A stretch of 64,000 nt of DNA from Xiphophorus maculatus (taxonomy: Eukaryota > Chordata > Actinopteri > Cyprinodontiformes > Poeciliidae). The position numbers and the translations under genes were made by a program. Under the pieces are notes generated by a model that had not been told where the DNA came from, ran no database searches, and saw nothing but the letters and a program-made list of their open reading frames with translations. Below are positions 1 to 64,000 of this stretch, piece after piece. Numbering within the stretch: the stretch's first letter is position 1; the number at the start of each line of letters is the position of its first letter. The stretch is from contig NC_036460.1 of the NCBI RefSeq assembly GCF_002775205.1, positions 21,780,751 to 21,844,750 of the forward strand, read 5' to 3'.

Positions 1-109
1 CACCGAAAACAAGTAAAAATAAAGACAGAGACACTCAGTGACAAAAAATAAAACAGAAAAGGAGGGGGAGTGAAATTCTGACTTTGTGGTAGAGATATTT
101 CTTTTTTAC

Positions 110-1366
110 CGTAGAAGGCTGAATGAGTGGGCTTGTGTTGACTGTAGTCTTGTTGACTTTTGTCCTGCAAGGTTCATCCAAGGTAGTAATTAAGGTATCT
201 GCTTTTGCTACGGCTTTTTGCTGCACTCCAATGTCAGAGGACTGGAAATCTTCCAATAACTGACCTAAAAAAGAAAACACTTTTAATCATTTACTTTTTT
301 CAACCCTTTATATCCTACCATTATGAAGTGCATGTGCCTGAGCTTTGTTTTTACATTTTTCGATGCTGCAGAGCCATTTTTTGGAGCATTTCAATGATCA
401 ATACATCAGTACAATCCTTATATCCAGATCTTTCACAATTTCTGTTATTAATCCAGAACAACTAAATAAAATGCTAAAAACTGCAAAAAATCACTAAAAC
501 ATTTTATTTGTTTTATAATGTTTTAATTTTAGCTTGTAATATTTATGAAAATGAAATCATCTAATATGCTTTTTGTACCAAGAAATGTCGTACGGATTAA
601 GATTTGCACTTACATAATAGCACAAAATCACATCAGCCAAAGATCATCCCAAGAGCTTTTACTTTTGGCACAGAAGGTCTCCATGTAAAATAGGCAAGGG
701 GCAATTAAAAAATAATTAAGGGGCACAATGTAAAAAGAGTAAATACAAAAAAATGAGCTAGTTACATGGAAATCTAACCCATATATTTCTATTCTGCGTG
801 AGTGCACTTTCACAATTTCAATGATTTTCTTCATACTTTATTGTTATTCTACCAAACAATAACTTTGTGGTGATAAGAAATTTAGATGAGCATAATAGCC
901 CTTTATCTTAACATGGAGTCATGTGCTGCGACTCAGTTAACTTCAGGGTCATTACCCACCCTACTACATTTGTTTAGAAAGCTACTTACAGTTAAAATGA
1001 ATATAATGGTTATTAAAATATGAAAATGCCGATTTCAGGATGGGGGGAGAATGAGCTAGGTTTTGATTTTTTTTAGATTTAAACCTAAAAAATGATCAAT
1101 ATAAGCATACAGCTCTAAAATAGTCGAATAGTGGTTATTAAACTTAGAATGCAAGAAAGTCGAACAATTGGAAAACTCATGAAAGAACCATTACACTGGT
1201 ATATTGTTTCCACGTTTTTGTTAATATTTCCATATTTTTGTTAAAGTTACCATCGTGGTAAACGTGAACTAACAGTCCTTCATAAAAGGAGGTTTTAGGA
1301 GCTGTGCGTACCTATTTTGTCAACGTTGCTCAGAAATCTGTCCAGGTCCTCGGAATTCTCCATCAT
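110..1366 (-). CDS. ttc12: Tetratricopeptide repeat protein 12, 5' end (partial)
   Basis: Two coding exons are visible: 1312-1366 (start codon at 1366, tandem ATGs, 'MMENSEDLDRF') and 110-264. The codon split G|GT joins them in frame, and the next donor follows at 108-109, so the gene continues off the left edge. The joined 52 residues match what I recall of the N-terminus of vertebrate TTC12: 'FLxNVDxIxxLI/L', then 'VQQKAV', then 'CRTxxNKT'. The TPR and armadillo-type repeats lie outside the window. In the family TTC12 is a cytoplasmic axonemal dynein preassembly factor in ciliated cells and sperm. Exon 2 ends in phase 0 after Thr. The first intron is about 1 kb. Identification is by N-terminal similarity only, but the order of conserved blocks is specific. 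Confidence 0.85.
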
Positions 1367-2030
1367 TGTCTTGGACTTTAAACCCTGTTTTTTAATAGGC
1401 TATATTATTAAGTACTATTTTTGCATCGAAGCGGCGAACACACAACTTCAGGTTTTAGCATTGGGTTACCATAGTGACGCGGAGGCGTTTACGGTCATCC
1501 GTTACTTTAGCTCTATCTGTTGTAGCAAACAATTCGTAGTAATGGCTATGAAGATTGAGCAAGCAACATTTTATCATTATTTCTCATAAATAAAAAGATA
1601 ATATGTCAAAAAATATATTTTTATCTTCTATATCGCTGAATGTTTATATAAGACGAACATCATCGAAATCCATTTCTTGTTTTTCTTGTTCTGTACTGCC
1701 ACCTTGTGGTTAAAAGCGCATCATCCATGCAAATTATGAGAACTTGCATTTTGTTTTATTATAAACGGACATTGAGAGTTGCTATTCTATTGATATTTTC
1801 ATCTTCAGCACGCTGTTTTTTTGTTTGTTTGTTTTGTTTTGTTCTCACTGCATAATTGGATACGTTTGCAAAAAAAGTGTGAAAACTTAGGTCTGCTTCT
1901 TTTGAAAGGATATTTATTTCACAAAATTTTCAAATCCAAATTTCTATGTGACATGAATCCAACCAGATTCTAATTTTTAAAAAACATCAATTATTTCAAA
2001 AAAGTTATTCTGAATAACTGAAAAGTTATA

Positions 2031-2056
2031 TTCAGTGTCTAAATTTAGACACTGAA
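2031..2056. repeat. Perfect 26-bp palindrome
   Basis: The 26 bases from 2031 to 2056 equal their own reverse complement with no spacer; the centre is AAATTT. It follows another self-similar stretch (AAGTTATTCTGAATAACT). Likely neutral or produced by template switching; no function is implied. Confidence 0.9.
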
Positions 2057-2537
2057 ACTCAGCTAACTATTTCTTTTCTTTGGTAATTTAAATCTAGTAT
2101 TTATTTATTTACTTGTAGTGCTAAGTGAAAGTTGTAGATATTTTTTGTTTGTTTTAAATTAAAAGTATAATAGTGATTCAAATATCATCACACATAGCTG
2201 CATAATAAATATATTTTTAAAAACGTATAAATGACATAAGGTTTTGTAGTTTACACTGGGTGCACTGAGAGAGGCAGAGGAGCCTGATTTTTTTCCACAG
2301 GTTATCTGTCTCATATCTTGTCGTGAAGTGGTGACAGTTTCAACAAATATGTAAAAGAATATTTTTTGTTAAAGTTACATACTGCAGCTTCCATGTGAAC
2401 TCATGTTTCATCATAAGGTCTCCAGCTCATCATCTGGCAGACAGTCTGATCTCCTCTCCCCTGGAGACTTTCCAAACCAGTTATCAGAAATTCATCAGAA
2501 TAATTATAATGAATAATTGATATTAATAATTATTATT

Positions 2538-2579
2538 AAACTTAGAATAACCTCTATTCTAAGTGGTTATTCTAAGTTT
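2538..2579. repeat. Inverted repeat, 15-bp arms
   Basis: Arms 2538-2552 and 2565-2579 are perfect reverse complements around a 12-base loop that itself repeats part of the arm (ATTCTAAGT). This nested pattern suggests local template-switch duplication. Confidence 0.85.
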
Positions 2580-3111
2580 GTCCACCTGAGAAAGTCTCAA
2601 ATGGATGAGAAGGTATCAGGTGGAGAGTAAGTCACTTAAGTTCACTGACACCTTATTAATTCTTTATGTTGTGTACAGTGACCAGATCTATCAACAGAGT
2701 TTCAACACATTGTGCAATTATGAAAACTTTGTTTAATCTTATCTCTAAAACCGTATCCTGTCCCCCTGAAACCATCCATCCTGAGTTGAAGGAACAGCTG
2801 CGACCAAACTCTTATGGTTATGGTGTTGCCACCAAAATGAATAAGGACCTTCTTGTGTCAAGGACATCCAGAGCTCTTTTTTTTTAGGATACTTTAAGAA
2901 ATTAATAATTACTGTAATCTTTATATCTATGGAAATTTGAAAGAGGTATTGCTTGTGCATCTCGAAGATTCTGCCACGTTCCAGGAAGAGGAACGATGAC
3001 GCATCTTTTATGGCTTAAGCCTTATGGTCAATAGACACAGAGGGTATTAAATAATTTTCTCTCTTAGTATTGATACACGTCCCTTTAGAACACACCCCCA
3101 GGAATCTCATG

Positions 3112-3119
3112 GATAAAAG
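3112..3119 (+). promoter_or_regulatory. TATA-like box of first CD225 gene
   Basis: GATAAAAG lies about 90 bp before the start codon at 3207, a usual distance for a TATA box and short 5' leader. The second CD225 gene has a similar box (GCATAAAAG, about 8062-8070) in the equivalent place. Confidence 0.45.
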
Positions 3120-3206
3120 GATGTGGATCGTGTCCTGCGCCAGCCATCGCATCTAGATATCAACGAACCAACCAGGACAGAGGAACTTACCAAACAGACA
3201 GAAAAA

Positions 3207-3789
3207 ATGGAAACTGGTCAGACTCTCAGAGCGCCAAGTGCTAACTCTGCTGCTCCATCCTACTTTGGATGGTCCATTTTTAACACTGTGGGCTGCTGTG
3301 TGCCTCTTGGGGTTGCTGCTCTTATTTACTCTAACAAGGTAGGAAACTTTTCACTAGAATAACTCTTTAATTTGTTCAGACGTTTTTGCTTTCAAATACA
3401 AAACAAACACAAAAACTATTCTGAATAGCATAACATATGTTGCAGCACAGATTACATTTATTACACCACAGAGTAAACTCATTTCATGGTTGATCCTGTA
3501 TCTCTGTCACATAACCAGTATATGTTATTACAGTTAGACATTATATTACTGTTTACAATTTGCAGATTCAATGTCTTTCAGTGCTAAATCAAATTATTAA
3601 ATTTTTTTTTCAAATGACACTAATTATAGCAATTGTTTCATAAAGGTAACAGAAGCCACTGCTGCTGGAGACACAGTTACTGCTGCTAACGCATCCAGGA
3701 CAGCCAAGATCTTGAACATATCCTCAACTGTCATTACACTAATCATTATCACTGTGGTGACTGTAAATCTTATTATCTTCTTAAGTTGA
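3207..3789 (+). CDS. CD225/dispanin family (IFITM-like) small membrane protein, copy 1
   Basis: Two exons, 3207-3338 and 3646-3789, joined in phase 0 (AAG|gtagga ... ag|GTAACA), giving 91 residues. Exon 1 holds the signature first half of the CD225 domain: 'GWSIFNTVGCCVPLGVAAL' then 'YSNK', with two adjacent Cys as in the palmitoylated Cys of IFITMs. Exon 2 holds 'AGDTVTAANASRTAKILNIS' followed by a hydrophobic C-terminal membrane segment of about 20 residues. The intron position within the domain is that of IFITM and related dispanins. The family includes interferon-induced restriction factors of endosomal membranes and also unrelated-function dispanins. The N-terminus is short (about 20 residues before the domain) and lacks the Pro-rich arm of PRRT types. 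The start was set at 3207 because upstream in-frame sequence lacks an ATG. AATAAA at 3881-3886. Confidence 0.85.
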
Positions 3790-3810
3790 TCAAGAACTGA
3801 TTAACTAGAT

Positions 3811-3847
3811 GGTTATGCTTAGGGTATAGCCTAACCTAAGCATAACC
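3811..3847 (+). repeat. Hairpin in the 3' UTR of CD225 copy 1
   Basis: Perfect 13-bp arms (3811-3823 and 3835-3847) with an 11-base loop lie 21 bp after the stop codon and before the AATAAA at 3881. The transcript could fold into a stem-loop. Confidence 0.8.
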
Positions 3848-3880
3848 TTCCTTCTCTTCTTCACAACCACAGCAAAATGG

Positions 3881-3886
3881 AATAAA
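3881..3886 (+). terminator. Polyadenylation signal, CD225 copy 1
   Basis: AATAAA about 92 bp after the stop codon at 3787-3789. Confidence 0.6.
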
Positions 3887-3989
3887 CAGATGAGTTCAAA
3901 GATTCAAATGTCTGTATGTACTCATTTTAATCATTCATGTGCTTTTTGCTGAATGCGTCTTTGAAACAAACTTCCAGAAAACTGTAATA

Positions 3990-4222
3990 CAGCTGAAACA
4001 CTGACTTTCTTTAAATCTTGACTAAAAACCCACCTGTTTAGGATTGTATTTGAAATGTAATCAATTACAAATGTAATGATGGAACTTTACTTAATGTTGT
4101 GTTTTGATTGTTGATTCTATGTTGCATTGTGTTTCTGTGTTTGATATGATGTAAAGCACTGTGAAATGCCTTGCTGCTGAAATGTGCTATACAAATAAAA
4201 TTTGATTGATTGATTGATTGAC
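3990..4222 (+). repeat. LINE/SINE-type 3' tail
   Basis: Sequence of the form 'TAAAGCACTGTGAAATGCC ... GTGCTATACAAATAAAATTTGATTGATTG' ending in a short tandem TTGA repeat (about 4202-4221). This is the typical 3' end of a common fish retroelement, with its tail microsatellite at the right end. No coding part is present. Confidence 0.6.
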
Positions 4223-5670
4223 AAATCATTAAAACAAGAAAAATATATGTATTATCCAAAAAGCAGAGAAAAATATTGAAGTAAAGCTAGAATTCAGATT
4301 AAATGCATTTTGCAATAAACAATCTCAAAATACATTAAAAAAAACATTAAAAGACCGTATAAAAGACTTCACTGGGATATTAAAATCATCCTGGTTTGAT
4401 TAAACGTATATTTAAGACTCAGTTTAGAGTTCATATACACCTATGGGAATGGGTGTTTTGAGCTTTTTAGAACCCATCCAAACTTTCTCTTTGAAAAAAA
4501 GAATAAAGCATACATAGTTCATATTTTTATAAAAATCAAGTTTCTTTTTTAATTTTCCTACTGGGACTGTTATTTGTGTCCAAATATTATCCATCTCACC
4601 CAAATATTTGCACTCAGATTCAATTAAACTGGTTATTATTAAACAAGAACATGCTGAAACATCAATGGCACTGTCCACAATAAAGGCAGTCCTTTGTTCA
4701 AATTAAGTTAAAACTTGCAGCTCTTAATTTCAAGATTTATAAATTTTTCATTCCTAATACACAAGGTTAAATCATTTTTTTTCTTGCATTAGACAAAACT
4801 CACACCAGGTTAAAACATATGAACTATTGACATAGAGTCACTTGCAGGTCTAAGAATATTGTCTATTTTGAAGGTAAATGTTACTGACAAATAAATAAAA
4901 AGTTAAGTTAATCTATCCACAAAGACTGGAAGTATGTTTGGAGGAGTTAAAGTAACACTTTAACTATTATTGCTTTTGAACCAAAAGAGTGAAATAATAA
5001 AGAATCTTTCATCACTTTAAACTAATCTGTACATAGCTGGACATATTTGGCTATTCTAACAGAACAATAACCTCAAACGCCAATAGAAATCAGCTTTGGA
5101 AAAGAGCCTATAAAGAAAATATGTACAATGTTTAAAAGTTAGATCTGTATTAGACAACCAAATAATTAAAATGACAGCTACCATTTATGACATGAACAAT
5201 CTTCATATTCAGGCAGTATATTGTTAATAGCAACAAAACCTGCATGGCTTCTCTGAAAATTGGTGAAAGAAATTCACAGTAGAGTTGTACTTTGTATATT
5301 TCAGTCTATATTAATAACTTGAGTTTGTATAAATAAGAAAAAAAATCACTTGTTATTGTTCATTTAAATGATCAGTACCCTTAATTACTAGCCTTGTGTA
5401 GTCCACACCAAACATCCCAATACATGCTGATAATGAGAATGTGTACATTTCTGACAGGAATTGTATCTTTACTCTAACTGGCCAATAAAAACAATTAGTA
5501 AACAGTTTTTTTTAATATGTTTGTTCCAACTTAATTAACAAAAACATATTGATATTTGTTATGTAAATAAGTTCTCTTAGTTTTATGATACAAATGGAAA
5601 CAGTACAACTGACATGAGTAACCCTGGTAAAGTGTAATTTAGGTTGATCAAACAAGTAATAAAATGCAAT

Positions 5671-5880
5671 CCTTTCCTAATCCCACTTTATTTTTAAAGC
5701 ACATTTACAAACAGCAGAGTCGAACCAAAGTGCTGTAGAATATGACCGTTAATAAGAAGGAACACAGACGTAGAACACACAGAGCAGAAGACTCCAGAAC
5801 AAAAGCTGTGAGATTGAAAAGGCTATAACAGGTAGAAGTCCAAGAATAAAAAATGCCAGTGGCAAGTAGATAAATGAAAT
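5671..5880 (-). repeat. Retroelement 3' fragment
   Basis: Contains 'ACTTTATTTTTAAAGCACATTTA' type sequence followed by 'CCAAAGTGCTGTAGAATATG', a widespread fish interspersed-repeat signature in reverse orientation. No coding capacity. Confidence 0.45.
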
Positions 5881-6465
5881 TAAGTTCATTACAGGACATA
5901 TCGATCCTGTGTAATTGACCTAGGTTTAAACAATATGATTAGCTGAATAAAAGTGAAATACCTGTGAGGAACTGTTTTTGCCTTTCAGAAATATATTCAT
6001 GTTAGTATGAGACATTTGGTTGTGATTTTACATTCAGCCAAATGAAGTGTAACAATCACTATCATTAAACTGTATATAATCTTTAGCTTGTTGGGTTTAC
6101 AAAATTAGCTCAAACTGAAATGTGGATGAAGTCAACAAAGAGTCCTCTAGCATCTTCAGTGGGATTTCCTGTTCCTGAAGCCAAACAAGGTAACATTGTC
6201 TAACATAAACCACATCATGCAGGAATCACTTGTGGAGACTGAGGCCCTGTTTACATGACAATGATCCGATGAAAATTAATTTTTTGTTTCGTTTCTGTTA
6301 ACACATTTACATGAAAACGTTCTAGTTACAATCTTTGTTTACACAATAACGGTACACATCAAAAAGGTGTAATGCTCTCGCCACGCCACTAGTCGGTGCT
6401 AGGTTCTAAACTAACTAAGTGCGCATGTGTTTTAAAAAAATAAAATTCGCGTTTCCCCATCAGAT

Positions 6466-6590
6466 AATATACAAGAGGTAATCAGGGAACACGAGCTGGG
6501 AGCAATCAGGACAGACAAGACGACACAGAAACTAACTACATTAGTTTGCACTAATCCACAGTTTTTAAGCCTGGAGCTGAGGGCTAAAGG
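6466..6590 (-). repeat. Partial LTR fragment related to those at 23.4 and 45.6 kb
   Basis: The phrase 'GGTAATCAGGGAACACGAGCTGGGAGCAATCAGGAC' is shared, with changes, with the LTR at 45592-45940. Only an internal part is present and no ends are visible. Confidence 0.5.
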
Positions 6591-8155
6591 GGGCCAGACA
6601 AGGCACATGTGTTTATTCTGGACTTCAATAGCAAAAATGTCTCCACCTGCTTTTTGAAAGAGTCAATAGTTTCAGTACAGTGCAAGGACAACAGAAGAGA
6701 GCTGCCTGAAATACCAGAACCAAGTGTGTGGGGTTACCAACTGATTGTGACCATTTGACCTTAGTGCATAGGAAGAATGGAGTTTCAGCATATCAGCAAT
6801 ATTTTTGAGGGATTGTTTAAGTAGGCCCACAAGCGTGAAGACTACAATTTTAAAATTAATTCTGAAATTTACTGGAATCCATGGAAAAGAAGCCAACATT
6901 CAAATAATATCCAATCTTCTACTGGTAAAAGTTTTGCTGCAGCATTTTGCATGGTCTGAAGGTGATCCAAAGCTGATTAAAACAGCATATGGAAAAATTA
7001 AGAGATAAAACCATTGACAATCATCTCAAGTTCTGCTTTTGACAGGCAGAACTTGAACTCGCTCTGACATCGAACTAGCACAAAGGACACTCAAATTTCT
7101 GAAATTTGGTTTATCAGAAAAGCCTAAAAAGTTGACATTTGAAATCACTTCCCATCACCACTCTCCAGCAATCTTGGGATTTGTTTTGAGTCCACCCGAT
7201 CCTTTGATTACCATATCAACCATCACAACAACATGCTAAAAGTTCAGAAAATAGACTTTGGCTCATCAGCCATTCAGCAGTTTTCCACATAACATAGCCA
7301 ATAAGATAATGATCGCATGTTTCTATTACAGTGCCCAGAAAATGTATTCAGTTTTTTGACAAACATGTTCTGCACCCTGTGGGAGATCAATTCACACCTC
7401 CACCCACAGGAGAGACTGAGCAGCACTGCTTTAGCCACAGCAAAGAGAGTTTAAGTAGGGCAATGTGTGAGTAACACAGACCTGTGCATTTACTCTAAGT
7501 AAGGACAGTTATTTATGGCATTTTTCTGTTTTTTGAGTGTTTCATCCTGACTACATGTTGAGGGATGAAGTACTTATCAAATAAAGAAAATTCTAATTGT
7601 AACGTAAAAAGGTGAACATTTAGCTATTTCTTTACTACGCTGGATGAAAATATAGTTTGTGGGACATTTTTAGAAACTGAACGGGTTGTGGTGGAATTTT
7701 TGTATTGACAGCCCATAAGACAACAGTATCCCTTAAATTTAAAATATGCTTTTCTAGCAGAGATGTTTTGAAGATGGTGCTTAAAAGATGTGTCAAATAT
7801 TGATTATTGATACTGGGCAATAAAAAAACAGCATGGTTAAGTAATGTTGATACTGAGTAAAACATTTTAAATGGATTTTAATCATTTAGGAACTCTAAAT
7901 GTTGCAAATTACTTTCCAAAAGGCATTGAAGTTGTCAGGGGGTGTGTGTATTTTAGAGCTTTCCTCCACATCTGCTACCATACGGAGGGGTGCGGGGGGG
8001 GGGGGGTGTCTTGTCACATAACCAAAGTAAGTTCCTGTTCTTATTTAACCACACCCATAAAGCATAAAAGCACCAGCACCACCTCCTCAAATGACAGATT
8101 TAAAATATAAGCCAATATATCACACCTGCAGAATCCACTGAAAGGCCAAGCAATC

Positions 8156-8731
8156 ATGCCAGAATCTCAGACCAGTGTTGCCCCAACCTACCGTGGTTGG
8201 TCTATTTTCAACATTATATGCTGCTGTTGGCCTCTTGGAGCTTGTGCACTATATTACTCCGGTAAGGTAGGTAATCCTTCAACAGCATCAAAATGAATGT
8301 TGCTCAAACCTTTGTCCTTTTTACCTCTACCTTTAAGACAATTATTTACATCTTATGTAATATCTTTTAAATTATATGTTTCTCACTGATGATGGAACGT
8401 CTCCTTTATTGTAGTCATAAGTCATACAGTTTATATGAATGCCAATGCATTGATGATTTTGTATCTAAATGTGACACGACTGGTGCAAATAGCAAAGATT
8501 TCACATTATTTTTTATCTCCTCTTCATTGATGCAATTATCCATGAATATGTAAGTGATTGTAATCACTGTTGATTCCTAAGGTAAAAACTGCAAATGAAG
8601 CTGGAGACACCGTTGCAGCTCAGGACGCATCAAAAACGGCAATGACCCTGAATATCATCGCCCTCATCTGTGGACTTATTCTCATCCCTATCGTCCTCTA
8701 TTACCAATTCCAAAATCTGAAGCATCACTAA
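8156..8731 (+). CDS. CD225/dispanin family (IFITM-like) small membrane protein, copy 2
   Basis: Exons 8156-8266 and 8582-8731, joined in phase 0 at the same place as copy 1 (GGT AAG|gtaggt ... ag|GTAAAA), give 86 residues. The CD225 half-domain reads '[20 protein letters not shown]' then 'YYSGK', with three adjacent Cys. Exon 2 reads '[19 protein letters not shown]', a hydrophobic segment, then a short polar tail '[10 protein letters not shown]'. The first membrane-associated helix and the NIxALI membrane span are both present, so the protein looks intact. The N-terminus is only about 13 residues. It is a tandem paralogue of copy 1, about 4.4 kb downstream and in the same orientation. Function within the family (antiviral or otherwise) cannot be decided from sequence. 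AATAAA at 8932-8937. Confidence 0.87.
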
Positions 8732-8931
8732 CTTGTCACTGCAAATGTCTTCCTCTCCTCCACCGGCAGTTGAAAGCAACATACGTAAATGACTGATCTT
8801 ATCTACATCTGTCAACCTGAATGCTGTCAAAAATATTCTTTGGTACATTGTTTCACCCTCAATTGTAAAATCATTTAAAGTTTGTTAACACAGAAAACAG
8901 CATCGTTTAACTTTGTTCGGTGCTGGTTAAA

Positions 8932-8937
8932 AATAAA
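8932..8937 (+). terminator. Polyadenylation signal, CD225 copy 2
   Basis: AATAAA about 200 bp after the stop codon at 8729-8731. Confidence 0.5.
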
Positions 8938-9474
8938 GAAAACTTGAAACGGCGTTGAGTTGTGCAACTTTTGTTTTCAGGGTTCTCTGTCAAACTTGGG
9001 TTATTAGCAAAAATCAGCTGAAATAAAACCGGGATTCAAGCAGTAAATAAATATACACAGTTCCTCCAAAATGCATTTTCCTTCTTGAAGATTTGTTAAT
9101 TTCTTTGTTGTCAAATTTAAATTTTTCAAATAATCAAACTAACTGTAATATGAGACAGGAAAAATCTGAGTGAACAAATAAATGAGTTTTTAAAAATGTT
9201 TTTATTTAAAAGGAGAAAAAAACAGTCAAAATAAACCTGATAAATTGTGAATAAATTGTGAAGCTGATTTCCATCTTGAACACATGCCCATGTTTTTTTT
9301 TTAAACAAGCCACTAGAACAAATAACTTGAATAGTACCTGTTTGACAAAATAAAAATAAGCTAAAATACCTTACGAAGCAGCGCATCTTGGCCAAATTCA
9401 GAGAAATTACTGTGGAACAATGTCTTCCAGCCAGGATTAAATTCCAAAACATTACAGGACTTTCATTTTAACAG

Positions 9475-9591
9475 AACGGCACCGGAAACTCAGCTGAAGT
9501 GGAGGATGTATCAGAAACAGCCAAGAAACTAAACTTCCCCCGCTTCTTACCTTCTTTACTCACAAGCCTGGCAACAGCAGAATTACTATAG
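9475..9591 (+). pseudogene. Diverged third CD225 second exon (remnant or unpaired exon)
   Basis: A canonical acceptor (TTTTAACAG, ending 9474) is followed by 38 open codons and a TAG. The peptide contains 'GNSAEVEDVSETAKKLN', which lines up with '[21 protein letters not shown]' of copy 2. The hydrophobic segment that should follow is degraded ('FPRFLPSLLTSLATAELL'). No partner first exon with the 'GWSIFN' block is visible between copy 2 and this exon. AATAAA follows directly at about 9592. Best read as a decayed third tandem copy; an alternative 3' exon of copy 2 would need phase 0, which fits, so that cannot be excluded. Confidence 0.55.
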
Positions 9592-9599
9592 AATAAATT

Positions 9600-10550
9600 A
9601 GTGGAGTGGCCTCTATTTATTTATTTTTACATAATTCACAATATCGGTGAAGGAGGTGGAGTGGATTCCATTTTTTACAGATTTATTGAGCAGTGTTAGA
9701 ATTACAGTTCAACTCTCAGGTTTTTCCATATCAATGTAAAACAAGAATAACTTGTTCTGTACATTCCAACTTTATTACTTACATACAGTATATATTAACC
9801 GTGTTTAACACATTCCTTTCATTACAGCATTGCATTTAAATGTGTATTACAAACAGCTTCTCTGGGTCGAGTTCCTCACACTCTGAGAACTGAAGCGTGT
9901 TCTCCTAACCCACACATTAGAAGTAAAATAAATAAATGTACTTAATCTTGTCAAACATTCAGCAACATTCAGCAGTTTTGCAGTGTAAAATAAGGGTAAT
10001 AATATATACTTCTAAATAATATACAAACATGGAAAATGTATACGTCAGTCTGTGAGGTGTTGATTCATACTTCCTCCCACAAGAGTTACAGAGAAGCAAG
10101 GAAAAAAAATTTTTTAACCACAACTAAGAAGATTTAAGTAGAGCAAAGTTAGTGTGAAAAAAATGACTCTTGCATTTGCTTTCAGAAATATACAGTATTC
10201 AACATTGGCTCACTATTACTGCCATACTATGAGTTTTTATTTGGATCTCCAAACAAATACATGAGCCTTGTTAAAAATAAATTGTGGACTTTTTGTCCTA
10301 TTTTTTTGTTCTGTTGATTTAGCTGAATATAACAATATCTTTTAAAGTATATTGTAGATTTTCTAACAGGAAGCATTTTCTATGTTTGAGCAAACATAAT
10401 GCGTTTCTATTATTATAAATGACAAATATCAAGATTCAAGGTCAGATTTTGATTTAAGTGACCGACACATGATGCTAAGTATAAAACTAGACAAAGAAAT
10501 GTGATTACAGAGTAAAATTGGTGCTATGAGTTACAAGTTAGAAGAAGGGT
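9600..10550. other. Intergenic region, no gene seen
   Basis: AT-rich sequence between the CD225 cluster and the SINE at 10.56 kb. No exon-like segment or recognisable repeat. Confidence 0.5.
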
Positions 10551-10556
10551 ATCAAA

Positions 10557-10905
10557 ACTATCCATCCATTTTCTAACACCCTCGTCCTAAGTGGGGTCGT
10601 AAGGAGTGCTGGTGCCTATCTCCAGCGAACGTTTTGGGCGAAAGGCGGGGTCACCCTGGACAGGTCGCCAGTCTGTCGCAGGGCAACACAGAGACAGATA
10701 GGGAAAAACAACCATGCACACACACACACTCACACCTAGGGAGAATTTTTAGAAACCAATTAAAAGCTGGAGTACCCGGAGAGAACCCATGCATGCACAG
10801 GAAGAACATGCAAACACCATGCAGAAAGAACCCAGGCTGGGAATCAAACCCAGGACCTTCTTCCTGCAAGGCAACAGTGCTACCAACTGCGCCACTGTGC
10901 AGCCT
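10557..10905 (-). mobile_element. tRNA-derived SINE
   Basis: On the minus strand the head carries a polymerase III A box (TGGCGCAGTTGG) and a B box (GGTTTGATTCC) in tRNA-like spacing. The body contains 'CCAGGGTGACCCCGCCTTTCGCCC'-type sequence in reverse, and the far end reads ATCCATCCATTTTCTAACAC on the plus strand. This is a very common teleost interspersed repeat. It lies just beyond the 3' end of the large minus-strand gene. A shorter, worn relative is at about 16590-16680. Confidence 0.8.
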
Positions 10906-11220
10906 GGTACCTAAAACAAATAAAATGCAAAGAAAAAAAGTCCAGCAAAATTGTCATTTTGGTCTGGCTGCTTTTTATTCACTTGAATTGAGGATCCTGC
11001 CTTTCAGAACCAAGTATGCGTTTTTTTGTTGTTTTTTTTTATCTTAAAAGCTTAGGTTCCTGGTTGCACAAAAGAGAAGAAATTATATAATCATTGACAT
11101 AAATTTTAATTTAATGTGTTAAACTTTTAAATGTAGTTTGGGGGTGGGGGAGTCATTTTTACACAAAACTCAAAACCTGAAAGTTTTGAGTTTTATCTGA
11201 TAGTGATAGGAATCAAACCT

Positions 11221-11226
11221 TTTATT
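11221..11226 (-). terminator. Polyadenylation signal of the large gene
   Basis: AATAAA on the minus strand, about 115 bp beyond the stop codon at 11340-11342. Confidence 0.5.
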
Positions 11227-11339
11227 TTGTTCATATGGCCTCCATCTGAACTCATCTGTTGATTCTTACTTTTATCAGCATGATCTCTTAACGTAATGTA
11301 GGGTCTATACAAGAATATTTGATAATGATGGTTGTTGGT

Positions 11340-12460
11340 TCAGCCACTCTGGTCCTCCTGTCCCTCTTTGGCTTCAGAGCTTCTCTCTCTCAGAAATCCT
11401 CCAAGATGTGATAACAGAGATGCTTCTCTGTGCTTCACCAGCATTTTCTCTACCTCCTGGTAGGACACAAATCAGCAAACACACAACACATGGAAGAAAC
11501 TGGTTAGACTTAAAAGTCTGTAAATCCACATTTAGACTGCCAGTAAGCAGATTATCAGATCTGAACAGAAAAGCAAAAGTAGAGCCACATACTATGCCTT
11601 TAGGTTCATACAGAGAGGGAATTTCCAGTTCTTACATCTTCAGACAGTAGTCCTCTGCTTGGTTTATGAAGCCTATGTAGCAGTGAGACAACATGGGGCT
11701 CTGACAGCGCCTCCTTTAGGTCACCCTGCTCCTGAAACCCAACACACAAACTTGGTTCCAGTCCAGAACGGATGCTCAGTCTGGCCTGAAAGAGCTCTTG
11801 CAAACAATCCTGTAGAGTCTGGCAGGAAGTGAACAAAAAAAATAAATTAGACAAATGCTCCTTTGAAAGCACTTACAACTTCAACCTTCAGTTATATAGC
11901 ATTTAAAATGCAGGCGTTATTTAGATTTCTTCAAATCTTATAGATTTTCATTCACCTTGAAGAAAAGTCTCTGGAAGGCTGGACTAAAGTCGGCGCTCAT
12001 GTCATTGGTTTTAATGTGTGAGAGACAGTGAAGGAGCATGAGAGAGAACCCACCGACACACTGCAGCCTCTGACGGCGGATAAAGAGTATCTCCTCTGCT
12101 TCCTGAGCATATGCAAAATAAAGTTAGTCATGAATCACTTAAACATCTTGCAGATGGACTAAAACACAACATGCATGACCCATTACTAAAATAATTTCAG
12201 CAGACTGCATTTTGTTATGTTTAAAATATGGATTTGATGAATTACATTAACTGTATTATGTCAGTCAGAAAACTTTAAGGTCTGCAGCCCTTGTTTGTCT
12301 AAGACTGGAGCAGTTTGAACTTTGAAGCTGATTCTGAAACTAACCAGAGACCACAACCTGGGTCAATGAAAATTACAGTTCCACCACAGGTTTTATTTAC
12401 AAGAAATCAAGAAATCTGCTTTGGTTTGGCCTTATTATTTCAGCTCTCTGTTCCCGCAAC

Positions 12461-12530
<70 letters not shown>

Positions 12531-15500
12531 CTAAAGAACTGAAAAAAGTTGAGCAAGTGCTGTTTTATTCCAGTTTTAATACCAATTTTGTGAAATATTA
12601 GCAATAAGGCTATTTTTCTTAAAACAATTTTGATGAGATGAGTTTGCTGGCAATCCAGCACAGTAACACCATGTGGTCACTGACTCATCACAGACTGTGT
12701 AAACTTCACTCTGAAGTTTAGGCAGCATAGATTGTGTCCCCCCTCCTCTCTTTCTACAGACTTTGGGACCTTGATTTCCAATTTAAATGCAAATTCAACT
12801 TTCATCTGAAAAGAGGACTTGGAACCACAGAGCAACAATCTTGTTCTATTTCTCCTTTTGTCCAAATAGTTTTTGATGCAGTGTCTCCAACCTTTTGCTT
12901 GACAATCATCTCAAGGCTATGGCCATCCTGGCTAATGGTGAACCTTTTCCAACCACAATTTGTCCTTCCACTCAACTTTCTATGACAATCACTCCTGCTG
13001 CATTCTACAGCATTCTGTGAACAGGCAGCTTCTTTAGCATCGACATTCTATGGGTTACTCTCCTCGTGGAGGCTGCTGCTGAGTGTTTTCTTTACAGTGT
13101 GTCTGTCAAATGAGCTGTCTTCCTCCTGATGGATTAGCCTACTCACCCAGACTAAGAGATCATTTAATCACAGGTGTCAAACTCCAGTCCTCGAGGGCCG
13201 CAGTCCTGCAGTTTTTAGATGTGCCACAGATACAAAATGCTGGAATGAAATGACTTAATTACCTCCTCCTTGTGTAGATCAGTTCTCCAGAGCCTTGCTA
13301 ATGACTTAATTATTCTGTTCAGGTGTGGTGCAGCAGAGGCACATCTAAAAGTTGCAGGACAGCAGCCCTCGAGGCCTGGAGTTTGACCCCCCTTAGAGGC
13401 TCAGGAAACTTGTCCATGTGTCAGTGAATTGGATGATTAGAGTGACACCCTGAGTGTCCAATCATGAGCAGCTGCATTTTGGGATATCATTATCGGTAAG
13501 CCATAATAGTTATAATAAAGACTTGACATACTTCACTCAATGTCTAGCAACTCAGGGTAATGAGTTTTACTTTCTGAAATGTAACTTTTTAATTTTTTAT
13601 GACTAACAGATTTTTAATTTTTTGAGACTAATTGATTTTTTATTTAAAGTGAAGGGGCAGAGTGTTTCCTCAGAAGAATAAGAAGTTCAGTTCTTAACAT
13701 GGGGCTACAGTAAAAAGATGCAAAACAACTGGACGTAATTCTGGTTTGTTTACCTTTTTTCAGTTGTCACCTGCGTAAATGTGTTACATACAGCTAGGAG
13801 AGATTGCTCTTTAGATCAAGATGGCTGTGTGGAAATCGAAAGTCTTTGAGACGTAGTCTGAGGTTGAAAGAGAAAGTTGTGTTTTGGAGACATTTCAAGT
13901 ATAGACGCTGTAGCTACGTGATCTATTGGGGTGTAATTTTGTTGAAGGCAAGAGAAGAAGGTGTTGGTGTAAAGGAGACCCAGCTTTGATAACTTTAGCA
14001 ATAAATAAAGCGCACAGTGAATTCTATTAAAACCATTTATTTTTCCAAACCATGGGACAATGTTTAGTAAATTGTGTAGTTTAAGAATTTTTTTTTAAAC
14101 TAGAGTGATGATGCTGGTCCAGTCAGGAAGCAGCAAAATTATTATAACTGTATAAGTAACTTGAAAATAAATCTTGGCATATATACCGTCATAAAGCAGT
14201 ACTTTACCTGATAAAAGAAAGAGTTCCTGAAGGCGTTGTTTACATAGTTGTTGTTTGGCAGGCTCACAGCTATCTGAAGTGAAACAGCTGGAGTCTGTAA
14301 CAAAGGAAGAAAAACTCTAAGGTATTTTCATTTATCTGAAGTTTTATGGAAACCAGCAAGGTAAACGTCCCTTTCACTAGTTGCACTTTGAAAGGACATA
14401 GACAAAACTTATTAATAGAATATTCTATGATTTTCTCACAGCATAAATCTTTAAAAAAAAAAGCTAAATATCAACAATTGTGTTTCAATGCTTATTAATT
14501 CATGATTCCTGTCAAAGTGAAACCTGAGCACCAACCAGTTTTAGATTATGCAGCATGTCAATCAGGAATAATCCATGCTGGTAGACCAGGAACTCTCTGG
14601 GGTTTAGGACTGAAAGGTCCAAAGGGATCAGCTCTCCTTCGCATTCCCACTGGGCATCCAGGACATCCACAAAACCGTTTTCTCTGTCTAGATAAAGTAT
14701 GAGATTACTCAAAATTAAATTATATAAATTGTGTTCTTTTTTTTTCTCCTCCAGATGGTAGTTTGACTCCTTGCAGTAGTGGACACCAACTAAAACAGAA
14801 GGTATTTGTACATTTGACCAAACATCTCCAGTGTTCATGGATGAAAATTTCTGAACTCACTACTAAGTTCTTGTCCAAGTAAACCAGCCTTCCCAGCCCA
14901 GGCCTTCAGCCGCAGTTCCAAATCCCTTAAAAACCGGAAGAGAGGAGAGACCTCCACCAGCCTCTTCCACTGCTCCTCTGAGGGGCACAAATAAGTTCAT
15001 GAGATGTCTATTCCATAAATGCATCCTTGTTTTGATGTTAGTAAATGTACAGTTTTGGACTAAAGTCCTAATAAGACTTATATTATAAGGAATACCTGGA
15101 GTAGTAGTGACGGCTGTATGTGTAGACTGAGCAGGGTCCTTTGTCTGCTGACTCTCTGTAAAGAAACCAAGACCATCATGTGGATAGATCCTGGGCTTAG
15201 GTAGACGTGCATGACAGAAAAAACACAAACAGCAAAAATCTGAGCGTAGATAAATTTAGTAACCCTAAAGCTGTGACAGACGACTCTTTAGATCACATTT
15301 AGGCTGGAACTGAGGTGAGGACAGTATTTGGAAAATATAATTTGAAAGTTGGAGATGAGCTTATGTCACTTAAAACGGTCGAGGGCTTTTCCAAGGCCAT
15401 AATCAGAAAAATTGTAAAATAACTCACAACTACACAGCATTTATTTACACTTGAAAGTCCTAAAATATAAAGTCAGGTGCACCTAATGAGAAATTCATTA

Positions 15501-18500
15501 CTTTAAAGGAATTTTGCTCTTTTTAGACATCAGACATTTAATTTGAAGTGATCCTAACTGTGGAAGTGAGAGTGGAAGCATTAAAACAGCTTTAAAACGC
15601 CTTTAGAAAGGAAACTCTAGCGGCATCTGAGTCTTGTAAGGGGCTTAGAAATGTCTCAAGATTATTTCAAATGGGCCATTCCAATGTTTTGAATGACCTC
15701 CACTTGTAGACTATGTTCCAGACATCTGCTGATATGTCCAGGTCTGGCCATTCAAGCAAGCTCACCCTTAAGACAGGCTGCTTTAAGTAACTTATTTACC
15801 ATAAGTATTAAAGTGTTATATTCTGAGAAGTGAAAATCATTTTTGTCACATCTTATATGAATTTTGATTTAGATTAGCTTGATGCTGTTAAAACCTGTCG
15901 CTTTTGGAGTTTCTTTCCATCCCTTTGGGCTTTGTGTTTCTATGTTGGTTTGCAATTCTGGTTATTTTAGTCTTTGCTCATGTTCTGTCATTGATTGTCA
16001 TCTGTTCTGTGTTTCCTGGTTCACTCAGAATTTTTACTCAGCGCCTCGACCCCCCGTCCTCCGTCAGTCGTCGATGAACAACTCACATTAACCTTCAATC
16101 ATGAGAAAGGCACAAATACACAATACACTTCTGTTTTGGCAGCTGAAACTTAAAGAGAGGAAGGTTTCATGCTGCTTCTAACCATTGTTCACTGTACAGC
16201 CTGAATTCTGAGTTTTTTGTATGCTACCGCTTTCTGGAACAGACTGAACAGCAGCTAACCACATTTTGCTTCACCACATGTTATAAGAACCACGTACATC
16301 TACCATTTACAGAAAGAACTACTACAGAGTGCACAGCATTTCCCACAGGAGAGTTAGATGAGGGCGGTTGTTAAATCTCACCCTGCGAGTGAACACCAGA
16401 CGATGCAGTCTGTCCTTGTGAGCAGGTCCGGAGGATGCCGTCCTGGGTTTCAGCAACATTTACAGGTTCTCTCAGATACTGGGTTGAGTTCCCTTTTGAC
16501 ACATAAGGGAGACATTTACTCTGCTTTAAACAAGTGAGGAATCAATTTAAGGGATTCACTGCAAATAAGAGACATGGATGTTGAATTCAGGGTGTTTGGT
16601 GCCTATCTCCAATGAGCGTGATGAGTGAGAGACAGGGTGAAACCTGGACTTTAGTCCATCAAGAATCACACCTAATGTTTGTGTGTTAGTATTACTTTTA
16701 AATGTTAACACTGAGATTTCTTTATCGTTCACAAACTTTGTTTGAATGTTATTTTCTATCGGCAGGGCAAATTGGGCCATTTAGATAGAAAAGTGGTATA
16801 GTAAACACTACGTATCGTCACTGAAAGTACTTTGCCATGTTCTAACATCTAAAAATTATTTACTTATATTTGTGTCTGATTGTATTACCTTTAAATGTTA
16901 CATCTGATGTTCTGTCTAGTTATTCAATACTTGATCAGTCTTTATATGAAATACTTTTTTATTCTTAATTGAGTAATTTCTTGGACAGCTATTTTTTAAC
17001 TTTTGTTGACGTGGTGATGTCCTACTTGGATACAGTTTTTGGATACTCTAACCATCTCCAGTTTTAAATAATTTATGTCTTATGGCATAATGTCTTCCAA
17101 CAACCCTCAAGTGACAGATTCACACGCAGTAATGTGACAGGGTTTAGTAAGAGAGGAGTAACAAGAAGAAAACATATTCAAAATCAAAAGGCAAATAGAA
17201 TAATTTTAAAAAAAGTCTGCAAAACAGAAAAAAATGCTTATTTTGGGGGGGAAATAATTGTAATTTGCAGTACAGAATTCTGTGTACTCTATTTAAAACT
17301 ATACTCACGAATAATGCAGATGAAAGTGTCCAAATGTGGGTTTTTACTGATGTCTAAATGTTCAAAGGTTGGGACTTTTAATGTCTTTCTTTTGGTTAAA
17401 TGAGGAAAGGATTTTTTTTTATCAGTGTAACCTTCTGGCCTGCATAAAGGCGAAGACTGACATAACTGAAACACCTGGATGTCCGGTAATTTCTGGGAAG
17501 AGAGTGATAATAAAGCTAACTGGAAGTTGCTGAGATCTGTTTACAAAACAAACTGATGTAACTGAATTTTTCCACTTCCTTATATCAGATCCTTCCTTTG
17601 ATCTGCTCTGAGGAAACCGCAGAGCTGTGCAACCTCAGCACACAACCTCAGTCTGAATTACATTCTCAACAATGTGAAACGGTTTGAGCATACTTTTAGC
17701 CAGCTGATAGGGCATTGTTATGCAGCAGACTCCAACATTTAGAGAGTAAAATTAATTGACGTGAAAGTTAATTTCACATGGGCTCCTGTGCTACACATGA
17801 GGTTTGACAGACTGAGTGCATTCAAGTTCTCAAAAAATACTGAACCTGTTCTCAGGGCCACGGTCAGGTCTACAGAGCGAATCATAAGGTTGACCTTCCA
17901 GCAAACAGGGACTTGAACAGATCTAGGGTCCGGAAAATGGGAGCAAAAATCTCAGCTGACCCCACACATCCTGGATCCACATTGTTTAGACTCAGGTCAG
18001 CACAACAGAGAGCTGATTAGAAAAACACCCATCAATGAGGTTGTTTCTTCACCCCAGGCTGTCTCTCTGATGAACACCTAACAATTCCAGATTGCCCACA
18101 TAGATACTGTACATAGTTCCACAAATTGTCTTGTAAATTGTTTATTTGTCATGTATTTATACTATTTTACATAGTTTTATTCTTTTAGAAAGGCCCGTTT
18201 CCTTTTTGATCGCAAACAAATCTCTTGGTTGAATGAAAATCAACCTACAACGAGCATGAATAGGTTCGGGCCTAACTATATCTAACAAAGAACATACCTT
18301 TCACCACTGGAACAGAGGTTGTCCACACTCTGGATGGGATCTCCAAGCAAAACTCCTGCTTTCTTGACAAGCCTAAGACATGCCAGAAAACAGACTTTCA
18401 CAGTAAACAACCTGTAAACCTTTTCTTTGTCCTCAGTAATTCCACGAGTAAAGACCAGCACTGGTGTTTTTAATGTGAGATATGTGATGATGCAGTTGAT

Positions 18501-21500
18501 TAATGCTCCTCTACCGGAGATTTGCTGGTTGCACATGTTGGAGAACAGGTCTGTTGAAGGTTTTTCTTCCAGGATCACACTCAATCTTTCAAGCAGAGGA
18601 ACAACCCTCTGTTGGAGCAGAGCCATCATGGTGATGTTTGACTTATATTCACTACATTGGACCAGGCCATAGTCTTTGAACCAAAACTGTCCACCAAGTA
18701 CTGCCTAAACAGCCACACAGAAAATGGGAACGTTACAAGAGTTAACAATTGAAGTTGCACCTCAGTGATGATTAATTGCATCTACAGAGATGCAATTAAT
18801 CCATCTCTGTATGTGATGTGTTACATACAATATTTAGCTTTTTAAAAACATATATCCATTTGTAGATAACATGTCTTGTAAATCTTATAAGGTCTTCTGT
18901 GTTTTCACCTGGGCTGTGTTGGCACGCAGCCGAGAAACAAGTCTGACAAAATGGAGCGACGTGAGAGCAGAATCCACCGCTGTCTGTGTGGAACAACACT
19001 GCTCCCTCAATTCTCTGTGCCTGAGCTCTCTGTCCTGAAAACCCAATGATTTTATACTGTTACTATCTTATGGTCAAAAGTGCTATTGTTGAGAACAAAC
19101 CTAGACTTGCTGAAGCATTTTTTAAAATAACTATTTCAGGCCAAAAAAAAGCCCCCGCCGTGATGTCAGAAATAAGCCTAGAAACAATTGTTCTTACCAT
19201 CGCATGGAGGTTTGTAAACCAGTCTCCTGGCTGGGACGTCCATTTCTCATTGTCTTGTTGCAGCTGATCCATGCACACATCCAGCTTATCAAGGCCAGAC
19301 ATAAGGGCTGAGTGCCAACCACACTGCTGGTCCCATTCCTCTTCATCGCCTACAATCAGCCATGAATATTCATACCTTATTGTGCTGCAATGCAAATAAA
19401 ACACTGCAAAGTGGCATTATGCTTAATCCGGCATCTTGGAAGTGATATTACCGCACGTAAGGATAGGTAAGATATGTGGGGGCAGGACCAGAGCCAAGAA
19501 TGAGTGCTGAGCTGCTCTTCTCTGGACCTCAGTTTGTGCAGTATCCTGCAGCTCGACAGCTGCCTCTTTCAACTGCTTCCCTGACCACCGCACCTACAGG
19601 AATATACAAACTATTCATTCAAGCTCGAATAAAGCATACAGACACACACACACACATCCTCTTGCAAAGCTCAAAGAGCAAAGATGCCGTTAAAAAAAAT
19701 ATTTCATCTGTTTTTATTTCTACACATTCAAAAGCTTGAAAAGTCTTGAATTGCTTCCTCTATGAATGCACAAAGCTCTTCTTTAAAAACAGCATAAAAA
19801 CTCTCCCTGCTGACCTGATGAGAATTTGCATCTGTGACACTGGAGAGATGCTGGCATAAAGCTGAGTCCAGATCGATGAGGATGTCTTCCTCACGCTGCC
19901 TCTGCTGCTGCCAGTAAGAGTTTCTCACACACATTTCTCTCTGCAGCGCCTCCACCTGACACAGAACAGAAAAAAAATAATAAACTGAGCAAGATCCAGC
20001 TCAGTTATCTGCCTTATTCCTACATGAAATATCATCCACGTGTCTTCATTTACTACATTATAACTTTTGATTTAGGGATTTGTGCACCTACTTGCACACC
20101 ATCAGTTTGCTCTGTCATCATCAGCCAGAATGAAGATGTCATAGGCACAATGTTTTTGCTGGGCACATCCAACCTTGCTCCAACTACTGGGGCCAACAGC
20201 CCAGTCACTGGATCCACAGCCTGAGCTCCATAACGGATCGCCACCAAGCCTGTCAGGTGCAAGCACATGCTTGACTCACTGATACAAATATCTTGCATTA
20301 TTCTAAAATGAATAAAATGAAGAATTGCAGGTTCTTGTTATTATCAACATGCCTTTTCCTTTTGGGTCCTCCATGGTTCCTGCCAGAGGAATTGCATTTC
20401 CAGAGACAGGATCCCTCTGGCACCCAAGCACAGGAACACTCAGACCAGATCCCATAGGGTCAAGATACTCCATCCCCAAGAGAGCTGGCAGACACATATC
20501 TGAAGCTGGCAGAGGCATTTCGCCTGATTCATACCACAAATATGAGTAAATTAAATAAACTTAATTAAAAATAAAGATCATATAAAATCAGGTAACATAA
20601 GGCAGAACAAGATTCTTACTAAAAAGAAAGACTACCAGTACAATCAGACATTGTTGTTTTCTTAGCCTCAGACGCTTGCTAATGGCATTATAGAACTTTA
20701 CATCAACCTTAAAAAGCAGATCTAGCACAAAATAAGTAAAGATGTTTTTTGTTCTACATGGTATTTCAAGTCATTTCTCCATTAAAATGAAAACTAATAG
20801 TGTAAAGGTTAAATTTAGGCTTATAAGAGAAACTGGTCACATGCTTAGTTCTATAAAGGGTAGCTGTCTGTGATATGTAAAGGTCAAGTGAAAAGACTTT
20901 GGGTTAGGAAATGTGTGTTCCTCTTAGGCTACTGACTTTCTTAAATGTCAGAAGTAAAAAAATAAAGACGCTTTTGTCTGCACATGTGTGCTCACTGCTC
21001 ATTGGCCGGCTCTGTCTCAGTTTCAAAACAAATATGGTGGATAAGTTGAGTGTTCCACTTTCACCGAGACAGCTTATGAAGGCTGCCACTTTCATAGGCC
21101 AAAGTGGCAGCCTCACTTCTATCAGACTGTCCCAGATGGGTGTTTTTTCATGAGGATTCCTTACCCAGTGTCCCACCATCCTGCTGCAGATGCAGAGTCC
21201 AGTCCAGCAGCATCTCAAACCTGGTCCACAGCTGCAGCCCACAGTGCAGACTCCTTTCCCAGGCCTGCTCAAGCTCCTTGCTTGCAGCTAGAAGATCAAC
21301 CAGTCGACCGCTTATATTCTCGTTGCCTGGATGGCTCTGCATATTTTGTAGAGTCGGGTCTGAACCCCAGTCATCAGTTAGCGGTTTCAGGAGGTCCAGT
21401 GTTTTAAGCATCTCAGCCAGAACCTGAACCAAATAAACATCTCTGTCACTCAGGTAATGTATTATAGAATAGAATAGAATAGAATAGAATAGAATAGAAT

Positions 21501-24500
21501 AGAATAGAATAGAATAGAATAGAATTACTTTATTCATCCCAGCAGGGAAATTATTTCGCAGTTACAGCAGCATAGAGACAAGACATGCTGCTGTAATTGC
21601 TTTACGAAGCAACTTTGCAAATTTACAGTTTTAGCGTTGCTGGTTTACTCTCAAAGTCTGTGGTTGTATTATTTATTACACGTTTCATAAAACATAGCTC
21701 ACCAGGAAATGAGAAGGGAAAACTAGACACTTTCCTCACAGCTTGGTAGTTTCCTGTACTGGTATCGTGAAAAGTATTGAACATCAAGTCATATTTTTAC
21801 TGGAGTTGGAGTTAATCAAGCACCTTGTTGTCTAATAATGCTTGATATCCTCCTGCATGAGGCACCAGCTGTCCGGCCCTGATGGTGACTCCTCCTACTC
21901 TCACCATCTGCCCACTCAGAGGTTCGGTGAAGACCTCACCGAGTAGCGCTCCACCTACTGGTTGTACATCTCCTACAGGACAAGCAGAGTAAGTCCAAAT
22001 GACAAAAGAGCTGTAATTTATGTATTAACAGACATCTAGCAACACTCACCTGTTACCAGATCTAAATGGACCCCAACAGTGAGCACAATGTTCCCTGTCC
22101 TGGAGTCCAGCATGGGATAACCAATTTGTATTGGCTGAAGCAGGCGGGAGAGTGGGCAGGTATGCAGCCTTCCCAGGGGGTAAACTAATCCAGTCTGTGG
22201 GTGGATAGTTACTGCCAGGGTGGGTACGGGAATGCCTGTGTCTGGATCTGCCACGGGCATGCCCAATTTTAACCTATGACCTGGTTTCAGGCCTTTGAGA
22301 CGAATGCAAGGCAGGGGCAGCTCTGAGGGGCAGGAGGTGGGAAAAGGAAGAAATGGAAGGAGGGGACGGTCCAACTTTCTGATATCACCTGATGCAATGA
22401 AAAGCACACAAGATATTTTTTTCACATTACAATCGAGGAAGACAGTTTATTCAACTGGTGAACTGAAAGGAAAATGGTTTCAAATTGTTTAATGAGTAAA
22501 AGTCAGAAAAATTTGACATACCTCTGTATTTACTCCCAGCAGTCAAAACGTTTTAGAACCACAGTTAATTATTTTACAATTAGCCTCCATCTGTTTTGCA
22601 CATCTGTATACTGAATTTTTTACCCCTTGTTCTTTGCAATAAAGCTTGAGCTTACGCACACTGGATAAAGGGAGCATATGTGATTATAATTTTTAAGTAA
22701 TGCCTTGATTTAATGACTGTCTTAATTACTTTTTGCCACTGTTCTAGGAGTAATGTCACTTCAGTTCAGTTTATTGCATTTATATAAAGCTAATACACAA
22801 ATATCATCTCAAGGCACTATTACATACAAAAAAACCTATTGTATATACAGAAACATAAAGCCAAATCATTCCAATAACATGAACAAATTATAAGTCAATG
22901 ACATACATTCCAATTCCATCCTAGCTCACAATACTGTCACATCCAGATTATTATGCCAACTGGTAAAAACTAACTCACTGAGTAAGTGACCTTGCAGCAA
23001 TCCCTGCTACTGAACAAGCAGGTGGCGATAGTGGGCAGCTGATGACATTAAGTTGTGAAATCCCTTGTAATGTGTTTGTAGGGAGCATGTTGTTTTACCT
23101 AAATCCTTCCAAAACTTCTCCATTAATGTTATCCCTGACCTGCCTGCTATGTTCCTTGGTCTTTCTGCAGTCTGTTCTCTATCTCTAAAAACCTCTAAAC
23201 ATTCACAGAACAGCAGTATTAATATTGTAGACATACACTCAAATGGACTCTATTAATGATGTATCTCCTGAAGGATTCAATTTCACATTCATTTCATTTC
23301 ACAAGTATTAACATTAATGGAAATGTCCAGCCACCCCACCACTGAAGAAGTTTTGTGTCCCAGAGTGTCATGATTTGCGGTGAAGGTGGTGAGGCAGATG
23401 AGGCAGACGCAGGTTGAAATGAAGAAACTTATGATTTTAATGATGAAGTCAGCGATACAAAATCCAAAGTCCAGGCAGCACAGAATGAGCAGAAGGCTAA
23501 TAGTTCACAACTGGTAGAGCAAAAGACAACGAGAGCAAACAAGACAGCTAGAGAAGTACCCACCAAAGTACAAGGAACACAGGTGGGTTTAAATACACAG
23601 GGAGACAATCAGAGGAAACAAGGAGCAGGTGTAACTAATCAAGTGGTAGATGGGACAGACTCCACAGAACACAGGAATCTAAATAAACACACAGAAAAAC
23701 TCAAATCCTCACACAGAGATGAATATATGATGGTGTGCAATGTGTGTATCAACCTCCAAAAAAAAGCACAAGAACTTCTGAAAATGCTGGCTGAAGGTGG
23801 TAAGAGAGCGTCATTATCGCCAGTAAAATGGGCCATGTATTTACATGGGCTAAAATTGCTAAAAAACAGGCAATTACTCCAATTACTTAGAAAACAGCCA
23901 GACTCCAGCTTGCAAAGGCACTGAAGGACAAAACACCTATTTGTTAGAGGCATGTCCTGGGCTTTAATGAAATTGAAATTGAAGTATTTGATCATAGTGA
24001 CCATCACAGAGAAAGCCTGAGAAAGCCATCCCAGATGTTGCTGCAAAAGAGACTGGTACACTTCACAAAATAGATGGCATCCTGGGGAAAGAACATTTCA
24101 TGTATATATTGAAGCAACATTTCAAATCTTTAGCCAAGAGGTTCAATCTTGGCTGAAGAAACTTGGGTAGAGTTGGGTTTTCCTAATAGTCAATGTGTTA
24201 AAAAGTGGTTTAAGAACAACAAAGTCAATGTTCTGGAGTTGTCTTCAAAAACACTGATCCGGGTCTCATAGAAAATGAGTGGGCAGGGCTGAAAATGTTG
24301 AAAGGTTTCCAGCAAACTATTGGGTGAAGCTTGTGGAAGAACACCCAGAAGATTTGACCCAAGTCATACGGTTTAAAAGCCAATTCTACCAAATACTGAA
24401 CCATTCACATTGTATTTTAACTTCAAAATCTAAAAAATAAAAGAGTTACTTAGCTATCTATCAACATAGTTATTTACGTATTTAGTAAGCTAAAATCATT

Positions 24501-27500
24501 GAGGTAATTCTTTTCTGACCCAAAACAGGAAAATTTAGTCTGATTTATTGTCAGGCATTGGAAAGAAACACCTGGTAACCTGTTTACTTCACTACATGTC
24601 ATATATTTTCAATTATTTCATCGTTTTACATTTGTATGTAATTGTTTCATTATAAAACACCTCAATATAAAGGATTTTTATGTACCTTTAGGATGCATAA
24701 TTGTTGCTGAGTTTATTTTTATTACCAGCAGTAGATCCTTCCTCTTTGCAACTGTAAGACATTACTGTATAGCCATATCTGCTCCAAACAAACCCATTAA
24801 GCCCTAACAGCTTTGCTGTAACTGACACATCCCTGTTTGCTCAGCTTGTAAATAGTCTGTCGTTTTATATGTGCACATTTATTGATGCACATTTTGTACA
24901 TTTTCCTTCTCTAAAGACTAATCTACTCAGTTGCACATTACTTTCAGTTTGAGTATGCAATTTCTTTGAATACCTGTACAGCATCATTTTTATTGTAAAT
25001 GTTTGCTTACCTTACCGTCCATTATTCTTATTTTTGTGATTTTTACCTTTGTGTGAGTATGCATGTCCCACTTACCTTAACTTGCTGCTGTGACACCTGA
25101 ATTACCTCTATATTTCTATTGTATTTAGTATTCTCTCTGTCTTACACATGGCGTTTTATTTCATCACTATATGTGTGGTAGGATAGAACCGGCAGTGTTA
25201 CCTGTACAGAGGTCCGTAGTAAACACTAATGTAGAACTGACAGGATCATAGGCCACATTGCCAACGATGGGTAAAACTCTGCCAGTCTGTGGGTGAATGA
25301 AATAATCAGGTGGCACTGCCATGGTGTGACCGCTGCTCAGCAACATGTGGCTTTGAGAGTTTGGCTTTATGAGCCCGGTGACTGGATCACAATGAACTGC
25401 AGCAGGGACACGCAGAGACCCGTCAGGACCTGAGAGGAGGCAGAGGTTGGACATTTTTTAAATCTTTATCTAAAAATCCTGATAATACTACAAATTAACA
25501 AATCTAACTTGTAAAAAGGTATTTTGGAATAAAAAAGGGATTTATTTAAATAATTTTCCTTCTTGATAGAGGCTATATGTTTTTGCAATTTTTTATTCAT
25601 TTTTTAAAGTTTTGTTTTCTTTGTTGCAGCACAAGTTTTTAGCAGTAGATGGTGCTGTTTCTCCAACATTCAAGAAGTCCTTCATAGTATCGTAGTACTA
25701 CACAGAAACTACTGAAGATTTTTTTTCTTCTTTTTCAGGGCTTATTGACTCACCAAAGATGTCGTCTTTGGTCAGGACGGTTCCCGTGTCGGGACAGAGC
25801 AGCTTGGCCCCGGTACCTTCACCCAACAGTCCCCACGCTCCCTGACGGTGGCACTCTGCTGCCACCAGCTCCCCCATTTCATCCACAAGGCACGTCAGCT
25901 TTTGGGTCAAACTTAACATTGATGGAAAACATATTTAAAAGTTCATAGTATTTATTTCAGATCTCTTTGATCCATTTGACTCTTTAGAATAATACTTGAC
26001 AAATCTTTTACATTTGTTGGTGAAGCTCACAAGAGGCCTGATTGTTGTTGGAAATCTTGGACAGCAGTCTGGTGCACTCTCTGCATCGAGTCGTGAATAC
26101 ACTGTAGACCCGCTGCTTGGCCTGCTGATCTTGTCTCAAAACCTAGAAGGAACCAGTTACATCTATTTCAGTTATCCTTTTGGGAAGGTTGATCATTTTA
26201 GTTGTTTGTTTCTAAGATTTACAGTGTTTGGCATTTCTTTGCTGCCTGTTAAACTGTCAGAGAGGATGTATTATTAAATGCACCTTGTTCTTGATTATTT
26301 CAGTTTAATTACCTTGGCAGAGAAGCACCACAAAATTCAAGGAACAAGCATGTTTAGTTAGATTTATCAATCTGACAAACCTTTATTTATGATTTTACTT
26401 TGCCTTAAAAATGTATTCATACTTGTCAATGTTCAGTTTCAGTTCTACAGCTAAAATCTTCAAGATATTTTTGGAGATTTTATGTGATGGGGGAAAAAAA
26501 CTGTGGTAAAGGGTGAATCTTTTAACAGTCAAAAACCAAATGGAGCCCAATTTAGTCTGACTCCTCGCTGCCACCCCAAAAAATTAATAAATTCATAACA
26601 AATCACTTTTGCAGTTGGTCAAAAACCATGCCGGGTCAAATCAAACAGGTGGAAGATGGCGTTCTGGTCAGATGACACTACAATATGTCTGGTGAAAAAT
26701 TAAATATGGAATCCAAACATAAAGCCAGAGTTACAATGGACTGTTTTAGATACACTCATTGTGTAGATGGCCCAGTCAACATCCAGATCAAAATACATTT
26801 GAGGACCTACAGCAAGATTTAACGTTGGTATTTACAGATGGTCTCCATCCAAACTGAGATCAAAAGACCAATTTTATTGTAGTCTAAATGTGCCAAACTG
26901 TCAGAGATTTTAACCTCAAATACTAAAGTAGTAGCAAATGTTGCAGCTCAGAGGTGCATATTAAATCTGGAGGCGCTACAGCAAACACGGTACATTAATT
27001 ATATTTCCTCACAATTATAATCCCACTAAAACATATTGAAATTTATAATCCTAACACGAGAATATGTGGAAAAGATCAGAATGTAAGAGCACTGCATAAT
27101 GAGACTTGTATAGTACCTCAAGCTGATTGTCAAGCAAAGTTCGCAGCTGGGAGGCCAAAGACCTCCGCCGCCCCACTTCTTTCTCCATCTCTTTTCTCAT
27201 CCTCTCATAACCTTCCCCCACCCTCTCCTCGGCAATCATGCCTGGGTGGAGTAGTTGTAGTTTCCCAAGGACTCCCTGATACATCTCTTTTACCTGGACA
27301 AACACAAAAACACATTAGGAACAAAATCATCATAAAACTGTTGTAATCTGAGCCTACAATCATGCAGCCTTAGCAAACATCTCCAATCCTCAGGAGACAT
27401 AAGCATTTATGCAGCATCATCTCTTCTTACATCTTTATCACTACACTTCTTCGGGGCTGTAACACTAATCTGTTCTCTAAGCTGCATCCAACCAATTAAA

Positions 27501-30500
27501 TAGGAAGGACACAGGACAAAGAGTAGTGCACATAAGAAAACAGAGATTTTCGTAAGTGATATTTAGCCTGTTTAAATGAACCTGAATGATCTCTGAAATA
27601 TGAGGAGGGACAGCAGATAGTGAAAGAGAAGCTGTGCCCAATCTTTCAGGGCTTTTATAAAATCAAATTAGAGGTCAAGAAGTGAATGTAAAGATGTACT
27701 TCATTAGAATGTTCTTTAATTTTTTATGAGAAGACTCCAGCCTCAGGGCTAAGCTAAAAAAAAAAGTTAATTAAATTAATTCCACAAGAAATTACTGAAA
27801 ATTTACTTTGTAAAGTTTTTTCTCACATCAAACTCCAAGACAAAAAAAATCACCAACAATATTCCCGGTTACTAAAAGAAATATATTTAATACATAAATT
27901 GGCAAATTAATAAGAGACAAAGTCCCAAGTGGATTTGTTGTTGCTGAACAGTTCTGCTTCACTGAAGCAACAGTGTGTGAAGGATAAAAGAGGGAATTAG
28001 TGTCAGTTCTCTTGTTGCCAGTTTACTTTGCGAATAATCCGGAGGTTTCTACCTCTGTTGTGAGCTGCCCCAGCCTGGTAGTGACAGACAGGCTTTGTTT
28101 AAGCAGGAGGCTGTAGAAAGTGTTGCTGCTGAAAGCCTCCAAATCCACCTGGTGCTCATAATCCCAAAACTCATCCAAAACATCCGGGCAGGCTGCTTTT
28201 CACAAAGACAGTACAAAACAGGGAGAAATAGGGATAAAAAACTTGAATAAATGTATTTCAGATCACATCAGAAAATTATTTTTGTAGTACATGTACTACA
28301 AAAGCAAATACTTTCAGGAAAAGTATTTACATTAATTAAGGTTTTCGTGACATTGCAACAATAAACTGTAATATAGTGTTTCAGGGTATTTCAACCTATT
28401 TTATTGAGTGAATGTGAAAAATAGAAAATCACTACATATTTGGAGAAATGCGTGGAATTCTTAATTCCTGTATTTAGCCCCTCAGATCACAACTTTATTG
28501 AACTACCTTTTGTCACATTTACATCTGAGAGACTTTTGGTGTAAGTCTTTACCAACTTTGGACACTGGGAGATATTTATTTTTCTCCCCTTCTTTCAGAA
28601 ATAGCTCAAGCTGAATCATACCATCAATTCTTTCTTTTTATAGCTAGCTGTAAATGTCACCCTTCTATTACCACCAGTGTATGTTCCTAGTTCACAATTT
28701 GTCATAATCATTTGTTGATCTATTTCATTGAGTTTCTGTAAGTTTGTGGCTGGTGTGTTAAATAACATGGACAAATTTAAGGTCTGCAAATACTTTTACA
28801 AGGGCCCTTGTAATAAGCTGCATTAAAAGTTCATTAAAAGCTGTTGTTCGTGTGTGTGTGTTTTGGAACATCTACTCCGATGTAAAGTTCTGCTTGGTTC
28901 TTCGTAGTAATGACATCAAAAGCTGTACAATAGTAAACTGAGGAAAGGGCCCCATTGATAAGATGCTTGTTTTCCTTTTTGCTGTTGGTCACCATACACG
29001 TGCCATCAGCTTCGTGACGTCAGTCTTTTTAACAGTAACTGGTCGGATGGGCGCACCACCCAAAGGTCAGTGTCAGTGTTGCGTAAGAAGTCACTGGGGT
29101 CTTCAAAGGCCCAGTGTTTGGACAGAACGTGAGGTCGGTGCACGTTGCAGGTGCATTTGTCTAAAGTTGCCTATCACATTTGAATGTAAGTTGGGAAACA
29201 AATGATCTCCAAGGCTTCTAAGGAATGAGTAAATAATTGGAGTATTCCACCTGGCTGAATGGAGTCCTTCATTAGCCTAGCTTGTTGATTCCGATGGGTC
29301 TTCCTAATTGTGAAAACTCTTGAGCCTTTTGATGCATAGTCATCCATTTGATAGGCCAGCTGCAACGAACGATACCTCGTTGTGATTGGCTTCTTTTCCG
29401 GCCACCCATATTCCTGGAACATAATCTACATACACAAAAAACACAAATGTTTTAAAGTTACTTTATAAGATTAGTGAACATCTGAAATGCTTGTGTGCCT
29501 AAAAAGACGAACCAGCAATGCAACACATAAGCAGAGAACAACCACAGCTCCTAACAACAGTCCGCCGGCGACCAGCCAATCAGGTCGAAGCAACAGATCA
29601 CGTCTTCTGCTGATTCCCATTTGGGTCAGATGTCGAGGAATGGTTGGGAAGAAGGGTCCAGGCTCATAACACTGGCCCCCTGCAGGCATCACTCGCACAT
29701 ACTGAAAGGCATTGGCATCCGTAGTTAGTGACACTTTACCATTTATAGCTTATGTCACAAATTGCATTAGCCATCTGCTAACTTTTTTTATGTGTTGTTC
29801 TTAGTATTGATCATAACATCCTTAGACAATTCAATCCAAACATAAACGAGATTAAAAAAATAGAGTCAAAACAGCAAAAAATAATATATCAGCCATTGAA
29901 ATTATATGTTTTTATAATCATTTAAAAAAAAAAAATTACGATGTAACAAAGTAGCTTTGATTTTTTAATTGAAATTTACCATGTGCTTATGCTGATTGCT
30001 GCTAAGTGTGAAGACGTAAACCCCCTGGTGGCTAAAGACCAGCGAAAATAAGGTAGGAGGAGTCCAGGAAAGGGCCAGCTCCTCTTCCAGCAGCCTGAGC
30101 GCACCCCAGTCAAAATCACTGTTTGTGTTGTAGAGATTGTCACTGAAACAAGTGCAGAGATGATGAACAAAAATGTCAAAACAAAAGTAGCAAAATGCTC
30201 AAACCTGGAAGAATTCACCATGTGACTTACATGTCATAGAGCGGGTAATGTCGTGTGCTGACGGTGAACAGTAAAACATCCCCCAGTTGGAGACATGTTG
30301 TTGGATTGAGGACTCCAGTTATACTCAACACGCTGTGATCTGCAACATCACTCAGGTCTTTGTTCCACTGTCTGAAATTAGGTTCTCTTTTTGCATCACT
30401 GATATTTTCCACACCGCTGATCTCATCTAAAACTTCATAGTTTTCGTCTGTAAATCAGTCATGCAGAACAACAATCTCAATAACGCAATAATTCAGTTTG

Positions 30501-33448
30501 CAGGTGTTGACCATTTCCGTGCGTTCATTGTTATTTCGATTGGTGTGCAGCAGTGACAAACCGGCTGAGCTCTGTGTGCGGTCTGGAAACAGTTGCTGAA
30601 TTTCCTCTGGGAGACCGCTGAGGAGGCCAAAGAGTCCTGCCTCTAGCAGTCGTGATACAGATGAAGAAGAAAAAGGAGGTCATGAGTGTGACAGGGAACC
30701 ACAAAAGAAATCAGCTGCTGGATAGAAAAACCCTATTGTGTATGTGTCTGTGATTGTTTGAAAGTGCGTCTCCACCTGTTGTCTGAACAATGTAGACAGG
30801 ACGTGAGGGTTTGTGATGGCTGTGACACTGCAGAGTCCCCTGGGCATCCCACCTTTCAAAAACCGTTTCTAGCACACTGCCTGAGACGCTTGACACCTGC
30901 AGGCACACAATGACAATCTTTACCATTAATAGGTCAATGCAACACAAGAGATGAGGCTGCAGTTTCACAATGAAGATGACAATACATGCCTGTATGCATT
31001 ATCGAAACAGGCTTAATTGTCTATTGTGTTTTATTCAATAGAAATACAACATGAATATGAGTGTAACAATTGGGGGAAAAAACATTGAATACTTAAAATA
31101 TAAGATAATATTCAGTCTTTTGGTACATTTTATCAGTACGGATGTTAATCTATTGTCCACCTGACTTTCATGGCTCCATGTCAGAGCCATATCCTGATTA
31201 TATCTGCACTGGAGCTTCAGATGTGTAGCTGGCTTCTGCCTGCATAGGCCTCCACATGCAGCTCTGCCAGGAGGCTCTCTGCACACACACAGACCCAGCT
31301 CCCTGTCATAACCACGGTAGTCCTCTGGTGTTTGGCACACCTGCAGAAAAACAGCCAATGCAACTCTTGTGACATGTACGTTTTCTAATTAATTCCTCTG
31401 AATCAACACAACTATGAAATCATTGCTGAGCAAAAGTCACAGGAAGCAGTTTATGGTTAAATATTAATTGGGTTTATGAAGCTTGGAGGCTTGTCAGGTT
31501 CATGGGGTAAAGGGCAAAGACATCCAGGTTGTGCTCATTCCCCTCAGTGATTGTGGGCTGTGTGCTTACTCGATACGTTCTTTAAACAGGTCATAGTTGT
31601 TGCATATCTTCTGTATGAGTTTCCTGTCTCATATCATTGTGAACAAGATAAACCAAAGACCTTTCCCCTGGTTTTTCCTTAGTGTATGTGAAGGGCCATA
31701 TCGTAAGTGCAAGCATTTACCTTATCCTTGCAGTGAAGAGACCACTGGTGCTGGTCCAAGCAGTCCCCATATTGTGTGCGAGACTTTCCATTTCTGCAGA
31801 TGCTGTACAGCTGTTGCACACACATTTCTCCATCACTGCTGGGCTGGTATCCGATTGTACAGAAGCAACGACCATTAGTTCTCTATGGAAATAAAAGGAG
31901 AAATAAAAGGTCTAAGACATGATATGTGATTGGTTGAAATGACAAAGACAAAGATTTAATCCAAAGACAAAAACATAATATTTTCAACTATAGCAACTTC
32001 CGTTATTTATCAGGTTATTCACTTATGGTTTCTGCTCTTTTTCTCTTCCTTAGGGGTGCTGCTGGGATGCTACTAACAACTAAGCATTTATCCAATCTCT
32101 CTGAGTACCCGATTTGAGCGTTTGCCTACAAACTGCGTGCAACACATGAGCTGTATGTTCAAACCTGTAACGCTCCACAAAGTTTTGTCTCCCTGGGGAA
32201 TGTAGAAGATTGTCAGACTGAGAACACAGCAGGAAATTCTTTCTGCTTCTCCAGTGTTGCCATAGACACAGCTCTTGACTGCCCCAGTAGACTAGTTTCC
32301 GTCTTTCTTTCTATTTTTGTTTCAGTTTTTTAACCTCGCAGTAGTCTTGTATTTTTTCTATTGAATGCTGTTTTCACATTGTTGTTTATAAATATTGCTG
32401 TGGAATTGATTTTTGCACTCTTCCCTTGATTTATACCTTTGTACAACAAAATTCATTTGTTCTATCATATCTCTGGCCAAAGGTTGCAAGTGTGTAAGCT
32501 TATTTATATATCATAAATATAACAATAATATAATAAAGGAGAAGAAAGATTTAAAAGGATTTATAAAGGTTTTCTATCTTGCGTCAGAAAACTCACATTT
32601 AACAGAGATGTTTGCAATCTCTGATCCACTTTAAGTACACAGTAAGTCCTCAATTTCTAAGGTTTTGCGACCATATTTCTACACACAAGTGTTGTCCCAC
32701 AGACAACCAGGGCCAAATCTCATTCCCTTGATCCTGAGCTGATGAGAAGAGAGGTCAACACCTATGCAACTGCAGCCACATGGGGAAACTAGATCCTTCT
32801 GTAAAGTAATACTATCTGGAACTCCCTTGGCTTGAAGCTACAGATTGTTTATCGTCTAATATTTCTGAGTGACAGTCAGGAAGCTACTCCTTTCACTGTA
32901 TTTGTGAAGAAAGAGCAACAAGACGAAAAAGAAACCATAAGCACACTTGGAGCAGATGCTTCTTCACTCTGTAGGAATTGCTGTGCTGATCTTTATGCCC
33001 TGTAAAAACACCTGAACAACAAACATGGGAAGAAACACCTGAAAACTCTGTCCATTTCCTGAGCAAATACAAACATCCTGGCCAGACAAAGGCTGCACAG
33101 CCATAGGACCACAGGCCAGGGGGGAGAGCAGGCCTGGTCGAGGGCAGTAGTGTTGTGGAGGACACTTTAGGCAGCTTTCTTGGGACACAGCTCCAGCATT
33201 TGGCCCATATGTGCCTCTAGGACAGGGGACCGGACTGAAGCTGGCTGGAGGACAGTAGAAACCTAATATGTGCAAAAACATGTCAATCTGTCTTACGTTT
33301 TGATGTTGCAGTCATAAGAAAATAAAATCTGTTGGAAAAGCTTACCTGGCTGGCAATTCAGATTTTCCTTGTTTTGTTGACTGATGTTTCTCTCTTGGGC
33401 CATTGCACTCAGCAGCACTGCAAAATGCCAAACCACATCCATCTCCAT
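11340..33448 (-). CDS. Large multi-domain type I membrane protein, unrecognised (34 coding exons, ~1843 aa)
   Basis: Assembled by hand; all phases agree and the total is 5532 bp. Exons: 33346-33448, 33039-33262, 31721-31882, 31161-31340, 30776-30896, 30562-30642, 30231-30447, 29980-30142, 29480-29701, 29251-29425, 28053-28195, 27117-27293, 26012-26142, 25754-25911, 25202-25429, 22050-22388, 21824-21972, 21165-21423, 20349-20523, 20092-20302, 19815-19955, 19452-19593, 19198-19349, 18909-19034, 18515-18704, 18298-18372, 16382-16492, 15096-15155, 14861-14977, 14524-14789, 14208-14294, 11956-12102, 11636-11818, 11340-11456. Signal peptide (about 1-17), Cys-rich ectodomain, cupredoxin-like domain (about 336-425), membrane span (about 460-481), coiled coil, DPxTG repeats, helical C-terminus. 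Start at 33448; a second ATG is two codons in. Weak donors: exons 6, 9 and 30. I do not recognise the gene; some exon may be missed (see 29009-29160). Confidence 0.8.
12463..12528. repeat. Poly-A plus (AT)n microsatellite
   Basis: A 19-base A run followed by about 24 AT units, in an intron of the large gene. Confidence 0.95.
13171..13393. mobile_element. Short inverted-repeat element (hAT-like MITE)
   Basis: The left end reads CAGGTGTCAAACTCCAGTCC followed by TCGAGGGCCGCAGTCCTGCA. The right end, reverse-complemented, repeats it with few changes (GGTCAAACTCCAGGCCTCGAGGGCTGC). About 220 bp long with no coding capacity. It is a familiar fish non-autonomous DNA element; the exact class is inferred, as I could not see a clear 8-bp target duplication. 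Confidence 0.7.
16560..16690. repeat. Worn SINE relative
   Basis: The phrase 'GGTGCCTATCTCCAATGAGCG ... GAGAGACAGGGTGAAACCTGGAC' is a mutated version of the corresponding part of the SINE at 10557-10905. It lies in an intron of the large gene. Confidence 0.5.
17820..18200 (+). repeat. Probable retroelement 3' remnant
   Basis: Contains the coding-like end 'NEVVSSPQAVSLMNT' followed by a stop, then AT-rich sequence with TACTGTACATAG and 'TTGTAAATTGTTTATTTGTC', a layout seen at the 3' end of several fish LINE-like elements. It lies between exons 26 and 27 of the large gene. Class unresolved. Confidence 0.35.
18770..18801. repeat. Hairpin with 14-bp perfect arms
   Basis: Arms 18770-18783 and 18788-18801 with a 4-base loop, in the intron between exons 24 and 25 of the large gene. 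Confidence 0.85.
21466..21525. repeat. (AGAAT)12 microsatellite
   Basis: Twelve perfect pentamer units, starting about 43 bp upstream (in gene sense) of the acceptor of exon 18 of the large gene. The sequence just beyond ('TACTTTATTCATCCCAGCAG') is a typical fish LINE 3' end, so the microsatellite is probably the tail of a retroposon copy that reaches about 21600. Confidence 0.9.
22755..22960. repeat. Interspersed repeat fragment
   Basis: Starts 'AGTTCAGTTTATTGCATTTATATAAAG' and continues with 'CATCTCAAGGCACTATTAC', a very common fish repeat signature (TTTATTTATATAGCGCC ... CTCAAGGCGCTT type). No coding capacity. Confidence 0.55.
23366..23713 (-). mobile_element. Solo LTR with 5-bp target duplication
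   Basis: The element reads TGTCATGATT at the left and ends CTCACA at the right, i.e. TGTGAG...TGACA in its own sense (minus). It is flanked on both sides by the 5-bp direct repeat CAGAG (23361-23365 and 23714-23718). It resembles the LTRs at 34141-34501 and 45592-45940, including the 'GGAACACAGG(T/A)GGG(T/A)TTAAATACACA' block. No internal region is present, so it arose by LTR-LTR recombination. It lies in the large intron between exons 15 and 16. Confidence 0.85.
23740..24435 (+). mobile_element. Decayed Tc1-like transposon
   Basis: Nucleotide text such as 'CCTGGGCTTTAATGAAATTGAAATTG', 'TGACCATCACAGAGAAAGCC', 'AGTGGTTTAAGAACAACAAAGTCAATG', 'CATAGAAAATGAGTGGGCAGGGCTGAAA' and 'AGCTTGTGGAAGAACACCCAGA' matches the teleost Tc1-family transposase C-terminal half (region around the final acidic residue: IENxWAGLK). 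Many stops and indels; inactive. Confidence 0.65.
24440..25140. other. Intronic sequence without other features
   Basis: Rest of the intron between exons 15 and 16 of the large gene; AT-rich, no exon-like segment found on either strand. Confidence 0.4.
26430..26960. repeat. Tc1-like repeat remnant
   Basis: Contains 'TGGTCAAAAACCATGCCG'-like and 'AGATGGCGTTCTGGTCAGATGACACTA' and 'GATGGCCCAGTCAACATCCAGATC ... GATGGTCTCCATCC', typical worn text of fish Tc1/mariner copies (the last phrase derives from the transposase 'PSQSPDLNP' region). In an intron of the large gene. Confidence 0.6.
28280..28303. repeat. Perfect 24-bp palindrome
   Basis: TTTTGTAGTACATGTACTAC plus AAAA equals its own reverse complement with no spacer; intronic. 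Confidence 0.9.
29009..29160 (-). other. Possible extra exon of the large gene
   Basis: An acceptor (CAACTTTAG) at 29161-29162 is followed by an open frame in the phase expected after exon 10 (G|AC). It reads 'DKCTCNVHRPHVLSKHWAFE', 'DPSDFLRNTDTDLWVVRPSDQ'-like protein text of normal composition up to a stop at 29006-29008. No good donor returns to the phase that exon 11 needs (only a poor A|GTGACT), so it was left out of the main model. It could be a real exon joined to a further small exon, an alternative 3' end, or a decayed exon. Confidence 0.4.
29480..30447 (-). other. Cupredoxin-like domain and transmembrane segment of the large gene
   Basis: Exons 7-9. Residues about 336-425 read 'TTCLQLGDVLLFTVSTRHYP', 'LYDIDNLYNTNSDFDWGA', then 'SLVFSHQGVYVFTLSSNQHK' and 'HMYVRVMPAG'. 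The 'GD-x-hydrophobic', the aromatic strand and a final 'GVYxF...HxxMxVxV' resemble a blue-copper (plastocyanin-like) fold, with His357, His401, His414, His416 and Met417 near the usual ligand places but no Cys ligand. Exon 9 continues through 'GGQCYEPGPFFPT' to 'SRRRDLLLRP' and a 22-residue hydrophobic stretch starting 'LVAGGLLLGAVVVL' (about 460-481). The domain call is inference from fold-like spacing. Confidence 0.5.
31161..33262 (-). other. Ectodomain of the large gene: GCC2/GCC3-like and EGF-like Cys-rich exons
   Basis: Exon 2 (33039-33262) reads 'QPGFYCPPASFSPVPCPRGT' then 'CLKCPPQHYCPRPG' and 'GQDVCIC', the pattern of GCC2/GCC3 (ephrin-receptor-like) Cys-rich repeats in secreted and surface proteins. 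Exon 3 (31721-31882) begins 'RTNGRCFCTIGYQPSSDGEM' and looks EGF-like; exon 2 to exon 3 joins as 'GNGQSFQ|RTNGRC' in phase 0. Exon 4 (31161-31340) contains 'YDRELGLCVCREPP' and 'ACGGLCRQKP'. The even spread of Cys and the signal peptide in exon 1 support a disulfide-bonded extracellular region of about 190 residues. Confidence 0.7.
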
Positions 33449-33449
33449 G

Positions 33450-35870
33450 TTTGCATAGTTTTTTCAAATACTGACTTGCTGACCAACATTTCCCATGAAC
33501 TCCTCTGCTTTACACACAAACTCTTGAAGTGATTCATCCACGGTCCATGTTTTGAAGAAAAAAATCAAATGTAATACTCTGTGAGTGTAGTCCATTGACA
33601 AAATTCTGTACTCCGACGTTCTCCACAAATGATTATGCACCAGGCTAGTTAGTCTGCGTGGCTTTCAGTGGGGAGCTGAATGATTTATAAGGCCAGTGAG
33701 GTTAGGTGACAGTGACAGTAAAGCGTCTGCTCAGAGGAAAGCAGCAGGTGGAAAGAAAGAGCACCTGCCTGTTGCTGAAGGATCACCTTACTCTATTTGT
33801 TCTTTTCAATCCTACCATGACACTGATTATTGATTTGGCGCTCTATGTGAGTGAACACTGCTTTCCTTTGCTTGATGACTGTTTTACCAGAAGGTTCGCT
33901 CAGACCTATTCATGACCTCAGTTGAGCCTAGTTTTATTCAGGTCTGTTTATTTATTGGGGTAATTCTCTTTTGTTTCAAAGCATTTTCCAAAACAACATA
34001 GTGGCTGTAGTCAGAGAGTACTTTCTATTGGATAAAACAGAAGACATTACTATGTGTGAATTGTTTGTTGATGGCAAATGTTTGCATTCAGGAAGGAGAC
34101 TCTGTTTATTCTGTTCTACATACGTTTCAAAAGAGTTCATTGTCATGTTCCGTGTTTTTCTGTGTATTTATTTATTGTTTTCTGTGTCCTTGAGTCTCTT
34201 CGTTGTCCTGTTCTCCCCTTGATTGTTCCCAGGTGTGTCTCGTTTCTGTGATTACCCTCCCGTGTATTTAATGCCACCTGTGTGTCTGCGTCTCTGTCGG
34301 GTCCTTGTCTATGCGCACTCAGTCTTTCGTGTTCCAGTCTTGTTAACGGTTGCTACCGGCGTCGAGCCCTGGCTTCCGCTCGGCCGTGCTGCCCGTTGGT
34401 TGGACTGTTTTCTGGACATTCATCATTAAAACCATTTATTTATCACATCCTGGGTCTACAGCGTCTGCCTCACCACCTCAACACCACACCGTTTCTTGAC
34501 ATTCGTATGTGTTCAATTCAAACTGAGCAATGTGTTCACCCACGACTCATTTCAGAAACTTAAGTTTGTCTGCAGATAACTCCAAAGTAAAGTAAAGATC
34601 ACCGTAGTCGTTGCTGATAGCCGACATGCCCGTTTTGTGAGAAACACTTATTGAGTGAGTGAACTAGTTCTCTTTAAATGCACTGTAATCAAAACTATTC
34701 AAACAAAGACATATTCCATCGGTTACCGATATGGACTGTTTGGTTTAATCATTGCAAACCTTCAATTGGTAGTTCCTTTGACCCTAATATCTTCATGTTT
34801 GTTCAATAATCAGTGTCAAAGGATTGCCCTTTGCTCCATAGTAAAATCACACAAAAAAAGCTTTGCTTATTGATATGAAGCACTGTCAGCTGACTGGTCG
34901 TTTGAACACAAGAGTTAAATAACATAATTATGTAACATTTTACTTATAAGCACTGTCATTTGCATTCAGAGTACCACATTTGTGTGCATGTCTTTTTTTT
35001 CCTGACTAAATCTCGATGATAAATCTTGACTTGGCCGAAAACAAACTCGGAGGTGCAGAAAACAGTCAACAGGCCTGTTTTCATGTTCAGTATTCAAGGT
35101 CTTAAACTGTTATTGTAGTGGAATAAATGTGAGACTTTGGATACCTGGAATAACCTACATAGGGGATTTCATCACGATAGCCATGGACCTTGACCCCGCA
35201 GTGACGACTTGCAGCTTATCTAACTGAGCTGGACTCAACCTTCACCCATATCTCCAAGTCGGCTGTGACAAAACCACGTAGAAATAAACAGGGTGAATGA
35301 TCCGAAATATAAATATAATTCATCTTTTTAGTGAAAGAGACAAACATGATCACCAATTCTGTTCTGGTGAGCAGATAACACAAGACATGACGATGAGAAC
35401 TGTTCAGAGCATGTCCAAAGCTCGAAAACACAGACTGCTGCTCAGCTTAAAAACCATAAAACAAAAAGCATAATGCTTTACATCTTCAACCTCCACCAGT
35501 GGAAAAATAAAGAGTAACATTTGAATCTTTTCTTTGAGTTGGTTCTCTGTTCTCTTATTGGCTGCTGTTCAGTGCAATCATCATAAAGTACAAATATTGG
35601 AATCCAGTATCTGTCTTACTAAAAATAGTTGCATCACCGTCTGTGATTTTAAAAGTGCTTCATCCTCACTAATGCTCACGATAATCTAAAGTGAGTTTAG
35701 CCAACAGTTCTCTGAAATTAAGTTTTATGACGATTGAGCAGTAGGTAGTATCACTGTGACCTCACACAGTGTGTTTGTGGGAGTGTGTATATTGTGTTTG
35801 ATAATCACTGTGACCCTCCACGTGTTGACTATTGACATAGGCAGGGTTTGGGCAGCCTCTTTGATAACAA
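33450..35870. other. Intergenic region between the large gene and apoa5
   Basis: Separates the divergent large gene (minus) and apoa5 (plus). Apart from the LTR at 34141-34501 no gene or recognisable repeat was found. The promoter of the large gene should lie just right of 33448; no TATA box is evident. Confidence 0.5.
34141..34501 (+). mobile_element. Solo LTR, Ty3/Gypsy-type
   Basis: Begins TGTCATGTTCCGTG and ends TTTCTTGACA, with the terminal 5-bp inverted repeat TGTCA/TGACA. Flanks are TTCAT and TTCGT, a likely 5-bp target duplication with one change. It has the LTR layout of 'CCCGTGTATTTAATGCC' (promoter-like) and 'CATCATTAAAACCATTTATT' (polyadenylation-like). Same family type as 23366-23713. 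No internal region. Confidence 0.8.
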
Positions 35871-35876
35871 GGACCT

Positions 35877-35884
35877 TTATAAGT
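35877..35884 (+). promoter_or_regulatory. apoa5: TATA box and promoter region of apoa5
   Basis: TTTATAAG lies about 30 bp before the likely transcription start near 35908. Upstream are nuclear-receptor-like half sites (GTGACCTCA near 35756 and TGTGACCCT near 35807). Downstream is a likely untranslated first exon ending at the donor CTAA|GTAAGG (35974), followed by an intron of about 90 bp and the acceptor TTTTACAG at 36058-36065. A similar layout, with an untranslated first exon, is usual for exchangeable apolipoprotein genes. Confidence 0.6.
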
Positions 35885-36075
35885 CAGAGCAGAAGAGAAG
35901 TCAGTCCACAAACCCCTGATCCTTGGATAAAGAACCTGCTTCTCTGTTGTGCACTGATCTTCCTCTTGTTCTAAGTAAGGGATATGTGAAACAAGTAGTA
36001 TGGCTTCCAAATGTGTTTGTTGTCTTTTGTTATTCTTATCAGTTTCCCTTATTTCACTTTTACAGAGAGATAAAC

Positions 36076-38147
36076 ATGATTTGGGAATTAATGGTCGTCA
36101 CCCTGTCACTCTCTACAGCTTTAGGTATTTTTTTTCATATTTTACATCTCTGCTTTTTTTTGGTTATGGTTTTTGTTTTGTGTTTTGCTTACAAATTTGT
36201 TTTTGTCTGCAGCCCATCCTCTGCACAGTGACTCAAGGGAGGCAGCCTGGGTTGACTCAAAGGCTAACCACGTGTTTGACAAGACAGACCTCTCAAAAGA
36301 CACCCAGTAAGTTGACCGAACAGAACAAGCAGCTATTGATGAAGACAACTAAAAAAAAAATTCTCCAGTGTCTTGTGAAATTATTTATACCCTTTGAACA
36401 ATGGGCAATGTGCATTTGTGATCAGTGCCCTTGAGTCAATATATTATAAAACTATGGTACCTTTTGTTGCAATTGCAGTTTTTTTTTTTTTTTGAACTTT
36501 TGACACCAACAGCTTCATTGGTGTGAACTTTAACCAGGCCATTCTAATAATGAATATTCTTTCTTCTTTGTCCTTCCATTGAAACTCTGGGTGTATATTC
36601 AGTGTGACTGTCCTGCAGGAACAAAAGATTTTGGATGTTGGCAAAAGAGTTCAATTTCTTTCACATATTTGGCACTTACAAATGACTTTGAAGTAAACAT
36701 ATATTCTCCCACATAAGCAGTAGATTTCTGCAGGTCCTCCAGTGATACCGTGGGTATCTTGGTTGAACCTCTGCATTATTGTCTTATCAATTTAAAAGCA
36801 TGGTAATGTCTTCAATGGTCAGCAGATGTGCCATTTTCTTTCCAAATTATTTAGGGTGCAGAAATATTACACTTTTTTAGATTTAGAAAATTTGAAACAT
36901 GAATTTCTTTTCTTTTCTCTTATGATACTGAATTAATTTGGGCAAATAAAAGATCCTAATAAAAAACATCTAAAGTAAATTAAAGGGGTACCAATAACTT
37001 CTTAAGGCACTGTGATATGTTTGATTGAAAGTGGAATATGTATAAATAATTATAGATGATGTAAACTATATACCAGAATGTGTATTTATGATGGGTTAGA
37101 CAGTTAGAGTTTTATAAGCATTTTTCTTCCTCTTTTTCAAAAAGAGATGATGGTATTTCTTTTTCACATTTGTATATTTTATCTCAGTTAGACAAATTAG
37201 CTGACATTATTTCAAAGGATGGATTTTGTTTAGACTTGTTCATTCATTCCTTTAGTGATACATTTACATGAACTGTTTCTCTTTCTGTGCTTAGTGGGAT
37301 CTACAAGAGCGTCATCGACAGCAGTGGTCTTTACACCCTTGAAAGTGATGACCTGAAGCATCCCCTTGCAGAGGAAATGCAGCGCAAACTCACCTTAGAG
37401 TCAGAGCGTCTGCGCGTCCGTCTGCGCCAGGAGCTGGCCGAGCTGCGGGAGAGGTTGTCTCCATCCCCAGCACAACTCAACGCCATCCTGGACAGCATGA
37501 AGGAGCGCTTGAGTCCGCTCACCCAGCAGCTACAGGACTCCTTGAGCAGCAATACCCAGGATCTGTGCAGCCAGCTCAGGCTGTACCTGCAGGGCCTGGA
37601 GAAAACGGTGGCTCAGGCGGAGGCCAGTCCTGCTTTCTACCAAGAAGCTTTCCAGTGGATTAGTCAAAACCTGGAGCTCAGCAGCGGCCAGCTATCCAGC
37701 CTCATCAGTGACTTCCAAACCTCAGCAAGTGGTGTGATTGAACACCTGAAGCAGAAAAGCGATGCTGAAGAGGACACGGTTGGCTCAGAGGTCTGGCAGG
37801 CAGTGGTCTCCAAGCTGGGGCAGGAAGTGAGTTCACTGAGGGAAGAGGTGCAGAGCCGGGTGGGAGTTTTTAGAGCGCAGCTGGCAGCTCTGCTGGAGTC
37901 TGCTCATCCTCCTCAGACTAACGTTGCAGATGGTTTGGAGCAATTCTGCCACAACGCAGCTCTGCAGAGTCAGGCGCTGCAGGCCCGGATGGAGAGACTG
38001 TTTATTGCCGTGGAGGAGGAGGTCGGAGGCGCCTCCACCGTGTCTCAGCCTCTTTCTTCATCGATGCAGGAAGGTGCATCTTTGCGGGAGGACTTCTCAG
38101 TTAGACTATCTGCTCTGATCCAGGACATTATGCACTCTGTGCAGTAA
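36076..38147 (+). CDS. apoa5: Apolipoprotein A-V-like exchangeable apolipoprotein
   Basis: Coding exons 36076-36124, 36213-36306 and 37295-38147 join in frame to 331 residues. The first encodes a signal peptide ('MIWELMVVTLSLSTAL', cut near 'AHPL'). The last carries nearly the whole protein: amphipathic helical repeats such as 'RLRVRLRQELAELRERLSP', 'LDSMKERLSPLTQQLQDSL' and 'DLCSQLRLYLQGLEK'. The C-terminus 'FSVRLSALIQDIMHSVQ' and 'FCHNAALQSQALQARMERL' line up with APOA5 ('CVQVLSRKLTLKAKALHARIQ', '...LDDLWEDITHSL') better than with APOA1, A4 or E. APOA5 is a liver-secreted activator of lipoprotein lipase on triglyceride-rich particles. Human APOA5 is 366 aa. Three coding exons with one huge last exon is the family gene structure. 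The second intron (36307-37294) holds a Tc1-like repeat. APOA4-like naming cannot be fully excluded. Confidence 0.8.
36360..37020. repeat. Tc1-like repeat in apoa5 intron
   Basis: Text such as 'TTGTGAAATTATTTATACCC', 'TTTAACCAGGCCATTCTAATAATGAATA' and 'CCAATAACTTCTTAAGGCACTGTG' is typical of non-coding parts of fish Tc1-like copies, and relatives are at 60240-60720 and 55690-56110. Confidence 0.5.
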
Positions 38148-38199
38148 CTAAAACACGCACTTAACAAAAAATATCTAAGCATCCATCTTCTTTGTTTTG

Positions 38200-39160
38200 C
38201 CATTGTATCAGTATGGAAAACTTCTTGTAAATATGACCAAATAGAAAATGTTCAGTTGACTCTTTTTTTATCAATAAGCAAAAGATAGAGAAAGTATCTC
38301 CTTTTTTATAAGTTGCTGCCTTTGTAAAGTATTTTGTTGTATAAGTGTAAAAGCATGTGTTTTGTTTTATTTGCTGTTTGTCTTTTCAGTAATTTGAGAG
38401 TGCAGAACTAAAATTACTTGATTCATCCTTATTTTAGAAAGATTATCCATATTTAAATAAGCCTTTTCAACCACTATGTGCAAGAGAGTTGAAAGAAAAT
38501 GTTGGAAGTGGACACGATGTGTGGCAGGAAGGTTTGCCATGTCAAAAGGAAAATTACAAAATAAACATTCCAGTTCAATTCAGTTATTTAATCCAGGGTA
38601 TGTGTATTTTGCTCTATGCACTTAGACAAACAAACATCTGAAGTGACCTGCTCTGATCAGTTTTCCCTCCCAGAATTCCTGCTTGTTTGTTTGTCTCTTT
38701 GCCAGAGTGGAAAAGTGGTTGTAAATATGTCTAAATGATTGAAGACAATTAGATGATATTGTGTATGTGAGTAAATATTGTCTCTTTTAGTGGCGTGTAA
38801 ACATAGTTGTTGCCTGTCAAACGTGTTCTGTCTGAGTTCAAACCCATGATGATACTGTTGTTTTGAGTTTTATTTATGAAAGGTTATCTATATTTAAATA
38901 AAAATCCATTGAACAATTTTGTGTGAAATTTCTAAATCAATTTCTGTCTGCCTTTCTAACTTTTTGTTATCACTTTTTCGCTCCTGACAGAATGACGCTC
39001 TGGGTTGTGAGCCATGTTCATATCATAAGCTTCCATAGTTTATGAGATTCAAGAGTGCAGAACCAAGATAAACAAATAAACATTTGTTTTTCACATATGT
39101 TTATTAAAGAAAGATAATCTATATTTGAATAAAAGTCATTTTGTTTTGTGCAAGATTCTA
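38200..39160 (+). repeat. Three diverged tandem copies of the apoa5 3' end
   Basis: Blocks recur in the same order: 'GAAAGATTATCCATATTTAAATAA' (about 38438), 'GAAAGGTTATCTATATTTAAATAA' (about 38879) and 'GAAAGATAATCTATATTTGAATAA' (about 39110), each followed by a 'GTGCAAG' or 'GTGTGA' type end. Upstream blocks also pair up, e.g. 'TTGTAAATATGACCAAAT' (about 38225) with 'TTGTAAATATGTCTAAAT' (about 38717), and 'GTTGCTGCCTTTGTAAAGT' with 'GTTGTTGCCTGTCAAACGT'. A further AATAAA is at 38559-38564. Confidence 0.65.
38559..38564 (+). terminator. apoa5: Candidate polyadenylation signal of apoa5
   Basis: AATAAA about 410 bp after the stop codon at 38145-38147. Other near-consensus sites occur in the repeated blocks (about 38455, 38895, 39127), so 3' end choice may vary. 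Confidence 0.45.
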
Positions 39161-39231
39161 TTGTACAACAAGGCAGTAGAGATTTTACAAGCATGTGAAA
39201 GGAAATGATCATGCGGGTTAAAATCTTGAGA

Positions 39232-39237
39232 TTTATT
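39232..39237 (-). terminator. Polyadenylation signal of the ZPLD1-like gene
   Basis: AATAAA on the minus strand, about 280 bp beyond the stop codon at 39513-39515. apoa5 and this gene converge tail to tail here. Confidence 0.5.
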
Positions 39238-39512
39238 TTTCACAGTTCAGCTTTTCTATTCCTTCGTAATCATTAAAGACAATAGCAATGCAAGAGTGCA
39301 AATAGAAAAAGTTACATAAGATCCCACAACATTTGATTGGACTATCTGCTCACTTGCGGTTAAGACAAAAAAAAAAAAAAAAACATTTTAACATAAACCT
39401 GAAGATACAATCTGATTAAAAGATATAGAGTAGTGATAATTTGTAGAGGCTGTTTGATCAGTTGGTCAAATTTGATGTTTCCACGTTAGTCCTCCAGCCA
39501 AAGGATGACTTT

Positions 39513-42500
39513 TCAAGACAAACCAGTCACCGTGTCAGGAAGCAGGGCAGCAACAACCGACCCTAACATGAGCCACACCACTAGGCTGCTTGCATCCACA
39601 CCAGCACTTCCTGATGCTACAGTGTCGCCTGCTAAACACAGTAAACAACATTTCAGTTTGTTCAGAGTGTTGATATACATTAATGGACATGTAATGTAAG
39701 ATTATTACAATTTAAAAATACTTACTAGAGCCAGCAGTCACAGGCACATCTTTGGTGGGACAAGATTAAAGAAATGATCAGGCACAGAATTTACCTTAAT
39801 GCTGAAGGAATAGTAAGAAAAGGGCATTTATATTTCATAGACCTGTTGCGGCGGTGTAGAGAGGTCCAACTGAGACGGTGGCAGAGTTGCTGCTTTCTTC
39901 TCCGAAAGGAGTCAGAGATCTTTTTCTTCTAGCATTACAAGCCTGACAAAATGCAGATAAAGGTTTCACCCATCATTTAATTATTTATATACTGTTACAG
40001 TTTTCACCCCCGTTGAATGTTTCCCATTTTTTGAGGTACAACCACAAACTTTAAAGTGTTACATTGGGATTTTATGTGATTGAACAACTCAAACCACTGC
40101 ATTATTTTCAAGTGTGAAATACGCGATAGGTGTACTACATTGTCATAATAAATAGAAATTAAATTAATTAGCATTTATAATGTGAAAAGTTAAAGGAACA
40201 TGAATGCAGTTAAAAACTTTTTCTACTTTTTGCACCATTTCCTTCTAAGCATTCTACCTCTCTCTTAATTGGTTAATGTGGTAAAGATTACATGAAATAA
40301 AGCAGCACACACTTTGAGATTCACTTTGGACAAACTTAGCAAATAATTCTTATGCATTTTGAAATATTATTGTATCATTTCACAGCATTGTCTACAATTT
40401 CTTTACAGAGTACTATTTGTTAGCAAAGGCGGCAAGGCAGCCTTGCCTGCCTTCAACCAACCTATTTACCTTCCATTCTTTTCCGTGTACTACTGCTTTC
40501 AGATCTTTGTAGTTAAAAAGTTTTGTTGCTTTAGTCGACTTACATTCAGCAGCTCTTGACATTTGGTGGGCTCACACAGTCTCAGGATGCAGTGCAGGTA
40601 GATGGTGGACTTCTCCTGGTTTCTGTGCTGAACAAAGCGGAAGGCCTCAAAGTTGAACCGTGCCACGTTGGAAAGGCCGTTGCTTGTTATAATTGTCCTT
40701 GTTGACACCTGGCAGCTGGTGAAGAGCAAAAATACTTTTGATGCTTTTTTTTGTTTGTTTGTTAGATGTCAACTTTAAGATTGGGTTTTATCCCGACTTT
40801 TCTACCCAGTGAAGAAGTTGTACTGATCCGTCTGAGTCATGTTGTAAGGACTGGGAGTCGCAAAGCAGTGATCGAGGAGGACATGGAAACTGGAAACAGG
40901 GTTACCAAAGAGAAAATTCTTACATTTTAGCCCTTTATCTATCACTTTGAGCCAGTCAGAGTGAAAATATAGCAGGATTCACTCACTTTCCTGTGAGGTT
41001 AACAGCCTTCACCTCCACATAGACTTTGGTTCGCAGCTCAAGACCTGATGACGGAACCGTCAATGGATACCTGTAGTCTGTGTCCTGAGGAAATAAGGCT
41101 TATTAAACAGGAGCAGTGACAAATCTCTTTCATTGAGTGGAATTGCACTTACATTAAAGACACCCATTTTTAGTGTATCAATGAAGCTCCCATTATTATT
41201 GGTGGTTGCCACAGACACTGAGGAGCTAAAGAAAATCAGAAAGTATAGAAGTTTTTATGAATGAATTTTGGTAATAATAATAATTTTTATAATAAATCAA
41301 CAGTCACTGCTACTCACGCTACAATCTGTGTGTTGTTGATGAGATACTCCAGAGGGTAGCTGCAGGAGAAGTAATAATGCAGATCTGTGGAGTAGCTGAT
41401 GATCCCTGAATCTGTTTTTGGGGTATCGATGTACGATGAGATGATAACTGTCTGAATACTTGAGAAACTACTGAAGGGACCAGAGGGGTCTGGAATTTCA
41501 TCCACGATCTGAACATGAAAGCACAACATACATTCAGTTCACCCTTAAATCCGACAGGTAAGTATGCTCCAACGTGCTCCAAGCGTCATGCTTTACATGC
41601 ACAGACTGGCGGCAGGAGTTGTCCACGCTGTTGTTTACAGGCAGGTAGTAACGGATGATCGGAGGCTCCACGCTGTCATCGATGGAGCCCAGGCAGGCGG
41701 TGTTGTTGTGGTTCCCATTGAGAGCCAGGTTGGAGGCGTTGAAGCCTGCCCACAGCGCCGTGCACAGGTTGACCTCTATGGTTATCATGGTGGTGCTGCA
41801 TTCAATTGTCAGATCTGAGTTCTCTAAAAATGATGAATCAAAAATACTTTCACTGATTTTTGTCACTCATTTTAAATATCAATGTTACACAATAACTTCA
41901 CATCATTTCACATTCATATCAGGAAAAAGAAAAGTTTTTCTTTGTGGTGGTTCTAACTACGCTAGCCTATTTTGTATTACTACAACGATTAGTGAACTTT
42001 CATGCAAGTTTGAATTTAATGCAGATTTTTTGTTTAATTGCATTGATTTTAATTTGTCTATACAAGTGGACTGATTTGGTGATGTAAGTCTATACATAAA
42101 TTGAGTCTGTCTGCAACTGTAACATGCAGCTTTAGAACTAAATTGAATTTAATTGAATATTTTTTACTTAAATGTATTTTCAATGTAGTTCAGTCTCTTT
42201 TGTTCTTTCATTCTCCCTTTCTTCATTGCTTTCTTTATATCTTTTCCCCTCTTTCTTTTATGATGTAATATTTATTATAATATTTAGTATATATTTTTAT
42301 TTAACTAATTTTATTTCAACTCAGTGATTAAATAACTTGTTTACTGTCTCTCCATTGACACTAAAACAAATTGGTTTCCTCAGTAAGTGAAAATCATATC
42401 TTCTCTACTATTCATGTATTTCTATATATTTTTTCAGGTTTTTTGTTAGTTTTTTCTATGTTTTGTCTTGTTTAGTTCAGTAGGATTTTTGTAATTCACT

Positions 42501-42719
42501 TTGCATTTCCCCTTGCTATTTTTTCTTTTTGGTAAAGTACATTGTGTTGCTTTGTAAGTAAAGATAGATAAGTTCTTTCGTTTTAAAAAACTCTCCTAAA
42601 TATTAATATGCTGATAGATCCTTACCTGGTGTCCGCTCATACATCTTGGAGCAGTTGTACACACACAGGGCCGGCTGGAGGAACAGGGCCAGCAGAGGGA
42701 GACAAAGGAAAAGATCCAT
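39513..42719 (-). CDS. Zona pellucida-domain membrane protein, ZPLD1-like
   Basis: Nine coding exons (42626-42719, 41597-41823, 41318-41508, 41153-41225, 40987-41084, 40806-40889, 40544-40715, 39843-39942, 39513-39628) join in frame to 384 residues. A signal peptide ('MDLFLCLPLLALFLQPALC') precedes a ZP domain with 'LCTALWAGFNASNLALNG', 'FSCSYPLEYLINNTQIVA', 'DHCFATPSPYN' and 'FEAFRFVQHRNQEKSTIYLH', each close to blocks I recall from ZPLD1. 'RRKR|S' after the last ZP Cys is a furin-type cleavage site. The tail 'SSLVVWLMLGSVVAALL' ends almost at the stop codon with no cytoplasmic part, unlike human ZPLD1, which has a membrane span and a short tail; a GPI signal is possible. ZP domains polymerise into extracellular filaments. 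It is probably a fish paralogue of zpld1. The donor of exon 8 (GTCTAT) is weak. Confidence 0.85.
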
Positions 42720-43034
42720 GCTCTCTGGAGGAAACTATCAGTTTGATTTTAGCTGAAAATGAGAACATGGTGACAAAACAGCATGGGAATCCATCCACCT
42801 TTGCTAGCTTTAACAGATTTAGTCAGTTAAATGCACCATTAACAACATGTTAAGTTTTTGTTTTGTTTCCTCAGATTTCTATCAATGAGTAGAATCACCA
42901 AAACACTGCAGCGTTCTTCACAATCTTCTGACTGATTTTGCACAATAAAACCAAACTCACTATGTCGGCTATAAACACGATCCGGTTCAAAGTTTAGTTA
43001 AAGAGAAGCATGATGAGCTGAAGAGAGTCTTACC

Positions 43035-43092
43035 TTGCTGATAGCTGTGCAGATGTTTGTACCAGAGGTAGCTGAAGGATGCAGCCTTTATA
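43035..43092 (-). promoter_or_regulatory. Promoter and untranslated first exon of the ZPLD1-like gene
   Basis: On the minus strand CTATAAAGG (TATA at 43085-43092) is followed about 55 bp later by a donor AAG|GTAAGA (about 43034). An untranslated exon of a few tens of bases would then splice to the exon carrying the ATG at 42719, which has acceptors such as TTTCCTCCAG just before it. Confidence 0.5.
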
Positions 43093-43099
43093 GGACATG

Positions 43100-45590
43100 T
43101 AAAACCACTGCAGCATCACTCCTCAGCCCTCCCTTTGACTAATTATATATGGTGCACAGACACAAATACTCGCTTTCTGCATCTGCCCATGCCGTGACCT
43201 TTCAGTAAAACACCAATAGCTCCTGGCATGGTTTATTGTCAGATGTTCTTCCAGCAGATTATTGTGTCAGTAGGTTTTGATATAGATCCCTCAGGTTAAA
43301 CCGTACGTGCTGTCTCAGGTGTTTGTCCTTAAGAAATGGTTGCTAAACACCTGATGATACAAAGATACTTTATAAAAGTCATAACTGACTACAGTGTCAT
43401 CCGCACTCCTTTCTACCTGACGATATGTAAAAGGAAAACTGAGATTTTTTTTATTATTATTATTTGATACAAGTTTTTGAGCTTTTAATTAGTAATCCCT
43501 GACTAACTGTTGATCGGGAATAAAAACATGATGCGACACTTAGCCACTCATCAGAATGTAAAAGACAAGCGAACATGACCTTCAAGAAATCCACTACTAA
43601 CCTATATTTACAGTCGGAGCAATACCATAAAAATAAAACCACTGGAGCTGTTGTAATCCAGACTTAGCAAGGACCAAAGTTTATCTTTCCACCATCTCCG
43701 AAGAGATGGTAAGGGAGGTACAATAACAAAAATAAAGGTAAAGAACCACAACAGAGGGGGAAAGGCTGGGGTCACCACGTTATGGCAACTATTTATGAAA
43801 AGATACATAACTTTATAAGACAAAGATCTTTCTTCTCTGCAACAACACTTTACTATACACAAAAAAATCTAAAGAACCTCATGCTCACTGTTATGTATGA
43901 TGAGAGAACTGTGATGCTGACGACCTTTCTCTTTCAATGTCTGGGGAACATTGTTCAGGTGCATCACATCTGTTTGTATTGAGATTTCACAATAAGGTAA
44001 GCAAAAATCTGATTGAGTCTGCATTTTAGCAGAATCATGATTCAAAATACATCACCAAATCAATGCAAAAATGACTCACCAGAGACATATTTAACCTTCG
44101 TCCATGTATATCTCAGTGCTCAAACACACAGTAGATCCCTATAGAGAAGACACCGTAAGACAGGACCCAGAACTCTGGAAGAAGTATAAGAGGTATGATT
44201 ATTCCTCTCTATATATCCTCTAATCCAAAACTGTTATAGAACAAGATGAAAGACTGTTCCCTTAGTAAAAACAGTGTTTCTCAAAGTATTCACACCAGGA
44301 TATGTAACAAATGTGGAAAAGATTTAAAGTTATTTTTATTCAGCCAAGAAGTTTGTTTTGATAGAAAGTGATGGTCTCATCTTCCAGAATCTTTTTTTTA
44401 AATTAATTAAATGTTCTCTTTTTATTTCCATTGTATCATAAAATGACAAAGTGAAAATGATTTCTCTTTTCTGAAATATAAATCTTCTTCTAATTGCAGA
44501 GCAGCTTTGTGCATTTTCTGGTATTTAAAAAGTTTATCTTTGATGATGAGCTCCAGGTCTTTGAGGATGAATGCCTCCTTGCCATCACTCATGATATGAT
44601 TAGATAAATAAATAAACAAATAAATAAATAAATAAATTACAGTAATATCAGTGGACAGTGGACAATATTATTACTTGTGACATATTTTCATCTGTCAGTC
44701 ATGTGATAGAATGATACTTAAAAAATGCATTATGCGCAGATTTTCCGATTTCACAAACTGCACAAACAACTTATCTCCATTTTTGCAAAGACCACCGAAT
44801 CTGTATGTCAGAACAGTAACCAGGGACAACAACTACATGCCTTTCAGGCCAGTAGAGATTTCCTGTCTTAAATTGTGGATTCATGTCTAGAGAACAAAGC
44901 TTGAAAGTTGATCACAGCTGCCATGAGGGAGAAAATGCAGCTACAGGCCACAACTGCTGTTCAACTGAGGACATTCTTTGTTCATCTGAAGCACAGAGAG
45001 AAAAGGAGTGCTGGCACTTCTGCCAAAATCCTCATGGTGACAGAAATTGTTTGTCACATTATCTATAGATGTGCCATTCTTTTGTGACCTTACTAACCCA
45101 ATCTGACTTCATGCTGGTGTTTAGAAACAGGTGCCTTTGTCACTCTTTATGCCAATGAGTCATGGCTTCTTCTTTATTTTTAATTGGTCACTCTGCCTGC
45201 AGGGTCAAATGGAGAATATGATATGAATAAGAGTTTGTGGGCATAAATAAAAGGATCACCGTCAACAACCTACAATCCAGAAATGACGGTGTGTTTTTTT
45301 AGCTTTCTTCATGTTGTCAGACCGACTCTATTTAAGGGATTTCTTGACTATACACTGGGAGTACTATGAGTAATCAAAAGAATAAATATTATACTTCTCT
45401 GTATAAATGTATATAGTTTTTGAGAATTTTTTTAAAAATATGACACATTTCTAACTTAGGGAAGTTTAATGTGAGACTGAATGGATTTTATAAGACCTGT
45501 CAGTTATCAGAGAGCCTGTAATCCTTTTCTTTGATAATATGTGCAAGCAGACAGAACCATGGTTGCAATATGCTGCAGTTATGTGAGCAA
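43100..45590. other. Gene-poor interval upstream of the ZPLD1-like gene
   Basis: No complete gene. Two exon-like fragments are noted as findings: about 44132-44192 (open frame between a tctcag acceptor and an AG|GTATGA donor) and a TATA-like box with a short ORF at about 45240-45380. An AAAT microsatellite is at 44605-44637. Confidence 0.5.
44605..44637. repeat. (AAAT)n microsatellite
   Basis: About eight imperfect AAAT units. Confidence 0.85.
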
Positions 45591-45591
45591 C

Positions 45592-45940
45592 TGTCATGAG
45601 TTGTGGTTTTTGAAGGTTTTGGTGGTGAGGTAGACACGGTGGACCCAGATTATGGTGAATAGTTAAAGTTTAATGACGAACAACGAGGAGCACAGAGAAG
45701 TCCAGGCAGCACAGGTGAGCATAAAGGCAAGGAACTCAAACGCCAACACTCAGTGGTAGCATTGATAGTAAACAACACAATGGAAGACAACTAACAGAAT
45801 AGACAAGGATCAGGGAACACAGGAGGGATTAAATACACAAGGGGTAATCAGGGAACAGGAGACACAGCTGGGAACAATTAAGGTTAAGCCGAGACAACAG
45901 ATTAACTAAATTGACACAGAAAAAACCAAATCCTCACAGT
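45592..45940 (-). mobile_element. 3' LTR of a Gypsy-type element
   Basis: In minus sense it runs TGTGAGGATTTGG ... CTCATGACA, with 'CCCTGATTACCCCTTGTGTATTTAATCC' shared with the LTRs at 23.4 and 34.1 kb. Immediately before its start (in minus sense) is the purine-rich tract GGGCGAGAGGGGATA, the expected polypurine primer of second-strand synthesis. So this is a 3' LTR still attached to the last part of the internal region. Confidence 0.8.
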
Positions 45941-46175
45941 ATCCCCTCTCGCCCTCAACAACACAACCAGAGTGGGTGGAGGGGTGCTGGACAGAGGGCC
46001 AGAGTCCAAAGAAAACACAAGAAAAAGAAACTAGGTCCACAACAAAAAACAACCCAACAAAGTTGGGCGGAGGGGCGCCGGACGGGGGGCCAGAGTCCAA
46101 AGAAAACATAAGGAAAGCAAAATAAATTCAGTCCCCCAGAAATCAACACAGGTAGGAAGGGGCCTGTTGTGAAAG
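45941..46175 (-). mobile_element. Internal 3' remnant of the same LTR element
   Basis: Contains two copies of a unit of about 110 bp: 'GGGTGGAGGGGTGCTGGACAGAGGGCCAGAGTCCAAAGAAAAC' at about 45973 and 'GGGCGGAGGGGCGCCGGACGGGGGGCCAGAGTCCAAAGAAAAC' at about 46065. No coding domain of the element remains. The right boundary is not visible. Confidence 0.6.
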
Positions 46176-46780
46176 GGTTCTTTGAACCTAACGGCGGTGA
46201 CGTCATATCCACATGAGCAAAATGCGGCTCTCTTGCTTCCGCTTTAAGTTACTATGACAGCTAGAAAAGACAAAGTCCTATTTCAGAAGCAAATAAAGCA
46301 TTACCATGAACATTACTGTCTTCCTAATATAATGGGCTTTTAAGTTTTCATGGATTTCCAAGCGAACCTGAATTAAGAAGACGGTGGCTTGTAAATATTC
46401 GTTCCTACCAGGTGAAGCTAACGCCGCACAGCAAAGTTTGTATCCTTCATTCACTCCGGATCAGCTTCTTCAGTTTAAAACTACTGGGGAGAGACGGATG
46501 GTAAATAAAGGAGCTGTCCTGTGTCATTTCCATGGAACAACTTCTGTATTCAGCCTGAAAGAGCAAGTGTATGGGAACGAGTGAGCCGACCAGAGCTAGA
46601 TTACTGAGCAACTGATCCGCCTATACACACTGTTTAGATACTTAAATAGCACATTATTATAAGAAAAATGTCTGAGAATATTGCCTACTAGCATAATCTA
46701 AAGCTAATGTTAGCCACAAAGTTTCAAGAAAGTAAAACTCACCTTCGTATCTGTGAATGTAAACAAGGCGAACATCTAAA
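46176..46780. other. Unassigned interval
   Basis: An open frame at about 46384-46584 (plus) reads like protein ('SFTPDQLLQFKTTGERRM') but has no promoter, splice partner or family I recognise. It may belong to an old repeat. Low confidence in any call. Confidence 0.3.
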
Positions 46781-46799
46781 GACATTTCTCTAGCTACTT

Positions 46800-47545
46800 G
46801 TTGGGGCTTTGGATCGATGTACATCACTAGACTAGGTTATTCTGCTCTAATAGTAGAATATTTACAACCATGTTTGGGATTTGTGGAACTTCAATAAAGG
46901 TTGATTTCACCACTTTTTGTGAATCTCTGTCATAGTAGAACTGCTCCAGCTATAAACTACAACACCTAGACACTTCAAACTTGGACTGGATTATTCTGCT
47001 CTAATAGCAGAACAATTTAATCCATGTTGGGGATTTGTGAAACCTTTATTTGATTTGTGAAACTTCACTTCACTTCACAGACGGCTGCAGAAGATCTTTC
47101 CTTCCTACAGCCACCACAATCTACAATAACTCTTTGAAGAATTAATGAGTTACAGCAACATTTAATTTCCCTTTGTAATTAATAAAGTGGTTTTGAATTA
47201 GAATTGAATAAAAAGAAAACTGCATGGAACAAGTGTGAATAGTAATCTGAACTTTAGTGAAGTTTCACAAATCGCATAAAGGTTTCACAAATCCCAAACA
47301 TGGATTAAAATATTCTGATATTAGAGCAGAATAATCCAGTCCAGGTTTGAAGTGTCTGGGTGTTGTAGTTTTGAAATTTGAGCAGTTCTAGTGTGACCAA
47401 GATTGACAAATTGTTCTTTATTGAAGTTTCATAAATCAGAAAAAAATTCACAAATCCCAAACATGGTTTTAAATATTCTGCTATTAGAGCAGAATAATCC
47501 AGTCCGAGTTTGATGTGCCTAGGTGGTGTCGTTTTTTAACTAGAG
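46800..47545. repeat. Long inverted repeat with nested repeated units
   Basis: The left arm holds two direct copies of 'TTATTCTGCTCTAATAG(T/C)AGAA ... CCATGTT(T/G)GGGATTTGTG(G/A)AAC' (about 46839 and 46989). The right arm holds two copies of its reverse complement ('CACAAATCCCAAACATGG ... TATTAGAGCAGAATAATCCAGTCC', about 47287-47345 and 47448-47506). The flanking phrase CTACAACACCTAGACACTTC is also mirrored. The arms (about 46800-47090 and 47270-47545) face each other across about 180 bp. No coding part. Confidence 0.8.
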
Positions 47546-47559
47546 TAGATTAAAGATGA

Positions 47560-50300
47560 GGAACGTAGTAAAAAATTAGGTGAAATCCCCCTTTAGCCAT
47601 TCCCCGAATCGGAAGCTGGAATTGGAAACCAACTTCAGCTTCGTCGTTAGTGAAGCCATTTTTTGTGTCTTAAGAGAGCAGCACACAAGTGCAACAAAGG
47701 TTTTAAACGTGTAAAGTTTTCTAGCCTGAGATAAGTTTCAAATAAAACTATCTCAAATGACTTGAGCAGATATATAACATTACCGACACAACAAAGAGAA
47801 ATGTTCCTTAAAAGTCTTTATCTGCGTGAGTAATAGGGTCAAATTGAGAATATCATGTGTATAGATATTGCATTATTCCCACCAGTTTAGCCTCTGTATG
47901 TGTACGAGTCATATTAGTAGTGGGAGTTATTGTTGAGTTTGACGCCCTCTGCTGGACCAAGTTAACAAGTGTTCAAATGTCTTGTTTTTTGGGTACGATT
48001 ATGACTCTACAGCACGGTGGAAAACAAATCTGTTCCATTCTACCACCAGACTCAGTTGGTCAGGCTATATTTGGAGAGAAGTTAGAGATTTTATGAGTGT
48101 GAGAGTAACTTTTTGAAGAGAGATTCAGGGAAAGAGGGAATGCTCTATAGAGAATTAGACTCCTGCAAAAATATTCCTCATGTACTAAACGGGTAAAATA
48201 CCCTATTTCTCCCAATCTAACTACAGTTTAATGCTTGAAATGCTGTTATCACACACATGCTAAATTTTAATTGATAAGACTCTTTTTCTTTGCTTTGGGA
48301 ACTTTTTTAATGACATAAAAATAGCTGTCAAAGTAACGTGTCATCATGGAATGCACTCAGGGTGATCCCATTCTTCTTTCTCCCTCAAACAAAATCAATT
48401 GCAGGTTGTTTTTGCAATTGGTTTTGCAATTGTTGTTATTGATACAATGACAACTAACAAGTATTTTAAAGTCTAATCTCTCTAACATTTTATCTCCAGC
48501 TATTCTATTTCGTGTTAGTTTGTTGTTTTCATACACAATTAAGACTGAACATTGTTTTTTTTTTTACATTTATTGAACTGCCATAATCAGGGGCCCAGTC
48601 CTTTGAACCTGAGTATGTTCATTTTAATAACTGCAGATTATCATTATTTTGTTGTTTTGTAAAATGAAGTACAGAAAAGCTGTTATTTAATCTTCTTTTG
48701 GATTTTTTTGCTGTTACATTTACAGAGAAGCTTCAGTCAGCCACACTCTGGAAATGGAAACTGAACCAAAGCAATGGACAGGAAGTGAAGTCCTAAAAAA
48801 ATACTGTCCTCTTCCTCCTCTGTTTCCTTTCCTGTTCAGAGGCAATCCCTCTTTTCTATCCCTATAACTCTCTGTATTTATCTCACTATGTGTCCTTGCT
48901 TTTCATCTTTTTACCAGAAGCTTTTGTTTTCACAGTGAAGTCTGACTCATATCCTCTTCCTATAAAGCTCCAGTAATTTTCTTCTCAACAGACTCCATTT
49001 ACATGTGGGCAGAATATTTAAATATGACATACGATAAGGTTACTCCACTTGCAAACAAATCTATTGACAAAACTAACTTAGAGGCACTTCTCAATAAATG
49101 ATTTAATAGAAAAAAGTTGATTTATTACAGTTAATTGATTCCTCAAGTGAAATTTTAGTCAATAAAAGCCCAAACATCTGTCTCTAAAAAAAAAAAAACA
49201 CAATATCATAAAATACCAATAAAACTACTTTACTGCAGAAATATCATTTTAATACTGATGCAGTCATAGAGAAGACTGTTGACTTCATAGCTATCCAGTA
49301 GACAGTTTTGTTTTGTTTTTAATTAAGCTCCATTAGTAGAATCAAATCTATTATTACTGGGATCCAACAGAATTAGAGTTAATGTTAGAAAACAAAGGAA
49401 CACATTTCATACGTAGAGTGTTTTATCCTATCGTATTATTGGGAAGTTGAGTGGAAGGAAAAAGTGTTATACAAAAATGCCTGTCAATGTTTATAGAGCC
49501 ACCACACCGAGACTTACTAAGGTTATGGCCTACGGAGCTAAATGATTACACTGTTGCTTCAGTCAAAGTCTTTTACTGAAAGTAAATTATGCACAGCTTT
49601 TCAAAATCAAGGTTCCAGTACCTGGAAACTAACTATGATTAAAGGCTTGTATTCATATTTATTGATCCTGTATAATTTATTTTCAAAAAATAAAACTTAA
49701 TGAAAAATTAACTGAAATCAACTCTTAAAACACATCCCTTTATGAGATAAATTTGTAAGACATCTCACTTTTACAATCTTATTGAAATAATTTTTTCATG
49801 CTATTTTATTGAGACACATTTCTTTGTTTATCTATTCCACATACAGTGTGCTGCTTCCACATACATATTTGTATACGTCTGAGCGTTTGTGTGTGTGTGA
49901 AGCAGGGAGGACACAAATTTGTAGCTCTCTTTAACACAGTCCACATGACAGAATACAGACAAAGAACTCCATTCAGGTCATTATTGCAATGCTTTACGTA
50001 AAAAACAGGATTTAGAAAAGCTTATTTGTTGCATAATGAGCGTAAATGCAAGAATTAAACTTAAATACAAAAAACCCCACTAATAGTTAAGTGTTTCTGT
50101 AGTTTTAGACTGTTTTTTTTTCTTGATGCTTTTTTTTAATCAGACGCCATATGCACGCCTTCAGGACGCGACCCCCTTTTTTCCTGAACAGACTACTCGT
50201 CTTTTCCCATTCCCATTATTGCAGTTTTTGAATCACCGGGTTTGGGAGTGAAGTTTAGTTTCTCCCAGTTTTTGAACAGCAGCTGGGCAGAACATCGAGT
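47560..50300. other. Intergenic region before layn
   Basis: No gene or recognised repeat. It holds AT-rich runs and the layn promoter at its right end, where a TATA box is not evident. Confidence 0.5.
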
Positions 50301-50312
50301 GAACATGTAGAC

Positions 50313-53300
50313 ATGGATTTTATGAGGCTTTTTGGCACCGTTATCGCCGTATTGTTTCACCCTGGATCCGCTTCGAAAATAAATGGTAAGAATTTGCATC
50401 GGGGGCGAAAAAAAAAAAAAAGGCAGAAACTAGTTTCATTTATATTTAAAGACCTTCATATGAAAAAAGACAATGCTTTCTTTAAAAGAAAAAAAATCGA
50501 GCAAGTCTCAACATTTTTTAACACGTAAATGAAACGTTTTTCGGGGTTTACTTGAGTGGCGCAGGGAAACGAGTCTTGAAAGCAGCACCGCTGCTGAAAA
50601 AGTCCAAAGCAAGCAGCAGTCTGCGTGTTTCATAACAATATCGACGCAACAAACTTCTTGAAACATGTAAACAACCGTTTCTGCCCGGGTCAGAGAGTCG
50701 CTGCTGTAATTTGACTGTGCTAGACCAGTGGATATCGCTGACTCTTGATTATAAGCAAAACGGAGACAGGAAAACGCTTACATAAGCACTCCTTCATCTA
50801 CATTCTGTTTAATCGGCAATTAAGTCGGATTTTTCAGCCAGTAAGCATCTTATTACCGAATGCGCAGTAATCCTGAATTATTATTTGCAATTAATCATGA
50901 ACAAATCGAAAGTTCCACTTTTAAGTGGGATGCAGTGACTCAGTTAATAGTCACTGCATTAATAGGGAAAGCAACTTTATTTGAAAACTACACTTCAAAA
51001 ACTGCTGGGTTAAAAAAAAAAACAAGTTAATCGGTGTTATTTTTGCTTAAACTGTCCTGGGTCAAACGTGACTGATGCCTTAACAAAGCAAAACTGGATT
51101 ATGAATTTGAGATACTGTGTTAGGTTTCAACCCCACAAAATGTGAGTTAAAAAGAAAAACATTAAGGCGTCCAGCGGGTTGGAAAAAATAATGGAGGAAG
51201 TAAACAAGAAATTTGGGTTGAAAGTTATTTTCTGTTTATACATCACTGAAAATCACAACTTAACAAACTGAAGGCAACATCTTTATAAAGTGCTATAAGA
51301 CTTTTATTGACTGTTGTGTCAATTTTTCTGGTCAAATTGAGATTGTGGAGCCTAGGTAGCGCAACCGTTCAGCTTCCGGATTAGCTGGTAAAATGCTAAT
51401 AGAGAGTAAACTGAACTTCAGTCACCATTACGTCCCACTGACATTGATACATCGTACCAGCAGGATGAACAAATTGCTTGAATAAAATTTGTCCAACAAA
51501 ATGAAGTAAGCTAAAAGTTCTCTAAAAAGCAATGCATTAACTGAAGAATTTCAAGAATAGATGATAAACAAAGACACTTTTGTCTAGGAAGAGTAAAAAT
51601 CCATTTTTAAGGCTTGGGGATTTCAGAAAACCATAATTAGAGCCATTATCAACAAAGGAAGAAAACAGCAAATCAATGACACATACCGGAAGTCACAAAA
51701 CAAACCAAAACAACATCTGCAGCTCTCATTTGCCTGCAGCTATGGTCTCATTTTGGCCACTTGTGTCTCCAATATCATTCTTTCCATCTCTACCCAGAGT
51801 TTATGACCATAAATCAGGGTAAGAACGTAGATAGACCGTTAAATCGAGAGCTGTGCCTTTTGACTCAGCTCTCTCTTTACCACGACAGAGCGGTACAGAG
51901 GCCGCATCACTGCAGACGTGGTCACCAATCCTCCATTTTTCCCTCATTCGTGAACATGACCCTGACATACTTAAATTCCTCCATGTGGGGCAGGACCTCC
52001 TCCCTGACCCGTAGAAAGCAGTCTACCCTTTTACAGCTCAAGAGCATAGGCTCGGATTTGGAGAGCCTGATCTTCATCTCTTCTGCTTCACACTCCGCTT
52101 CGAACTGCTCCAGCGAAAGCTGTAGGACACGGTCAGATGAAGCCAGTAGGACCACATCGTCTTCAAAAAGCAGAGACGAAATCCTAAGGCCAAAAAATGA
52201 ATCCCCTCAAAAACTTTTTCTGCACCCAGAAGTTCTGTCCATAGAAGTTATGAACAAGATCGGCAACAAAGGGTGACCAAGGCAGAGTCCAGCTCCCATC
52301 GAAAATGACCTATTTGCCGGGCCGGCAATGTGGACCAAGCTCTGACGCCGGTCACACAGGGACTTTTAAATAACATGGAAGTGGAAAGTGGAATAAAATT
52401 CCTTCAAAGAGATATAACAATTTTTTCACTCTCTAGGGTTATATTTTTTATATTATAGTGCCTGTGTTGGATAGTGCTGTCTTTTTTGATGCATGTCTAT
52501 TTTATGGTACATAGTTATAAAAAAATGGATTTTTCTGTCCCCTTCATGTTTAGGCCAGAAAATCTGCCGACGCGGGACTGAGCGGCCATGCTATAAGGCA
52601 TCCTACATCCAGGACAGCAGGCGGAGGCTGACATTTGAGGATGCCAGGCAGTCCTGCAGGTCAGAGGGAGGCGAGCTGCTCAGCATTGAGACAGAGAGTG
52701 AGCAGCGGTTGATAGAGAGCTTCATACAAAAGCTGAAGGTTGGAGATGGCGATTTCTGGATTGGGCTCCGTCGTAGCCCCCCGCATCACCGGACAGGGAA
52801 TAATAACCCAGGATGCCCCTCGCAGTACTATTGGGTTGATGGAAGCAAGGCCAAGTACAGGTTCTCCTGATTATTTTTACTACTACTTCTGTGAAATTAA
52901 TCAAACTAGAAAAATACTGTTAAATGTTAATGTTTACATTTTACTTATTGCAGGAACTGGAACTGGGATGAGCCGTCATGTGGTTCTGAAATGTGTGTGG
53001 TGTTGTACCACCAGCCCTCTGCACCAGCTGACGAAGAAGGCCATTTCCTGTTTAAGTGGAATGATGACAATTGCAGCTGCAAAAACAATTTTGTCTGCAA
53101 ATACAAGGAAGGTGAGTTAGTGGAGCTGCTACCAACATAGCTCCATCAATTTTATTTTCTGGCAATTTATAAAAAGTGTTAGCCAAATTCACTGGGTAGA
53201 ATTAAGCACATGATTGTAGTTTTAATATCTGCTTTATTTATGATTATTACATTTCTTTTCTTTTTAGCAATCTTCGAAAGTATATAACTATTTTGAAGCC

Positions 53301-55321
53301 ATTTTTATACCTACGCTGAATGTATAACGTTTTCAGACATCTTTTAAAATACCAAGATTTTGTGACAAAAAATTAGACCATGATAAATCCTTTTAAAACA
53401 ATTTCTATATTTGCATAAGAAAATAAAAAGTAAAAAAAGCTGCAAAAACCTGATTGCATAACACCACACCCTAAAACTAATCCTTAGAAGAAGTACGTTT
53501 TGATTCAGTTTCAGCGTTCAGTTTTCAATCATAGCAGTCTATGATTGCTATGATCATAGCAATCATAGACAGGCAGGATCTCCCTCATAAAAGTTCTTCA
53601 AATCTATTAGATTATGATGCTGTTAAAAATCTGTCTTTACCTTTCTACCAGACACCTGAAAAGTTAGGGTGAAAACTAGCACATGGAACAGGTAATGATT
53701 TCATCCACTTTGACCAGAAAGCCCAATTTCAACAGGGAAAAGTAGGAGAAGTAACCTGACATCATGATGCTACCACCAACATGTGTCACTGTAGATTTGG
53801 TGTTCTTATGCTGAGATGTAAAGCTGTTTTTTTGTTAAGATCAAATTTTTAGAATGGTGCCCAAAAGCTCATTGAATATTTGTGTTTGGATAAAGTTAAA
53901 CGTTCTTTTTTAATTTATTGGAATGTTACAGATTTACTAATTTTCTTCATCCTCTGCAGAGAAAATGCCAATATTTACAGGGGACAGGATCATAGTAGAA
54001 CCAGGTACACATTACTCTTGTTTAATATAAAATCTCCTTTTGTCAAAGTCTAAGAAGGTTTGATTTATGTTCTTTGTGTCACATATATGTGATAAATTTG
54101 TTACTAAGTTTAAATAGCTGGAACTGATAAATAAAGCTGAATAAAGCACCAGGTTTATCTGGACATCACTCAAATGGTAAATAAAAGTGATATGTTTGGG
54201 TAACTAAATCTCCTTACCAACCACTACATGTTGTTGATAAGCCAAACCCTTAGCCCTTGTTTGGGAAGCATACCAAGAAAAGATTGTGAGAGTTTTCTAA
54301 CTACTTCTGAATCTGCATGGAATCATAAGCAAACCTCAGTCTACAGGCCCAAATCTTTTGCCACATGTAGTTAGGTGATTGAACCTGAACATTTGACCAT
54401 GCTAAATTTAGTTGTACAAAATGCTGACATTCTAAACAATTTTTTAATAATTATGAATCCGTTAAAATATGCCACATATTTGTAGTTTTTTTTAAATCAT
54501 GACCTTTGTCGTTTTTGTAGTTCCATCTATGAGGCCAAACATATCCAAAGAAGGAGATGTCAGAATAACTATTGGATTACCTGAGTCATCAGGTAAAATA
54601 AATACTTTCTCGGTTATATTTTTAATTATAAGAATCTTGTCATACTTATGAATATTTGGAGGCTGTGTTTTAATGCAGCTAGGCTTCATAACATGCATTT
54701 TCTTGCAGTGTCTTTCTCAGACAACAGCCTCGACGTTTCCTACATTCTCTATGCCACTATTCCAGCTATGCTGCTGCTGCTGCTGTTAGCAGCTGCTGGG
54801 TTTTTCTGCTACAGACAGCATGCAAAAAGGTAAAAAGAGAGAGTGTTAAAAATAATCGCATGAATCATTTTTCAGAGTACATTTAAAAGCTCTGTGTTTA
54901 AATCAGTTATTAGATTAGTGTGTGTGTGTGTGTTCCAGCTGAAAGTCAGCTCTGGCAGTTAGTGTTCTCACCGTGAATTTGATCCTTTCTACTTATATTC
55001 AGGAGGAAGACGGAGAGTTTCCCCGGCAGATCGAAACAGCTGCCAACAGCACCTTCGGTTTCCTCCATTCAAGGACCTTACGCCTTCAGTGACATCACTA
55101 AACTTCCTCAAGCTGCTCTGGACTACAGGACGCAGGCAGAAATCATGACAAAGTACTCCTGCCCATATTCACATGACGCCCAGTATCCTGATTATGAGAA
55201 TGTGACGTGTTCAGAGAAGGAGACCGGCTTTGTGACGAACGATATCTATGAGACTGCCAGAACTCAGAGTCGGCGGTGCCGTAGTCAGGATGGATGGGTG
55301 GAAAATGAGATCTATGGCTAA
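50313..55321 (+). CDS. layn: Layilin (C-type lectin-like hyaluronan receptor)
   Basis: Seven coding exons (50313-50385, 52554-52860, 52954-53111, 53960-54004, 54521-54592, 54709-54829, 55003-55321) join in frame to 364 residues; human layilin is about 380. A signal peptide ('MDFMRLFGTVIAVLFHPGSA') precedes a C-type lectin domain: 'RRGTERPCYKASYIQDSRRR', 'TFEDARQSCRSEGGELLSIE', 'DFWIGLRRS', 'YYWVDGS', 'NWNWDEPSCGSEMCVVLYHQ', 'WNDDNCSCKNNFVCKY'. A membrane span ('YILYATIPAMLLLLLLAAAG') is followed by a basic stop-transfer segment. The tail ends with 'TGFVTNDIYE' and 'WVENEIYGY', which I recall as near-identical to human layilin's talin/merlin-binding tail. Layilin binds hyaluronan and links to the cortical cytoskeleton. 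Exon 2's donor (AG|GTTCTC) is weak, but the phase and the lectin motif force it. Chondrolectin is excluded by the tail. AATAAA at 55620-55625. Confidence 0.93.
51720..52400 (-). mobile_element. LINE reverse transcriptase fragment in layn intron 1
   Basis: Minus-strand frames (with shifts) read 'VLLASSDRVLQLSLEQFEAE', 'MKIRLSKSEPMLLSCKRVDC', 'VEEFKYVRVMFTNEGKM' style text, then 'AVMRPLYRSVVVKRELSQKA' and 'LIYGHKLWVEMER'. These match the C-terminal half of a common fish LINE reverse transcriptase (SKSEAMVL...EFKYLGVLFTSEGKM...YRSVVVKRELS). The YADD region is broken ('FEDDVVLL'). Stops and frameshifts make it inactive. Confidence 0.85.
53537..53570. repeat. Perfect 34-bp palindrome
   Basis: GTCTATGATTGCTATGA followed directly by its reverse complement, no spacer; the flank just left (CAATCATAG) repeats an inner part again. 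In intron 3 of layn. Confidence 0.95.
53640..53920. repeat. Tc1-like repeat remnant in layn intron 3
   Basis: Contains 'CATCATGATGCTACCACCAACATGTGTCACTG', a phrase typical of fish Tc1-like copies. Confidence 0.5.
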
Positions 55322-55619
55322 TATTGTTTATGTCGATGTGAGCGCCAGAAACGTCTGTGAACTTGTAATTGTTAAAGGAACCTTATTAAGCTAGAAAGAG
55401 GAACATATACTGGTCTATTTCTCTTTCTTTCTACATATCTTGCTAGATTACCAGTGAGGTACGCAGTCTCAACATACATAATTGAGTTTGAATGGTTTTA
55501 CGTGGACTGATTTCAGAGTGTGAATATATTTCTTGTGTATATGTCGTCGCTTTACATCTATGTTTTGGTCAGTTATAACGCTATATTTAGGACGTTATCA
55601 TATCTGTCAAACCATATTA

Positions 55620-55625
55620 AATAAA
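55620..55625 (+). terminator. layn: Polyadenylation signal of layn
   Basis: AATAAA about 300 bp after the stop codon at 55319-55321. Confidence 0.6.
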
Positions 55626-55689
55626 TGCTGATATTAATCAGAACAAAAGACATGTTTAAATCATTTTTGGTTTTATGGATTTTTCCATG

Positions 55690-56110
55690 ATGACAGAAGG
55701 ACTTTTACAGTCCTTGTATATTTTTTGCAATTTGCGACGTTACAACAAATAACCTCAATATTTTGGGGAGATTTTACGTGATAAGAAACACAAACAATGG
55801 TCCTTATCTATCATGGTGTGAGCATTCTTGCCCACAGCTCTCATTAAAGGAATCTACAGTTTTATTGTTAAATTCATTTATGAAATTTAATTAGACCATT
55901 CAAAAGCTGCTATTTTCCTCTCTATTGGCTCCTTGACCAGTTGTCTTTTCAATAGTTTTGTAGAAACAACCAGCTTTTGTTTTATTGCTACTTTCTTCAG
56001 TTGTTGACCATTGTCTCTTTTCTCCCATAGCTTAAATAGAATGCTGGATAACTTTTGCACCCTTCTCCTGACTGATGCCTTTGTGAAATCAAATATTTGA
56101 CAGCAGAACT
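55690..56110. repeat. Tc1-like repeat remnant
   Basis: Text of the form 'GCAATTTGCGACGTTACAAC ... GGGGAGATTTTACGTGATA' with later 'CTGACTGATGCCTTTGTGA', a worn fish Tc1-type copy related to those at 36.4 and 60.2 kb. Confidence 0.45.
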
Positions 56111-58165
56111 TTATATGAGGTTATTGGCATTAACTATAACTGACGGCAGGTAAAAGCTAAAGACTAAACACTGAATCTAAATCAGAAGAATATTGAGAAA
56201 AGCAGTAGTTAAATGTGTGCATGCTTATGCAACTGTGTTAATGCCATTTTTCCCTATTTGACAGATTTGTTTTTCATTTGAATTGTATCTGATAAATGCC
56301 CCACCTGTAAAAAACAAAACTGATTTATCAGGTTCTCCCAAAACCTGACAATTTAGAAGACATAAAACGTGAAGGTTACCAGTCATCTTTATAAGCATGT
56401 CAGTCTGATTAAAGGTTATTGAGATATTGTGTTCATTTGACAAAATTGCCAACATGACAAGAACAGTAATAAAGAAAGAAAATAGATATCGCTTATCCTA
56501 ATGCGACTGTTTTCTGATGTTTATAATTTTTATTTTGTCTGAATATTCAAAATTACATTTATTTATAGATTAACTGATTCAGCATTTCTTTGCCCACTTC
56601 CAGGAATCATGTTTTATTGTTTCTTTAAGAGGAAGTAGTATGATTAAATGCATTTGAAGTAGTAATTAGGTACAGTACATACAATAATGATATGCACTGG
56701 TCACCCTGAATATACTGTTCTTGAAAGCTTTGGTTAATCCCAAATGAATCTTCTTGAGCATTAGTATATAGTTTCGCAACATTTGTTGAGATAATAAAAT
56801 ACATCCGTGTGGTGCACTGTAAAAATGAACTTTCCATTTCGGGACTGTTTCAACCCCTTCGTATGAAATCAAAACTGTCATCACAGTACAAAGCTTCCTG
56901 TTTGGCTGCTGATGTCAGGGAACAGGTCAGGACATGAGGAAAGACAGATGACCGATAACTGACAAAAAGCTTTTTTTTATTTTTGATAGTAAGAGTTTCT
57001 CTTCAGGTATGACTAGATTACAATATGTTATGAAAAACTGCATCAGTTTTACTCTGTATAATCTGTTCCTCTGTAGTAAATTTGAAAAGACAACACAAAA
57101 GCCTATTTCTGAAAACAAATGCCTGTGTTTTCTCTGAGTACATGCTGTGTGGGCTGCCTTGGTTAGTGATTTGGAAAGATGTAGCTGAGCCCAGTAAGGA
57201 GAGGCTGAGTGTGTTCTTGGAGAAAGTTAGACAGGAAATGCCAAAAGCACATCTGGAACTCTTACATTCAGGAAGTCTGTTTGTGACAGCAGAGGCCTTC
57301 GGAGCATTGCTCTGGCTTTCTGCTTCAGCAGTCTGCTGTGCTCTGCAAGGCTGTCACTGCATGGCATGAAGCGAACCATCCATGGATGTGAATTTGGACT
57401 GTGGATGTATTATAGAGTCATGAAAAATTATTTCCCCTTTACAGATTTCTGTTCCTTTTGCTTTTCTTGTTTTGCTTTGTTATATATTCCACATCACCAA
57501 ACAAATGCAATATCAGATAAATATACATTTGAAAATTATGATTTCATTGATTAAAGTAAAAAGGAAAAAGAAGAAGCTATTTAAATTATTTGCCCCTATG
57601 TGAAATTTGATATTTGCCCATCTTTGTAAATCATAAAATATTGTGATCAAACATTTATTTATTTATTTATTTGGAAAGCTAGATTCTAGACACAGTTAGA
57701 ATCCAGAAATTAAATATGTCTGGTTTCAAGAAATTTAAAAGCAGATGACAAAAATCATAAATATCCGTGTGGGGATGTTACACCACCATTTGAAAAGCTT
57801 TGAGCCACAAGGAAAATTGAGCATAAATATGGTTTACAAAATGAAGGTGTTGGAGAGGCCTGGTTATATTATGATCTTACATCTGATTGAAATGTTGTGG
57901 CATGTTATGGAGAATTCCTGTTCAGAAATCAGTTTTATTGCTGAATTTAAGTAATTTTGCAATAAAACATGGGCAAAATTCTACATAATTATGTATTACT
58001 ATTATTTGCAATTTCAGAAACTGATTTTGTGTTTACTCAGGCTAACAAAAGATTAATGTGACTACACACACACATGAAAAATTGTCCCACAAGTTACTAC
58101 GACAAACAATAATATTGTTGTTTTGAGACCATTTTCAAGTAATGTAATGGTAATGGCATAATAAT

Positions 58166-58206
58166 GAGAGAACACATTCTCTCAAAAAGAGAGAATGTGT
58201 TCTCTC
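58166..58206. repeat. Hairpin with 18-bp perfect arms
   Basis: Arms 58166-58183 and 58189-58206 (GAGAGAACACATTCTCTC and its complement) with a 5-base A loop. Confidence 0.95.
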
Positions 58207-58660
58207 TTTTTGAAATCAAAAAACTTTAAATTCTATGAACACTTAACACTGGAACTGAAAGACATTTAAATACCCAAGTAAATAAACAAAACAACCAAAA
58301 TAACAAACAAATTTAATTATGATGTCTCTGTAAACAAAATTGTCCTTCAGAAAAGGGGTTATTTGAGAAAAGAGAAAAACGCAAAATAATGCAAGTGGAA
58401 ATTATTGAACTCATTTTAATCTATCATGTGATTAATTAATTTATATATATAACATAGTCAGATCAATAATATAATATTATAAACAGCATTTATAACATTT
58501 ATATTGACAGATTTTTTTTTCTGTCACTGCAGCCGCTTTATACAATTAAGGTCTCTTTAGAGACCGTGTCAGTTGCATACTTTTACCAAAAGATGTCGCT
58601 GTGCTGTAGGTGAACAAAGTGTCTTCTTCGATCAAATAACTTCCTTTCATAAATGCTATA

Positions 58661-58680
58661 AATGCTTTTATAAAAGCATT
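58661..58680. repeat. Perfect 20-bp palindrome
   Basis: AATGCTTTTATAAAAGCATT is its own reverse complement; about 770 bp before the sik2 start codon. Confidence 0.9.
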
Positions 58681-58948
58681 GTTTAAAATAAAGCATGCAT
58701 ACTATATGATGCGTCCGTATAACCAAATATGCTGCTTTGCACAAATGTGCTTGTTCATTTATTTCCCATTTAGTTTTGCTGAGTAATTTCTCTGACCAAG
58801 TAAAAGGAAGTGATGTAGAATCTTCACTTAATGCATTTTAGCCGCAGTGCCAGCAAAGCACCTGCAGGGCCGAACTTCAAAGTTACCTATGCGTGCAATC
58901 AAGAAGGGCAGGCGAGCAAACAGATTTCAGAATAGCAATTTTACCGGC

Positions 58949-59065
58949 TGACGTAAGAGGTGGGTCTGGTTGTCCTGACAACCAATTGGCACTGAAGTGT
59001 GGAGCCGCTCTGAGGCCCCGCCCCCTGTACAAATACCCCCATGGCTTTGACGTCAATGTACGTCA
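58949..59065 (+). promoter_or_regulatory. sik2: sik2 promoter with CRE sites
   Basis: A perfect palindromic CRE (TGACGTCA) lies at 59048-59055, a half site (CGTCA) at 59061-59065 and a variant (TGACGTAA) at 58949-58956. A GC box (CCCCGCCCCC) is at about 59015-59025. The interval 58880-59440 is GC- and CpG-rich, including a GGC run near 59320, in contrast to the AT-rich surroundings, and no TATA box is seen, as expected for a CpG-island promoter. CREB-responsive expression is inference. Confidence 0.65.
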
Positions 59066-59430
59066 ACTCGAGAATATGATGCCTCTTAGCGAGTCAACTC
59101 GTGTGCTCTGTAGCTGATAGAGGCACCTCAACCTGAAATATTATCGCTCTATTGTACCCGGGGAACGTGGCGTGAAAGCCCTGTGGTTTAGCGAGTGGCT
59201 CGCCGCGTATGAAGGAGAGTCAGCGCCACAGTGGCGTTTTTTTTAAGCCGGTAGGGGCGACACAGAAATCAACTTTGTCTATTTTTAATGGACACGCTCG
59301 GGGCGGCGATAGAAGCGGCGGCGGCGGCGGGCGGTTTGTTTTCCTTTCGTCTTTATCTCTAGCTGCTCAAGCAAGCCTGCCTGAATCCCCCCCCCCTACC
59401 TCTTTCACAAGCAGTCCCATTTAGAACAGC

Positions 59431-59568
59431 ATGGTCATGGCCGACAGTGTCCAAAAACCGCTGCTCCGGGGTCCGGTCCGAGTGGGTTTCTACGACATCG
59501 AGCGCACTTTAGGAAAAGGCAATTTCGCTGTCGTGAAGCTGGCCAGACACCGCATAACCAAGACCGAG
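59431..59568 (+). CDS. sik2: Salt-inducible kinase 2, first coding exon (partial)
   Basis: 46 codons from ATG at 59431 to a strong donor (GAG|GTGAGT). The peptide '[20 protein letters not shown]' then '[20 protein letters not shown]' and 'RITKTE' matches the start of vertebrate SIK2, including the MVMAD start and the Gly-rich loop GKGNFAVV. The catalytic Lys, T-loop, UBA domain and the rest lie beyond the window. SIK2 is an AMPK-related kinase phosphorylated by LKB1 that phosphorylates CRTC coactivators and class IIa HDACs and so restrains CREB targets. SIK3 is excluded because its loop region reads '[21 protein letters not shown]'. A further ATG (MAD) two codons in could also serve. Confidence 0.93.
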
Positions 59569-60239
59569 GTGAGTTCACGGGTGAACTTGTTAGCCTGGAA
59601 AGCTAACTTGGGCTGCTGTTCTGCTGAGTTATATAACTTTTATGCACTAGTTGACACCCCAGCAACCATTGAAGCGCTGATCCAGACCCGGGTCATGCAG
59701 CTGCCCGTGGACACATGACTTGCAGTGCTGGTGCATTTGAACTATGCAGGTAGAGGAGCTGAGCCTGTCTGCACGTTCTTGCCCCTCTCAGGAGTATCAG
59801 TGCCAGGAAGAGGTCTGACCACCACTGCTACTGGGAAATACAAACTGTAAACATGCACACACTACTCTCTTTTTTTTCTTCTTCTTCTTTGCATCATACA
59901 CCTGCTCTCATTTTGGTATCATGACCCCACTCAAAGCCACAGTGGGGCAACATAAAAGAGTCTAGCCCGTGTAAACTTACAATTTGCTCTGTATCAAGGG
60001 GGATGCAGCGTAGGTTGGTGGTCCCATTATGTAATCTAACTAATGATGTGATTTAGCTATTTCTTGTCCCAGCAGTGCAGTGAGCTTTGTGTGGATCCTC
60101 TGCTTATGTCTTTCTAATGGGAAAGTATAGAGTTTTGCAGACTTGCTTGCAGACAGCAACTCTGTGACACTAGCTCCGGGGTCTTCATAGTTTGGAAAGG
60201 GTTTGGCTCTGCAAACACTCCAATCTCCAGAGCGGTGCA

Positions 60240-60720
60240 GCATACAGTGCCCCTCAGAAATATTCGTAACATTTAAACCTTCTACACGTTTTTTTTTTTT
60301 TGCTACAAGCACAACAATTTTCTGTGCTCAACAAAGAAGATGCATGATTGCAAACTTCTTTTACAATTAAAAAAAAAAATTGCTTTACAATTTTACTCTG
60401 CTGTCCCTCAGTTTTGACTTTGTGGAACCACTTTTTGCTGCAAACAGTTTGGGGTGTGTCTCTACCAGCTTTGCACATCTAAGCTGAAATTATTACTCCA
60501 TTTGCTTTGCAAAATAAATCCAGCTCATTCAAATTTTATGAAGAGCATCTTTGAACATCACTTATTGCTGCAGATGCTCAATTTGATTTAGATCTAAACT
60601 TTGACTGGGCCATTCTAACACATGCATATGCTTTAATCTAAAGCACTCCACTATTCCACTATGTTTAGGGTATCATCCTGCTGGAAGGTGAACGTCTGTC
60701 CTGTCTTGGCTGTGTTCAAA
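60240..60720. repeat. Tc1-like repeat remnant in sik2 intron 1
   Basis: Starts 'ATACAGTGCCCCTCAGAAATATTCGTAAC' and includes 'TTTGACTGGGCCATTCTAAC' and 'AGGGTATCATCCTGCTGGAAGGTGAAC', typical of worn fish Tc1-type copies. Confidence 0.6.
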
Positions 60721-62092
60721 AACTGAAACTGTTATTGAAATTTTTGTTTTTACTATTTTCTCCATATTAGCATAAATAAAGTTGCAATTATAATTAAATG
60801 CATTTGTTGTGATACATTCCCCATTTATGTGACTGGTGTCTTGAAGAAGCCTATTTCAGACAGGTATGTTTTTTTATGATTAGTATTTGTGTTTATGGGA
60901 CTATTTCAGTACTGCAGTCACACTCACACAGTTACCTAAAAAGTAGTTGTAAATAGTTTTTTACAGTCACCTTTATCAATATTACAACAGTACGTTAACA
61001 TATGGTGCTAAAATTTTAAGTCCATATTACCCACCCCTTTCAATGTCTACTTAATGTTGCTGTTCCAAATAAAATGCATTAACGTTTGTAGTTGTAATGT
61101 GATAAAATGCATATCAATTTGGGTTCCTTTGCAACAGACTGAATGCACATCAGAAACCTTTGAGATTAGTCGGAGCTAATTTGCAACTTTCTGCCTGCTC
61201 ATTCCCTGTATGCAGAAAAATCCTTACTCAAGCAGTACCATGGAGTGCCATGACTCTCTGTTGTAATGATAGAGACAGGGACTTTACTGTAAACAGTGCC
61301 CAGAGTGCATAGAGAGTCTCTGCTGTGAGACGAGTGGGCGTGATTAGACCATATTCCAGGAGATTTGTAAAAACATTTATCTTTGATCTGCGCAGCTTGT
61401 TTGTTGGTGAACGTGAGCGATTAAAGTGTAAAAGAAAATAAAAGATTTGCGTCACCCAGTTTAGATCCTTCAAAGGTTTAATGGATAACAGGGCAAGGAT
61501 ATGTCCTGTGTGATGCTCTTTTTATGGTAATCTGGTTATTTAGGCCTGTGAAGTGGCTGAGCGTTAATCTAGCCAGGTAGGCTACATCATTATAATACGG
61601 AGAGTGGTTGTTTACAGGCCATCCATTTGGTAGAGGAGATCACTTAAACAAAGTTAGCCAGAAAGGCAGGCAATAAACTTTTATGCATCATCATCTGACG
61701 TGAGATGATACCAGGAGACATTGGTCTGCCTGGTTCTTGTTTGTACAGTAAACCACAGTTTAACAGTACATGAAACAGCAGATCTGGCATGTTTGTGCAC
61801 ACATGTTTACACGTCCCTAGGTAGGTGCAACTCCTGTGTGTGTAACCTACTTTTTTCATTTGACCTATTTGTCTCATTTTGGTGTATATGTTTCTGCTTG
61901 TGGGTGTCTTGCCCACTCCCACGTGGCCCTGTCTATCAACTCAGCCGACCCTACATTCATTCGAAAGAAAGCTTTGGCACATCCGACACTTTCTCTGCCA
62001 TCTCACTGAAAACAATTTACCCCAAAAATAATTTGCTCATACATATCTTTGTTTTTATTTTAGGTTTACCTTGAACTTGTAATTGGCTTATT

Positions 62093-62122
62093 CCTGTCTT
62101 GGCTGAAATAAGCCAAGACAGG
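62093..62122. repeat. Hairpin with 12-bp perfect arms
   Basis: CCTGTCTTGGCT (62093-62104), a 6-base loop, and its reverse complement (62111-62122). Confidence 0.9.
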
Positions 62123-64000
62123 CTTTTTACTTGAATGATTAATATTAATTGTTGAACAATTTATTATAATACACTGCTGTGAAGTAGTTAAACATGTAGC
62201 TGTAGCACTCCACCTGCTTAACTCGGAGCATTAACTCGGAGCACTTCCCACACGTAGACAGGAGTCCATATGCATGACAAGCTGGACCTGGAAACTTCAG
62301 GCTCTGTAGACGAATCTGGCTGAGGTCTTTTTGCAGAGTGAGATGAGTTGCTGCACATATTTTACCTCCGTATAGGATCTGGTGTCCTCTTTTATGCTGC
62401 CGTGTGTTAGGGGCTGCAGCCACACGGATAAAAAGCTGGTGCTTGGCAGGTATTCAGACTCATTAAAATCTGTGATGGAGTGAACTAGGTGCTATCATGG
62501 ACCACAGTGGACAAGTGGCAGAAGGCTCATTTTGTGACTGTCGTTTAGCAGGTCTTCTTCCCCTATAAATCATGGTATCTAGCTTTTGAAAATGTATAGA
62601 TTCAATTAAGCTTTCTGACATTTTGCTCCTATGGTTTGAAGTTCATTCAAAGAGTTTTCATCAGCTTTAAGGAGTGTAGAGTAATGGATCGCTGCTCTTT
62701 TCCCACTGGTTGATGCCTCCTACCTGTCAGTGGGTTGAAAGAAGACTTTTGCTCTCTATTTTTTTCCCCTTATGAGAAAAATTATTTCAGCTGTTCAACT
62801 TGAACTCTTTCGTTTGCTGTATTCTCTACCTTTTTGCTTAAACCTACTATATACTTCAAGTGAAGATTCTTGTGCAATGTTACTTTAACACCAAATATAT
62901 TGGACAAATGTCTGGACAGAAATATGTGGAATATAGGAGGTTGTTGTGGAATGACAAACATAATTAGAACTTGGTTCTTCAGTGTTGCCGTCTGCGCTCT
63001 TGGTATTTTTCCTGAACAGTTTTTCTTGCGTCTTTTCATCAGTTTTGGGGAAATATCCAATTTTAATGTGCAACTGTTCCCTGTTTTTCTCCAATTATTG
63101 GTGGCTACCTTTACTTCTCACTGGTCTGTGTGAGGATATAACCTTGTTGGGAATTTGTTTACCCTTTTCCTGTCCTCCTTATACAGTGAGATTATGTTGA
63201 TCCTTCCTAGCCTGGCAGCAAATTTTGGCTTTATTTCAAGGAAGAAAATTAGCAAAGTTAGTCGGATTCACTATCATTTTAATTTTTACCAAAGACTGGA
63301 ACTGAAAAAAATTGAACAAATCAGAACTTTAGAGGTCTGCATATTTAAGCTATGGGGATATTGTAACTTTCCCTCCTTTCCTTAAAAATAATTTGGTTTT
63401 CAATTAAAGTGTCTAATTGTTTTACCACACAAACCTGGTGTTTTACTTGGGTATGTAGGCCTTGTGATAAAATAACAAATAATCAATAAATAAATGTCAC
63501 TTAGGAAACAGTAAGAATAATTGTTGCTTTTCCTTTCTAAGTAAAAGTAAGAACATCATGATAAACCTATAGCTCAGAAGTTCTTGGATACCACAAACTG
63601 TTATCTTTTTTCCTTTAACACTTTCTACCATCTACCACAATCATCTTTTTATCCATGTTTACACTTCTACATTTAACTGTCATTTATTAACTCTCTTTTA
63701 TTCAATTTTGTAATTATATCTTATGTAGAATCCATGCTCTTTAATTTAATGAGCCACTTTATATTTAAATCTCCCCCTGGAGCAAAATAAAGTATTTATC
63801 CCATCTATCTCTCTGTTTTAGAGGTCTCAGTTTGAAGCTGGAGTGCTGTTACAAGATTTAGATTTCTTTATGGGATTTAATCCCACGATGCATGTCTGCT
63901 TGTGTTGTGGCAAGGGACTCGATAATGGAGTGTTAAACCTATTAAACACTCCCTTGACTCCTCCTAGTTGGCTACAAACTTGCCAAAAGAAGTTTAAAAC

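What the first reader, a model, noticed from the sequence alone, without database searches (positions are those of the whole stretch)
11340..33448. An unrecognised ~1843-residue single-pass membrane protein encoded by 34 exons
Seen: 34 exons with consistent phases give one 5532-bp frame. The product has a signal peptide, Cys-rich modules, a cupredoxin-like domain, one membrane span and about 1360 residues on the presumed cytoplasmic side. That side has a coiled coil, repeated DPxTG hairpin-like units and a long helical C-terminus. Knowledge: I recall no named vertebrate receptor with this order of parts. Inference: a large receptor or scaffold linking an extracellular ligand or metal site to an intracellular repeat assembly.
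Basis: partly seen in the sequence, partly recalled or inferred. Interest (0 to 1): 0.85.

Follow-up and report, generated by a model that had tools for sequence, protein, structure and literature searches.

The report
Uncharacterised fish membrane protein gene
A fish chromosome carries a convincing gene of about 34 exons for a large, probably single-pass membrane protein with an unusual 15-residue repeat; it matches no protein family at the accepted cut-offs in the catalogues searched, so its function is open.

Summary
My curated model has 34 exons and 1,774 residues, not 1,843; 30 of 34 exons recur in a relaxed 35-exon chain.

Present: 22 cysteines up front, one clear membrane span, a heptad-like stretch, and 15-16-residue DPxTG repeats beyond shuffles. 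Ephrin_rec_like matches only below cut-off (E 0.0026). The cupredoxin-like domain has no support. The repeats are not plectin repeats. No paralogue was found in the 704-Mb genome, with 26 of 54 candidates scored.

A split into two genes is disfavoured but not excluded: charged no cost, it scores slightly higher. No vertebrate collection was available, so 'unrecognised' and distribution could not be tested. Type I topology and a membrane-anchored scaffold role are inference.

The parts
33346..33448 (-). exon 1, start codon, signal-peptide-like MEMDVVWHFAVLLSAMA|QE
   Evidence: donor score 7.1; signal peptide judged by eye, no predictor run
33039..33262 (-). exon 2, Cys-rich, weakly Ephrin_rec_like; acceptor 33262 or 33244, donor 33039 or 33012
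31721..31882 (-). exon 3, Cys-rich
31161..31340 (-). exon 4, Cys-rich
30776..30896 (-). exon 5
30562..30642 (-). exon 6 (phase 1-1, weak donor; could be skipped in frame)
   Evidence: absent from the chain
   Evidence: cupredoxin not supported (23, 24, 78)
29513..29701 (-). exon 9, membrane span (residues about 457-481); weak donor, open to a stop at 29471
   Evidence: absent from the chain
29251..29425 (-). exon 10, juxtamembrane
28053..28192 (-). exon 11, coiled-coil-like; weak acceptor
27117..27293 (-). exon 12, coiled-coil-like; weak donor
26012..26142 (-). exon 13, coiled-coil-like; weak donor, TAA just beyond
25754..25911 (-). exon 14; weak acceptor
25202..25429 (-). exon 15, DPxTG units
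22050..22388 (-). exon 16, DPxTG units
21824..21972 (-). exon 17, DPxTG-like units
21165..21423 (-). exon 18, spacer between the two repeat blocks
20353..20523 (-). exon 19, second DPxTG block; GC donor
20092..20249 (-). exon 20, second DPxTG block
19815..19955 (-). exon 21, C-terminal helical-looking part
19452..19593 (-). exon 22
19198..19349 (-). exon 23
18909..19034 (-). exon 24
18515..18704 (-). exon 25 (may instead run on to 18298)
   Evidence: alternative
18298..18372 (-). exon 26, uncertain
   Evidence: only
16382..16492 (-). exon 27 (acceptor 16492 or 16523); optional 18-nt exon 17492-17475 before it
15096..15155 (-). exon 28
14861..14977 (-). exon 29
14536..14687 (-). exon 30, weak donor
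14208..14294 (-). exon 31
11956..12102 (-). exon 32
11636..11818 (-). exon 33
11340..11456 (-). exon 34 with stop codon
11221..11226 (-). AATAAA, possible poly(A) signal 114-119 nt past the stop
   Evidence: such hexamers occur 1.5 per kb in the window, so weak

Best explanation
One protein-coding gene encodes a type I single-pass membrane protein of about 1,770-1,850 residues. Outside the cell lies a disulphide-rich head (22 Cys) resembling the Ephrin_rec_like kind of module, followed by a roughly 200-residue region of unknown fold. Inside lie a coiled-coil-like segment, two blocks of 15-16-residue hairpin-like units (DPxTG turn) and a long helical-looking C-terminus. I think it works as an oligomeric, membrane-anchored scaffold: the head binds a partner outside, the coiled coil brings copies together, and the hairpin blocks form an extended beta platform that holds cytosolic partners. 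Shown: the exon chain, the single span, the cysteines, the repeats and the helix-like periodicity of residues 539-720. Inferred: one transcript, topology, oligomerisation, binding and scaffold role.
For: One strong hydrophobic span, residues about 457-481. 22 Cys in residues 1-263; Ephrin_rec_like E 0.0026 when that part is scanned alone, below its cut-off. Hydrophobic 3.4-3.7-residue periodicity in residues 539-720, 0 of 300 shuffles as strong. DPx[TS]G 7 against a shuffle maximum of 2 in 2,000; best-lag self-similarity at lag 15 in residues 850-975 (10 of 500 shuffles as strong) and at lag 32 in residues 1075-1165 (4 of 500). AlphaFold on exon 16 pairs short strands on either side of the ADPDTG and HPQTG turns, block pLDDT 68-76.
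Against: Ephrin_rec_like is E 4 in the whole protein. The AlphaFold models have mean pLDDT 55.1 and 51.2; no Foldseek match at E <= 0.001. The other helical-looking parts show weaker periodicity (10, 24 and 53 of 300 shuffles as strong). Basic residues flank the span on both sides. No orthologue, transcript or expression datum was available. Splice sites in exons 9-14 are weak, and two genes score slightly more when a second start and stop cost nothing.
Confidence: 0.45

Rival explanations
1. Two genes, head to tail: a membrane protein of exons 1-10 or 1-13 with a short or coiled-coil tail, and a separate soluble protein of exons 14-34 with the DPxTG blocks.
For: With no cost charged for a second start and stop, two chains score more than one: 306.8 against 279.6 (strict, cut at 26000; at least the 8 printed of 41 cut points exceeded 279.6) and 359.1 against 352.8 (relaxed; only cuts at 26000 and 29000 were tried). 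Exon 13 reads on to a TAA ending at 26008 and an in-frame ATG lies at 25919. My chain finder also joins exons of different genes elsewhere in the window.
Against: The gain, 27 (strict) or 6 (relaxed), lies within what one chain in random sequence scores (strict setting: mean 19.8, max 36.5). Only 88 bases would separate stop and start, very short for two vertebrate genes (general knowledge). The relaxed single chain joins exons 10-14 with matching phases.
Confidence: 0.2
2. An ordinary, conserved vertebrate or fish gene, already in public annotation under a placeholder name, with a function that specialists in one tissue may know. This can be true together with the best explanation.
For: Intact, well-spliced genes of this size are usually old and annotated (general knowledge); no vertebrate database could be searched here.
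Against: No Pfam family over its cut-off; no significant PDB chain; the papers listed by five domain, motif or locus searches (0, 9, 1, 0 and 2 papers) do not describe it, judged from titles and abstract starts only.
Confidence: 0.5
3. The cytoplasmic part is a plakin-like repeat protein (plectin repeats also carry DPxTG-like turns, recalled).
For: Motif similarity only.
Against: PF00681 lists 138 matches in this genome (150 of 211 candidates scored), none on contig C18 where the window lies; hmmscan found none in the protein.
Confidence: 0.02

Closest known systems
Ephrin_rec_like Cys-rich module (PF07699)
   Same: Cys spacing of exon 2 (CPRGTY...CLKCPPQHYC); E 0.0026 with the N-terminal 263 aa
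   Different: 18.0 bits against a cut-off of 23.1; one stretch only; E 4 in the whole protein, and no other Eph-receptor domain found by Pfam
Plectin repeat proteins (PF00681)
   Same: DPxTG-like turn (recalled)
   Different: no match in the protein or on contig C18; spacing mostly 15-16 residues against a 39-position model
Cupredoxins (ephrin family PF00812 tested by profile)
   Same: a GDVLLF...HY and GVYVFTLSSNQHKHMYV pattern recalls cupredoxin strands (recalled)
   Different: no Pfam or PDB match; hhalign to nine ephrin exons below shuffles; no Cys at the usual copper-ligand place (recalled)

Membership tests
Ephrin_rec_like (PF07699) | profile score over the curated cut-off of 23.1 bits | tested here: not met
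   18.0 bits for residues 46-78 with the N-terminal part alone, 7.7 bits in the whole protein; the genome search at E <= 0.001 lists 20 places, none on C18
Plectin repeat (PF00681) | profile match of the 39-position repeat | tested here: not met
   no hit in hmmscan; 138 genome matches listed, none on C18 (150 of 211 candidates scored)
Cupredoxin / ephrin | sequence-profile match | tested here: not met
   0 Pfam families and 0 PDB chains at E <= 10 for residues 330-432; hhalign score 9.7 for residues 320-440, the ten best of 20 shuffles 12.1-16.7
Cupredoxin / ephrin | cupredoxin beta-sandwich fold | not testable with these tools
Single-pass membrane protein | exactly one hydrophobic span besides the start | tested here: met
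   the 19 best 19-residue windows lie within residues 453-489; next best 1.38 at 1252; hydropathy only, no predictor
Type I topology | N-terminus outside | tested here: inconclusive
   signal-peptide-like start and Cys bias agree; basic residues flank both sides of the span
Coiled-coil protein | helix-like hydrophobic periodicity | tested here: inconclusive
   residues 539-720, 0 of 300 shuffles as strong, but no dedicated coiled-coil predictor was run and lag self-similarity there is not unusual (218 of 500 shuffles)

The most novel reading that the evidence does not exclude
A previously undescribed, old vertebrate membrane-protein family, single copy in fish, with a new fold class on the cytosolic side: tandem 15-16-residue DPxTG hairpins forming a beta platform next to a coiled coil, and lost from or unrecognised in mammals.
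Probability: 0.3. Interest if true: 0.65.

Novelty: new variant of a known kind. Interest (0 to 1): 0.42.

Why it matters
A gene of about 1,800 codons that no Pfam model covers at its cut-off is a gap in the domain catalogue. If the DPxTG units are a real repeat fold, a profile made from orthologues could label proteins in other animals, and a fish knockout would test a function directly. If the orthologues are already annotated under placeholder names, the value is that of naming a known unknown.

Tried and rejected
Plectin repeats: rejected. Cupredoxin by sequence: no support. PDB relatives: residues 1-1175, 5 matches at E <= 10, best 0.56; residues 1176-1774, none; repeat profile, 2 matches, best 0.15: all chance level. 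Other weak Pfam matches of the seven pieces scanned, all below their cut-offs and taken as chance: PI3K_P85_iSH2 0.025 and CPG4 0.065 (coiled-coil piece), SBDS_domain_II 0.071 and DUF6888 0.18 (repeats), DUF7905 0.11, NET2A_C 0.04. Foldseek of the exon-16 model: 89 matches at E <= 10 (50 printed), none <= 0.001. AlphaFold of exon 2 alone: mean pLDDT 51.2, not used. Paralogues: all 32 matches at E <= 1 lie in this gene, 26 of 54 first-look candidates scored; the repeat block alone finds only its own two exons at E <= 10. Bacterial and archaeal relatives of the repeat block: none of 139 pattern stretches confirmed. RFX X-box as a ciliary hint: 5 matches in the window at 1 mismatch, 3.9 expected. 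tRNA and Rfam: none. A 104-nt exon at 29160-29057: breaks the phase, left out. A 61-aa exon at 17492-17309: left out after exon 25/26 was split; this choice is not proven. Papers: 8 searches, which listed 0, 2, 9, 1, 0, 0, 2 and 0 papers, seen as titles and abstract starts; of PMC5900934 (listed) one passage was read.

Full report
What was checked. The finding claims a minus-strand gene from 33448 down to 11340. I wrote a small gene finder (splice-site weights and fish codon usage recalled from memory, phase rule) and let it choose any ATG. On the minus strand it chose the ATG at 33448 and the stop at 11340, 28 exons, score 279.6. The same interval on the plus strand scored 33.7; 60 first-order Markov sequences scored 19.8 on average and 36.5 at most. 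Other parts of the window, plus/minus, scored 21.6/14.3 (1-11000), 220.4/181.6 (from 33500) and 100.1/79.7 (from 41600). The high ones contain other genes, and the minus chain of 181.6 joins ZP-gene exons with unrelated stretches. So a high score shows coding exons, not that they form one gene.

The model. With laxer site limits the chain had 35 exons, 5,643 nt and a score of 352.8. My curated model has 34 exons, 5,325 nt and 1,774 residues, all phases consistent and one stop. Of its 34 exons 30 are identical to those of the 35-exon chain; exons 2, 25, 26 and 27 differ.

Weak places. Exon 2 can begin at 33262 or 33244 and end at 33039 or 33012. Site scores are below zero for the donors of exons 6, 9, 12, 19 (a GC donor), 25 and 30 and for the acceptors of exons 11 and 14. 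An open stretch at 29160-29057 looks coding but breaks the phase. Between 18515 and 16382 two readings compete: exons 25 and 26 with an intron between them, as in my model, or one 407-nt exon followed by others.

One gene or two. Two chains together score more than one, 306.8 against 279.6 (strict, best of 41 cut points; all 8 printed cuts exceeded 279.6) and 359.1 against 352.8 (relaxed, two cut points tried), when nothing is charged for the extra start and stop. The gain is within what one chain in random sequence scores under the strict setting. A split at exon 13/14 would leave 88 bases between a stop ending at 26008 and the next ATG at 25919, which is implausible for vertebrate neighbours (general knowledge). 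I put one gene at about 0.8.

What the protein looks like. The start MEMDVVWHFAVLLSAMA is signal-peptide-like by eye; no predictor was run. The first 263 residues hold 22 cysteines. Scanned alone they match Ephrin_rec_like at E 0.0026 and 18.0 bits, below the 23.1 cut-off; within the whole protein the match is E 4. The only strong hydrophobic span is at about residues 457-481. Residues 539-720 have a helix-like hydrophobic period stronger than all 300 shuffles; for residues 1176-1451, 1507-1774 and 980-1066 the numbers of shuffles at least as strong were 10, 24 and 53 of 300.

The repeats. Seven [DHE]Px[TS]G motifs occur, against a shuffle mean of 0.15 and a maximum of 2 in 2,000 shuffles. Self-similarity peaks at lag 15 in residues 850-975 (10 of 500 shuffles as strong) and at lag 32, twice 16, in residues 1075-1165 (4 of 500). 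An AlphaFold model of exon 16, aligned with four other repeat exons, has mean pLDDT 55.1, with ten-residue blocks of 68-76 over residues 31-70 and strands on either side of the ADPDTG and HPQTG turns. This agrees with hairpins but proves no fold; Foldseek found nothing at E <= 0.001.

What it is not. Plectin repeats: PF00681 lists 138 matches in this genome (150 of 211 candidates scored) and none on contig C18, where the window lies. Cupredoxin: no Pfam family and no PDB chain at E up to 10; hhalign against nine ephrin exons of the same genome scored 9.7, while the ten best of 20 shuffles scored 12.1 to 16.7. That is a weak test, because only one sequence stands on our side. A fold test of the stretch was not possible, because it spans exons 7-9. 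No PDB chain resembles residues 1-1175 (best E 0.56) or 1176-1774 significantly.

Copy number and surroundings. The window is G000:C18:21780751-21844750 of a 704,300,149-base genome in 101 contigs. All 32 places matching the protein at E <= 1 lie in this gene (26 of 54 first-look candidates were scored), and the repeat block alone finds only its own two exons at E <= 10 (3 of 3 scored). So no paralogue was found at this sensitivity. Neighbours: an apolipoprotein A1/A4/E-like frame at 37272-38147 + (E 1.6e-16, below the Pfam cut-off); a ZP-domain gene with exons at 41823-40544 - (ZP-C 2.9e-11, ZP-N 1.3e-6); a C-type lectin gene with exons from 52559 to 55321 + (Lectin_C 4.7e-17). A frame at 35-286 - resembles the start of TTC12 and one at 59431 + the start of SIK2; both names are recalled, and Pfam gave no match. 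A paper passage says that ANKK1 and TTC12 mark the place of DRD2 across jawed vertebrates (PMC5900934, one passage read). The assembly size suggests a livebearer such as Xiphophorus (recalled; the one paper search on it gave nothing).

Reading. Shown: a real, intact, many-exon coding region whose product has one membrane span, a Cys-rich head and an unusual short hairpin-like repeat, outside the Pfam families at their cut-offs. Inferred: one transcript, type I topology, oligomerisation through the coiled coil, and a scaffold role. Not testable here: orthologues, expression and selection, because no vertebrate sequences other than this genome could be searched.

Noticed in passing
41823-40544, minus strand: Exons of a ZP-domain gene (ZP-C E 2.9e-11, ZP-N E 1.3e-6), ZPLD1-like by recall.
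   Followed up: partly
52559-55321, plus strand: C-type lectin gene with a membrane span, layilin-like by recall (Lectin_C E 4.7e-17).
   Followed up: partly
37272-38147, plus strand: Large apolipoprotein A1/A4/E-like frame (E 1.6e-16, 61 bits, below the Pfam cut-off of 90).
   Followed up: partly
59431-59568, plus strand: First exon of a kinase, SIK2-like by recall; Pfam gave no match.
   Followed up: partly
35-286, minus strand: Frame resembling the start of TTC12 by recall; no Pfam match.
   Followed up: partly
29160-29057, minus strand: Open, coding-looking 104-nt stretch that breaks the reading phase of the gene; possible alternative exon.
   Followed up: partly
46827-47548: Nested direct and inverted repeats of 60-124 nt, mostly 83-91% alike, one copy 60%; probably a folded-back mobile element.
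   Followed up: no
17778-18060: Intron stretch that reads like the tail of a LINE reverse transcriptase (recalled).
   Followed up: no
51922-52206, minus strand: Reverse-transcriptase-like frame (recalled FEDDVVLLASS-type motif) upstream of the lectin gene.
   Followed up: no
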